A stretch of DNA of 64,000 bases, from positions 1,798,001 to 1,862,000 of the forward strand of contig CM062386.1 of assembly GCA_031310005.1 (NCBI GenBank), written 5' to 3'. Below are positions 1 to 64,000 of the stretch, one piece after another. Each line of letters starts with the position of its first letter. Positions within the stretch are counted from its first letter, which is position 1. Below the pieces are notes generated by a model. The model was given only the letters and a program-made list of their open reading frames with translations, was not told the origin of the DNA and made no database searches. Made by a program: the position numbers and the translations under genes. This DNA is from Dactylellina haptotyla (taxonomy: Eukaryota; Ascomycota; Orbiliomycetes; Orbiliales; Orbiliaceae).

Positions 1-1172
1 CATCTTATTCTCAACAGGCTGCAGAAGGTCAACAAGACCGGGTCCGCATTCCTCTGCGTCCCACCAACTGCCATAATTAGTATTCTTGTCATGGCCGTAG
101 ATGTTCTGATACTGCTTCCTGACTAAGTGGCGAAGAATTCGATATTGAAGTTTTGAAGGATCGAATGCCTTCGCATGGGCTATGTCCGCATGGAACTGCA
201 AAGTTGCGTAAGGCGGTGGATGTATGAGAGAGATTTTGTAAGCTTTGAAGGAAGTAGGCCGTTGGTTAGAATCAGACGTAGACTCAGACGTATCGTTGTT
301 AGATTGTGGGCTCTCAGTTTTTTTGTGAGAAGGGGTCGTAGTGACCAAGTTGGCGAGGGGAGAGTAGTGAACCGAGTATCGCGTTGGATTTAAACGGTGT
401 ATATTTGATTGTGAATCATTCTGCGGCGGAAGTAGTTGAAGCTGGGGCATTCATTTATTAGCAAGGCTCTCATTCGACTAGAGAGACGTAGGAGAATACC
501 TTGATTGTAATATGCGGCTCGGGTGACTTCCGTGAGGCTTCAGGGTTGCACATATCAAATATAGTCGTCAATATCTGTATATGCTTCTTTCCTTTGTGCC
601 GCCGTATAGGGATGTTCCTAGTGTGTTCTTGCCCGTCCAGCAACCATTTCTGTTACTCCAGTTGTTAGTTTTGAACTCCAAATAAGCGGTGGTTCTGAAA
701 TCCAGGCTCACATCAAAATTATTCAGAACAAGCTTAATACTTCCAAGTTTGTCATCATTCTGTTGTTTGCCATCTTCGTCGTAAAGTTTTAATTTTAGGT
801 AAGTCCCCTCTCGGATACCACCTAGTCTCCATTTTTCGTTCCATTCCGGATCTCTTGTCGTCGGCCGAGTAGACGTTCTGAAGTGGATCCTGCTGGACTT
901 TGGCTCGTTGGGAACAAGCCCCTTAACGTTTTTGAGCTTGCCGATAACATAGACATCAGAAGTTCCTTCGATATCACCAACGCTTTCAACAAATTAGTAT
1001 ATCTAAGTGAAGCTTGAGGCAAAGGGAAGCCTTACGGAACATGAGCAGCGCTCGCAATAGTCAGTAGAAGGTCGTAAGGTGCAAAATCTGGAAGCTTTTC
1101 GTTGGTGTTGTTAGCCGATGAGGTCTGTGGTGTGACGTCATCAGCTATTTCTATGTCCTGAGTTGCGCTCAT
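1..1172 (-). CDS. C2-domain protein, N-terminal part; runs off the left edge
   Basis: Four exons on the minus strand: 1172-1036, 982-712, 649-500 and 441 to beyond base 1. The introns are 53, 62 and 58 nt, with donors GTAAGG, GTGAGC and GTATTC, branch-like TACTAAT, ACTAACA and GCTAATA, and one continuous reading frame. Residues ~45-130 form a C2 beta-sandwich: GDIEGTSDVYVIGKL, then a typical TRDPEWNEKWRL strand and LKLYDEDG...DDKLGSI. The acidic DED/DD residues are where Ca2+/phospholipid ligands sit in this fold. A Ser/Thr-rich linker follows, with the motif RYSVHYSPLANLV. I recall YSPLA-type motifs from uncharacterised ascomycete C2 proteins, which is inference. The likely role is membrane or lipid binding. 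The C-terminus is missing because of the window edge. Two CRE-like TGACGTCA sites lie at 1190-1197 (5' UTR) and inside exon 1. Confidence 0.8.
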
Positions 1173-2115
1173 GTTGCAGCCCCGAACTATGACGTCAACA
1201 GAGTTGATAGCGATGCTGTTAGGTTACTCTTTGTAGTGATAGAGAAAAGCAGAATACGTTGCTGCCGAAGAAGCACAAATAAAGAGAGGTAGAAGTGTGC
1301 AAGATGAGAGCGTAATTTGGGAGAGAAACAAAATATTTGCGATGCACTTGCGCACTTTATTTCATGGTTTTATAGGGAGGCAGGATTTGCAACAAGGCAC
1401 TCGGTTACATTTTGAGGGCGCAGATGATTGACAAAAACAAGCTTTTTAGATGGATGCAAGTGTTTAAAATCTTGTTGCACCTGCCTTTTCGATCCCTGCG
1501 TAACATGGCATGTGCCCGAGATGATATCGAAAGGAAACGATCCGGTTGGTAGGAGACGGTAGTCCGGCTCTCCCTGCTAGGCCCTTGTCGCCATAGCGTT
1601 CCTGAGGCAAATGTGATTGCGTACATCTCGTTGATCTCGGTCGTGTACATGTACCAAAAACACTAAAAATTGTGTTATTAAAATCATGTTAGCATCTACA
1701 TCTCTACTTTCATAATTTTTTTTGATAATTTTAATGGACTGTTTTCCCCCTAGTACAACGTCGTTAGTTCATTATCCCGCCAATACCTCCACCAGAATGT
1801 CGTCATGCCTCAAACGAAGTAGCAAATACGAACGAAATGGTCTTGAAATACTGGTGACAGCAGCTATGTATCCCGTTGGCTCCGCCACCAGCCAATCAGA
1901 GCTTCTTTGATTATTGTCGCATAGCGAGGCTAAATAGAGAAAGGAGTGATTCCATTTGAATCATATATTTTCTGTTTCTTATTGATATTCTAGCTTTAAT
2001 TACACGGATTCTCTTTGTGCTTCTAGTCTCTAGCCGCGCCAAAGTTATTTCGCATCTTTCAGAAGTATTTTTTGATTTATCAAATCAAAAAGCACCGATT
2101 CCCCATGTTGAACAG
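1173..2115. other. Intergenic region, no supported gene
   Basis: This is the upstream region of the C2 gene and the downstream region of the SnoaL-like gene. Short open frames on both strands (around 1405-1650 and 1722-1910) have no recognisable motif or splice continuity. A TGACGTCA (CRE-type) palindrome at 1190-1197 lies 18 bp before the C2 start codon. Confidence 0.5.
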
Positions 2116-2661
2116 TTATTTTCCGAGGTCTTCAGGCTTAATCATGCCGCGCTTCATCATTTCTCCGACTACTGGAACGCCGTCACCAAATACAGTCATC
2201 GTTTTGATCTTGTAACCTTTCTCGCTCGAAGCGTCGTTGACAACAGTGAACTTGAAGGCGCCTGGCACCATGACATCCCACTTGCGGCCGGTCGAGTCCG
2301 TCTTTGTCTTTTCGCCCGGAACAGGCAAGTTGGCGCAGATGTCTGCGAAGCCGAACATTTCCCATTCTCCGTTGCGCTCATAGACACAGGCGTACCGAGT
2401 TTTGTGGAGATGTTCCACGAAAGGGGCATAACCAGCCAGCCAGCCTTTCCACGATTCCTCTCCGGAAGGGAGGACCGTTCCATCGGTCTTTGTGAATGTA
2501 AAATCGTCTGTGTGAAAGACAGTGTATGGCTCATTCTTCATGTTGCCATGATCGAAGGCTTCTTGGTGGCTGTTCAAGAAAGCGAGAACAGGATGGTCGT
2601 TCGGTAGTGATTCCGAACCGCTTGCATAAGCTTGATAAGTTGGAACGGTTGGGTACGACAT
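2116..2661 (-). CDS. SnoaL/NTF2-like fold protein
   Basis: Intronless, 181 aa. An N-terminal helix with HPVLAFLNSHQEAFDHGN precedes FHTDDFTFTKTDGTVLPSGEESWKGWLAGYAPF, then beta strands (YACVYERNGEWEMFGFADI, KWDVMVPGAFKFTVV, YKIKTMTVFGDG). This one-helix-then-curved-sheet order, with a polar residue-lined pocket, is typical of SnoaL-like polyketide-cyclase/ketosteroid-isomerase-type proteins. The length fits a single domain. There is no signal peptide. Substrate is unknown; many fungal members are uncharacterised. The ATG at 2661 is the first in frame. Fold assignment is from pattern only. Confidence 0.72.
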   Translation of the reverse strand: MSYPTVPTYQAYASGSESLPNDHPVLAFLNSHQEAFDHGNMKNEPYTVFHTDDFTFTKTDGTVLPSGEESWKGWLAGYAPFVEHLHKTRYACVYERNGEWEMFGFADICANLPVPGEKTKTDSTGRKWDVMVPGAFKFTVVNDASSEKGYKIKTMTVFGDGVPVVGEMMKRGMIKPEDLGK

Positions 2662-3924
2662 TTTTAAGCTTATTGCTTAGAAATATTTTGGAGAGAGGAA
2701 TGTGATATTTGAAGGTTGCCGAGGTTATCTTGGCTAGAGGAGGATGCGTCTTTGGGGTTCATCGTGGTATCTAAATACACGGCGTCTCGCACTCAAACTA
2801 TGAGAAAAGAAACGGCCAGAATTAAGCTTCTCTTGCTACTTCAGCTGAGGCTGAGGTTATCATGCAAGACTACGTATTTCCGTCCCGCTGGCGTGCTACG
2901 GTTTGGCTACTGAGCGTTTGATAAGTTCGGTTTGAAACTAAGACACCCCGCCTGGTCGCGGTCGGACTTATATCAAGTCATGCAAACAACACCCCACCTC
3001 CGCAACAGCCGCAATTAATTGCAATTGATATCCACATTATGCACTAAATCCTTAGTAGGCTGGCTGCCGCTTAAAGAGGGCTGAAGGGACCGATAATCTA
3101 GTTAAGTATAATTGACATATATATGGTTACCGCTGGCATAAAGCTACGATTATTTCCGTTCAGCTGCTTCGTCGGCTCCACATACGCAGCTGCAACGCGT
3201 TGAAGGTGAGGTGTTGTGAAGCCCGCCATCGGAAGCACCGGAACTTTGAGAGTCCGAGACGCTGCAAGTTTGGTTCGGCCCAGAGACTGAGTCCGAGAGC
3301 GGTTGAAAGCATGCGGATTGATCCTGATCTCATAGACATCGCCAGAATATAGTCCCGATTGATCACTTAAGGGAACGTTGATAGTTAAGAGAGAATATAA
3401 TATAGAAACTTAATCCTTTGAGGTTTTAATTAGTAAACGTGAGGTGCCTGCAATGACTCTAACTTCCCGCTCCTAGCCTCGCGAGCTCGAAGACTTTCCC
3501 GCTCCAGCCGACGAATGTCGACACATCAGCATCCAACCGACCGATTGCCAATCCCATCCTGCATTCCTTTATACCAAACATCCCCAAGATATGATTTACG
3601 TAATACTGCCTACTAATTTATCGCTGACTCAGCGCTGGAATGTTACAAATCTCCATGTTACGATAACTGCACGGCACTGCCGTCGGGCTAACGTTGTAAC
3701 GCGTGCCCAATGTGCAACATGCAACACGAAAATGCATTGCGAACTCCCGTGACGAGGAGGTTGTCCTATAAAGGACGCGAGAGAAGCTCTAGTTCTCGCA
3801 AAAAGATAACTAATCAAGTCACTTAGTCACCATCCTTCATTCTAGCTCATCTTCTTTACAAAGAGCTGCTTCAGAGTCCTCGAAAATAACACAAGAACAA
3901 CACACTCAAAGCATCTACGCCACA
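2662..3924. other. Intergenic region, no supported gene
   Basis: About 1.26 kb upstream of two divergently transcribed genes (SnoaL-like to the left, PEP-mutase-like to the right). Short open frames at 2716-2913, 3160-3366 and 3629-3817 lack motifs and codon structure. The last 100 bases before 3925 are A/C-rich, as in fungal 5' leaders. Confidence 0.5.
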
Positions 3925-4725
3925 ATGTCTCGTCTTTCCCCGCTTAACACTCTTGCCAAAACCCTCAAGGCACTTCATGTGTCTGGCAAACCATTGATTC
4001 TCACGAACGTACATGATGCGGCCGCTGCTAAAGCAGTCGCTTCACATGCTGCAAGCAAGGCCCTAGCTACTGCCTCGTACTCAATTGCCATGTCCCAAGG
4101 TGTTCCAGATGCTCAACTCGATCTCGCCGGCAACCTTGTCGGAATTAAGAACATAGTCCGAGGAATCAAGAATGCCGGGGAGTCGGAGAATAAACCTCTC
4201 TCTGCAGATTTGCAAGACGGCTACGGAGATATTACTGAAACCATCAAATCCGCCATTGCGCTTAGTGTTGTTGGTGCTAATATCGAGGATCTGAAGACGG
4301 ATACCTCGACCGGGGAGGAAGAGTTGAGAACACCCGACGACGCGGCAGATAGGATCAGAGTTGCACTTAAGGCTGCAGAGGAGGCCGGAGTCCCAGACTT
4401 CGTCATCAATGCCCGAACTGATGTGTTTGGATACGGCGGAACTGTCAAGGATGTCATTGAGAGGGGTAAAAAGTACCTGGACGCCGGAGCCACAACGGTA
4501 TTCGTTTGGGGCAAGGGAAAGCACGTAATAACCATTGAGGAAGTCAAGGAGATGGTTGAGGCGTTTGGAGGAAGGCTGGCCGTACAAGGAACCACCCCAT
4601 TGGGGCTCAAAGAACTAGCTGATGCGGGAGTTGCCAGGATTAGCTATGGACCTTGGTTTGCGCTTAAAAGCTGGAAGGCGTTTGAAGCAGATGCCGCGGC
4701 TACTCTCACCACTCTTGAGAACTAG
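3925..4725 (+). CDS. PEP mutase / isocitrate lyase superfamily enzyme
   Basis: Intronless, 266 aa, the usual size of the short PEP-mutase-type members (TIM barrel). Visible motifs: KPLILTNVHDAAAAKAV near the N-terminus (strand 1 with the substrate-proximal turn); SADLQDGYGD at ~95 with the Asp pair that binds Mg2+ in this superfamily; GANIEDLKTD at ~118 (Glu/Asp metal-site strand); VINARTDVFGYGG at ~155 (Arg-Thr-Asp in place of the usual A-R); and a C-terminal RISYGPWF. Known members cleave or form C-C or P-C bonds of 2-oxo acids (oxaloacetate hydrolase, methylisocitrate lyase, phosphonopyruvate enzymes). The specific reaction cannot be read from sequence. No targeting peptide is obvious, so cytosolic is inferred. 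Confidence 0.88.
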   Translation: MSRLSPLNTLAKTLKALHVSGKPLILTNVHDAAAAKAVASHAASKALATASYSIAMSQGVPDAQLDLAGNLVGIKNIVRGIKNAGESENKPLSADLQDGYGDITETIKSAIALSVVGANIEDLKTDTSTGEEELRTPDDAADRIRVALKAAEEAGVPDFVINARTDVFGYGGTVKDVIERGKKYLDAGATTVFVWGKGKHVITIEEVKEMVEAFGGRLAVQGTTPLGLKELADAGVARISYGPWFALKSWKAFEADAAATLTTLEN

Positions 4726-5214
4726 AGTGTATCTTTAGGATTTACTGAGACACATTATTTATCGTCATGTATTATCGTAGCTTAGTTGATAGGATCACCA
4801 CTCAGACTTAATGTATATTCGTTATGACCTTGTGGAGAATTAGATGTTGAACTACCCAGAGAAAAGTCCATTTATATATATAAAAAAAGAAGCAATTTAT
4901 GCGTATCAACTTCAGAATAGTATAACCTAATAATCGGATTTACTTGTAAATAACAAGAGCTGTCCGTCTGCAAGGTAACATCGCGCAACACCTATCCTAA
5001 AACGGCGTCGTGGCGGACCGGTTGCGGGGTCTATCGGGGAATTCGCAAACATGGGTAAGTGCTAGCGCCAGCAGGCAAGTGGGTCCTCACAGGGCCAGGT
5101 ACTCCGGATCTATAAATCTCAGGAACCAGGAACCATTCAATCCCGCATCGTAGATGCCTTTCAAAATATATCCTTACGTAAACAAATTCGGCTTACGATT
5201 CGTACCAGTTCGCA
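4726..5214. other. Intergenic region, no supported gene
   Basis: This is the 3' flank of the PEP-mutase-like gene (A/T-rich, with TATATATATAAAAAAAG near 4874) and the promoter of the proline-rich gene. No open frame or repeat stands out. Confidence 0.5.
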
Positions 5215-7373
5215 ATGACCAAAGTCTTCATGGATCAAACACAAGCATACCCCGGCGAGTCGCCAACAAAGCATATCGATGCAAGACTCAGAGCTTTACG
5301 TTATAGCGGAGATCTTTCCCCGTCCGCCATGGAGCTACCTTCGGTCGTGAACTCGACATATCACCCGCCGATAGTCCAAAAGGACATGGATATCGAAGAA
5401 ATGCTGATGGGCAATTTATCCATCGAAGATGCTAGACGATTGAATATACAGTTTTCTCCCGCTGCGACTCCGTCTCCAATACCAGCTTTTGTGCCTTTGG
5501 GCAGTACCGGGGTTCCATTGCTCCCGCCGTTTGAGTCTGATGATGAATGGTGGAGGACAGGAAACACTCCACCGGTTCCACCGCTTGAATACGAAAGGAT
5601 ACACATTACAACCCCCCCTCCTCCTTCTCATGATTACCTGACGGCCAGCTATCCATCACCGCCTCCTCTGCTTCCTCTCAGTTACACCGGATTCCCTCCA
5701 CCTCAAGAACTCCTCGAATTCTATATGGGAGACTCAACTCCACCACCGCCTCTCCCGCTTTTTTCTAACCGACAATTGAATGCAAACCTACCACCGGCCC
5801 CGCCTCCACCAACGCCACCTGAGGGAATCAAATTTGGATTTTTATCACCGCTACTATCTCCAGGACTACCAACTGATCCACATACGCCAAATTCACCACT
5901 CTCCAGCCTGTCTGAGATATTTAGTCGTATACTCACGAGGAACCCCCTACAAGTAAACCAGCCCCCGTTGGTTCCTCCTCACCCCCCTCCTCCTCCCCAA
6001 CCTATAGCTTTCGGGGAATGGAAAATCACAGATCCTCCACCTCCACCTGTTCTTCCACTTCCTAGCAAACCCGAGGATGAAAATTCCATGCCCTTACCTT
6101 CACTGTCGCCAGCTCCCTTGCCACCAAAATCGCCAGTACCCGTCAAAATTCAGCCAACTAGGCAAGCCAAACCGCAGCAATTTATTGTTTCTGATAGTCC
6201 TTCTCCGTTCCTCCGCCTACCTCGCGAACTTCGTGACCAAATATACGCCCTTGTTCTATCCTTTGATACCCCCAAGATACCCCAAGCATCAGCGAGCCCC
6301 GATTTCATGTCAGAATATAAGCAGGTATCACTAGACCTTAGTCTGTTCAGAGTGTGCAAGCAAGTTCATGACGAAGCCGCGGAAATATTTTACGGCCACA
6401 ATACATTCGTAATCAGAGTTGTCACTCAGATAGAAGCAAAATACGTCAAAGTAAACTGGATGGCGCCTTGGGAGAGCTTAGGGTATTATTACACAATTGG
6501 GATCAGGTATGTACCGAGCTTCCACAAAGCCTTGGAACCTTATCCCCAAATCGGCGCCTATTAGATCTGGCCGATTGCTGAGCGATTCTCTCCTTTAGAC
6601 CTGGTGAAGTAGTAATTAGCGGCGAAGATTCGAGCGAAGATATGAACGTAATCGCAGAGGGTACCGGAGATCTTCGGTTACCTCCTCGCTATCGCCCACT
6701 TATACGGAGACTGAGAATCGATATTGAAGACTTCCGGAAAGAAGTGTTTTTCCTACCAAAGTCAAACCTCCAATGCAGACGATTTTCGGACCAATCATCA
6801 CAGATGATGCTCATACCGCTAGCAGAAAGGCTAAAGTCCATCCTCGAAGCTCCTGGCGAAAAACTTAAAGTTCATATTAATATCATTTCAACACTACTTA
6901 CACCGGAGCAACACCTATGGGAGCCGTGCTATACGGTGAAGATACTCGAACGTCGAAGAAAGATAGTTGCTTTCGCCAATGGGATCAAAATGACGGATGG
7001 GGCAAATTTGGCTGAGGGTATTGGAAAAGTGGGAGCTTTGATGCAGACATTTTATCAAGAAATGGTCCGAACGGCGTGGCCGTTTACGATAGGCCCGTGG
7101 GGTTGTGAAATAAAGATGCCGTATGCCTTGGATAGGACGGTATTCTACTCAACGGATTTCATCCTTAATAAATGTAACGAGATCCCGGGATTTGATGAAA
7201 GTGACAGAGAGGTGCTAAGAAAGTTAGTACTGCCTGATAAGTATTGCTGGGCGTTGAGAGGTGGGAGGCTAGTTGCATGGAACGGCAAACTAGGCAAGAG
7301 TAGAGTTAGGTCCGGTGAGGACGAGGAACCGGATTTTGATCAAAGGTACAATGGAGTCCCTGGTGTATATTAG
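5215..7373 (+). CDS. Proline-rich 2EXR-like (F-box-like) protein
   Basis: Two exons, 5215-6506 and 6599-7373, giving 688 aa. The 92 nt intron has donor AG/GTATGT and acceptor CTTTAG and restores one frame. Residues ~100-320 are a long low-complexity region of polyproline runs (PPPP, PPSPP) mixed with Ser/Thr/Leu, of the kind bound by SH3/WW/profilin-type domains. Residues ~330-430 hold FLRLPRELRDQIYALVLSF followed by FRVCKQVHDEAAEIFYGHNTFVI. That is the signature of the fungal 2EXR/F-box-like module, usually found in large lineage-specific families of unknown function. The C-terminal part (RPLIRRLRIDIEDF and onward) continues the same architecture. The ATG at 5215 is the first in frame. A role as a ubiquitin-ligase adaptor is only inferred. 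Confidence 0.78.
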
Positions 7374-7742
7374 ATCACGAAGAGTAAGCAAAGAGTATCT
7401 CGATAGTAGTTATATACCCACATAATCGATCATATATCTTGATCGAGAATCATCAATCGAGTGCGCGACCTAAATTTGTGTTGTGGCTGTTGTTGGTTGC
7501 ACGAGACCTCCTCCTCAGCCAGCAGAAGCCCGTCCAACGTTGCAACTTCCCACCTTCTTCTTCCAACCTTCCTCTCTCCATCACCAACCTCATCAGACGA
7601 ACGTCATTGTTCTCTTCTCTTTATTATTTCCTTTGTCGTCACGAATTACGACTTACGAACTCCCCCCGAGCTGGTCTCCTCTGCATTAATCTCTCCCTTC
7701 CCAACATCAACAGTCTCGGCACCCCACAGAATCTCCCCCATA
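7374..7742. promoter_or_regulatory. Pyrimidine-rich promoter/5' leader of the Ser/Asn-rich gene
   Basis: The 300 bases before the ATG at 7743 become strongly C/T-rich (7550-7740: runs of CTTCTTC, CCTTCC, CTCTCC). This is the usual composition of ascomycete core promoters and 5' UTRs of well-expressed genes. Open frames in this stretch are all by-products of the bias. No TATA box seen. Confidence 0.4.
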
Positions 7743-8501
7743 ATGTCCACCAACGAGGATAACAAGTATGATCCCATCCGTCACGAGAAACCCTCCGATG
7801 CCAATCTTAGTTCCTGTTGGCTAATCTCGCGGTTCTAAATAGGTGGCGCCGTCGCCAGTCCACCCAAGGCAACAGCGCGTCTCCCTCGCCCAACCCATCT
7901 CAGAACTTCAATCAGCCTCGCCGATCCGACTCGCGCAGCGCGTCTCCCTCGCCCAACCCATCTCAGAACTTCAATCAGCCTCGCCGATCCGACTCGCGCT
8001 CGGACCGATCCTCTTCCTCCTTCCAGCAACAAAACAACCGTAGCTACTCGAACAACTCGAACAACTCGGCCGGCTTTTCCGGTATGGTCGATGAACATAC
8101 TTCCGTCAATGGGTTCAATGTCAAGGAGGTTAGGGACCAACTTAACAAGAGTGCGTATATACACAGCCGGCCGGAATCCACGCTACACTGCCCACATCAC
8201 TGACTCGACGAAATAGTACACAACGAAGCTCTCACGGCATCCCAAGCGTCGGGCGACAATAAGCCTATCGTCTACAAGAACAGCGATAAAGGATGGACCA
8301 CACCGCAGAGCAAATCGTCGCCTTGGGGCATGAACAGTACGTCCCGTATGCGATACAGCCAACCTACCTTAAAATACCAAAACTAACACCGATATAGAAC
8401 ACTCTATGGCGGGCGGTAGCGACTTTTTGAGCCGCCTTAGGAAAGGGGTTCAAACAAACTCGACCAACGGCGGGGGCAAAGACGGGAAATTTGGAGGTTA
8501 G
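7743..8501 (+). CDS. Conserved Ser/Asn-rich protein of unknown function
   Basis: Four exons, 7743-7765, 7843-8150, 8217-8336 and 8398-8501, giving 184 aa. The introns (77, 66, 61 nt) have GTATGA, GTGCGT and GTACGT donors and GGCTAAT/AACTAAC-type branch sites. The spliced start reads MSTNEDNKWRRRQST. Residues ~15-60 carry two perfect copies of a 21-residue Ser/Pro/Asn unit encoded by a 63 bp direct repeat. A Ser/Asn-rich stretch follows, then a compact conserved-looking C-terminal half: GFNVKEVRDQLNK, HNEALTASQASGDNKPIVY, SKSSPWGMN, GGSDFLSRLRKG. No enzyme motif, signal peptide or membrane segment. I do not recognise the family. The stop TAG at 8499 is in the same frame as the following membrane-protein ORF. 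Confidence 0.75.
7874..7999 (+). repeat. 63 bp x 2 perfect in-frame tandem repeat
   Basis: Bases 7874-7936 and 7937-7999 are identical. Each encodes 21 residues beginning SASPSPNPSQNF. Perfect identity over 63 bp points to a recent duplication inside exon 2 of the Ser/Asn-rich gene. Confidence 0.95.
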
Positions 8502-8609
8502 AAACTTCTCATCCCGGGCCCGCGTCCAAAGCACCTATCTTCCCGAAGAACCCGTAGATTCACCCCTCCCGATATTATCGAACCTCCAAAGGAAACGAGA
8601 GAGGAATGC

Positions 8610-9146
8610 ATGCTTCGAGCAGAACTATGCAAGTACAATCGGGTTCCTAGGCAAGATCGGAGCGGGAATCGTCTAGCCGTGCCAATTATAGCTAGACTTT
8701 GGGGAGAAAGAATGCTCAGGAGATGGGATAGGGAAGCGGAGAGACAATTGAGACGAGAGGAAAAGCTATATCGCTCCCGTTCTGAGCGGCTTAGCACTGT
8801 TATGACACTTCTATCCGTGGTGTTTCTAGGATTCAAGAATGTTTGCAATTTCATCGTCGAGCTGATAGGCCGCGTGATCATGCCATCGTTCTATAGTATC
8901 TGCTGGGTTCTCAAAGTTACGAGTCCGGTGACCATACCCGTACTTGTTCTTCTCGCCTGGGCTTTCGTGTTTATCTGGAATGCTTGGATCGTGCCGGCTT
9001 GGGTGTTTTTATGCAATGCTCCCTTTGTTTATATTTCCCCTCTAATAACCCCGGATCGCAAGTATGACTACCATGAATATAACTTGAAGAGGGATCAAAA
9101 TTACGAGACCCTGCTTAAACTAAGGAATATAGATTTCGGAACGTAA
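8610..9146 (+). CDS. Membrane protein of unknown function; exon structure uncertain
   Basis: Open frame of 178 aa from the ATG at 8610. A basic, Arg/Glu-rich segment (ERMLRRWDREAERQLRREEKL) precedes three hydrophobic stretches: TVMTLLSVVFLGFKNVCNFIV, FYSICWVLKV with TIPVLVLLAWAFVFIWNAWI, and VPAWVFLCNAPFVYI. A tail with the motif DRKYDYHEYNLKRDQ follows. The frame is open back to the TAG at 8499, and the residues just before 8610 (PPDIIEPPKETREE) also look coding, so the true start may be in an upstream exon. A strong donor GTAAGT at 9142 (after GGA AC) suggests another exon downstream, for example after the acceptor ending at 9204. Family not recognised. Confidence 0.55.
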   Translation: MLRAELCKYNRVPRQDRSGNRLAVPIIARLWGERMLRRWDREAERQLRREEKLYRSRSERLSTVMTLLSVVFLGFKNVCNFIVELIGRVIMPSFYSICWVLKVTSPVTIPVLVLLAWAFVFIWNAWIVPAWVFLCNAPFVYISPLITPDRKYDYHEYNLKRDQNYETLLKLRNIDFGT

Positions 9147-9934
9147 GTACCATGTATACCTACTATAATGTGGATATTGGGAGGGAGCGGATATCAGATG
9201 CATCAGATTAGATATCGCCAGATTCCTGGGCAAACAACAAATAAGCTTAGATTAGATCCGGCGCAACAAGGCATGCGGACCAGGACGAACAACTCCTCAT
9301 GGGATGCAGCCACATGGGCATGGCCATCGCGTGGGTCACGCAGCATTCTGTTTTCGAGATAGATCTCCAAATATTCACATCTTCAGCTACTTCCACTGTT
9401 CCTCTCTCTAGAAAATCCCCCATTTCTTCGTAACCCCTCATTAGTTAATAAATACAAACAGATTAAGTAAGCGTTTGCCAGTCGGATTTAATTCTCCATC
9501 GGGGCCTCCACGCGGCCAGTTCTTGGCCACTTCGGAGCTCGGCTCTAGCTACAGCGGGCGCATGGTAGCATGATAAGACACCAAGAAGCGAGAATGAATC
9601 CGGTCCGGACACCTTTCTCCCCTTCCCACAAACAAGCAGCCTCTTTCGTCCGCTCGGACGTAAGGCTGTCTGTCACAAGATAAATCGGACCTGTCAGGGC
9701 TCGTTCTCTCCGATTTTCACATACAAGGGAGCCGATTTTGGAGGGTCCTTCAGCTCTTTCCCCTCTCGCTTCTTAGCACTCATACTCGTTTGTCTGGCTG
9801 GCTTCAGACTTATATTGCGGTATATCCGAGTTCTCGAGGATCCTTTCAACATTCACTATCCCGATATCCCGTCGACCTCAGTTTAGTTTTTACCATATAT
9901 ATAATAGAGTATTGGATGTGGAGGACACTGCAAG
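9147..9934. other. Possible 3' exon of the membrane protein, then ferric-reductase promoter
   Basis: From 9205 to ~9361 there is an open frame (TTNKLRLDPAQQGMRT...) that would join in phase to a donor at 9142, but it shows no conserved motif. From ~9450 to 9934 the DNA looks like promoter, with CT-rich patches and a TATATATA-like stretch near 9892-9903 about 40 bases before the ATG at 9935. Confidence 0.35.
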
Positions 9935-12051
9935 ATGTCTCCTCGGCATCCTTACCCTTCCCGCTCCACGGGCTCAACGTCCTCTTTAGACCTACCGTTC
10001 CCTTTGTCTGTCGCACAGGACGACGGTGATACCCTCGATATGTGGTGGCCTTCCTCGCTTTTCAACACACGACCAGTACTAAGCGAACGAGTGTCGGAAT
10101 TTGTTAAACGGACCGAGGGCGGTGATCGGCTTGCTATCGTTAATGCTCTACAGTTTAGTCGAAGTTTGGGGATATGCTACAATGTCGCTTGTGTTTTGTT
10201 CCCCGTCGGGGTGTTCGTGGTTAGGAAGACACTCGCAAAGATAGAGAGGCAGAGGAGGACGAGGCGTAGGAAAGAGAAGGGTAAAGTTAGAGTTCGTTCA
10301 GAGGGGAACGAAACACCAACGAAGAAAGATACTGTGGAAGTATCCGTGACGGAAGTAACTTCAGCGAATGCGAGCTCTTCGAGCTCCGCTAGTAACATAC
10401 CTATTGGCGACATTGACGACGAATCCAAGCCACTGCTTCAAAAACCTTCCAAGCTAGAGATTCCATGGTACACTCTCCTTTACCGTCGTATCAAAGGATA
10501 CCTAGGTTATCAACGGCCAAACGACCGACAAGGCCGGGTCATGCCTACCAACGGGATATCATTCGTTAACGGCTTTTTCTTCTTTCTCACAATCTTCCTC
10601 GCTATTTACCGTATATACTGGCCTCGCGACACCATAAATAACGCCCAACTTCGGTTTTTCCTCATGGCTGATCGCTGGGGGATTATATTCGCTATGAACC
10701 AGCCGTTGAATTATCTGTTAGCGGCGAAAACTTCACCGATAAAATATCTGACGGGGTGGAGTTACGAACAGCACGTTATCTTCCACATGGCCGTGTCGGT
10801 GATGAGTTTGTATTCTAGTCTCTTTCATTTCGCGGGGATGTATGGCGTTTATAGAATGTTTATCGTAAGTTACTTTTTACCTATGGGCTTCATCACCACC
10901 TTTAATCAAACATACTAACCGAAGGGATTGGTTTAAAGGCGCCCACCGGCCAGACGTTCCTAGATATTCTCATTCGCCGGGATATTCTATTCGGCGTCCT
11001 CGCCTTCACATCGTTCTGGATATTCGGTCTTCTGTCAACGGATAAAGTCCGTTCGAAATCTTACGAGCTCTTCCTAGCATGTCATATCATCTTCTCCGGA
11101 CTCGCGATGAGCTGTTTATATTTCCACCATAAAACGACTAGAATATATGTCGTCTGGGCGATGGTTATCTGGGTTGTCGACAGGATAGCCTACAGGGCCT
11201 ATAGAAAACGATGGACCGCCGAAGCGACGGTTAAAGTACTAGACGAGAGTACCGTTCGTGTCACCATGAATAATTTTCGCGGTTTCAACCGACAACTCAC
11301 GAATGGTAACACGACTGCTGGAGGTGATGGTTGGAGGTGGGAACCTGCGAGTCATGTATTTTTGACCGTGCCGGGGTGGAGTAGGTTCCAGGCGCACCCG
11401 TTTACAATTCTTTCCGCGCCTGCCGGGCACGATCTGGACTTCGATGGTGAGGCGGAGCAAGGGGAGGGAAAGGATATGGTGTTGGTGGTTAGGAAGCTGA
11501 AGGGTTTCACGGCAGGGTTGTTCGATATGGCGGAGACTGAGACGAAAGTCAATGTGGTAGTGGATGGGCCGTACGGGAGCAACCATGCCAGCGAAACGCT
11601 ACGGAGTTGTCAGAAATGCATATTTATCGCAGGTGGCAGTGGGATCGCGGTTGTGTGGCCCTTGATGTGTGAGGTCATACGTAGGGAGACAGAGAGGGCT
11701 AAAGTGGGAAAGATAAAAAAGATGAAGATTGTGTTAATGTGGCTGGTGATGGAAGAGAAGCATCACGGTTGGTGCAAGGAGGAATTGGAGGAATTGGAGA
11801 GAGCGGAGAGGGTTATGCCGCGGGAACTGGAGGTTGAGGTGAGGAAGTATGTTACACGAGGTCCGAATGGCTTTCGACCGGACCTCGCCACTGAGATTAC
11901 AAATATAGTTGAAGATACAGGAATAGAAGGTAAATCTGGGGTCGTAGTATGCGGGCCGGATGGGATGGTACGACAAGTCCGAAGCACGGGATACGACCTC
12001 CTTTGGAAGGGCCGAGATGTGGAGATTATGGCTGAGAAGTTCGGTTGGTAA
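9935..12051 (+). CDS. Ferric reductase-like transmembrane flavocytochrome (FRE/NOX superfamily)
   Basis: Two exons, 9935-10864 and 10939-12051, giving 680 aa. The 74 nt intron has donor GTAAGT and branch-like CATACTAACC. It is a plasma- or internal-membrane electron-transfer protein moving electrons from NAD(P)H via FAD and heme. Hydrophobic segments include FSRSLGICYNVACVLFPVGVF, NGFFFFLTIFLAIYRIYW, an HVIFHMAVSVM segment with FHFAG (candidate heme His residues), then ILFGVLAFTSFWIFGLL and HIIFSGLAM. A charged cytosolic loop with acidic and basic runs separates the first and second membrane segments. The C-terminal half has the FAD-binding HPFTILSAP, the nucleotide-binding GGSGIAVVWPL and a terminal CGPDGMV. 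This order fits ferric-chelate reductases. The metal substrate is inferred. Confidence 0.85.
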
Positions 12052-13083
12052 TTGTACTTTATCATGTTCGTTTTTAAGCATCGGTAGCGCATATATAAGA
12101 TAAATAGGCTGTAATTTTTAGACATTTGGTTTCCTTTCTTTGGCTTACTATAGATCCACAACGACCATACCTTTGGTGTGCGATTGGTATTGATTTGATA
12201 ATCAAGTACTCTGATCTTTCACTGTTTATCGTCTAAATGTCTTTCCTGAATATACCGCATGTCTAGGCTACACGCCAAACGGTGACCCAAGAAACAGTAT
12301 CTTTTTCAGCTTACACACCCGTAAGTAGGTCAATATAGTACAACGCTACATCTTGTGCAACCTTCTTGCTTCCCAAAGTATATGTGTTGCACGCTACCTT
12401 ATCTTCCTCAGCCCTGCCAACACCACCACGACAATTAATTTAACCCGCATACATATCGGGACGGCAATTCCGCCAAATTCTCCTTTGCTCCGCATAGTCC
12501 ACCTCTTAATTCCTTGCATGACCGAATTTATCTGTCAAGTTATTGCAGGCAAATATCGGCGAACGCCTAAGAAATCAGCCCGGGTGTTCGATTGGTCAAT
12601 TCAGCCTGCGACTGCGAAGATTAACCAAGCATTCCACCCTCTGATTCGCTTACACGACGTCACACGCAAATCTGCTGACCTACGTCCGAGCTGGTGATGA
12701 TTGGCAACGTAGCATTTTGTGCGCCCGTTACAAGGGTGGTTGTGGTACTAAATGCATGCAGCTGAAGATTGTTAACAAGTATGGCGAGGGCATGTTAACA
12801 TGTTCGCAGTTGCTTAGCCTCGAGGCTAGCAGTTGCTCTGCGAGCGGAGAGTGCGGGGAGCATGCACCTACGCATCCATGCTAAGCTAATTATACTTTTC
12901 ATCAATTTAACGCTCCTTCCCCGTCTGCCGGGGCTGAAGACTTGGTTCTAGGGTCGGGGTATAAAATGGCGCTGGTCCCGCTCTGATGGATGGTGAACCT
13001 TTTCGATTTTTGAATTGCTTATACAATAGTCGAAAAGAGGGCTTTTGCGATTAACTGGGATACAGCTGTAAACTCAATCCATC
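12052..13083. other. Intergenic region and promoter of the small secreted protein
   Basis: No supported gene in about 1 kb. The open frame at 12353-12697 has no motif. The last 180 bases contain a TATA box (annotated separately). Confidence 0.5.
12960..12966 (+). promoter_or_regulatory. TATA box of the small secreted-protein gene
   Basis: TATAAAA within GGGGTATAAAATGG, 118 bp before the ATG at 13084, embedded in GC-rich DNA. Position and context fit a core promoter for the plus-strand gene. Confidence 0.6.
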
Positions 13084-13350
13084 ATGAGAGCGAATACATT
13101 CCTGACATTCAGCCTCGGCCTGGTCGCCTTCATTTTCAGCGCCAATTTTGGGGTAGCGGTAGCTGACCCAGTTGCCGAACCAGCCCCAGCACGCTATCAA
13201 CCAGCCCCGTCGTGCACCACATCCTGGTATCCCGCATTCGTAACAGACACGAGTAAACAGCGCGCACCGGTATACTTACAAGTCCGCGCGAGTAATCCCG
13301 CAATCGACGGTCGCAACGTCGTCCTCCGACCCGATGCCCTTAAGGAATAG
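13084..13350 (+). CDS. Small secreted protein, possibly truncated
   Basis: 88 aa. An N-terminal signal peptide (MRANTFLTFSLGLVAFIF... with cleavage likely after GVAVA) is followed by a Pro/Ala spacer and SCTTSWYPAFVTDTSK, then YLQVRASNPAIDGRNVVLRP. A TATA box upstream supports expression. The reading frame ends shortly after a segment that looks like the start of a conserved beta-rich domain, so the protein may be shortened. Its last 75 bases overlap, in antisense, the 3' end of the aprataxin-like gene. Only one Cys is left in the mature part. I do not recognise the family with certainty. Confidence 0.55.
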   Translation: MRANTFLTFSLGLVAFIFSANFGVAVADPVAEPAPARYQPAPSCTTSWYPAFVTDTSKQRAPVYLQVRASNPAIDGRNVVLRPDALKE

Positions 13351-14373
13351 ATTGGTGGCACCCTTAGAAACACCAGGTATCCTGACGTCGTCCTCGTCCA
13401 AAGGGAACTCATCAAGGTTAACAAAGAATTTTGAATTGAAAGAATTAAAATGCACTCGCCGCTTCATGGCAGGCGAGTGCATATCTTCTGATATAATATG
13501 GATGTGTAGATTTGACATTGAAGGGCGCGCGTGCACGCCTATTTTCAGTGTGGACGCCCAATCTCTGTGTGGGGGCAAGGTTGCCATTGCTTCATCGGAG
13601 TCCGGGTCGAATCCTGGTTCTGAAATTGCACGGGCTTCGAGGGCTTCAAAGGCCTTTTCGCGGGTTTGTTCTGTTTTTGAGGAATTACGATGGATACGTT
13701 GGAGTTCTTTTACGAGGAGGTCGCGGGTTTGGTTTGTTATTTCACGGAGGGAGGCTAAGAGGGCAGGGTTGGAATTCAAGACTTCGATCGGTTGTAGGTG
13801 GGTTATGGTGATGTCCCGCGGGAGGATGAGGGCGTGGGCGGTGGCTTTGGGGAAGGCGTCTCTGATTACTACAAAGTCGTCGTTATAGAAGAGGATAGTT
13901 CCAGGAGGACAGGAAGCAGGGTCTTTCAGGTAGACTGCGAGGCCGGATCGCGGGTCGTTGTTGAGGAAGTATGACGTGGAAGATTTGGGTGGTTTTGCGG
14001 GTTCTGGGGGAGACTTGGGCTTCTTTGCCATGAGTTCCGCGACTGCAGACGACATTAAACAGGTTCAATAAGTATTTGTAGAAACTTGGTGATATATGGG
14101 GTACTAAGTTGGGGTCTTACATGCATTCTTCTTGACAGGTACCAAGCTAGCACCTGTCGACTTTTCAGCCGTCGAAGAGGAAGCCTTGGAGGAACCTGCA
14201 GCAGCTGCCTGGGCCTCTAACGACGGGGGCGTCTCAGCCTGACTGCTGCCGCTGTCCGTCTCCTCGTCGTCGGTGGTCCTCCCGTGCTTCTGGCGCTTGT
14301 AGGAGCGCGGGTTCTGGGTCGGCTCGTCCATGACGCGGGCGTACTTCTCACTGACAGCGTGCGGCCGATTCAT
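13276..14373 (-). CDS. Aprataxin-like HIT-domain protein lacking the zinc finger
   Basis: Two exons, 14373-14121 and 14042-13276, giving 339 aa. The 78 nt intron has donor GTAAGA and acceptor CTGCAG. Aprataxin/Hnt3 proteins remove 5'-AMP from abortive DNA-ligation ends in the nucleus. The N-terminal ~90 residues are charged and Ser-rich with a basic patch SYKRQKHGR. The HIT domain runs from about TSYFLNNDPRSGLAVYLKDP through FVVIRDAFPKATAHALILPR to PSMSNLHIHIISEDMHSP and RVHFNSFNSKFFVNLDEFPLDEDDV. The usual C-terminal zinc finger (CxxC...H in family members) is absent: after EDDV the frame runs into sequence antisense to the secreted-protein gene and stops. The first His of the usual H-x-H-x-H triad is Asn here (SNLHIHIIS); the other two are kept. 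The ATG at 14373 is chosen because the frame upstream has no other ATG. Confidence 0.82.
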
Positions 14374-15230
14374 AGCTGGCCGGTTCGAATACAACGGCGA
14401 CAAGCGTGCAGCGAGGATCGACTTGCGGGGTGTTGCCAGTGACGTTGCGGGACAACGCGTTGCTGCAGCATCACATTCTCCGCTGTCTCTCCCATCAACA
14501 GAGCATCTACTTCAACTTCAACATCAATATCAAACGGCGGATCGGATGCGTCTACTTGAGCAAGATACTGTCGAAATATCGAGTGGTCTCAACATCCGGA
14601 GTTGGCTGACGGGTACCATCGGTGGAGGGTGCAGTGGCCTGAAAAACCAAAGGATCAAACCCCTGTTTGCAGGAATGCGGCTCTGCAGGCCCCTCGCCAT
14701 TGGCCCTTCGTCGACTAGCGCTGGGCCCGCATGGGTGGAAATAGCCTCCTCGGGTTGCTCTTCGCACCATCCAGCTGCATGGGCAGGTGGGAGTGCCGTG
14801 CGAATGTGGGTCTGGAACTGATTTGTCAATGGCCCCATTTCCACACATGTGTTCCGAAGCAGCGAGGCTTGTGGATTTCGGTTGTTTCGAGAGTGCTCTG
14901 TCTCTCGTCTGGCGTTTTGAGGGTGGCCAGATGCTAATTAATGTCTGGGTGGTCTCGGTCAGCCGCAGCGGGCAATCCTTAGCTTTTCTTGGGCATCGAT
15001 TCGCCGATTCCCGCACGCTGAAATGGTGGGTTTCAATATAACTCTCCTGTCGCCCGTTCCTTCTCCTGTGCTCGTACGCATTTACTCTCTGCTATCGATA
15101 ATCTTCCGTCTACGCTCACTTTGGACCCTGATTTACCTCGCTCGATACCTATCCGGCATAGTTCCCACGTTGACGAGCCTCATTCTCTATAGCGAGCGAA
15201 CCGAACAGGCCGCGTAGCCCACTTTGCGAG
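14374..15230. other. Divergent promoter region between the aprataxin-like and Hsp70-like genes
   Basis: 857 bp between two divergent start codons. Long but motif-free open frames on both strands (for example 14552-15016 minus) have biased Ser/Pro/Arg/Cys composition and no splice continuity with either neighbour. 15040-15180 is C/T-rich, as a leader of the plus-strand gene. Confidence 0.45.
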
Positions 15231-17773
15231 ATGTATGCTCCCCAGCAGCAACAAACTCAACAGCAAGCTGGAAACCCAGCCTTCTACACCCAACCGGCGC
15301 CGATAGCTCCACAATGGACCGGCCAGTCGCAAGGAGGATACCAGCAGGCTCCTCCCATGCCTGCTCCTCCTCCTACTCACCAAAGTCCAACGAATTACGG
15401 TAATCCGTACGATCAAAAGATGCCATTCCCTCCTCAGCCGCCTCAAGTCGTCCAGCCGAACCCGCAATTCGCACCGAACCCGCAATTCCAACAGCCTCCG
15501 CAACCTCAGCAGCCTCAGCAGCCTCAACCACAGTACCAACAACAGAATGCTTATCGACCACCGCAGCAACAATTTGCAAACTACTGTACCCCGGCACCAG
15601 GTAACTTTCATCAATACCACCCACCGCCAGCTCCAGGATATGCACAGTCCGCTGCCCCACCGGCCGGGCAAGTTATGCAAGTCCAGAACTTTGCCGGACC
15701 CGTCCCAGGTACAACATACGGTAGACATAAAATCATTGTTGGTCTAGATTTTGGCACTACATACTCTGGTAAGCATCCGCGTCCAAAGCAGTACGCAATA
15801 TTTTCACAAAACAATCTAACTGTGCGCTTTTAATATTTTAGGTCTGGCGTTCGCAGATACTACACCCGGCGAACCTCAGATATCCATCATCCAAAACTGG
15901 CCCAGCTGCGGCAACCGCGCCATCTCCCAAGTCCCCACGGAAATCGCATACAACCCCGAATCCATGGCACAGTTTAGTTGGGGGTATGACATCCAGCCGA
16001 ATCTATCGATACTGAAATGGTTCAAGCTGTTCTTGGAATACCCGGATGAGGAAATCAAGGAGATGTGTGAGCTGCCACCGGGCAAGACGATATTAGACGT
16101 TACAGCGGATTTCCTGGGCGCCCTTTACAGGCATGCCATGGCACAGCTATATTTACAGAGGGGCAAGGCGGTGATGGATATCACGCAGGTTGATTTTGTT
16201 TTGACTATTCCGGCGGTGTGGAACGAGCAGGCGTGTGCGCGGACGAAAAAGGCGGCGGTAGGTTACTCATCACATGAAAAATAATAGTTAGGTAGTACGG
16301 TAACTGATTTTATTGCTAGGAACGAGCTGGTTTTGCGACGAATCATACACTAAATCTGTGTACTGAACCGGAAGCCGCAGCACTGTATACTCTCAGATCT
16401 GCGGAGACGGCGGCGAATATCGGAGACAAGATTATTGTATGCGATGCGGGTGGTGGCACTGTTGTATGTATTAATAGGGTTTAAATAGCTCATTGAAGTA
16501 TCAGTGCTGACGAAAAATTCCGGTAGGACTTGATATCGTACAACATCCGCAGAATACATCCGAGATTAGAAGTCGACGAGGCGGTCGTCGGCTCCGGGGA
16601 TACCTGCGGCAGCACATATATCGATCAGGCGTTCGAAGATTTCTTCCAAGAACGCATGGGCGAGCACTACGATACCCTGCGAGTCGCCCAACGTCAACGG
16701 GTGATGAAGAATTTTGAAGAAGTCAAATGTGGATTCAGAGATCGAGACGACCAGGAGACGTATTCGGTTATCGTGCCAGGCAAAGGGAATATACCCGAGG
16801 CTAGAGTTGTGGATGGAGAGTTTGAGATTTCGAGGGCGGAGATGAGGGCCTTGTTTGATCCGATTATTGATAAGGTTATCACTTTGATCGGGGAGCAGAT
16901 TAAGCAGATTAATCTGGTGGATAGGAGTCCGGGGAATAAGGTATTTACTATGATTGATGAGACATAATATACGTTGAGGTGCTGACAGCGGGGGTAGCAA
17001 ATTCTGTTGGTAGGAGGGTTCGGGCAGTCGCCATATCTATATAAGCGGGTGGTGGATTGGGCAAAGCCGCAAAACATTCATGTTCTACAACCGAAGGATG
17101 GGTACGTTCACAAATCATCAAAACTATGCGTCGAAAATCAACTAACGTAGTATAGTGATGTCGCTGTTGTCAAAGGCGCCGTTATCAGGGGCATCGACCT
17201 CGCACAACCCCAGCAGGTCAGCGGTGGCGGCGGCCCCAACCGCGCAATGTGGATTCGTAAATGCAGAAAACACTACGGAACTCGTAAGTCCTCTACATAG
17301 CTCCAGAATAAATGTAACCTCTACTAAACAAAAATACAGTAATGATCGCGCATTTCATCCCCGGCCAGCACCTCGAAGAAGACGCCTTCATCGACCCTCT
17401 CACCGGCTTAAAGATGGCCCGGAACCAAATCTCCTGGTTCGTGTATAAAGGCGCACCTATATCCGACGACAAGAAAATCTCGCAACAATTTCACCGTACC
17501 TTCCGCAAAACCACACCTTGGATCGATACCCTGGTAGTCTGCGACGACGATTTCCCGCCGATGCGGATGACACCTAGCGTCAAGATATTGTGTAAATTGA
17601 CCGCGGATCTGACGAACCACAGTAAGAGGATATTTGACGTCCAGTACGGCTTTATGAAGAAGGTTTATACGTGCGCTTATCGGGTCGATATGACGTTGCG
17701 GGCCGGGTATATGACTTTCGAGTTGGTGTATAAGGGGATCAGTTATGGGAGTGTGAGTGTTGAGTTGCAGTGA
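15231..17773 (+). CDS. Hsp70-like (Hsp12A-type) ATPase with a P/Q-rich N-terminal region
   Basis: Seven exons: 15231-15768, 15842-16257, 16320-16463, 16527-16940, 16998-17101, 17156-17283, 17340-17773. They give 725 aa. All introns are 54-73 nt with GT/AG ends and one continuous frame. Residues 1-165 are Gln/Pro/Tyr/Asn-rich (QQQQTQQQ, PQPQQPQQPQPQYQQQ) and prion-like in composition. The actin-type ATPase fold follows: phosphate-1 motif IVGLDFGTTYSG, connect segment FVLTIPAVWNEQA, EPEAAALY, phosphate-2 motif IIVCDAGGGTV, and adenosine motif QILLVGGFGQSPYL. The canonical Hsp70 peptide-binding domain is not seen; the C-terminus is the short divergent type of fungal Hsp12A-like proteins. Substrates and partners are unknown. 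Confidence 0.85.
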
Positions 17774-17977
17774 GGGGTTATTGGTAGATTTGGTGATATC
17801 GGAGAGGTTGTTTAATTTGACGGTATATATTTGGAAGCGAATTATCATTTTTTTGTCTTCTTTCATATTTTTGTATTATATATTTTTCCTGGATATGCAT
17901 TTAGCCTTTGGTTATTATATAGTTATATATAACATGCTAGAAATTGACTCCCTCGTTTACTTGGTGACCAGCGGACG
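17774..17977. other. 3' flank of the Hsp70-like gene
   Basis: T-rich downstream region (runs such as TTTTTTGTCTTC and TATATATTTTTCC) typical of fungal 3' UTR and polyadenylation zones. No gene seen. Confidence 0.4.
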
Positions 17978-18585
17978 GCGCTTTGAGGTGGATGCTTATA
18001 TCTCCCGGTCAATTCCGCGGATGGCTACAAAGCCAGTCCATTTCATGGGTACTAATCCCTCTGAAGCTGTATATGCTGCGTTGACCGAGCGCCCCGGGAA
18101 TGTCGACACGTATCAAACAGCGTGCGGTTCTTGATCTGACGTTATCGGGGAAATGCAGTATTATCATATATTTGGGTAGTCGCGTTAGTTGCTGACCGCG
18201 ATTTGGAATGACGGCTGTGGTACGCCATTCGAGTCGGGTTGGACCGGCGCAGACCATTTTGACCGGCGTAAGTAAGTAAGTATGTATGTATAGTGGTTCG
18301 AGGTGGATGCTAGCTAACGTTATATCTATCTCCCGGTCAAGTCCGTGGATGGTTACAAAGCCATGACATTTCATGGGTAAGATTCGGATGGTACTGGTTG
18401 AGGTAGCGTTCTCCTTGCTCCCCGTCGACACGTACCAAGACGGATCTTGGTCTTGCGGTGGCGGGAAATTCTAGTATTATCATAGATGTGGGCATGTGCA
18501 TGCGTCGGCCGCCGCGATTTGGATTGATGGTGGTGATACGCCGACTGAAGAGGGCTGGGCCGGCGCAGACCATATTTGGCCGTCC
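17978..18585. repeat. Diverged ~300 bp tandem duplication
   Basis: Copy 1 spans about 17978-18267 and copy 2 about 18293-18585. Shared landmarks in the same order: TTCGAGGTGGATGC / TTTGAGGTGGATGC, ATCTCCCGGTCAA, TGGATGGNTACAAAGCCA, CATTTCATGGGTA, GTCGACACGTA, AGTATTATCATA, CCGCGATTTGGA, GGCGCAGACCAT. The copies are separated by a (GTAA)n/(GTAT)n microsatellite at 18267-18290. On the minus strand both keep a parallel open frame starting MVCAGP and ending near SWLCNHPR / DWLCSHPR. Confidence 0.85.
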
Positions 18586-20061
18586 GAGAAAAATGAAGAG
18601 AGAAAAACTGTGAGTTTGGGTTGCCGTGTCTGAGGTTTCGAATGTAAATACTTTTTAGACCTGAGTTGAGGTTTGTACGTTATGTGAGTATGGTGTGCGC
18701 ATCAGTGTTGACATATGGAGCCAATAGATACCCTTTTAAGGCCTTTCAAAGGAAAGCGGCAAGTGACTTCCGAAGTTGGCCTTGGAGGAGGATTCTGCCG
18801 TTGGACAGGGAGTGTGTTGGTATTGGGGTTAAAAACGCAGCTTGGCGGCCTACTCGAGAATGGTCACTCAAAGGAATATAGCTGGAATAACGGGACTTGT
18901 GGGTCAAAAATATGCCTCGACTGTGCGCTGGGCCGTTCGCGGGGCTGACTCGGGAAGACTGGTTGATTGTAATTCCTTTCATCTATATAATTCTTTCTCT
19001 ATTACTACTGTCATAACGATGATACAGGTTCAAATCAGCTTTTGAATTGTTTTCGAGTTCGGGTTCGCCTAGGAAACGTCGAAGGTAGGTATTATTTTGT
19101 GAAAATAATAAAACTCTAGCGCTAGATTTATTGAAATTGAGCGGTTAGTTTAATCCAAGCTTCAACAACCAAGTTCGTTACGCGGCTGCATGTTCCTTCA
19201 CCGAAATAACCATGTGTTCTACTTCACCTCCGTAGTTGTTGCGCTGAGGTTCGGCCAGTTGAAACTAAAACTCGAAAAGGCTAAGATATAACTAATCCGA
19301 CCCAACATATTCGTAAATCTTTGCTAAAAGCTGCCATGGCCGCCTTGCAAGCCGGACTTCCAGTAATAGAAAGTAAAAGCTGCCTATAGTCCCTGATGCC
19401 AACGGGGCTGTATCTTTAGTTCGCTCGGCGAACGAGAAACACTCTGGGACGTGATTCTGCAAATGTGGAGAGCGGGTAGAGCTGTCACAATCCTTCCGTG
19501 AATATATCTAAGATTCATGAAAAATACTTAAGATTTGCAGACCAGACACTGAATACCACTAGACGAAAGCACCATTTTCTAGACCACGCGCACCGAAATT
19601 GTATTAATTGCAGCCTGCTGGATCGACCGGAATCTTTGGCGGCAAGATGTTATAATAGATCACAATAAGCCGCGCCTTGAATTACAGAAAAAAAGTTTCG
19701 ATCGGTACTGCACACCATGCTAGACAGGAGTCTCAACTTCAAAGAATATTAGCTTAGCGAATCTTTTTTCAATTACATCGGTAAGGCAGATAAAGGTGTT
19801 TTCATTATACTGATAGTTAAAGTTATAAAATAAGCCGGGTTTACGGTGTTTCTGTATTTTATATATAAATGTAAGAATACAAGGTATTCTCTCATGAATT
19901 AAACCGAGTTTTTTTCTCCTGAAAGTTGGTGATTTGACATCTTTGAAGTTTATACTTTTAAATTAAAGTCTAGGAAACAGTTGGAATAAGTTGGAATAAG
20001 TATCTAACTTCGCTGCCTTATAATCGATACATTCTGTTTACCATGGCACGGTACAAGATTC
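18586..20061. other. Intergenic region, no supported gene
   Basis: About 1.5 kb. Short open frames around 18666-19045 show no motif. From ~19780 onward the DNA becomes A/T-rich. A direct repeat GTTGGAATAAGTTGGAATAA occurs at 19980-19999. Confidence 0.45.
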
Positions 20062-20802
20062 CTACGCCAAAATTTCTCTTCTGAAATACCCCGCGTGGTG
20101 GGGGAAGGCATGAAAAAATGAAGCAGGAGGATTTAGGACTATTGGTGGATACCCCCTTCCCCTTCCCATCCCCTTTGTAAGTGGGCTTGGGATTTCCTGG
20201 GACAATTTCTCCTCTTCCATCCTATAAGCTTCAAAATCATATCCTGGACCATTCGGGTCAACGTAAGGCTGTTTCCAACCTGGCGGGGTCTCTAATTTCG
20301 CATATACTTTGTCCTTGAAATGTGACTTATACGCAAAGTCCTCCGGAGCTACCACACTCAGAAACTTCCCCCCCAATGTCCCTGGAGTACCAGCATACGG
20401 ATCCTTGTAAGAATCTGGCAGACGCCTCGTTTTCTGTACTCCGTACTCGTCGATCCATCCTTCGTCATCAATTCGGACACCCTTGCCCGGTTTATTTATG
20501 CGGGAAGCTCTAGCCGCTTGTACTAGTACCACTTTTTTGGGCTGTTGTACTGGTGCTGCTTTGTTTGGCTGCTGTACTGGAGCGATTCTATTTGGCTGTT
20601 GTACTGAGGCGACTCTGTTTGGTGGTTGAACAGATGGCCGCTGCTGCACTGGCTGTTGTACCTTCTGAGGTGGTCTGTACTGTTGCTGTACTTGCTGAGG
20701 CTGAACAATCTTCCCAGTTTGTGATACGGGAATGGCCATGGTTTGCATCGTAAGAAGTTCGCTCGAAACAGCGAGCATTAAGATGATTTTCTTCATAAAC
20801 AT
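20062..20802 (-). CDS. Secreted Gln/Pro-repeat protein
   Basis: Intronless, 246 aa. A signal peptide (MFMKKIILMLAVSSELLTMQ, cleavage likely after QTMA) is followed by a Q/P-rich region with an irregular 9-residue repeat of the form xAPVQQPNK (VASVQQPNR, IAPVQQPNK, AAPVQQPKK) at about residues 55-95. A distinct C-terminal half follows: GVRIDDEGWIDEYGVQKTRR, DSYKDPYAGTPGTLGGKF and GPGYDFEAYRMEEEK. There are no cysteines, so it is not a disulfide-rich effector type. There is a dibasic KTRR. Function is unknown; a cell-wall or secreted role is inferred from the signal peptide. It is the first gene beyond the NLR pair on this side. Confidence 0.7.
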   Translation of the reverse strand: MFMKKIILMLAVSSELLTMQTMAIPVSQTGKIVQPQQVQQQYRPPQKVQQPVQQRPSVQPPNRVASVQQPNRIAPVQQPNKAAPVQQPKKVVLVQAARASRINKPGKGVRIDDEGWIDEYGVQKTRRLPDSYKDPYAGTPGTLGGKFLSVVAPEDFAYKSHFKDKVYAKLETPPGWKQPYVDPNGPGYDFEAYRMEEEKLSQEIPSPLTKGMGRGRGYPPIVLNPPASFFHAFPHHAGYFRREILA

Positions 20803-22278
20803 ATTTTAGTCGCTTGAACCCCAAATAAGAGGTTGAAGGGGGAAATATTCTAGATGTATTCGGGGATCTATTTTAAATAAAGGTTGAAATGTATCTGGTA
20901 TTATTGAATTTGGAGCTTGTTTCGATCTCGGACCAGTGGGGCGTAATAAAAAAGGTTCAACAGGGTTAACAATGCAAGGCCAGCTTGATTGCTTAATGTA
21001 TTGGGAGACAATGTGTAGGATGTGATGGATAGAAGGTGATAGAGAGGGGACTGTAAGTAGATATTTATAAAGAACCCTACTCTCGAGATAAGGTGGCAAG
21101 ATACCATAGCAAGAGTTTAGTCGGCAATAATAGAATATTGAAAATTATGTACGTTCGCAAAGCTTCTCCTTGAAAAATTACGGGTTACAAATTCCACTAC
21201 GCTACTATGGGTATATTGGCTTAAAGGTCCTGACTGAACTCAATATATACGGGGCTTGTGGCGGAAACCTGATTTCGCAACAAGCAAGTCTCATCTTGAA
21301 AAAATAGTAGTGTTCAGCGTTTCTATAGCACCGTAATTCGTGCGTTCATGTATTCTACAGACGCTGAAACTAGAATTCGAAAGCTAAACACTATCTTTGA
21401 AGGAGCTTATTGTCATATACATAGGGAGATCTTCCTATATTCTAACACAGGGATTAATGCGGTTTGAGATACTTATGCATATAGGGATTAATGGTTAAAA
21501 TCACGGCTTGACATGTTAAGTTTTATTAATTCTGATATTGGACTCGCCGTCGCTTAGTACCGCCCCATCCTGGTCTCAAAATTTAACCTCCCGCACCCCT
21601 CAGGGAAGCGGCTTCCAGAAACGGTCAGCATATCGGATATGTGGCTCAAGGAGGCACAGTCGGTAAATCGGAAGGGTTATTATAATATGCGAATTTTATT
21701 TAAAATATGCATTTCTTCATCTGCCATTGCGGAAATCCGCCTTCAGGCTGTTTCAAATTCTGTAAGCAAGGTAGGTAGTCTTGACCTTCGGATCTTTTAA
21801 AGTTATTTGTCTCACGTAGCGAAACCTGGCAATGACGCATCCAGAATATACTGGTAAGTACAGAGTCGGATCTTGAATATACAGTCAAGATGTCAGCTGT
21901 AAACCCAAGGAGTAAGCGATTCTAATGTCGTATGAAAGAGGTGGGACTGTGACGGGCTTCGAAAACTAACGGGCAGCAGCAATGACACTATTAGTTGAAA
22001 ATATTAATTTTTTTGCCAGGCCCTTCTGGGAGCTCTAACAGCAAGCAGCGGCTGCATATATATATATGCTACCCAGGAAAGCTTAATCGTGTATATTTGT
22101 AGAATAATGGAAGAACGGTGAGTGTGAGCTGATCATGATTAAATGTATCCAAAATGAATTGCATATCTAAAATGAATCACATAAGTGCAGAAAATTCGAA
22201 AAGGAAAATTTAGATATCCTCGGTGGGGAGTAGATTGGATTAGAAAATAAAAGTAAGCCATTACAGAAATGAACACTT
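20803..22278. other. Intergenic region, no supported gene
   Basis: About 1.5 kb between the secreted-protein start and the NLR stop codon. Open frames at 20806-21107, 21700-21888 and 22139-22324 have no motif. A (TA)n stretch lies at about 22057-22068. Confidence 0.45.
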
Positions 22279-25200
22279 TCAACTCCTTTCGGAGAGCCAT
22301 TTGGACCTTATTGACTGCAACCATGCCTTGATATCGATCTCCGCAGACTTGATTTTTTCAAGCCACTCAGCAAGCTCAATAGTATCTTGCTCAGGTGGTA
22401 TGAATCCAGCTCGTATATTTCCTTCCAAGCAAGTAACAAACTCCGCGGGTATATATAACAAGGTGTGAGAAGCGTTGCATACTTTTAAAGGGATACAACC
22501 AGATTTTAGAGCCTCATGGCAGCAGTAACAAAAGTCGGTGTGAATGCAAATTGTGCACCTGTAACTTGTTTCGCAACACGAGATCACTTTCCCACACCCG
22601 TCACACATATAGCCTCCATATGGTGCATAAATATAACCATCAACCTTGGGGTAATACTTCTTAATGGTTTCGAGTAAAATTTGACCAGAACCAGTTTGTA
22701 TAATTTTATTAATATCTCGATCGGTCTTTATATGGGCAGATTCAGGAATCAAGGCATGCTGGGGTATGACTGAGAACGTGATTCCAGGCCTTGTAATGGC
22801 TCTTTGCCGATAATCCATCGACCAAGAGGTGCTGCGATAGCAGAAATTTGTCGTGGAAATCCGTCGTCGCTTTATGTGCGAAAGTGCTGTTACTGCATTC
22901 TCTAGGTCACCAGCTGCGATGAGTGCATCAGCTAGTTTGTACCACGCAGTCCAATACCAGTACTCTTCATATCCCTCCTCGAATCTTTCGAGCTGATTTT
23001 CAATCGTTCCTAGAGCTTCTTCAAAGTATGGTTGAAGAAGAACTTTAAGATCAGCTGCTCTATGGCGATGGCGGTACCAGATCGCTTTTGTCAGAGCGAA
23101 CGTGTTTCCTTTAGAAGGATTACCTTTCCAATTAGTGTCTCCCGAATTTTCAAAGTATTCATCATCCCTTCTGGTTTCATCTATTGCAACCATTGGCTTG
23201 ATCTTAAGTGCTCTAGTTAAGTAGAGAACCTGAAGATCTACCTCAGCTATATATTTCAGGCTTTGGTATTCATCTAGAATCATATGCTTGGAAAACTCAT
23301 CCACGGCTGTCTCTAGTACTTTTAGCGCATCCTCCGTCTGAGAACCCAGGATTATATGGAGACGGGCGTAGTAGTACCGGAATACTGGCTGCGCTCCATC
23401 AATATGCCACATAAAAAGCACCTTTAGACCCCGTTGGTAAAGCGCCTCGACAAGGGAGAAGTTTCTTGGTCCTTTAGATGCGTATATAATGAGACGGTGA
23501 TTGTGCACGATGTGTCGTGACAAATCCCAGAAGAACGCTCGCCAATGTTTTGAGCGGTACTTGAAAAGTGGCACTTTCGTTAAGTTTTCTATAACTTTGG
23601 TTGCCTCTTCGAAGCTTTCATGGCGAAGTAGTAAGTCCAGAAAATCTTCATCCAACCATATAGGGCAATCTTCATCTATCCCGGGAGCATCTGGCATCGA
23701 GGTCAGGGAATATCTGCTTCCAAAGCTATAGAGTTTCAAAAAATTCCGTATCCTGAATTTGGCTTTCTCATTTGAAAGCAAGGTTTGACCCATTCGAAGA
23801 TGCTCGCAAGCCTTTTCGAACTCTTGTGTCTTAATATATGCCTGTGCTAGGACACTATGGGCGAATCCGTCGTCTGGGTTCTCATGGATTGCAACAAGGC
23901 CGTGTTCTATTGCTTTAGAGATATTACCCGCGCGAAGAAAGGTGAATGCGAGTCGATGTCGATATACTTTTTGCTCTGGGCTGAGAATAGACTGCGCCCA
24001 TTGCCAAAGCTGTTCTATTCTTTCCGCTGGGAGTTGCTTTAACATATGCTGAGATCCCTCGAGCGTATCAAATGCCTTTTGTCATATTATTACAATTAGT
24101 TCGCTACAATGTCTTAGAAGCTTGGGCCACTAAATGATGAGTTCACTTACTTTAAGCATGTAATTATGGAGAAACATTACATCGGTTTCAGAGCGTTTGT
24201 ACCGTGTCTGTATCCATCTCTGTGCGCAAACTGCAGCTGCCTTTCCAAATAGGCACCGAAATGGCGCCGATTTCAAAGTACTTACCCAATCTTCATGCAA
24301 TAGCGAAGTATCTATATATCGGGTGACTTCTGGATCGGTTAACCAATGTGTAATTTTTTCGACGCACAACTGAGAATTGAGAAAATCAGTCGTCAAGGCT
24401 GGGCCCGCTTTTGAGATCCACCGTTCCAAGGGTTCAGTATCATTAAGAAGGCGGTTCAATAGTTGACCGATTTCCCTTTTGTCTTCAGACGGACAACTTT
24501 CCTGGTCAGTATCTAAAAGATACTGACTGAACCTGGCAGCACGATCTGCCAACCCCCGCTTGCAAATTCTGTATTTTTCGCTGTCGCAGAACACTTGCAA
24601 ACATTTTTTAAGCATGATGATACGCGCGTCGCGTATGTTGATCCCAATTTTATCGGTGTGGGCCGAAATTTCAAGTAGAAAATGATCACGAATAGCCGTG
24701 TGTTTGAAAGAGATAAATATTTGATCGTCTTCCGCTTTTCCTTCATTGTCATCGTCTCCATCCTCGCTATTTATGTAAGACTCGTCCTCTCGTTCTTGGT
24801 TTCCTCCTGTTTCGTTGACTATACTTTCAGAGCGTAGGAGTCCTTCCACTGGCATGATATTTGATTTAATTGAAGGCATGTCGACAGAAATCAACTCTCC
24901 TTTTAACGTCCTCAGGTTAAATATAAAGCCATATGAGAAATCAATAAGCCCTGGAAGTCCTAAGGTGGGTGACGGTTCCTCATATCTAATGGACAAAGCT
25001 TGCCCAAGAGCTCGTAGAGACAATGGACTAGCTTCAAGTGTAGTCCAGGCAAGTATATACTAGATATAATTGTTAGAGGTATCCAGATACAGCGGATTGT
25101 TGGTCTTACATTTAGCAATTCCACTTCATTTTCTGCCATTTTTCTAGCCAAGAGTTCTAGATTCGACCTAAAAACGTCGTGCCACGTCTTCGGAGGGTTC

Positions 25201-27087
25201 GTAATACACTTTATGAACTGAATTTTGTCAGTTAGAGGCCTCATTGTTTCAATCATATCGTTGACCCAGAGAAAAGAACCATTGGCATTCATTTGGAGCC
25301 CGCGGACCACTTGTTCACGCAAGGCTTTCATTTTCCGAAGTCGGGGCAACTTGTTGAGAACCATGAATTGTATGTATCCCTCAATATTTGACTTGGTTTT
25401 CTCTGGAAGGACCTCGATACGTCGCATCCCCATACTCAGAAAGCATTCAATATCAGGCCCTACTGTATAATCAGTGACCAGAGTCAGTGAGATTCTGGGT
25501 CTCACATCTGTCTGAGCTTCAGCGCAAGCTCCTAGTGTACACAGGAACTCGCTAAGCTCTGGTGATTCTATTTTATCGATCCCATAGAGCACGATAAACA
25601 CTGTAGAAGAAGTGTCAGGTTTCAAATAGAATCGTTGTATGAAGTATTCCCAAAGTGTTGAATTTTGGAATCCGTCTGGCTTTCCCAAATTGCAAAGATA
25701 CTTCGCGTATGATCGATCTTGTGCGGCAATTTGGTTTATAATGCTGATAATCATTGAGTTAATCATCATTTTGGGTTCTATTTGTGTTTCCGGTAGATAG
25801 AAGAAATATGCGATGGAAGTTGTCGATAGGTTGCGCTGAGGTTGTTCTTCCAATTGTCGAATATATTGCACGATATGATATGCAATGAATGATTTTCCCG
25901 TCCCTGGTGATCCTGATACCCATAAAAACCAGAATTTTCTTTGACACCAGTTCAAGAATTCATCCTCATCATATATCCATTCGCCAATTTTCCCATGTTG
26001 CTTGTTCTGCTTGTCCCGTAGTATTTGTCCACTGTGAAGCTCGGCTTCGATAATTGGTACTTGGGACCGCCTGGCGTCACCGAAAGCTCGGGAAGGTGCG
26101 CATACTGTTAATGCTTTGTTTTTTTCGATTATACCAACTGTAAGGGTTAGAATATCGACGATTAAAAAGTGTGTACTGATCGCCCGCGCTTACGTCCGAG
26201 ATAATCTGCAACCTCCCTGAGAAGACCATTTGTATCTAACTCAATATCCATGATCGATGCCACTACCATCTCAAGCTCTTTGTCGGTTATTTTTCTCAGC
26301 TGGTCAAGAAGATCGTTGAGACCACTATCGACTCCTAGAAATGTCCTTGCTCCGAAAAACTCTAAGAGAGTAAGCGGTTGTAGGTGATTTATTCAAACAT
26401 TTTATGGCGCTTACTTAACCTAGAGAATTTATCTTCTCTGAACTTGATTGCAGTTGCTAAAATTTTGAGGTATAGACCGAATTCTGCTCTTGCGATTGGT
26501 ATGAGCTGAGGTGGGATCCCCCGCTTACAATACAGAGCTAATCTTTGGCTGGAATAGGATATTTCCAGCAATAGCTCAGCTATAGCGTCATAGATAGCGC
26601 TAAGCCCATCCGCAGCCTTAAATTCCATTTAGTAGGATAATAGAATGAAATGGAAGTAGATGTTATTAACAATTGTTTACCTTGATCAAAAAGCTTGTGG
26701 CTGCAAAAATAGCTTGGGCCGGGGGGTATGCCTTTGAAAGTTCTGTTAGCCATTCTAATTAACTGGCTCCGTTGGACCTTGATTTTTTGAGGTTTCGCGA
26801 TGAGAGAAATAGTCAGAAGCAAGATAACTCACAATTGATACTGCAGTTCCTATTATATCGCTAAACAAGAGCACGGGACGAAGAAATTTAGAAAGACAGT
26901 CCCTCATATGTTCACTTCGCCCACAGAACTCTGTATGTTTCTTGTTTTGGGCTTCTATTTGCCGTAAGAAACGTTCCAGAGTGATCCTTTCGAATTCAGG
27001 CAACCAAGTTTCAATAGCAGTGGTTCTGGTCTCTTGGTTGAAATCCGCAATTGCTAGGCTCCATTGCTCCTCAAATGAAGTAGTCAT
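22279..27087 (-). CDS. STAND NTPase (NLR-like): Goodbye-NACHT-TPR-like-zinc finger
   Basis: Seven exons: 27087-26833, 26731-26681, 26616-26415, 26361-26194, 26137-25110, 25059-24151, 24075-22279. They give 1469 aa; introns are 50-101 nt and all junctions keep frame. Residues ~1-170 match the fungal Goodbye-type N-terminus (FEEQWSLAIADFNQET, RPVLLFSDIIGTAVSIAYPPAQAIFAA, LSAIYDAIAELL). The NACHT core has P-loop GSPGTGKS (301-308), sensor-like RISLTLVTDY and a winged-helix entry WTTLEASPLSLRALGQAL. The Walker B position reads IVLYGIDKI (~407-415) instead of the usual DxLDE, so the first Asp is Tyr. Residues ~880-1340 are helical TPR-like repeats (RAGNISKAIEHGLVAIHENPDD). Residues ~1360-1410 are a Cys-rich ZZ-like zinc finger (CDGCG, CTIC, CYCCHE). 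Such proteins act as intracellular sensors in allorecognition or defence; the ligand is unknown. Confidence 0.85.
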
Positions 27088-28364
27088 CCTGTTTTTTTTA
27101 AGTTTCAGGTAGTGAGAAATGGCGGAAGAATGATAGCTGACGTTCTGTTTGGTGGTTTTGAGCTGAGTTAGATTACTTTTTATTGCAAAGCGACTAGTGA
27201 GGGTTATATATAGGTAGAGGCACAGATAAATATCTAATTCGAATACTCCAGAGATATCATAGATGGTCTAAGGTTTTTTATCTGTCAGGCAATCTGCGTC
27301 TGATCGTCGATGCCACCAGCGCCAGCTTGAAGGTAACATCGCGGAGGGATTTTGTTGAAAAAAAAATCCTAGTTCAATATAATACCGAGGTTTGGTTGGT
27401 CCAATGTACCATGCAGATCAAGATTACGTTTGCATTTTATCAGCTTTCTATCATATGATATATTAAAATTGGTAGTTTGAATACATTACTCAAACCCGCC
27501 TTCATGTGCATGTTAGCACATCAAGTTTTGGTAGTTCCTCAGCTGAAGGGGGCGTACGGCTACCTCCGCGCAGCCAAGCTGAATGCAAGAGTGGTTCCAC
27601 AGGAGTGTTTCCACACCATGAGCTGAATCAAGACAAATAATCCCGACTTCCATAACAGTCAATGGGAGATTTCGAGGCTAAGTGTCGGAACTACAATCAA
27701 ATATGTCGAGCATTGGTAAAAGGCTTGACCGGAGAACAATGGTAAACACGTAGCTTGGCTCGGAACCGTGGGCTCCAACTGCTTCTGCAGATGTGCCCGA
27801 TGTAGACCCAACTTTGCTCTTAATGTGTTGCCAAACCCCACACTGGATGTTGGTACAGGTTGATCCAGTCGACGAAGTTGTAGTGCCGACCGAAACCACA
27901 CCTTTGTTTAGGTACATGTACATTTACAAGACTGTTGTCGATCCATAATCCGAATCTGATGCATTGCATATGAAAGCGAGATTTAAATCATTGGGCGGAA
28001 AAATATCTGGGCAAAGTGCTATTATAATATGTTGTTTCCTCCCATCGTGTTCATTCCCAATGCGAGCCTTGACCATCAAGGAGGCTGTGCCATATTCATG
28101 CATTCAATGTAATCCAGCTTGCCTGGGGCGGCAAACAAGTCAAGCCAATAGTTGCGTGTTTCCACTTATTTTACGTGTCACGGTGGGCGCGTAGGAAGCG
28201 CATGGAGGCTGATCTATTTTGATCTCGAATCCTCTGCATCTTTGGTAACGAAGGAACCTCTTTACTTAAGGGTTGGGGTTGGTTGGGTTTAATTTCCCGA
28301 TATCGAGATCCTTTACTACTCAAATTATCTTCGAAATTCCGCGCGATATTGACAATGGCCCGAA
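27088..28364. promoter_or_regulatory. Shared upstream region of the two head-to-head NLR genes
   Basis: 1277 bp between two divergent start codons, the arrangement of a bidirectional promoter. No convincing coding exon is present. Two overlapping minus-strand frames at 27659-27923 are Ser/Thr/Cys-rich but have no signal peptide or splice continuity. GGGTTGGGGTTGGTTGGG at 28270-28287 resembles a telomere-like or G-rich tract. Confidence 0.5.
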
Positions 28365-31300
28365 ATGTCGAAACGACGCAACAGTGTCAACCTCGAAGAA
28401 CCGGGATCGAATAAACGGTCAAGACACAACAACACAGAATACACGGTCGGCTGGATCTGTGCAATATCAACCGAGTACGTTGCCGCTCAGTCATTCCTTG
28501 ACGAAGAGCACGAAGGACCCGATTTTGTGCCTCCCAACGATCACAACGACTATGCGTTAGGCAAGATCGGGGGCCATAATGTCGTTATCGCAGTCCTACC
28601 GGATGGGGAGTACGGCACATCGTCTGCAGCAGCTGTTGCCAAAGACCTACTACGAACGTTCCCTACCATCCGAATTGGTCTAATAGTCGGCATTGCTGGC
28701 GGTGCCCCAAGCAAAAAGCATGATATCCGGCTTGGCGATATCATAGTTAGTGCACCTCGAGGTGGGAAGGGCGGTGTGTTCCAATACGATTTTGGCAAGA
28801 CGATTCAAGATCAGGCTTTCCGAACAACGGGATTCCTCAACCAACCGCCAGTTCTCCTACGGACGGCGGTAAGCGGCCTCGCGACTGTATACGAAAGGAA
28901 AGGTCATAAATTGACTGAAGCGATAGATGGTGTTCTTGAACAAAATATAAGACTAAGACAAAAGTATAAGCGGCCGGACCAAAGCACGGATAGGTTGTAT
29001 AAGAGTAACATCGTTCACATTTCGGAAGGAGAAGCAAGCTGCACGGCCGTCTGCGGCGATGATCCATCGAAGTTAATAATACGACCTGAACGGAACGAAG
29101 ATGATGATATACCGGCTATCCACTACGGGTTGATAGCATCGGCTAATCAGCTCATGAAGGATGCCATAATTCGGGACAACCTCGCCGCTGAGAAAGACGT
29201 GCTATGTTTTGAAATGGAAGCTGCAGGGTTAATGAATCAATTTCCCAGTATTGTTATCCGTAGCATATGCGACTATTCGGATTCCCATAAAAATCAAGAA
29301 TGGCAAGGGTACGCAGCAATGGCGGCTGCGGCATATGCGAAAGATCTCCTCTGTCGGATTGCGCCGAATAAAATAGAGGAGGAAAGGAGAATCGCTGAAG
29401 TCCTTGAATCGGGTTAGTTAACAGCATATTTTATTCGATTCATTACGATGATGCGGGTTTGCTGATAGTTTCCAAGTCGAGACAATTTCAAAGGACACCA
29501 ACGACGACGTTAAATATATTCGAAGTGAAGTGATGGATTCGAAAATATTGCGCTGGTTGTCACCACCAGATCCGTCCATTAACTACCACAAAGCTCTCCG
29601 GCAACGTCATGAGGGATCAGGTAGCTGGTTCCTAAATAGCGATGAATATTCTTCTTGGAAAATAAAACGAAACTCCTTCTTGTGGCTCCATGGCCTCACC
29701 GGGTGCGGCAAAACAATTCTCAGTTCTAGCATCATCCATGACTTGATCCGAACTTGCCAACGCCCAATCTACTTTTTTTTTGATTTCACCGATACGAGCA
29801 AACAAACGTTAGAGAATATGCTTCGCGCACTTATTAGTCAACTCTTTCAGGAAAAGATAACCTCAGAGCAACTAGGGTCCCTTTACTCATCCTGTCAGGA
29901 GGAGAATACGCAACCAACGTGCGAATCGCTGCGCGAGACCTTTTTGCAGATGTCGAAGCAGTTCGGAGAGATCTGGATTGTGATAGATGCCCTAGATGAA
30001 TGTCACACTAGGAGTACTACGTCGACTGATGGGGTACTCGCGTGGATAGCGGACGTCTTAAAGGGAGATCAATCCAATATCCACATCCTCGTGACGAGCC
30101 GCCCAGAGAATGATATCAAATGCGGGATAACGGACTTTGCTTCCCCTGACGATATACTTCCTATCGAAGGTAGCATAATAGCCGATGACATCAACGCATA
30201 TATTTACAAAAGAGTTAGAACAGGTGGTGGTCTCAAGAGGTGGAGATCTCATCCGGACGTGCGAGAGGAGATGGAAAATGAGCTCATAAAGAAGTCGAAT
30301 GGAATGTAAGCAAAACAAATTGCATATAATTTATATCGTGACAAGTTATATATTTCTAGAGATATGCTAAAAGCTACTAGGTTTAGATGGGCAGCATGTC
30401 AATTGGATACTTTAGAGACTTGTCTAGACTATCCGAGTCTCAAAGAGGCTCTTATATCCCTACCAGAAACACTAGAGGAAACCTACAGTAGGATACTCTG
30501 TAATATCCCCAAGAATTGCCGACAAAAAGCTACTAGGATCCTTCAATTCCTGACTTGGTCCCCAGATCCATTGCGCATCGACGAAATGATCGACGCAATA
30601 ACGGTCGATTTAGAAGGAGAAGAATACTTCAACCCGAAGCACCGTATGCCTGATTACGAGGAGATCCTAAATTATTGTTCTAACCTCGTGGTTTTGGTAC
30701 CCGGCAGTAGTTGGAATTTCGCTGAGCTGCGACTATCTCATTTGTCTGTAAAAGAGTATTTAATATCAACAGCACACAAGGGCTGCTTCATGGACAGCTT
30801 TCAGCACGAAATCGCTAATAGATCCAACGCTATGGTTTGCCTCGCGTATTTATTGCATTTAAACCCTGATGTTCAATGGTCGAAATTTGATGCATGGGCG
30901 ATAGGTAAAGTCGATGATAGGTATCCTTTCGCAGGATACTGCGCAAGGAATTGGTCAAAATTCGCCCGGGTTGCTGAAAATGCAAATAAACAACTCCAGG
31001 AGATGATATTAAAGCTGCTATGTAGTTCTAAAGCATCTTATAGGCACAGCGTATATTTTACCGAAACAGCTTCTGTAAGCGGGTGGGTTCCGCCATTATA
31101 TTTCGCAGCACAAGAAGGGCTGTTGAAGACAGCTGAGGGTTTAATTAACCTCGGTGCTGATATTAACGAGTTTACGGGGCACCACGCCCCGTGCGGCAAT
31201 GCCCTTACGGCAGCTTCCTCTCGCGGTCACTACAAAATGGTTGAACTCTTACTCAGCCACGGCGCCGAAATCAATGTTGAATTTGAAAACCCAATTGTTG

Positions 31301-32130
31301 AACTTGGACAGCCATTTGGGTCTAGGTACATAATACTGGAATTTACAACGGCGCTTCAGGCGGCATGCAATGGGGGGGATATCAAGACGGTTTCACTGTT
31401 GCTCGACCGAGGCGCCAGAATAAACTCTCGAGATGGCCGGTCCAGTCTCGCGCTTAAAATCGCATCGTGGCGTGGGTGTTACGAGATTGTAAAATTATTA
31501 CTCGATCGCGACACAGGAGTCGATATTGATGCCGACAATAAAGGATATAGATATGGGATTGCCCTTACAAAAGCATCATTCGCAGGACACTACGAAACTG
31601 CCAGATTGCTACTCGATCGAGGCGCCGATGTCAACACTCAAGTTGACATTCATGGCACCGCGCTTCAAGCAGCCGTAAATAACATCAGACCGACAGCCAC
31701 CTACAAGATTGTCCAGCTTCTACTGAAGCATGGCGCTGATATCAATTTCCAGTCTGAAAACTTTGCTGCGGCGCTTTACGTAGCACTGAATGGAGGCATA
31801 TATGACGTTGTCGAACTACTGCTTGACTCCGGTGCCAGTGTTAAATCTTCGCGAGGCTGGTGTGTCGATCATCTCGATAGTGCATTCTCTGAAGGTCTCA
31901 ATAGAGTAGTCCAGCGTCAGATTAAGGCTCTTGATAATAATGACGACGGGGGATCCGTGATTCCGATTGAGGTTTGGAGAGGAAACCGTAGTAAGGATCC
32001 TGAGCTCGCCAGGCTAAAGCTGCTCGCTTCGAGAATCGCAAAAATGCAAGGCTACCACGCTGGCGGCGCATGTCCTAAAGTAGAGTTGCGACGGCAGTGG
32101 TGGTGGCCTGTAAATGCGGTAGCCGCTTAA
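28365..32130 (+). CDS. STAND NTPase (NLR-like): nucleoside phosphorylase-NACHT-ankyrin
   Basis: Three exons, 28365-29412, 29477-30305 and 30381-32130, giving 1208 aa. Introns of 64 and 75 nt keep frame (second junction reads [14 protein letters not shown]). Residues ~25-330 are a PNP/UDP-phosphorylase-like domain: [37 protein letters not shown], the EMEAAG motif and [12 protein letters not shown]. Members of this domain cleave or bind nucleosides; in NLRs it is proposed as the effector part. NACHT: P-loop GLTGCGKT (422-429), intact Walker [10 protein letters not shown] (517-525), sensor ILVTSRPE. Residues ~860-1130 are about seven ankyrin repeats ([39 protein letters not shown]). Likely an intracellular sensor. 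The two motifs needed for ATPase function are both intact, unlike its neighbour. Confidence 0.9.
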
Positions 32131-32439
32131 TGGTTCCTTCCGCGATTTTAATTTTAAAATATCTTTTCTCCAGCTTGTTTTGTAGATTTAAACGGCTTGT
32201 ACCTACATTAATACGAATAATGCATTGATAGTGTCGAAATTTCTCGAAAGATTTCAGTTCCGCAGGGAACTGCACCGCATCCGCATTGATACATAGCCAC
32301 TTAACCGGTTATAATCCCCTGTTACACATTAGAAGCTGATTAGTTACGGGAGAAATGCGAATCCGTTATACCAAGCCCATTTCTGATGATACCCTGCTGT
32401 CTACAGGCTGAAGTCTTAGCATCACACAAAAACTATTTA

Positions 32440-32736
32440 AAGATTAGAAACAACTGCTTGATTAACGGGCCGACATCAACGTTGATGCTTACAATACGAA
32501 CTATAAAAGATAACCCTTCAGACAAGGGACATGCAGAGGAAATAAGAAAAGCTACCTGGTTGCCACTTACCCATAGTGCTATATCATTGATATTAACGCG
32601 ATAAACAATAAATATATTTACGTGCCCTATCCTAAAATTGCTCATTTCTATATTATCGTTGTGGAGCTCCTACTAGATCGTCGTGTTGCCATTGATGCTA
32701 ACAAGATTGAGATTGCTTTCGGACAAAGTTTGGTGT
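32440..32736 (+). pseudogene. Degraded ankyrin-repeat coding sequence
   Basis: Two fragments in different frames. 32469-32511 reads ADINVDAYNTNYKR then stop. 32652-32736 reads IVVELLLDRRVAIDANK... then stop. VELLLDRxVAIDA is the helix 2/loop of an ankyrin repeat, matching [10 protein letters not shown] and [10 protein letters not shown] in the NLR just upstream. It sits 0.3-0.6 kb beyond that gene's stop codon in the same orientation. Most simply it is a decayed C-terminal continuation or a duplicated tail of the gene. Confidence 0.6.
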
Positions 32737-32751
32737 AGGCCTACATATATT

Positions 32752-32812
32752 CTGAGGTGGCCAAGCGGATTGAGCTTTGGTTCAAAAATATGAAGTCTCG
32801 AGCCCAGGTTCC
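32752..32812 (+). other. tRNA-like relic (A box plus degenerate B box)
   Basis: TGGCCAAGCGG at 32758-32768 matches the pol III A box. GTCTCGAGCCC at 32795-32805 matches the B box at 9 of 11 positions. The stems do not pair well, so this is not a working tRNA. It could be a decayed tRNA or the head of a SINE. Confidence 0.25.
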
Positions 32813-33433
32813 CGCGACCGAAACTTGGAATACCGACAATACGATCAGTTAGCTTTATCCTTCTAATATATTGATAACCATTTTTGTACGTATACAATGG
32901 GTATCGGTTATTATGCTTAAATTTATCGAATAGTGCTCTGGAGACATTTCAATTTGTAATTTATGATTATTGCATAACCTGCCACCTGGTCCGCTAAAAC
33001 TGAGACCTGCGTCGTAATCATGATAGTACAGTATTTCTCTTTCTTCTCCTGGTATATATTCAATGTTTTTGTGTTTCGCTTTTTTTTTTCTTTCCTGACA
33101 TTTTTCACGAGCATCAGATTATCGAACTGCTGTTCATGGGAAAGGTTATAAACATCTTATTTTCATATTATATTATTTTAGAATTAAACCAATTATGGAT
33201 ATAACCATGGACAGTAAAGGTTTTAGTAAAAAAAGATTCAAAAGCCGCACATGTACAACGTCAATCTCTAGTAATCACCTACTAGGGGAATATAGTTGAA
33301 GAGGTACCTTTACTAAAATCATCATCCCTGCGAGCTACGCCGTTGATGGCAAGGTAACCTGTGCAGGAGCATTCAACATCCCTCAAGGGTACTCTATAGT
33401 TTGATTTTTGAATTATTCTTCCCATTCCCCCAT

Positions 33434-33862
33434 CTACTCCATTTGTTCCATTTGCTTAGTGAACTGTGGATCCGCTTCCCGCTTGCCGACCTGGCGGCCG
33501 GGCCATCGCTGCATGGTATTAGGATTATAGCCAGCATCAAGCATACCTTTAGCATATGATATGGCTTGACTTGGCGACATTCCACCGTATTGAGGACTCG
33601 GTTCTCGCTTTTCAACCTCGCCGTGGGCGTCATCACGTTTTAATGGCTGCTTAGTCCTTGGATTGTAACCTTTAACATTTTGCCCTTGAGCTGGAACCCA
33701 CTGCTTGGTCCTCGGATTGTAAAACCCGGCATCTTTCCCCTTGGCAGCGGGCCACTGTTTCGGAGTCGTCACTTGGCCACCGTTACTTGGTGGTGCTGGT
33801 GCAGCGGCACCCAGGGCCGCAAATCCAACCAAGCTTACAAATAGTGTTTTGCTGACATGCAT
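33434..33862 (-). CDS. Secreted peptide precursor with Kex2-type sites
   Basis: Intronless, 142 aa. Signal peptide MHVSKTLFVSLVGFAALGAA with likely cleavage before APAPPSNGG. Three Lys-Arg sites follow, each before an acidic dipeptide: LKR/DDAHG, EKR/EPSPQYGG and GKR/EADPQFTK. Between them are related segments GFYNPRTKQWVP, GYNPRTKQPL and GYNPNTMQRWPG. This is the layout of Kex2-processed secreted peptides (KEP-type proteins and pheromone precursors use KR followed by a trimmable dipeptide). The released peptides would be about 40 aa (EPSPQYGG... to ...RQVG) and 14 aa (EADPQFTK...). There are no cysteines. It is not an alpha-factor-like or CaaX pheromone. Lies between the NLR pair and the AT-rich element. 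Confidence 0.68.
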   Translation of the reverse strand: MHVSKTLFVSLVGFAALGAAAPAPPSNGGQVTTPKQWPAAKGKDAGFYNPRTKQWVPAQGQNVKGYNPRTKQPLKRDDAHGEVEKREPSPQYGGMSPSQAISYAKGMLDAGYNPNTMQRWPGRQVGKREADPQFTKQMEQME

Positions 33863-34776
33863 TTTGATTTCGTACCTCGGTTATTAGAAAGCTAGTGCTT
33901 TTGCTTTGAATGAAAGCTGGAAATCCCGTGGAATTTTATATAATAGAGATAGGCTGGATCGTTTCGAGTTTACAAGCAGGGTTGTGAGTAATTTTTATTA
34001 AGTCGTGAGTGAAGAATACACCGGCCAGCGGGAATTAAATTATAAATAATTAAAAGATGAAAGTTAAAGCTTTTTGAAGAGAATTCGTATACAAGACCGG
34101 CTTGATTTTATTTAGATGATTAGATTGTTAAATAGTTGGATGAGGAGAATAATCCGATGGTAACGGGCGGTAGACGAGGCTTTTATAAAACACAATGTTG
34201 ATAGTCTCGAGTAGAGCCTAGAGCCTAGGAGCCTACAAGGTCAGGTATGTTGGTACACTGCAACTTCTAGAATCCTTTTGAGATTTCGAAATTTACCAAG
34301 GAACTCAGTTAGGAGGAGGATTCGGTAAACGGATTGTGACATGTCAGTACATTACTAGACGAGCCTGAAGCTTGAGTTTCAGGATTTCCGAGTGCGATCG
34401 TTAGCGTGAACTTCAGATAATGAGGATAAGATGGAACGGTGTCAGAAAGCCGTCAAATCCTTAGCATTCGATCGCAAAACCAGATTCGGTGCAACTACAA
34501 TGTAACCTACAGTCAAGTAGGATAAAGTTCAAACTAAATTAATTCTAAAAATTCCTCCACCCTGCGGGTTCATGTATTTAATTCCTATCGTGAGAGTTGT
34601 AATTTTTGATACAGAGCAACTTTCCTAACTAGGTAATATTCTTCGGAATTTATTTGCGGTTTAGGAATAGTGGTTAGACATTTGCAGCTAATCTCTCCGT
34701 CGACGTTGGCATGTTGTATAAATTCCTGGGTCTTTCTGTTGCTCCAGCCTGAAACAGTCACTTCCAACAAATGAGA
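33863..34776. other. Intergenic region up to the AT-rich element, no supported gene
   Basis: Normal base composition. The open frame at 34585-34770 (minus) begins at TTG and has no motif. This stretch would be joined directly to the promoter of the 57337 gene if the AT-rich element were absent. Confidence 0.45.
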
Positions 34777-34782
34777 GGGCGG
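34777..34782 (+). repeat. Left copy of the 6 bp target-site duplication GGGCGG
   Basis: GGGCGG lies immediately outside the left terminal inverted repeat. The same hexamer in the same orientation lies immediately outside the right one at 57259-57264. Confidence 0.75.
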
Positions 34783-34864
34783 TACGGCCTGTCAGATGTT
34801 CGACATGTGTGCCAAAAAAAAAAAGCCAACCTCAATATAGCAATATATCTATTTTTTTATTTCT
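34783..34864 (+). repeat. Left terminal inverted repeat
   Basis: Begins TACGGCCTGTCAGATGTTCG and includes a run of 11 A at 34814-34824. It pairs with the reverse complement of 57177-57258: one mismatch in the outer 42 bp, about eight over 82 bp, all C/T or A/G transitions. Confidence 0.88.
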
Positions 34865-35751
34865 ATTATATATTAAAAATCAATTTATTATATTACCAAA
34901 GCGTTCTAAATAGTTTAAACACCTATTAAAGGATTAAAAATTAATAATAAATTTTTATTTTAAAAATAATTTTTTAATTATTTAAATTTACAAATATTTT
35001 ATTATATATTAAAAAATTAATAAAGTAAAAATTTCTTTAATAAAAATAATTTATTATAATTTCTAAGATTAAAATATATTATTAAAGAATTAAATTAATA
35101 AACAAAAAATTATTAAAATATAATATTAAAATAAAAAATATAAATATTTTTATAATAAAAAATTAATCAAATAAATCTGATTATTATAAAAAATTATTAA
35201 AATAATAATAATATATTTTTTTTTTTTATTAAATTAATAGCCTTTATTAATTAAAAATAATTTTTAATAAATTTAATTATATTATAAAATATATTTAAAA
35301 ATATTATTATTAAATAAGAAATAACTTAAACTAATTTTAATTATATTATATAAATTTAATTAAATAAAAGAATATTAATCAATTATAAATAAAAATATTT
35401 AATTTTTAATATTAAAATAAAAATTAAAAATTTTATTTTAATTAAAAATATTAAAAAAAATATTTATAAATTAAATTTAAAAAAGCTTACTTATTATATT
35501 AATAATAAAAATCAATAAAAAAAAAAATATATTATTATTAATATTAATAAAATTTAAATTTATAATAACTATAATAAATTTATCTTTTTTAATTTTTAAA
35601 TATATAATATTATTAATATTTATTTATATAAAATTATTTATTTTTTATTAATATTTTTAATTATACAACTATTACTATATAAAAATATTTTTTAATAATT
35701 ATTAATAAATATAATTTTCCAATTAAATTTTAAATTAATATTGTCACAGAC

Positions 35752-36273
35752 CACAAGTCTTGATAGTACAAATACCTGTACTTTGCTTTGCACTGTACTG
35801 TTCTAAGTTCTACTGCCGTACTTTATATTCATAGATATATATTATTTTTAGTATATTTGATTATAAATAATACCTACTTGTTTTATATTTTTAATTGTAG
35901 TATAATATATTACTTATATAATTGTATATAAGGATGTAAATAAATAAATATTAATATTTATATAATTATAAAATTGTATATAAGTATGTGAATATACAAG
36001 TGCCTACCTCTATATACACTAATATATATATAATATTATCATTAAAACTAATAAAGTAAGTTTATCTTCATTAATTAATTTAAATATAATTTAATATTTA
36101 ATTATCTTTACTCTATTATTATTATATATTTTAAATAAACTATTTTTGATATTTTATAGTTTTATATATATTTCTTATTAAAAAACCCAGGTATCCTAGG
36201 TAGAGAGAAAGTTTTGTATATTTTAATATTGTATATTTATACTATTATATTAGATAATATACAAAATATAACA
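35752..36273 (+). repeat. LTR copy 1 (RIP-degraded)
   Basis: Starts TGTCACAGACCACAAGTC and ends TATAACA (decayed from TGTAACA). The first 80 bases stay close to LTR copy 4 at 56120. The 3' end is heavily transition-mutated. Confidence 0.85.
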
Positions 36274-39200
36274 CTTTAACCAATCACTTTTTAGTTAAGA
36301 AAAAGTATATATATAATAATATTTTTTAATTTAAAAAATTTTATAATTTTAAAAAATGAGATTATAAACAAAAAAAACAATTATTCTTATTTGTATAATA
36401 TTTAAATGAATAAATTAAAAATTAAATCTTACAGAATTAATTAAATACTTTTATATTTATAAAGATAAAAAAAAAAAATATTACTTTTATCCCTATTAAT
36501 TCTTAAAGCCGACCTGTTTAAAAGTGAAAATAAAATTTTAATTATTAATAATAAAATCTATTTTAATATTATTATATAAGTATAGGAAGAAAAATTATAT
36601 ATATTTAGTAAAGTTATTAACAGTTTAATTAAAATTATTATCCTGGATAACAATAGATATTTATAAAATTTAAAAATAGTTATAGAAATTTTAAAAAAAT
36701 TTAAAAAAATAACTATTATAATTTAAACAATTATTAAAATTTATGAGGATGTATAAAATATGCTTAAAATAATTAGAGGAAAAACTGTATTAATTATTTT
36801 AAAATTTAATTAAGGATTAAATAAAATTTATTCTTATTTTGTGCTAAATAAGAATAAATTTTACTATAAGTTAGTTTCCAATTTCGGAAATTTAAAAAAT
36901 TTTAATAAAGATTTTAGTAATAATAATAGAGGATATTCCAATAATTTTAATGATTTTTTAATAAATTTTGCTAATTTACTCCAACTTGTTATTTGATATA
37001 AAAAAGTGAAAGTATTAAACCTTGATAAATTTGATAGCTTATTATATAAACTTGATCAATTTATCTAGTAAGCTATTACCATTTTCTATTTTTAATATTA
37101 ACAGTTTAAAAATAATAAAGATAAAATCTATTTTTTTTTCATATTTCTTACTGAAATCATTTTTTATATCTACAACTCTTATTTTATGTAATATAAAAAA
37201 AATAAAAAAAATAAAAAATAGAAAGTTAATAACAACTACGTTATTCAAACTTTTATTAATTATTTATATTTTATTAAAAGATTTAAATAATTTTATAAAT
37301 ACTAAAATAAAATTAAAAAGTTTTTATATTATTTAAAATTTATAATAAATTAAATTTATTAGAAAATATTTTTAAATTATTAATATTTATACTTTTATAA
37401 TTAAATATATAGTAGAATAATTGATTTATTATATTAAGGAAGGATTAAAACCTATATGGAGATAGGAAGTTAAGATGATTATATATAATTTGAAGATTTA
37501 ATATTATATAATTAAAGATTTGATTATAAGATTTGATGATAATTATTTTTGAGAATATAAAGTAAATATTTTATAAATCTATAATAATTATAATTGATTT
37601 TTTAATTTTTAAGGAATTATCTGAATTAATGAAATAATTAATTTAAACTTTATAATAGTAATTAAGGAAATTAATTATTTTATAATTTTAAAAATTATTT
37701 TATAATAAATTAAAATTGATTATCCTAAAATTAAAGTAATTTTTATATACTTTTTAAAATAATTATTAAAGGTTAAATAATTAATAATAATAAAATAAAA
37801 ATAACTAGATTTTAAAAACATTTTTGGACTATTTTTTATAGAATTAAGAAAATCTAAAATTAAAATTAATAATTAGAAAATTATTTTTTAAAATCTAATA
37901 AATTAATATATTATTAATATAATAAAAAAAAATATATTAAATAAAATTATTTAATCAATTAATATTTAAAGAATGTTAGAATAATTAATTAAAAATATTA
38001 TAAGAATAATATAATTATAAGGAGAATTAAGAAAGTTATAATAAATATATTAAAAAATATAAAAATAATTATTAATAATTTAAAAAAAAATTTTAGAAAA
38101 AATGGTAATTTAATATTATTTTTTATTAAATTAATAAAAAAGATTTTTTTAATACTGATTTAACTATCTTTTAAATTTTAGCTATGTTGGAAAGAATTTG
38201 AATTTTTACCCTTTTTATTGTTTTATTTGAAATATATATTTTTTAAGAATTAGAAGTTGAAGAAATTTAATAGGAAGATAATATTAAATTTATTATAAAA
38301 AAATATTATTTTAAATAAGAGAATTTTTTTTTAAAAGAAATTATATATTTATGATTTATTTAAGATTTTTTTAATAATTTTTGAGAAAAATATAAAATTT
38401 AAGAAAAAATTTATTTATAATGGATTTTAAAAATTATATATTAATATAAATTTAAAATTTATTTATAAAAAAATTACAAAATTATTCGATATTTTTTTAT
38501 TAACTTATTATATAAAAAATTAATTTAAAAAAGATTTACTAATTTTTTAATAATTAATAATATTATTTAATTATTAAAAATCGAATTTTTTATTAAATAA
38601 ATTTTTAAAGATTAAATATTGGAATTAATGGAAATTACAAAAAATGTTATACTTAGATGTTAAGGAAATTAATGTTTTAAATAATTTGCACTATTTGGCA
38701 TTGGATTTATAGAATACGGCTATTTAGTATTTTATATTGATAATAATAGAAGTTAATCTTAATTTATTAATTAATATATAAAATTATATAGAATATATTG
38801 ATATTAATTATATAAATATTCTAATATAAATTTAACCAAATTTATATATTAGAGTTGTGTGGATTAAGTAGTTGCTTTTGGTTATGAATATATGGAAAAG
38901 TGATAAAAGAGTTTTTATTAATTTTATTAATAAGTTATTTATTTTGTAATGTTTTATTATTATAGAATTAAACTAATATAAGATTATAAGATATATTAGT
39001 TATATATAAATAATCCAAATATTTTTAATATTATATTAAATATTAATATTGTAAAAATTAAGAAAGGAGGAAGGAAATATCAACTTTGCAAATTAAAATT
39101 CTTTAATTATTATTTTTATAATAAAAATTTTTATATTTATATTGATTATGTACAGGAATGGATTAATATTATTTTTATGATATATTAGAAAAAATTCTTA

Positions 39201-42200
39201 AAATTATATATTTGCAAAAGTTATCTAAATTGTAAATAATGATTTTATTATAAAAAAAATTTAAAATTCTATATATAAAATTATTAATAGAATATTTTAA
39301 TTATAATAAGTACATTGTCTAACTTTTAAAAATAAAAAGAAATAGGAGATATTTTATATTATATAGAATTTGACAATGCTAAATAGTATAATATTTTAAA
39401 TTAAAAGAGTTTTGGATAATAATGTATATTAAATTGTTTAATTTTAATTTTATTAAAAAAAGATTTAATAAAATTTTTAATTAAATTAAAAAATAATATT
39501 TTTAAATATTTTATATTATTAATAGAAATTTTATATAAGTTTTTATAAATAATAGAATAAAAATTATATATATTGTAAAAAAATATATTAAAAAATATAA
39601 TTTTTTTATATAATTTAAAAATATTATATATAATATTGTTGTTTTTGGAGAAAACCTCCTAAAAATAGTTAGGTATGAAATTAATATTATTTTTATTATT
39701 AATAAATATTTTAAAAAATGAATTATTAATATTTTTAATTTTGCTAATGATGATTTTATTTTAAAATATAATTAATTAAAAGATTATAATTTAATTATAA
39801 ATTTTTAAAATAAAATAATTAAATTTATTTATTGTAATTATTAACAAAATTTATATTAAATTTAATAAATAATTTATAAATAATTAAAAAAAGTTTATTT
39901 ATAATTTATAAAATATTTTTTAATAAAGAAATTTATTATTATTTTTGTAATAAATTTAATATTTTTAAATAAATATAATTCAAAGTTAAAGATATTATTA
40001 AAATTATTAAAATAATTTTTAAAAATATATTTTTAAAAATTTTAAAATGAATATTTAAATGAATTTAAACTTTAAAAAATTAAAAATGAAGATATATTAT
40101 TATTATTTAATAAATTTATTTATAAAATATTATTATAAAAATATTATATTTAAATTTCTACCTGTTTATGCTTATACTAAAAAAGTTCAAAATATTTAAA
40201 AAGTATATTAAAAATTTATAAAAAATATATTCATTTTTTAAAATTCCTTGTAGAATATTTGATTTTTTTATTTTTAAAAATAAAAATTATAAATTTATAT
40301 TGATTATTAAAAATTGTAATAGTTTGTTTCAAATTGATAAATTTTTAGATTAATTAATTAAAATTATTTGTTTTATTAAATTTAATATTATAATTGTTTA
40401 TTATAATTTATAGGTTGTTTTAAAAATATTTGGAAAATAGTATTTAGATATTGCTATAGGTTATTTGAATATTTAATTATATTTATAAAATTAATTAATA
40501 TCTTAGTATTTTTTAAATTTTTATAAATTATATATTAAAAACTATATTGATAAAATATGTATTATTTATTTTAATGATATATTAATTTACAATAAAAACC
40601 TTGAAAAATACTAATAATATGTCATTATAATTCTTAAAGTATTAGACAAATATAATCTTAAAATTAAATTAAAAACAAAATTTAAAGTCACAAAATATAA
40701 ATTCTTAAAAATTATTATTATAACTAAAAGAATTAAGATAGATTTTAAAAGGTTGATGTTATTTAAAAATGGTTCTGATTTTAAAATGTTAAAAATATTT
40801 AAGCCTTTTTAAAATTATACAACTATTATTAACAATTTATTAAATAATATAATTATATATTTATTATTTTTAAAATTAACAAAAATCAAAGTATATTTTA
40901 AAATAACCTAATTAAATATACACTTTTAATATATTTAAAAATTATTTTTTTAATTTTTATTTTTAAACTATATAATCCCAATTTATCTATTAAAATTAAA
41001 ATAAATATTTTTGATATTATACTAGAAATTTATCTATATCAATTATAATTAATTTAGGAATAATATCTTATTATTTATTTTTATAAATTTGATGTTATTA
41101 AATTACAATATTTTATTTATAATAAAAATTAATAGTTATTATTTAAACTTGTAAAATATAAAGTATATTTTTAAATAAAAAACTTTTATAATATATTTAA
41201 ATTATAAAAACCTTATTTTATTATTTAAAATTTTAATTAATAATAAATTCATTAATAGGAATTTATCAACCAATATAATATAAAGATTATATATTATAAA
41301 AAAAAAATTTTAAAGCTAATATTATTAATTAATAATTTAATTTAATAACTAAAATTTAATTTAATAAAAAGTTATTTTTAAAAAAAAATAATATATAATT
41401 ATTATAGTTAATAAAGTTTTTAATTTTATTTTTTATATATTAAAAAATTAATTTATAAATAATTTTAAATAAAATTATAATAAATATTTTATTATAAAAA
41501 AAATATTATTAAAAAACCCTAATATTTTAGATTATTTTATAATAGAAGAAAGATTTATTTTTTTTAAAAATCTTTTTTATATTCTTATTAAAAAATTTTA
41601 ATAATAATTTATTAAATAATATTATAATATATTAACCTATGGACACCTAGGAACTGAATGTACCTAGGAACTTTTAATTAAATTTTATTTTTGGTCTTAA
41701 ATATAATAATATATTAAATAATATATTAAAACTTATGATATATGCTATCGAAATAAACCTAATTAATATCTACCTTATAAAAAATTATAATTTTATGATA
41801 TATTTTTAGGATTATTCCAAATCATTTTATATAATTTTATATAAGGAATGTTTTCTTTAAAAAACCCTTTTATGAACATTATTTATGATAAAATTTTAAT
41901 TATTATTTGCAAATTTAGTAAAATAATAATTTTAAAATTATAAAATTTTAAATAATTTATAATTAAATTTGAATAAATTTATAATAAATAAATTTTTAAT
42001 TAATATAAATTATAATTTAAATATATTTATAACAAAAATATATTATTTATTAATAAATTCTAAAACTTAATCAAAAATTAAATTAATATTAAAATCAATA
42101 TATTAAAATCAATATTATTAGTAAAAATATACTTAAACAAATGGAGCTATAAAATAAATTATTTAAATTATTAAAATATAGTTAAAAAGTTTTTTCAACA

Positions 42201-43826
42201 TAGTATAAAACAATTAAATTAAATTATTATTATATTTTAAATTTATTTATAATATATCTAAATATTTATTTATTAAATATATATTTTATAAAGTATTTAA
42301 AGAATAAAACCCTATTGCAATCTTTTTTTTATAATATTTAAAAAATTATTTTAAAAATAAAAATATATATAAAAAATATAAAAAATTTTTATAATAATTT
42401 ATAAAAAAATTTTTAGTTTATAATAAAACATATATTATATTATTATAATCAATAATATATAAAAGCACTTCTTTTAAAAGAAAAAAATAAAATATACTTA
42501 TTTACCAAATATATTAAATAAAAAGAATAATAAAGTAAAAAATTAAATTATTAAAAATATAGACTTTTTATTATTATTAAAAAATTTAATAATAATATTT
42601 TTAAATTTAAAATCTTAAAACCTATTTAAATCTATTAATCTTTTTATATTTTGTTTTTAAAACCAACCCCTTCAAACTTAAAAAAAGACTCAAAAAAAGA
42701 AGAATTAAAATATAAAAATTATATAAAATATAAATTTAAAAAAATCTTCAATAAATCTAACGAAAATAATAAATATTTAATTAGATGATCACTACTGTAT
42801 AAACCACAAAATAATAAATAAATCCCCAAACATAACCTACCTTCTGTCACTATTCAAATATACCTTTAATAAAAAACTATAGCATAACCTATAAAAAGAG
42901 AACATAAACAATCAAAAAAAATTTAATTTTAAAGTTAATAATTAACAAAATTACTTATAACTTTTTGATAAATTTTTATTATTTTTTTTTTAATAAAAAC
43001 TATATTAGAATTATTTTAAATTTTAATTTATTTAATTATCTTTTTAACCTTTTTTTATTTTGTTAATTATTCTAATATATTTTCTTTATAAATAATAATT
43101 TTTATATATTTTAATTTAAATTGATATAATTTTTTTCTTTTTTAAATAATTTTTATTTAAAGCTCCTTCTACTTTTTTTTTAATTTTTTTAATTTTTTTT
43201 TATAATTTTTTATTTAATAATTTAATTATTCTATTATAAGGAATCAGCTAAATCCATCTAATAGAATTAAAAAGCTATTTATAAAAATTTGTTAAATAAT
43301 TTCTATACCTATTTTAAATATAAATAGAATAATTAATATTTTTTAATATAATAATATAAAGGTAATTGTTTTGAGTATAATATTTATAAGGAAGAAAAGT
43401 AAAAATATTAAATAATTTAATTCAATTAATTTAAAAATTTTAACATTGATGGGAGGATTGTTTTGATTTTTTTTAATGTTTATCTATTAATATAATTATT
43501 TTTAGAAATATATTGATTGTTTGTATTTATAAAAATATTTTATAGTTTAAATTTTATTTTATTATTTTGATTTAATTATTATATTTTTATATATATATGA
43601 TTATATAAGTATTTACCTAAAAATAAACCCTATATTGTGATATAGATTATTATTTTATATAGATTTAATTTTAATATAAAAATTAATAATATATAAAATT
43701 GAATTTTTGTATAAAAATAATAATAATATATTATTACTTTATATTTAGCTATTAATATTTATATAAAATTCTAAATTCTATGAAAAAGCCGCCTATATGG
43801 AAGCTTATTTTAAAAAAAAAAAATAG
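36274..43826 (+). mobile_element. Degenerate Ty3/Gypsy retrotransposon interior, copy 1
   Basis: Lies between LTR copies 1 and 2. All frames are broken, with Asn/Ile/Lys/Leu bias from C-to-T and G-to-A change. The clearest remnant is reverse transcriptase at about 40250-40830: a strand reading CIIYFNDILIYNKNLEKY corresponds to the usual YxDDILIYS core, with both flanking Asp/Ser positions changed to Asn, then LDKYNLKIKLK and a TKRIK-like motif. An integrase-like strand (LIIICKFSKII) is seen near 41890-41930. A 104-codon frame at 37022-37336 is a by-product of AT bias but is shared by copy 2. Confidence 0.78.
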
Positions 43827-44358
43827 TATTATAGATTATAAATTTTAATAATATAAATATTTATATTTTGTTTTGCATTGTATTGTTTTGAGTTTTATTA
43901 TTACACTTTATATTTACAAATATATATTATTTTTAATATATTTAATTATAAATAATATCTACCTATTTTGTACCTTTAACTATAATATAATATATTGTTT
44001 ATATAATTATATATAAGAATGTGAGCAAACAAATATTAATGTTTATATAATTATAAGATTATATATAAATATATAAATATGTGAGTGTTTATTTTTATGT
44101 ACATTAATATGTATATAATATTATTATTAGAATTAATAAAGTAGGTTTATTTTTATCAATCAATTTAAATATAATTTAGTATTTAATTATTTTTATTTTA
44201 TTATTATTATATATTCTAGGTAAGCTATCTTTAATATTTTATAACTTTATACATACTTTTTACTAAAAAACCTAAGTATCTTAGGTAGAGAGAGAGTTTT
44301 ACATATCTTAGTATTGTATATTCGTACTGTTACATTGGGTAGCGTACGAAGTGTAACA
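43827..44358 (+). repeat. LTR copy 2 (RIP-degraded)
   Basis: Aligns with copies 1 and 4 over its length. It starts TATTATAGATTATAAA (decayed from TGTCACAGACCACAAG) and ends in the preserved GGGTAGCGTACGAAGTGTAA CA. Confidence 0.85.
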
Positions 44359-47300
44359 TTTTATTAATTTGTTTTAATCTATTATTTAATATAAAAAAAT
44401 AAAAATATTAGATTTTGATAAATTTAATAATTTATTATATAAATTTGATTAATTTATTTAGTAAGTTGCCACCATTTTTTATTTTCAATATTAATAATTT
44501 AAAAATAATCAAAATAAAATTTATTTTTTTTTTATATTTTTTATTGGAATTATTTTTTATACTTATAATTTTTATCTTATATAATATGAAGAAAATAAAA
44601 AAAATAAAAAATAAAAAATTAATAATAATTATATTATCTAAATTTTTATTAATTATTTATATTTTATTAAAAAACTTAAATAATTTTATAAATATTAAAA
44701 TAAAATTAAAGAAGCCTTTTATATTATTTAAAATTTACAACAAATTAAATTTATTAAAAAATATTTTTAAATTATTGATATTTATACCTCTATAATTGAA
44801 TATATAATAGAATAATTAATTTATTATATTAAAAAAAAATTAAAATTTATATAAAAATAGGAAGTTATTAAAATAATTATATATAATTTAAAAATTTAAT
44901 ATTATATAATTAAAGATTTGATTATAAAATTTAACAATAATTATTTTTAAAAATATAAAATAAATATTTTATAAATTTATAATAATTATAATTAATTTTT
45001 TAATTTTTAAGGAAATCATTTAAATTAATAAAATAATTAATTGGGATTTTGTAATAATAGTTAAAAAAATCGATTATTTTATAATTTTGGAAATTATTTT
45101 ACAATAAATTAAAATTGATTATTTTAGAACTAAAGTAATTTTTTATATATTTTTTAAAATAACTATTAAAGATTAAATAATTAATAATAATAAAATAGAA
45201 ATAATTGGATTTTAAAGAATATTTTTGGACTATTTTTTATGGAATTAGGAAAGATTTAAAATCGAAATTAGCGATTTAGGAATTGTTCTCCAAAATCTAA
45301 TAAATTAATATATTATTAGTATAATAAAAAAAAATATATTAAACAAAACTATCCAATTAATTAATATTTAAAAAATATTAGAATAATTAATTAAGAGATA
45401 TTATAAAAATAATATAATTATAAAAAACATCAAAAAAACTATAACAAATATATTAAAAAATATAAAAATAATTATTAATAATTTGAAAAAAATTTTTTAA
45501 AAAAATGGTAATTTAATATTATTTTTTATTAAATTAATAAAAAAAATTCTTTTAATATTAATTTTATTATATCCCGAATTTTAATTGCGTTAGAAAGAAT
45601 TCAAATTCTTACTCCCCCTATTATTTTATTTAAAATATATATTTTTTAAAAATCAGAAACCAAAAATATTTAACAAAAAAATAAAGTCAAATTTATTATA
45701 AAAAAATACCATTTTAAATAGGAAAATTTTTTTTTAAAAAAAATAATATATTTACAATATATACAAAATCTTTTAAATAATTTATAAAAAAAATATAAAA
45801 TTTAAAAAAAAATTTGTTTATAATAAATTTTAAAAACCTTATATCATTATAAATTTAAAATTTATTTTTAAAAACATTATAAAACTATGTAAAATCAGAT
45901 TACAAAATCCGCATCTACACCAATTAACTTTTTAATAAAAAAAAAAATCCATAATTAATTATTTTTTAAATCCAACAATATTATTAAAAACTAAATTTAA
46001 AAAAAATTATTTATTATTTTAAAAATAAACATTATATGTTAAAAAAATTAATATTTTAAATAATTTGTTTTATTTAACATTAGATTTATAAAACATAATT
46101 ATTTAATATTTTATATTAATAATAATAGGAACTGATTTTAATTTATTGATTAATATGCGGAATTTTATGAAACACATCAATACCAATTATATAAACATCC
46201 TAACATAAATCTTATTAAATTTATATATTAAAATTATGTGAACCAAATAATCACTTTTAATTATAAATATATAAAAAAATAATGAAGGAGTTTTTACCAA
46301 CTTTATTAATAAATTATTTATTTTATAATATTTTATTATTATAAAATTAAATTAGTATAAGATTATAAAATATATTAATTATATACAAAAAATTATAATA
46401 TTATTAATATTATATTAAATATTAATATTATAGAAATTGAAAAAAAAAAAAAAAAATATTAATTTTATAAATCAAAATTTTTTAATTATTATTTTTATAA
46501 TAAAAATTTTTATATTTATATTAATTATACATAAGAATAGACTAATATTATTTTTATAACACATTAAAAAAACCTAAAATTATATATTCATAAAAATTAC
46601 CTAAATTATAAATAATAATTTTATTATAAAAAAATTTAAAACTTTATATTTAAAACTGTTAATAAAATATTTTAATTATAATAGGTACATTACTTAGTTT
46701 TAAAAATAAAAAAATAGAAAATATTTTATATTATATAAAATTTAATAATATTAAATAATATAATACTTTAAATTAAAAAGCTTTAAATAATAATACACAT
46801 TAAATTATTTAACTTTAACTTTATTAAGAAAAGATTTAATAAAATTTTTAATTAAATTAAAAATAATATTTTTAAATATTTTATATTATTAATGGAAATC
46901 TTATATAAGTTTTTATAAATAATAGAACAAAAAATTATATATTATAGAAAAATATATTAAAAATATAATTTTTTATACAACTTAAAAATATTATATATAA
47001 TATTGTTATTTTTAAAAAGTTTTTAAATATAGTTAAATATAAAACTAACATTATTCTCATTATTAATAAATATTTAAAAAATAAATTATTAACATCTTTA
47101 ATCTTGTTAATAACGATTTTATTTTAAAATATAACTAATTAAAACCATAACTTAATCATAAATTTTAAAATAAAATAATTAAATTTATTTATTGTAATTA
47201 TTGATAGAATCTATAATAAATTTAATAAATCATTCATAAGTAATTAAAAAAATTTAAGTAATTAAAAAATTTATCTACAATTTATATAAAATTTTTAAAT

Positions 47301-50300
47301 AAAGAAATCTATCACCACTCTTATAATAAATTTAATATTTTTAAATAAATATAATTAAAAACTAAAAACATCATTTAAATTATTAAAAAATCATTAAAAA
47401 TACTTTATTTTTTAAAATTTTGAAATAAATTTTTAAATAAATCCAAATTTTTAAAAAAATCAAAAATAAAAATATATTATTTTTATTTAATAAATTTATT
47501 TATAAAATATTATTATAGGAAGATATTATTTTTAAATTTTTATTTATTTATATTTATATTTAAAAAAAATTTGAAACTCTTAAGGAATATATTAAAAAAA
47601 ATTTACAAAAAAAATATATTTAACTTTTAAAATTTTTAATTAAATATTTAATTTTTTTCATCTTTAAAAAAAATAAAAAATTATAAATTTGTATTAATTA
47701 TTAAAATTTAAATATTATTATTATTAAAGATTATAATAACTTATTACAAATTAACAAATTTTTAAATTGTCTTATTAAAGCCACTCGCTTTATTAAACTC
47801 AATATTATTATTATTTACCACAATTTACAAATCACCCTAAAAAATATTTAAAAAATAGTATTTAAATATCACTATAATTTATTTAAATACTTAATTATAC
47901 CTATAAAATTAATTAATATTTTTGTATTTTTTTAAATTTTTATAAATTATATATTAAAAAATTATATTAATAAAATATATATCATTTATTTAAATGATAT
48001 ATTAATTTATAATAAAAATTTTGAAAAACATTAACAATATGTTATTATTATTTTTAAAATATTAGACAAATATAATTTTAAAATTAAATTAAAAAAAATA
48101 AAATTTAAAATTATAAAATACAAATTTTTTAAAACCATTATTATTATTTAAAAAATTAAAATAAATTTTAAAAAAATTAATATTATTTAAAAATAATTTT
48201 AATTTTAAAATATCAAAAACATTTAAGCCTTTTTAAACTTATATAATTATTATTAATAATTTATTAAATAATATAGCCATATATTTAATATTTTTTTAAA
48301 ATTAATAAAAATTGGAGTACATTTTAAAATAACTTTTAACCAAATACACATTTTTAACACACTTAAAAAATTATTCCTCTCAACCTCTATCCTTAAATTA
48401 TACAATTTTAACCTATTTATTAAAATTAAAATAAATATTTTTAATATTATATTAAAAGTTTATTTATATTAATTATAATTAAATTAAGAATAGCATTTTA
48501 TTACCTATCTATTTTATAAGTTTGATATTATTAAATTACAATATTTTATTTATAATAAAAAATTAATAATTATTGTTTAAGTTTGTAAAATATAGAAAAT
48601 ATATTTTTAAACAAAAAAATCTTTTATAATATATTTGAATTATAAAAATTTTATTTATTTTTTATTTTTTAAAAATCTCAGCAAACAATAAGTTTATTAA
48701 TAAAAATTTATCAATTAATATAATATAAAGATTATATATTATAAAAAAAAAAAAAACTTTGAAGTCAACACCATTAATTAACAACCAAACTTAATGGTTG
48801 GAATCCAATTTAACAAAAGAACCATTTTTAAAAAAAAATAATACACAACTATTTTAATCAATAAAGTTTTTAACTTTATTTTTTATATTTTAAAAAATTA
48901 ATTTGTAAAAAATTTTAAACACAACTATCAAAAATATCCTATAATAAAAAAAATATTATTAAAAGATTTTAATATTTTAAATTATTTTATAATAAAAAAA
49001 AATTTATTTTTTTCAAAAACCTTTTTTACATCCCTACCAAAAAATTTTAATAATAATTTTTTAAACAATATTATAATACATTATCCCATAAATATTTAAA
49101 GATTAAATATACCTAGGAATTTTTAACTAAATCTTATTTTTAACCCCAAATATAATAACATATTGAATAATATATAAAAATTTATAATATATACTATTAA
49201 AATAAATTTAATTAATATTTATTTTATAAAAAGTTATAATTTTATAATATATTTTCAAAATTATTCCAAATTATTTCTTATAATTTTATATAAGGAATGT
49301 CTTTTTTAAAAGATTTTTTTACAAACACTATTTATGATAAAATTCTAATTATTACTTGTAAATTTAGTAAAGTAATAATTTTAAAACCATAAAATTTCAA
49401 ATAATTTATAACAAAATTTAAATAAATTTATAATAAACAAATCTTTAACTAATATAAATTATAATTTAAATATATTTATAACAAAAATATATTATTTACT
49501 AGTAAATTCTAAAATTTAATTAAAACCAAACTAATATTAAAATTAATATTGTTAATAAAAGATATATTTAAATAAATAGAATTATAAAACAAATTATTTA
49601 AATCATTAAAATATGGTTAAAAATTTTTTAATATAATATAAAATAATTAAGTTAAATTATTATTATACTTTAAATTTATTTATAATATGTTTAAATATTT
49701 ATTTATTAAATATATATTTTACAAAGTACTTAGAAAATGGAACTTTATTATAATATTATTTTTATAATACTTAAAAAATTATCCAAAAATAAAAACATAT
49801 ATATAAAAAATTTTTACAACAATTTGTAAAAAATTTTTAATTTATAATAAAATATATATCACATTATTATAATTAGTGATATATGAAAGTATTTTTTAAA
49901 AAAAATAAAGTATACCTGTTTGTTAAATATATTAAATAAAAAAAATAATAAAATAAAAACTAAATTATTAAAATATAGATTTTTTATTATTATTAAAAAA
50001 TTTAATAATAATATTTTTGAATTTAAAATTTTAAAATTTATTAGAATTTATTAATTTTTTTATATTTTATTTTTAAAACTAGCTTTTTAAGGTTTAAAAG
50101 AAAACTTAAAAAACAAAGAACTGGAATATAAAAATTATATAGAATATGAAGTTATAAGAATATTTAATAGATTTAATAAAAATAATAAATATTTAATTAA
50201 ATAATTATTATTTTATGGATTATAGGATGATTTATAAGAATTAGAGGGTAATATTTTCCTAGAGTTAATTCAAAATTATTTTTAGAAAAAGATATTAGAA

Positions 50301-51305
50301 TTTTCAAATAAATGATTTAAAAAAAGATTTAGAAAAACTATATAATATTTAATATATTTAGGTATAATCAAATAAGGAAATTTTTTTGAATTAATTATAT
50401 TTAAAAAACTTGGTTTATGTATTATATTTGTTCGATCTTTTGTTTAAGGAAAGTAATGTTATTATTTAAAAATTGTTGAAAATTAATGTTATTCGATAAT
50501 AATTTTAAATCCAATTCTTGAAGTTGTTTGAAACCTTTTTGTTTTTTAATAGTAGATTTTTCTTTTTTAAAAGTTGATTTTGTTTTCTTATTTATTGAAT
50601 TCATTTTTTTTTGTAAACATACTATTTTCGCCTGAACTTAAACTATTTTAATAAATAATAAAATTTAAATATCTTCTACCTCATATAATTCCACCCATTT
50701 TTAATTTAGTTACCAAAAAATATAATCCACTATAAGATAATTAACTTTATTAACAATATAAAAATTACAAAAACTTACTAATTACTTCCTAAATATAATT
50801 ACAATTATAATAAATATAATTAAAATATCTTTTATTAAAGAATTTCATTATATAAAAAAAATTATACTTCTTATAAAATTTATAAATTATTTGAAATTTT
50901 TTCTTTTATGTTTTAATATAATAAGTTTAATTTTAATACTATTTAATTAATAATTTTATATAATAATTTATTAATATTATTATTTTTAAAAATATATTAA
51001 TTATTTATATTTATAAAAATATTTTATAATTTAAATTTTATTTTACTATTTTAATTTGATTACTCTATTTTTATATATGTATGATTATATAAATATTTAC
51101 TTTAAAACAAATTTTATATTATAATATAAATTATTGTTTTATATAAATTTAATTTTAATATAAAAATTTATAATATATAAAATCAAATTTTATATAAAAA
51201 TAATAATAATATGTTATTATTTTATACTTAATTATTATTATTTATATAGAATTTTAAATTTTATAAAAAGCCACTTATATGAAAATTTATTTTAAAAAAA
51301 AATAA
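44359..51305 (+). mobile_element. Degenerate Ty3/Gypsy retrotransposon interior, copy 2
   Basis: Collinear with copy 1 at an offset of about 7.39 kb (37022 corresponds to 44415). About 0.7 kb next to the 5' LTR is missing relative to copy 1. Reverse transcriptase relic at about 47690-48240. More decayed than copy 1. Near the 3' end, 50405-50640 is an island with less A/T that carries an antisense frame. Confidence 0.75.
50422..50604 (-). other. Antisense 60-codon Lys-rich frame in a less-degraded island
   Basis: Encodes a Lys/Gln/Asn-rich, coiled-coil-like peptide starting MNSINKKTKSTFKKEK and ending FLKQKIEQI. The surrounding 230 bp is less A/T-rich than the rest of copy 2. Whether it is a real antisense gene, a fragment of another element or chance is unclear. 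Confidence 0.25.
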
Positions 51306-51814
51306 TATTATAAATTATAAATCTTAATAGTATAAATATCTATATTTTATTTTATATATTATATTATTCTAATTTTTATTATTATATTTTATATTTATAA
51401 ATATATATTATCTTTAATATATTTAATTATAAAGCTTATTTATTTATTTAATACTTTAAATTATAATATAATATATCTCATGGATTATTGTTTATTATGG
51501 ATTATAAATTATAAACCACAATTTGCTATAATTTATAATCCACTATAAATGTATTAGACTATTCTTATATATAAAACTATTTTTAAGATTAATAAAATGT
51601 TTTTATTTTTATTAATTAACTTAAATATAATTCAATATTTAATTATTTTTATTTTATTATTATTATATACTTTAAATAAACTATTTTTAATATTTTATAA
51701 TTTTATATATATTTCTTATTAAAAAATTTAAATATTTTAAGTAAAAAGAAAGTTTTATATATCTTAGTATTGCATATTCGTACCGTTACATTGGGTAGCG
51801 TACGAAGTGTAACA
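51306..51814 (+). repeat. LTR copy 3 (RIP-degraded)
   Basis: Starts TATTATAAATTATAAA and ends in GGGTAGCGTACGAAGTGTAA CA. It contains a segment around 51478-51560 not shared with copies 1 and 2 that includes a perfect inverted repeat. Confidence 0.82.
51499..51541. repeat. Perfect 15 bp inverted repeat (hairpin) inside LTR copy 3
   Basis: GGATTATAAATTATA at 51499-51513 and its exact reverse complement at 51527-51541, separated by 13 bases. Confidence 0.85.
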
Positions 51815-52133
51815 TACTTATATAATTATAAAATTATATATAAATATATAAATATGTAAATATTTATTTTTATATATATTAATATATATATAATATTATT
51901 ATTAAAATTAATAAAATAAATTTTAACTTTATTAATTAACTTAAATATAATTTAATATTTAATTATTTTTATTTTATTATTATTATATACTCTAAGTAAA
52001 TTATTTATAATATTTTATAACTTTATATATATTTTTTATTAAAAAACCCAAATATCCTAAGTAAAAAAAGAGTTTTACATATCTTAGTATTGTATATTCA
52101 TATTGTTATATTGGGTAGCGTATAAAGTGTAAT
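51815..52133 (+). repeat. 5'-truncated LTR fragment directly after LTR copy 3
   Basis: Begins within the LTR (equivalent to about 35913 in copy 1) and ends GTGTAATA, a transition-mutated version of GTGTAACA. Two LTR ends in tandem indicate nesting or recombination between elements. Confidence 0.75.
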
Positions 52134-55100
52134 ATATTAATTTTATTAATAAATTATTTATTTTATAATATTTTATTATTATAAAATTAAATTAATATAA
52201 GATTATAAGATATATTAATTATATATAAATAATCCAAATATTATTAATATTATACTAAATATTAATATTATAAAATTAAAAAAAAAAAATGTTAATTTTG
52301 TGAATTAAAATTTTTAATTATTATTTTTATAATAAAAATTTTTATACTTATACTAATTATATATAAAAATAAACTAATATTATTTTTATAATATATTAAA
52401 AAAAAATTTTAAAACTATATACTTATAAAAATTATTTAAATTATAAATAATGATTTTATTATAAAAGAAATTTAAAATTTTATATTTAAAATTATTAATA
52501 AAATATTTTAGTTATAATAGATATATTGTTTAGTTTTTAAAAATGGGAAAAATAAAAATATTTTATATTATATAAAATTTAATAATATTAAATAATATAA
52601 TATTTTAAATTAAAAAATTTTAAATAATAATATATATTAAATTATTTAATTTTAGTTTTATTAAAAGGATTTAATAAAATTTTTAATCAAATTAAAAATA
52701 ATATTTTTAAATATCTTATATTATTAATGGAAATTTTATATAAATTTTTACAAACAATAAAATAAAAATTATATATATTATAAAAATATATTAAAAATAT
52801 AATTTTCTTATATAATTTAAAAATATTATATATAATATTGTTATTTTTGGAGAAAACCCTTTAAATATAATTAAATATAAAACTAACATTATTTTTATTA
52901 TTAATAAATATTTAAAAAACAAATTATCAATATTCTTAATTTTATTAATAACAATTTTATCTTAGAATATAACTAATTAAAAACTATAATTTAATTATAA
53001 ATTTTAAAAATAAAATAATTAAATTTATTTATTACAATTATTAATAAAATCTATAATAAATCTAACAAATCATTTATAAATAATTAAAAGAAATTTATTT
53101 ACAATTTATAAAATATTTTTTAATAAAAATCTATTATTATTTCTACAATAAACTTAATATTTTTAAGTAAATATGGTTTAAAATTAAAAATATTATTAAA
53201 ATTGTTAAAAATTATTAAAAATATTTTATTTTTAAAATTTTAAAATGGATTCCTAAATGGATTTGAATCTTTAAAAAATTAAAAATAAAATATATTATTA
53301 TTATTTAATAAATTTATTTATAAAATATTATTATAAAAATATTATTTTTAAATTCTTATTTATTTATATTTATATTAAAAAGAACTTAAAGTATTTAAAA
53401 ATATATTAAAAAAATTGTAAAAAGGGTATATTTGTTTTTAAAGTTCTTGGTAGGATATTTAATTTTTTTATTTTTAAGAAAATAAAAATTATAAATTTAT
53501 ATTAATTATTTATTAAAGTTTTAATGCTATTATAATTAAAGATTATAATAATTTATTTTAAATTAATAAATTTTTAAATTAATTAATTAAAATTATTTAT
53601 TTTATTAAATTTAATATTATTATTATTTATTATAATTTATAAATTATTTTAAAAATGTTTAGAAAATAATTTTTAAATATTATTATAGTTTATTTAAATA
53701 TTTAATTATATTTATAAAATTAATTAATATTTTTGTATTATTTTAAATTTTCATAAACCATATATTAAAAATTATATTAATAAAATATATATTATTTATT
53801 TTGATAATATATTAATTTATAATAAAAATTTTGAAAAATATTGATAATATATTATTATTATTTTTAAAATATTAAACAAATATAATTTTAAAGTTAAATT
53901 AAAAATAAAATTTAAAATTATAAAATATAAATTTTTAGAATTATTATTATTATTTAAAAATTAAAATAAATTTTAAAAATTAATATTATTTAAAAATAAT
54001 TTTAATTTTAAAATATTAAAAATATTTAAATTTTTTAAACTTATACAACTATTATTAATAATTTATTAAATAATATAATTATATATCTAATGTTTTTTAA
54101 AATTAATAAAAATTAGAGTATATTTTAAAATAATTTCTAACCAAATATATATTTTTAATATATTTAAAAATTATTTTTTTAATTTTTATTTTTAAATTAT
54201 ACAACTCTAATTTATTTATTAAAATTAAAATAAATATTTTTAATATTATATTAAAAATTTATCTATATTAATTATAATTAAATTAAAAATAGTATTTTAT
54301 TACCTATCTATTTTATAAGTTTAATATTATCAAATTACAATACCCCATTTATAATAAAAATTAATAATTATCATTTAAATAAATTTATAAAACATAAAAA
54401 TATATTTTTAAATAAAAGAATTTTTATAATATATTTAAATTATAAAATTTTATTTATTTTTTATTTTTAAAAATTTTAATAAATAATAAATCCACTAATA
54501 AGAATTTATTAATTAATATAATATAAAAATTATATATTATAAAAAAAGAGAATTTTAGAATTAACACTATTAATTAATAATTTAACTTAATAATTGAAAT
54601 TTAATTTAATAAAAGAATTATCTTTAAAAAAATAATATATAATTATTTTTATTAATAAAGTTCTTAATTTTATTTTTTATATCCTAAGAAATTAATTTAT
54701 AAAAATTTTAAATAAAATTATAATAAATATTTTATTGTAAAAATATTATTAAAAATTTTAATATTTTAAATTATTTTATAATAAAAGAAAGATTTATTTT
54801 TTAAAATCTTTTTACATTTTTATTAAAAATTTTAATAATAATTTATTTAATAATATTATAATATATTAATTTATAAATATTTTAATATTAAATATATTTA
54901 AAAACTTTTAATTAAATTTTACTTTTAACCCTAAATATAATAATATATTAAATAATATATTAAAATTTATAATATATACTATTAAAATAAATTTAATCAA
55001 TATTTATTTTATAAAAATTATAATTTTATAATATATTTTTAAAATTATTTTAAATAATTTTATACAATTTTATATAAAAATATTTTTTAAAAACCCTTTA

Positions 55101-56119
55101 TAAACACCATCTATAATAAAGTTTTAATCATTATTTACAAATTTAATAAAATAACAATTTTAAAATTATAAAATTTCAAATAATCTATAATAGAATTTAA
55201 ATAAATTTATAATAAATAAATTTTTAATTAATATAAATTATAATTTAAATATATCTATAACAAAATACACTATTTATTAATAAATTTTAAAATTTAATTA
55301 AAACCAAACTAATACCAAAATTAATATTATTAACAAAAACACATTTAAATAAATAAAATTACAAAATAAATTATTTAAACTATTAAAATATAATTAAAAG
55401 TTTCCTTAATATAGTATAAAATAATTAAATTAAATTACTATTATATTTTAAATTTATTTATAATATATTTAAATATTTATTTATTAAATATATATTTTAT
55501 AAAATATTTAAAAATGGAATTTTATTATAATACTACTTTTATAATACCTAAGGAAATTATCTTAAAAACAAAAAAACATATTAAAAATATAAAAAATTTT
55601 TATAATAATTTATAAAAAAATTTTCAATTTATAATAAAATATATATTATATTATTATAATCAATAACATATAAAAGTATCTTTTTTAAAAAAAAAAAATA
55701 AAGCATACTTATTTACTAAATATATTAAATAAAAAAAATAATAAAACAAAAAACTAAATTATTAAAAATATAAATTTTTTATTATTATTAAAAAATTCAA
55801 TAATAATATTTTTAAATTTAAAATTTTAAAATTTATTTAAATTTATTAATCTTTTCATATTTTATTTTTAAAATCAGTCCCTTCAAACTTAAAAAAAAAA
55901 CCCAAAAAATAAAAAATTAAAATATAAAAATTATACAAAATATGAATTCGAAAAAATCCTTAATAAACCTAATAAAAATAATAAATATTTAATCAAATAA
56001 TTATTATTATATAAACCACAAAACAATGAATAGATCTTTAAACATAACCTACTTCCTATTATTATTCAAATCTACCTTCAATAAAAAATTATAATATAAT
56101 TTATAAAAAAAAAATATAA
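52134..56119 (+). mobile_element. Degenerate, 5'-truncated Ty3/Gypsy interior, copy 3
   Basis: Starts at sequence equivalent to about 38930 of copy 1 and runs directly into LTR copy 4. It lacks the ~0.9 kb that copies 1 and 2 have between the last coding relic and the 3' LTR. Reverse transcriptase relic at about 53490-54040. Confidence 0.75.
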
Positions 56120-56667
56120 TGTCACAGACCACAAGTTTTGACAGTACAAATACCTGTACCTTGCTTTGTGCTATACTGTTCTAAGTTCTACTACCATACT
56201 TTATATTTATAAATATATATTATTTTTAGTATATTTATTTATAAAGTTTATATATTTATTTAATATACCATACTATGGCATAATATAAATATTTATTTAT
56301 TTGTTTTTTAATTCAAATGAGTAATATAAAAATTTTAAAAAATTTGTTTATTTACATATTTTATTTACATAAGTATATAAAAAGAATAAATTTTCTAAAG
56401 AATATTTTATAATATTTATATATATAAAATTATCACTAAAATTAATAAAATATTTTTATTTTCATTAATTAACTTAAATATAATTTAATATCTAATTATT
56501 TTTATTTTATTATTATTATATATTTTAAGTAAACTATCTTCAATATTTTATAATTTTATACATATTTTTTACTAAAAGATCTAGGTATTTTAAATAGAGA
56601 AAGAGTTTTACATATCTTAGTATTGCATATTCGTACCGTTACATTGGGTAGCGTATGAAGTGTAACA
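56120..56667 (+). repeat. LTR copy 4
   Basis: TGTCACAGACCACAAGTTTT ... GCGTATGAAGTGTAACA, with canonical TG...CA ends. It is the best preserved copy at both ends. A segment at about 56245-56410 differs from the other copies. Confidence 0.88.
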
Positions 56668-56919
56668 CTTTAATATAAAAATTTAATAATATATATTAAA
56701 ATATTTTAAATAAAATAATACATAAATTTTTAAAATAACTATTTAAAAATTAAGAGTTATAAAATTTATAAATTAATTAATCCCCTAATTTAGATATAAA
56801 ATTTAAATATTTTTAAAATAACTATATTTTTTATAATAAATTCCTAATTAAATAATATAAAAAAAATAAAAAAAATAGTAATTTAAAATTTGCAAAAATA
56901 TTAATTCAAAATAAAAGAA

Positions 56920-56980
56920 ATAAAATAAATAAAATAAATAAAATAAATAAAATAAATAAAATAAATAAAATAAATAAAAA
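56920..56980. repeat. AAAATAAAT microsatellite
   Basis: About six to seven copies of a 9-mer A/T unit in the right arm of the TIR-bounded element. Confidence 0.8.
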
Positions 56981-57176
56981 AAATATATTAAATAAAGCTA
57001 ATATACTAATAATTAATTTTATAAATAATAATAAAGCCCCTCCTATTTATAATAATATAAAAAAAAAAAAAAATAAACAAAATATAAAATAATAATAAAG
57101 AAATTTAATTAAAAAAAATTAATTATTTAATTTTTAAATAATAGTTGGAATTAAAGGGATTATATATTTATTTAAA

Positions 57177-57258
57177 AGAGATAAAAAAATAAATATATTA
57201 CTGTGTTAAGGTCGGCTTTTTTTTTTTGGCACACATATCGAACATCTGACAGGCCGTA
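57177..57258 (-). repeat. Right terminal inverted repeat
   Basis: Reverse complement matches 34783-34864. The outer end reads CATCTGACAGGCCGTA on the plus strand. The 11 T run at 57217-57227 mirrors the 11 A run on the left. Confidence 0.88.
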
Positions 57259-57264
57259 GGGCGG
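57259..57264 (+). repeat. Right copy of the 6 bp target-site duplication GGGCGG
   Basis: Directly abuts the right inverted repeat and lies 72 bp before the ATG at 57337. Confidence 0.75.
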
Positions 57265-57336
57265 ATTTCTTGGCGGCACCAGCACACATTTACGAATCCC
57301 GCTATCTCCAAACTCGGCTCTTCAAACCGTCCCGCC

Positions 57337-58890
57337 ATGTCCCAAGCACCCGGCCTCCCCGTCCTCCCCGCCGTCGAGCAGGCTCTGAAACCCTTCATCA
57401 AGTCTCCGTCCGAGATAACCGCCATACGATGTAACCTAAATTCGACCCTAGAATCCTTAATCGCGTCCTCCGCCTCCGCAACCCCATCCCTCACCTCCCA
57501 ACGCGCCGTCCGCTGCCTCACCGGCACGCGAAAAGCGTACTACAATGCCGCCGTCGAAAACCTTCGACTCCGCAAACAATGGGCGGATCTAGCCTCCGAT
57601 ATCAAACTACCCCTCGAACCGCCCTCGCAAGCTGCAGACCCAAAGCCGACCCCGCAGGCAGCACCACCGCACACGCATTCACGCTCCCACTCGCGAAAGA
57701 TCAGTATGGGTCAGGCGTTACTCCCAACGGACTGGACGCAGGTCTACGACCAGGTGCTCGAGTTGCGGCGGGTATTCTCCCAGCTTACTATCTTGAATAA
57801 ATACCAACAGCGGATTACGGCGCTAGCACAGCAGCAGAACCAGCCGTTGACGGGGATATTTGCGGATCATAACCAAAAGTTACCCGCTGCACCGTTGGGT
57901 GGGCCGTTAGCGAAAGAGCAGACGTTTAGTACGGCTGGCGGGGGTGGGGCGGGTGCGGAGGATGATATATTATTACCACTTGAGAAGGCCGTGGTAGACG
58001 CGAAGGCGAGGTTGGAGAAGGAGAGGAAGCTGTTGCAGGAGATAAAGGAGTCTACGAAGGGTATTGATATGGAGAGTCTGCCTGAAGAGGTTAAGACTGC
58101 AGGGATGGTTGCTGCGAAGGGGGAGTTGGAGATGTGGCTTGATGAGCAACTTAGACTCGCTGGAGAGGAGAGTAAGACTCCGAGGAAGGAGAGGAAAGAT
58201 GGGGATTTAGTCGGTGGTGAAGTCTGGGAAGGGGATGAGAAGTTCAATTTCGATAAGTTACTGGAGGAGATTAAGAAAGGGTATGAAGATTACGTGGAGA
58301 GTAGGGAGAAGATGCTGCACGCGTTCGTGCTCGCTATGCAGCCTGTCAAGAAGGAAATGATTCCGCCCAAGATGGGGAAGGATAGGAATAACAGTATTCC
58401 CGGCGGAGGGCTGGCTGGTGGCGACATGCCGCAGTTATTGGGACTTATGGACGAACTGGGTCACTCTAGGGACCGGACAAACGAGCTCTCAGACCTGATC
58501 AATACTATGAAGGAGGGAAGTGCCAGTGCGGGGAAGGATCTAGAAAATACAATGGCGAGGCTTAGAAGTGAGAGCCAGCTTATTGATAATTTTGGAGGCG
58601 GTGTAGCTATCCGTCCGAGGGGTGTGACAGAGGAAAACATGAGTCCGTTCCACGGTAGCGTGGAGCTAGCAAAGACATGGGAACTGGCTGCAGCAGAAGC
58701 GGAGCGGAATCTCAGCGATGAAGTTGGCAAGGGGGCGACATATGCACAGGATAAGCTCGCAGAAGTCGAACAGATGCTAGAGCAGCTCAAGAACATACTT
58801 CCCGAAGAGGAACGGTCTTCAACCCGAAGAAGAAGAGATGTGAGCTGGCGAGGATTGAAGGGCAATGTTGGATTCGACGACGCACTATAG
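57337..58890 (+). CDS. Coiled-coil protein of unknown function
   Basis: Intronless, 517 aa. Start MSQAPGLPVLPAVEQALKPF. Residues ~1-90 are helical (Arg/Leu-rich, TRKAYYNAAVENLRLRKQW), then a Pro/Gln/His linker. Residues ~140-330 are mostly coiled coil (VYDQVLELRRVFSQL, DAKARLEKERKLLQEIKEST, FDKLLEEIKKGYEDYVESREKM). Residues ~340-500 are a second helical part (GLMDELGHSRDRTNELSDL, TYAQDKLAEVEQMLEQLKNIL). No catalytic motif, signal peptide or membrane segment. The layout suggests a structural subunit of a cytoskeletal, kinetochore or vesicle complex, but I do not recognise the family. The AT-rich element ends 79 bp upstream, so its promoter must be very short or lie in the element. Confidence 0.78.
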   Translation: MSQAPGLPVLPAVEQALKPFIKSPSEITAIRCNLNSTLESLIASSASATPSLTSQRAVRCLTGTRKAYYNAAVENLRLRKQWADLASDIKLPLEPPSQAADPKPTPQAAPPHTHSRSHSRKISMGQALLPTDWTQVYDQVLELRRVFSQLTILNKYQQRITALAQQQNQPLTGIFADHNQKLPAAPLGGPLAKEQTFSTAGGGGAGAEDDILLPLEKAVVDAKARLEKERKLLQEIKESTKGIDMESLPEEVKTAGMVAAKGELEMWLDEQLRLAGEESKTPRKERKDGDLVGGEVWEGDEKFNFDKLLEEIKKGYEDYVESREKMLHAFVLAMQPVKKEMIPPKMGKDRNNSIPGGGLAGGDMPQLLGLMDELGHSRDRTNELSDLINTMKEGSASAGKDLENTMARLRSESQLIDNFGGGVAIRPRGVTEENMSPFHGSVELAKTWELAAAEAERNLSDEVGKGATYAQDKLAEVEQMLEQLKNILPEEERSSTRRRRDVSWRGLKGNVGFDDAL

Positions 58891-59207
58891 ATATTTCCCT
58901 TAGAATCTAAACCTCTAGCTTCACCATGTAAGATAAGATAAGCTCTGGCATGGGTAGCTCTCAAACAAGACAAGGATCACAGGTTCTCCAGTTACCCGAA
59001 CAAGTAGACTTATCGCAGTACGACATACAGCTATAGTGCACGGCAGTAACCTAAACGGAGCTCTGGTTCCGGAAGCCATGCTAGCCGCCGGAAGCTAACT
59101 GTCTCACCAAGTAAGCCGAATATGCAATCGCCCAGCATTACTTAGTGGAGCACCCAGCACACGCGAGGAATGAGGACGCGAAAGCAGCTACGTGTTGGGG
59201 CTCCGTT

Positions 59208-59215
59208 TGACGTCA
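59208..59215. promoter_or_regulatory. CRE-type palindrome TGACGTCA
   Basis: Perfect bZIP (CREB/ATF-type) site 43 bp upstream of the TATA box and 190 bp before the ATG at 59405. Spacing suggests a working upstream element, for example for a stress-response bZIP. Confidence 0.55.
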
Positions 59216-59257
59216 CGGCACGCCCCAAAATCGGTGCCGGCCCCTCCCCGATGTAGC

Positions 59258-59264
59258 TATAAAA
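59258..59264 (+). promoter_or_regulatory. TATA box of the Gly-rich protein gene
   Basis: TATAAAA in GC-rich context, 141 bp before the ATG, followed by a C/T-rich leader. Confidence 0.7.
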
Positions 59265-59404
59265 GCACCCCTCTTTTACCCCGCCATTTCTCCCTTTCGT
59301 TCCCATTGATACACCCGGATCTCTTCCGAATTTCTAAAATATTCGCTATTCAGGTCAATTGAGCTTCTGATAGTTTTATTTTACTAAAAAAAAGGCAATT
59401 TATC

Positions 59405-60461
59405 ATGTCCTACGATCGTGATGATAGCTACGGTGGTGGTGGTGGCGGTTACGGCGGCGGGGACCGTCGTGATGACGATTACGAGAGACAAGACGATAGA
59501 AGAGACGACAGAAGAGACGATAGACGGGATGATAGCCGCCGTAACGATAACTACGGTGGAGGCGGTGGCTACGGCGGTGGCCGTGACGATGAGCGTCAAC
59601 AGCACGGTGGTGGTGGTGGATACGGCGGAGATAACAGACGAGATGACTATGGCCGTCAAGATGATAGACGCGACGACCGACGTGACGATGACCGTCGCGA
59701 TCACAGTGGCGGTGGCGGCAACTACGGCGGCAGCGGTGGAGGTTACGGAGGCAGTGGAGGTGGGAACTACAGCAGCGGTGGAGGTAACTACGGTGGTAGT
59801 GGTGGTGGTGGTGGAAGCTATGGAGGTAGCGGCGGCGGCGGCGGCTATGGTGGCAGCGGTGGAGGTGGTTCTGAATACCGTCGACCACAAGGTAGCGGTA
59901 CCCACGGATACGACGACGACGACGACGATGACTTCGAGCACGCAAAGAAGACCGCAAACACCCACGGCAACAACGAAGATTCCAATCTCTTCTCGAGCGC
60001 TCTTAGCTTCTTGAGTGACAAGAAGAAAGGCGGCAAGATCAATCCCGATGACATTGACGAGCAAAAGATGGTGAATGCTCACAAGAACGCCTACGGCGAT
60101 GAGGAGACCAACAAGAACCCGGATAACATTGGTGCCGCTGCCGCTATGCAGGCACTCAAGATGTTTAGCGGTCAAGGTGGTGGTGCCGGTGGCAAGCAGG
60201 ATAAGAACCAGCTTATGGGACTTGCTATGAGCGAGGCTGCCAAATTGATGGGCGGCAAGGTACGTTCTAATCTATCACACCAAGATACATCGAACACCTT
60301 ACTAATAAGTTTATAAATAGTCCGAAACGGAGAAGCAAAGCGCTGTCACTAACGCCGCTGAATTGGCTCTCAAGATGTACATGAAAGGCGGAAAGGACAG
60401 CGGTGCGGCTGGTGGCGGAGCCGGAAACCTCATGAGCCTTGCTTCTAAGTTCTTGGGTTGA
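59405..60461 (+). CDS. Gly/Arg/Asp-rich low-complexity protein
   Basis: Two exons, 59405-60259 and 60321-60461, giving 331 aa. The 61 nt intron has donor GTACGT and branch-like ACTAATA. Residues ~1-165 alternate YGGGGGGYGGG-type blocks with charged RRDD/RQDDRRDD repeats. A poly-Asp run HGYDDDDDDDFEHAKK follows. The C-terminal 140 residues are a folded-looking helical region: DSNLFSSALSFLSDKKKGG, DEQKMVNAHKNAYG, AAAAMQALKMFSG, QLMGLAMSEAAKLMGGK and a final NLMSLASKFLG. The composition suggests phase separation or nucleic-acid/surface binding, but there is no RRM. The strong TATA/CRE promoter suggests high, regulated (stress-type) expression. Function unknown; a similar C-terminal helix-repeat is common in small fungal stress proteins, by inference. 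Confidence 0.82.
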
Positions 60462-61431
60462 TCGAGCAGTGGAATGAATCCTCAACTTTTGCCTGTGATC
60501 GAAGACCTTCGACCGTATACAATTATCGAAATAGCATTTTTATTGCATTTAGAATAGTTGAAATATATATCCTTCCACATACCAGCTCAATTCAAGTAAT
60601 CTAACCCGAAAGTAAGTGTGTAAAATAACTCACCAGAACCATTGCGATAGCGCTATCTTGAAATCAAATGCTTTGTCACATTCAAAGATGGCGATATGCA
60701 TACCCCGCGATCTCGGTGAGATCGTTTTCCTTTCGGCTCAATTTTGATAACCCGGGGCGACTAAAATACCGACCAAGCGAATCGGCGGACCTTACCCCAT
60801 ACACTTGACATAAGAACTTCATGCTTGCACTTCTTCTCGCCCGAAAGCTCTCGCTATGAAGCTTACCAATCTAACCCATCGTTAAATAAGCGTTAAATAG
60901 TCATTAAGATTCCAACCGGCGATTAAGAACTTACAAGACGGAATTTAAAAATCTCCAAATTGGAACCAATACAAATTGCTCGAGCTCTTGTTTGGTTTTC
61001 TGTCCAGAACCTCACATGCCATGCAGCACATTTTTGTAATTAATAAGCAAATTCGCGAATTTGTTCCCGTCTTACATCTTTGACATCCAGATGTCCGGCA
61101 ATAACCCATGTCGTCATGCCCCAATGCCGAAATAGGAAATGGGGACGGATTGAGCCTGTTGACACTATCCCGAAGGTTATGCCTCGGATCGATCCTAGAG
61201 GGCTTGCACGGGCCCCTGCCTTAGCTTCTCCCTCCCCCGCTTTTGGCGCCGAGTGTTGGGCATTATAAAAGGCCCCGGTTATAAGATTCAGGCAAATATT
61301 GGGACAGCGCGAAATTCGTATTTTTAAAAATCTCTTATCGCAGAGGTATTAATATTGATAAAATATCCTCTGAATATTCAAGACTGTTCTTGTAAGCTTA
61401 TACCGTAAGAGTATCCCAATTTTGCAACACA
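60462..61431. other. Intergenic region, no supported gene
   Basis: About 1 kb. The open frame at 61080-61268 has no motif. TTATAAAAGG at 61263-61272 may be the TATA box of the hydrolase gene (about 165 bp before its ATG). Confidence 0.5.
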
Positions 61432-62624
61432 ATGGCATCCTACGCTCGTAAGTCTTTCTTCTTTCTCAACCGTAGAATTGCAAGTGACAGAGCGAGAAAT
61501 CGGCTAATATAATTTCAATACGCAAATTACTTTTTATAGAATATAGCAAGCCAGAACCCGAATTCGTGGCGCTGCTGAACGTCCTCCCCGCCACGGATAA
61601 AACCAATGCAACAGTTCAGGACTACCGTACCGCTCTACAGGTGTTGCCAAACTTTCCAAATACTACGTACCCGGGTCCTAAGGACTGCGATACCTCTGAA
61701 ACCACAATTAAAGCCAGAGACGGAACGGATATCCCCATGAGAATATATTCTCCACACGACTCCGTGAAGGGTGATGCCCCCCCTTCAATTCTCTTCCGTA
61801 AGTCCACTATAACCCCCATTATTTTAAATTAAAGGACAGTAGATCTTAATGCATATGTAAAAATCACAGACTTCCACGGCGGCGGCTGGGTAGGCGGAAC
61901 CCTCGACTTTGGTCACCCGCACTGCCTCTGGTTCTCGTCTCATAATGTCGTGGTCGTAAACGTAGATTACAGGGTATGCCCGGAAAACGCATGGAACGTA
62001 CCGCAAGAAGACTGCTACGACATCTACCGCGCGGTGCATAAAGCCGGGGTTGAAGGTGATGAAGAACGGTTGAATAAATGGGGTATTCCGGCATTCGACA
62101 CGGATAAAGTATACCTATACGGCACCTCTGCGGGTGCACAGATTGCTACCGCATGTGCGATATTGGATATCGAGAATGGCGGGCAAGGGAAAATCAAGGG
62201 ATTGTTCTTACACGGGAGCTCGTCGGTTGATCCGCATCTTTTCCCGACGGAGAAGATACAAGGGGACCATAGTATGATTCAGAATAAAGACGCGCCGTTT
62301 GTTGATGCTCGCGATGTGGAGAGGTATGTCGCGTGGAGGAATTCGCCAGCGGAGGCGGATAGGTTCTTCAGCCCGCTGGTGGCGTTGAGCGATGAGGTGC
62401 TAAAGCAGTTCCCGATGGTTTTTAATGAAGTTTACGGGATGGATTGTTTGAGGGATGGACATATTCTGTTCGCGGAGAGGTTGAAGGAGCTCGGGGTGGG
62501 TAGCGAGTGGGTGTGTTATTCTGGGTACGGACACTGTCTTTGGTCGACCGGGTGGCTCCTGCAGGGCTCCAAGCAGGCGCTGGAGGGCTTGGAGAAGCAG
62601 GCGAAGAGAATGGGAGTATTCTAG
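61432..62624 (+). CDS. Alpha/beta-hydrolase (esterase/lipase type, HGGG family)
   Basis: Three exons, 61432-61447, 61540-61797 and 61870-62624, giving 342 aa; introns 92 and 72 nt. The tiny first exon encodes MASYA. Motifs of the hormone-sensitive-lipase-like family: oxyanion-hole FHGGGWVGG at ~93-101, nucleophile elbow YLYGTSAGAQ (Ser), a candidate catalytic Asp in YGMDCLRDG, and His in YSGYGHCLW near the C-terminus. The DYRVCPE segment after strand 4 is also typical. It hydrolyses carboxyl esters of unknown identity. No signal peptide, so intracellular. Confidence 0.88.
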
Positions 62625-62936
62625 GCCGGTTTGCACCGTGCGTAGTAGTTATAGCAACAGCAGTAGATGGAGTGTACGTTTATTGAAGCAATGCGAGGCT
62701 GATCGCGATCGCTGGGATACGTTGAACTCTAAACAAACCGACAAAGCTCTTCCACCTGCTCCTCTGACGTAAATAGAGCCCTGTTTATTCTTCTCCTTCT
62801 CCCTCCTTTCCTTCCTCCCCTCCTTCCTCCCCCTCTTCTTCCTCTTCATCCCCCTCCTCCTCCTCCTCATCACCACCAACCACCACCGCCACCCAGGGGT
62901 TCTCGGTTACTGGTGCTGTTACACTTGTTGCTCGCT
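62625..62936. promoter_or_regulatory. Pyrimidine-rich promoter of the small coiled-coil gene
   Basis: 62785-62870 is almost pure C/T (TTCTCCTTCTCCCTCC and similar), then CACCAC repeats up to the leader. Typical fungal core promoter; the antisense Arg/Lys frames across it are by-products. Confidence 0.5.
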
Positions 62937-63665
62937 ATGTTTGTAAGTCTTCTATTGATCCCCATACCACGCATCAATCCGAATACTATTTTTCCCTTTG
63001 AATGGGTCCTAACGTTGCAATAGGCTCTAACGAGGCTTGGCCGCCCCCGCATGGGGTATCAAATAAGATCTCTTTCACAACGGCGTCTTTACACAGATAC
63101 TTCTCATGCTTCCGATACCCGCCCATTGGTTCCAATTAGTCAATTGAGTATCAATCCTGAGTGGTCGCAAAAGCTTATGCAGGTCGTCCTCGATACTGTA
63201 AGTATCTACTCGTTCTCCACAAGTTACCGATGAAATCTACTGATTTAAACCTAACTTGATTATATACTCAGAAGCGTATCCGAGGAGAATGGTCGGGTAT
63301 GAAATCTAGCGCTTCTATGGTCGTGGGATCCGGGGTTTTACTTGTATATAGTTCCTTCTCAAAAATATTTCTTACATTTGAATCGTCAACTAACTAATTT
63401 ATCTGAATCTATCTAGGTAATTACAAAGATTCTCTACGATGAGCATAAGTACAACGAGATCAAAAAAGAATTCAAAGGTGAGTTGCAAGAAATGAACAGT
63501 AATATCAGGCAAGAGCTAAACTTGATGAAAGGGGACATACAGAAGATCCAAGCCGACGTCGTTGAGCTGAAAACTCAGGTTGCATGTCTGAGTGGGAAGA
63601 TAGACACTGTAATCGCAGCTCTACATATCTCTAGCAAACCGCTAGTAACTGACCCGAAGGCCTAA
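62937..63665 (+). CDS. Small coiled-coil protein, probably mitochondrial
   Basis: Four exons, 62937-62942 (six bases, Met-Phe), 63024-63197, 63272-63343 and 63417-63665, giving 166 aa. Introns 81, 74 and 73 nt have strong GTAAGT donors (third GTATAT) and TCCTAACG/CTAACT branch sites. The start MFALTRLGRPRMGYQIRSLS is basic, Ser/Arg-rich and without acidic residues, like a mitochondrial presequence. A hydrophobic helix (SMVVGSGVLLVITKILY) follows at about 76-92. The C-terminus is a coiled coil (EIKKEFKGELQEMNSNIRQE, DIQKIQADVVELKTQV). The family is not recognised. A small inner-membrane protein is inferred. Confidence 0.7.
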
Positions 63666-64000
63666 GCCGGCGGGTCCATGGGCGTGTGCAGACATCTTTG
63701 GCTGCACACACAAAAGAGGAGGGTTGGGGCCTCTTTTTTTTTTTTTTGGGTTATAAGGAAAAAAGAAACAAAGGAAGGAAAGAAGGAAGGACGTGTCCTG
63801 TAGCTCCTAACGCTCTTTTTTATAGTCAAGCTGCAATAAATAATATTTGGGGGCGGGCCTGACCTCTTCCTCGAACACCGTACACCCATCGCTCAGCATC
63901 GAGGGTTTTTGAAAACAACACATGTGCGTTCCAAATATTGTGGTTTTGTGAATACCAAAGTCCTGTTTCCGTCCAGAATCCACCGAAATATTCGTGCAAG
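63666..64000. other. Right-edge flank, no supported gene
   Basis: Contains a T-rich tract and A/G-rich run (63733-63790) suited to a 3' end. No coding signal up to the window end. Confidence 0.4.

Follow-up and report, generated by a model that had tools for sequence, protein, structure and literature searches.

Clusters of RIP-mutated LTR retrotransposons make up AT-rich islands and centromere-like clusters in the Pezizomycotina. DNA transposons of the IS3EU superfamily are described as having TA..TA termini and target site duplications (TSDs) that are usually 6 bp long (PMC10045372), and the account of rust-fungus families gives a fungal IS3EU signature of 6 bp TSDs and termini of the form TAYGG..CCRTA (PMC12730594). 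Among ascomycetes, Styx of Zymoseptoria is reported to have 6-bp duplications, 36-bp repeats and an IS3EU-like transposase (PMC10853768), and a Tuber indicum family is another case. We analyzed a 64-kb stretch of Dactylellina haptotyla DNA (the window) containing a 22,476 bp AT-rich block that had been initially annotated as one insertion with defined ends. The block is two nested things rather than one 22.5 kb element, namely an outer element of approximately 1.55 kb and a 20.9 kb stack of retrotransposons. Taken as a whole, it is quite probably a nested relic, in which LTR retrotransposons inserted within an IS3EU-type transposon and RIP-like mutation followed.

At the left edge of the block, GGGCGG occupies positions 34777-34782 of the forward strand, and TACGGCCTGTCAGATG begins at 34783. 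At the right edge the reverse complement of this tip stops at 57258 and is adjoined by a second forward-strand GGGCGG at 57259-57264, so that both repeats are abutted by the same six bases in direct orientation, as had been described. The terminal inverted repeats, initially placed at ~82 bp, extend to 90 nt: the left copy, which starts with TACGG, lies at 34783-34872 on the forward strand, and the right copy, which ends with CCGTA, lies at 57169-57258 on the reverse strand. The two are 89% complementary, with differences at 10 of the 90 aligned sites. The earlier observation that only transitions separate them holds for the outer 82 bp, where all eight differences are transitions, while the two differences beyond that point are both transversions. 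Measured in 40-bp bins, the GC content falls from 0.53 to 0.10 within ~80 bp of the left end and from 0.53 to 0.12 within ~80 bp of the right end. A search with the 16-bp repeat tip, allowing up to three mismatches, returned two matches in the window, both exact, against 0.12 expected; this count was reached in one of 100 shuffles. When the 29-bp outer repeat was searched at the same tolerance against the 39.8 Mb genome, exactly two places were recovered. These were the two ends of the block, which lie in inverted orientation with one mismatch between them, and the reversed control gave no match in the genome. The initial annotation had proposed a genome search for further facing pairs of these repeats; none came to light in searches of the 39.8 Mb. 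One more match, to the outer 22 bp with three mismatches, lies at C1:1472593; within its 3-kb locus no inverted partner shares an exact 12-base stretch with it, it appears to be coding sequence, and it was rejected as a further copy. The first 16 letters of the repeat gave no match in the papers covered by a text search.

Most of the block, 20,926 bp at 35742-56667, consists of forward-strand copies of a single LTR retrotransposon family, stacked head to tail. The stack comprises four copies of LTR size, a fifth that is truncated, and three internal units, in the order LTR1-A-LTR2-B-LTR3/4-C-LTR5. Retrotransposon A is complete (35742-44358, 8,617 bp) and is delimited by LTR1 (35742-36273, 532 bp, starting TGTCACAG and ending ATAACA) and LTR2 (43827-44358), which differ by 110 transitions, with no transversion and no gap, over 532 sites. 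The internal region of B (44359-51299) is ~82% identical to A and lacks the first 691 bp of A. It is followed by LTR3 (51300-51814, start approximate) and by the 5'-truncated LTR4 (51815-52134), which corresponds to LTR positions from ~213 to the end. The internal region of C (52135-56119), also 5'-truncated, shows 86-87% identity with A and B over the parts that align, and LTR5 (56120-56667) closes the stack. The LTR pair is bounded by TG..CA, with certain LTR starts in the block mutated. The same LTR family has at least 44 strong matches on 10 of the 11 contigs. It is probably Ty3-like, judging from its RVT_1 reverse transcriptase: unit B contains an RVT_1 match at 47771-48109 (E 1.5e-4, below the curated cut-off), and of four related copies that share one RVT_1-to-LTR offset, three exceed that cut-off. 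Against a set of 27 LTR places, seven of the 26 RVT_1 places in the genome have a same-strand LTR no more than 9 kb away; in four of these seven, the distance to the LTR start is 4,554-4,589 bp. An integrase downstream of the reverse transcriptase is the feature that separates Ty3 from other orders, and the block gave no rve match. Two of three other copies of the LTR family, judged by eye, have a 5-bp duplication; none surrounds the stack, which is flanked by AATAT on the left and CTTTA on the right. The missing 5-bp duplication means that the stack does not represent one clean insertion, and some of the DNA transposon may have been lost.

The inverted-repeat element consists of the two outer arms, both unstranded, at 34783-35741 (interior 4.8% GC) and 56668-57258 (interior 7.1% GC). 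The arms appear to have no clear similarity to the stack. In 22 comparisons of arms with stack and of arm with arm, z ranged from -1.2 to 2.2; it was at least 1.8 in six, and in two, both strands of the left arm against 38000-40000, the score lay above all 30 of its own controls. Genome searches with the arms returned many matches at 64-72%, the best outside the block scoring 239 bits (left arm) and 174 bits (right arm). Aligned with its own reverse complement, the left arm already scores 201 bits, and values of this size were therefore regarded as what very AT-rich DNA gives by default; no other copy of the left arm was found above this background. The six bases after LTR5 (CTTTAA) are also the six bases after LTR1. 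When the right arm was compared with the 5' internal region of the family over 30, 60 and 120 bp, 34, 70 and 24 of 300 random block stretches were at least as close, and the idea that this arm is a fourth, truncated retrotransposon unit was rejected, weakly. The defined ends, repeats and duplication of the initial annotation stand, whereas its single insertion does not, as the interior is an LTR stack with no clear similarity to the arms.

The termini and target duplication suggest that the outer element is likely an IS3EU-type DNA transposon. Its ends, TACGG..CCGTA, fit both the TA..TA and the rust-fungus TAYGG..CCRTA forms, its inverted repeats (90 bp at 89%) are longer than 30 bp, and GGGCGG on both sides provides a 6-bp duplication, a length that rests on one insertion in a single copy. 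The assignment draws on the termini and the target duplication because no transposase was found in the arms and no IS3EU-like one in the genome. Specifically, 12 read-through frames of the arms, in DNA at 5-7% GC, yielded no transposase family, with weak matches in only one frame (best E 0.04, under the cut-off). Profile searches of the genome with rve and rva_4 found no IS3EU-like transposase. Nothing exceeded the cut-off for rva_4, which we take to cover IS3EU transposases, and the three rve matches, whose domain order by eye is that of Ty1/copia, were ruled out as an intact autonomous partner. A non-autonomous IS3EU element would be without a transposase. IS3EU is a known superfamily that was absent from the initial list of candidates, and that list's option of an unassigned family is unnecessary, as a 6-bp duplication with TAYGG..CCRTA termini is the fungal IS3EU signature given in the published account.

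Other origins for these ends have to be weighed. The bases next to the GGGCGG match differ, so the usual 8-bp (hAT) or 8-11-bp (MULE) duplication is not present, and here the initial view that the common patterns do not fit was correct; for Tc1-mariner it was very probably correct, and rarer duplication lengths appear in published accounts. Because the repeats have TA, a palindromic dinucleotide, at both ends, a TA duplication cannot be distinguished from a 6-bp one on the evidence of a single copy. A Tc1/mariner- or pogo-like element could thus have repeats that start at CGGCC and duplicate TA, with GGGCGG coincidental or the target reading GGGCGG-TA-GGGCGG, and this would be favored by TA-duplicating elements being commoner in fungi than 6-bp-duplicating ones. 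We consider it quite unlikely, as a direct 6-bp match would have to arise by chance (~1 in 4,096 at a fixed offset, by simple arithmetic) and the complete ends, TACGG..CCGTA, agree with the signature of IS3EU. It is also unlikely that the element belongs to another superfamily capable of 6-bp duplications, such as hAT6, Dada, a short-duplication MULE or an undescribed family. The literature names hAT families whose duplications are 6 bp, Dada duplications are 6-7 bp long, and inverted repeats as long as 90 bp would suit a MULE; nor does length alone argue against a MULE, because the IS256/MuDR group is reported to give 4-10 bp duplications. However, hAT ends usually begin with CAG or TAG, Dada is described as inserting in multicopy RNA genes, and we know of no hAT6, Dada or MULE that ends TAYGG..CCRTA. 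Finally, an inverted repeat that borders an AT-rich island by chance and owes nothing to transposition would agree with the single copy found in this genome, but it is extremely improbable given the uniqueness of the inverted 29-bp match, its empty control, the 6-bp duplication and the termini of a known family.

We give as little credence to a giant element of the Polinton/Maverick or Starship type, both of which had been proposed. The 22.5 kb size would suit either, and published descriptions allow a 6-bp duplication for Polintons, but 20.9 kb of the block is LTR retrotransposon. This interior takes the place of the pPolB and retroviral-type integrase genes expected inside a Polinton/Maverick, and DNA_pol_B_2 had no match in the genome, in a weak search without a positive control that was also empty in 14 control genomes. 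A Starship would carry a DUF3435 tyrosine recombinase at one end, but the only DUF3435 matches found were an adjacent pair on a different contig, at C2:2776818-2778130.

The block, at 9.8% GC, appears to have undergone heavy, transition-dominated mutation that resembles RIP. Its RIP indices (product 1.04, substrate 0.87) do not reach the standard thresholds, given as a product index above 1.15 and a substrate index of at most 0.75 (PMC7882544), and none of 37 other AT-rich loci passed both. DNA methylase genes lie at C7:1112643, C5:386181 and C4:1061393, and the heavy mutation may reflect RIP by itself or RIP combined with the loss of methylated cytosines. In the nested history that we favor, an IS3EU-type cut-and-paste transposon would have entered GGGCGG through a staggered 6-bp cut, its two-ended repeats being recognized by a transposase, presumably of IS3EU type. 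The insertion site lies 72 bp upstream of the ATG of a 517-aa ORF (57337-58890, forward strand), which matched neither Pfam (at E 0.001) nor any PDB sequence (at E 0.01). Copies of the genome-wide, probably Ty3-like retrotransposon would subsequently have landed inside the outer element, and recombination may have rearranged them into the head-to-tail stack. RIP-like C-to-T mutation would have come last, striking the arms and stack heavily, while the unique flanks and the outermost ~40 bp at either end were spared; a former second copy may have triggered the mutation of the arms. A more speculative extension, which we regard as doubtful, is that RIP-like mutation reduced an ascomycete IS3EU family to one copy in this genome, whose ends (29 bp, one difference) persist almost free of mutation on either side of 22.5 kb of foreign DNA, and that the composite could remain a substrate for a related transposase. 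Degenerate Styx copies are described as possible substrates of this kind (PMC10853768).

What appeared to be a giant unassigned transposon can thus be read as a series of events, comprising a DNA transposon, LTR retrotransposons inside it and heavy mutation. The relic looks like a further example of an established kind, not like a single large element of a new type, and it adds a likely IS3EU case to the Tuber indicum family and Styx. It also cautions that inverted repeats and a target duplication around an AT-rich island do not guarantee a single element. With the RIP-mutated LTR clusters of Pezizomycotina the block shares a probably Ty3-like family, tandem or nested copies and transition-dominated divergence, whereas its GC content is very low and its indices do not attain the standard RIP thresholds. 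With fungal IS3EU elements (IS3EU/GingerRoot) as they are described (PMC12730594, PMC10045372), the outer element has in common its TA..TA termini, repeats of more than 30 bp and 6-bp duplication, but it differs in having no visible transposase gene, one copy found, arms mutated to ~5-7% GC and a retrotransposon-filled interior. Compared by description, Styx is unlike the outer element in being ~7.9 kb long, with 36-bp repeats, and multi-copy and active in Z. tritici; it nevertheless comes from a fungus, is tied to IS3EU through its DDD/E transposase, and has 6-bp duplications and conserved terminal repeats as seen here (PMC10853768).

The AT-rich block at 34777-57264 begins and ends exactly where the initial annotation had placed its edges, since GGGCGG and the tips of an inverted repeat could be read at both. 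At the left, GGGCGG occupies 34777-34782 and TACGGCCTGTCAGATG begins directly after it; at the right, the reverse-complement end of the repeat, CATCTGACAGGCCGTA, finishes at 57258 and adjoins the second GGGCGG at 57259-57264. Positions 34783-34872 pair in inverted orientation with 57169-57258 (90 nt, 89%). Of the ten differences in this alignment, eight fall in the outer 82 bp and are all transitions; the remaining two, further in, are transversions. Over some 80 bp at either end, GC content in 40-bp bins fell from 0.53 to 0.10 on the left and from 0.53 to 0.12 on the right, and it ranged from 0 to 0.2 across the bins shown deeper inside. The transposon boundary is real and well observed. The reading of all 22.5 kb as a single element was not sustained, as a stack of LTR retrotransposons fills the interior; the block combines elements of two known kinds.

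Other genomic copies of the outer repeat were sought, as the initial annotation had proposed, and no further pair was found. Across the 39.8-Mb genome (11 contigs), a 29-bp outer repeat query allowing up to three mismatches matched only the two block ends, its reversed control gave no match at the same stringency, and an 81-bp query returned the same two places only. Shortening the query to 22 bp added one place, on contig C1 with three mismatches, which had no exact 12-base inverted partner within its locus.

Self-comparison of the block revealed one LTR retrotransposon family, with units stacked head-to-tail: LTR1 (35742-36273), internal region A (36274-43826), LTR2 (43827-44358), internal region B (44359-51299, without the first 691 bp of A's), LTR3 (51300-51814), the 5'-truncated LTR4 (51815-52134), internal region C (52135-56119, without the first 2.6 kb of A's) and LTR5 (56120-56667). 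Because 110 transitions separate LTR1 from LTR2 over 532 sites, with no transversion or gap, we read A as one complete element altered by transitions alone. LTR3 and LTR5 differ from LTR1 by approximately 7.5% transversions, which probably makes them parts of other insertions. The internal units differ mostly by transitions with some transversions (14.2% and 4.2%, respectively, between A and B). An LTR query gave at least 44 matches (E < 1e-76) on 10 of the 11 contigs, including the query itself and two others from the block; this count is a lower bound, as 40 of 212 candidates were scored, and a few adjacent matches may be fragments of a single LTR. Dense clusters of the family lie at C2 2.35-2.40 Mb, C3 2.19-2.26 Mb, C5 1.64-1.74 Mb, C8 2.53-2.58 Mb and C9 1.04-1.14 Mb and may be centromeres; the block, apart from the main cluster of C8, is a smaller island of these LTR elements.

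Unit B carries a match to the RVT_1 family (47771-48109, E 1.5e-4, under the curated cut-off). The genome has 26 places with an RVT_1 match; set against 27 LTR places, seven had a same-strand LTR less than 9 kb away and 19 did not. Four of the seven sit 4,554-4,589 bp from the start of the LTR, and three of these exceed the cut-off; the other distances are 4,752, 5,538 and, for unit B, 3,944 bp. The RVT_1 match and this spacing make a Ty3-like element likely. Five contigs carry RVT_1 matches within about 12 kb of an end (C1:1190, C5:3740874, C6:3494604, C7:3585491 and C9:11771), perhaps subtelomeric non-LTR elements. A search with the rve profile found no integrase anywhere in the block. The three rve matches elsewhere in the genome (C1:4666743-4667081, C9:2382765-2383103 and C3:2329934-2330167; L063-L065), with translations judged by eye, were read as Ty1/copia-like elements that are not AT-saturated. 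The C9 copy has a stop-free frame of about 1,000 codons, and those on C1 and C3 are split into shorter frames; this suggests that these elements arrived later than the AT-saturated LTR family. No matching 5-bp duplication surrounds the stack (AATAT on one side, CTTTA on the other), although two of three other copies of the LTR family, read by eye, have one; the stack has therefore probably undergone rearrangement, and some of the DNA transposon may be gone.

Outside the stack lie a left arm (34783-35741) and a right arm (56668-57258). In 22 comparisons of the arms with the retrotransposon and with each other, each against 30 Markov-generated controls, z ranged from -1.2 to 2.2 and was at least 1.8 in six. 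Both comparisons of the left arm with 38000-40000 scored above all 30 controls, which we take to reflect common AT-rich composition. As the arms thus did not clearly resemble the retrotransposon or one another, the DNA transposon remnant amounts to about 1.55 kb, single-copy at the available sensitivity. When each arm was searched against the genome, its matches other than the terminal repeats (about 64-72%) came close to the background, for which the left arm's match to its own opposite strand served as the measure; such DNA searches could miss relatives, whether strongly mutated or unmutated.

GC content is 4.8% in the left arm, 7.1% in the right arm and 9.9% in the stack. The RIP indices of the block (product 1.04, substrate 0.87) do not reach standard thresholds, and none of the 37 AT-rich loci compared from other parts of the genome (mean GC about 8.5%) passes both jointly; these come from 39 loci examined among L004-L022 and L026-L048, block loci excluded, of which two were not AT-rich and at least three pairs overlap. 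Large RIP-affected regions average 20.8-23.2% GC in the few values in the available text of PMC7882544. Among cytosines left in the block, CpC is 3.5-fold over expectation and CpA mildly depleted (0.75). The fraction of C sites reading T in another copy was 0.80 (CA), 0.72 (CC), 0.89 (CG) and 0.76 (CT) between units, and 0.59, 0.50, 0.58 and 0.57, respectively, between 23 LTRs, so that by these pairwise counts C-to-T change is almost independent of context. We read the pattern as saturated RIP-like mutation and not a new process. DNA methylase gave four matches at three genomic places. The mutation edges coincide with the repeats and do not trail into the flanks, which suggests that the arms were once a repeat themselves.

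Near the block, ORFs at 28365-32130 match PNP_UDP_1, then NACHT/NPHP3_N, then ankyrin repeats, with adenosylhomocysteine nucleosidase as a weak PDB hit; they probably belong to a single NOD-like receptor gene, split by introns and of the fungal PNP-NACHT-ANK type. At C2:2776818-2778130 (L061, L062, L071), two DUF3435 matches without stops lie side by side, probably one gene and a candidate Starship captain or derelict.

The 6-bp duplication, left unassigned in the initial annotation, fits the IS3EU signature in the literature. In rust fungi, IS3EU elements make 6-bp duplications, end in TAYGG..CCRTA and carry inverted repeats of more than 30 bp (PMC12730594); the available text of PMC10045372 gives termini TA..TA with usually 6-bp duplications. 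According to that of PMC10853768, the Styx element of Zymoseptoria duplicates 6 bp, carries repeats of 36 bp and has a transposase like that of IS3EU. Some weight stays with other superfamilies because hAT families with 6-bp duplications are on record in the accessible part of PMC12730594, as are duplications of 4-10 bp for the IS256/MuDR group in that of PMC10045372. No transposase family was matched in 12 read-through frames of the arms, a weak test; six hits to unrelated families, all weak (best E 0.04), came from a single frame, and the one genomic match to rva_4 (E 1.38) fell below the cut-off. From its structure, the outer element appears to be the relic of an IS3EU transposon, probably one that was non-autonomous or has been gutted. 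Its interest lies in the few ascomycete IS3EU cases in the literature searched and in how well its ends are preserved. With TACGG..CCGTA, a 6-bp duplication and 90-bp repeats, it shares all three structural features of IS3EU.
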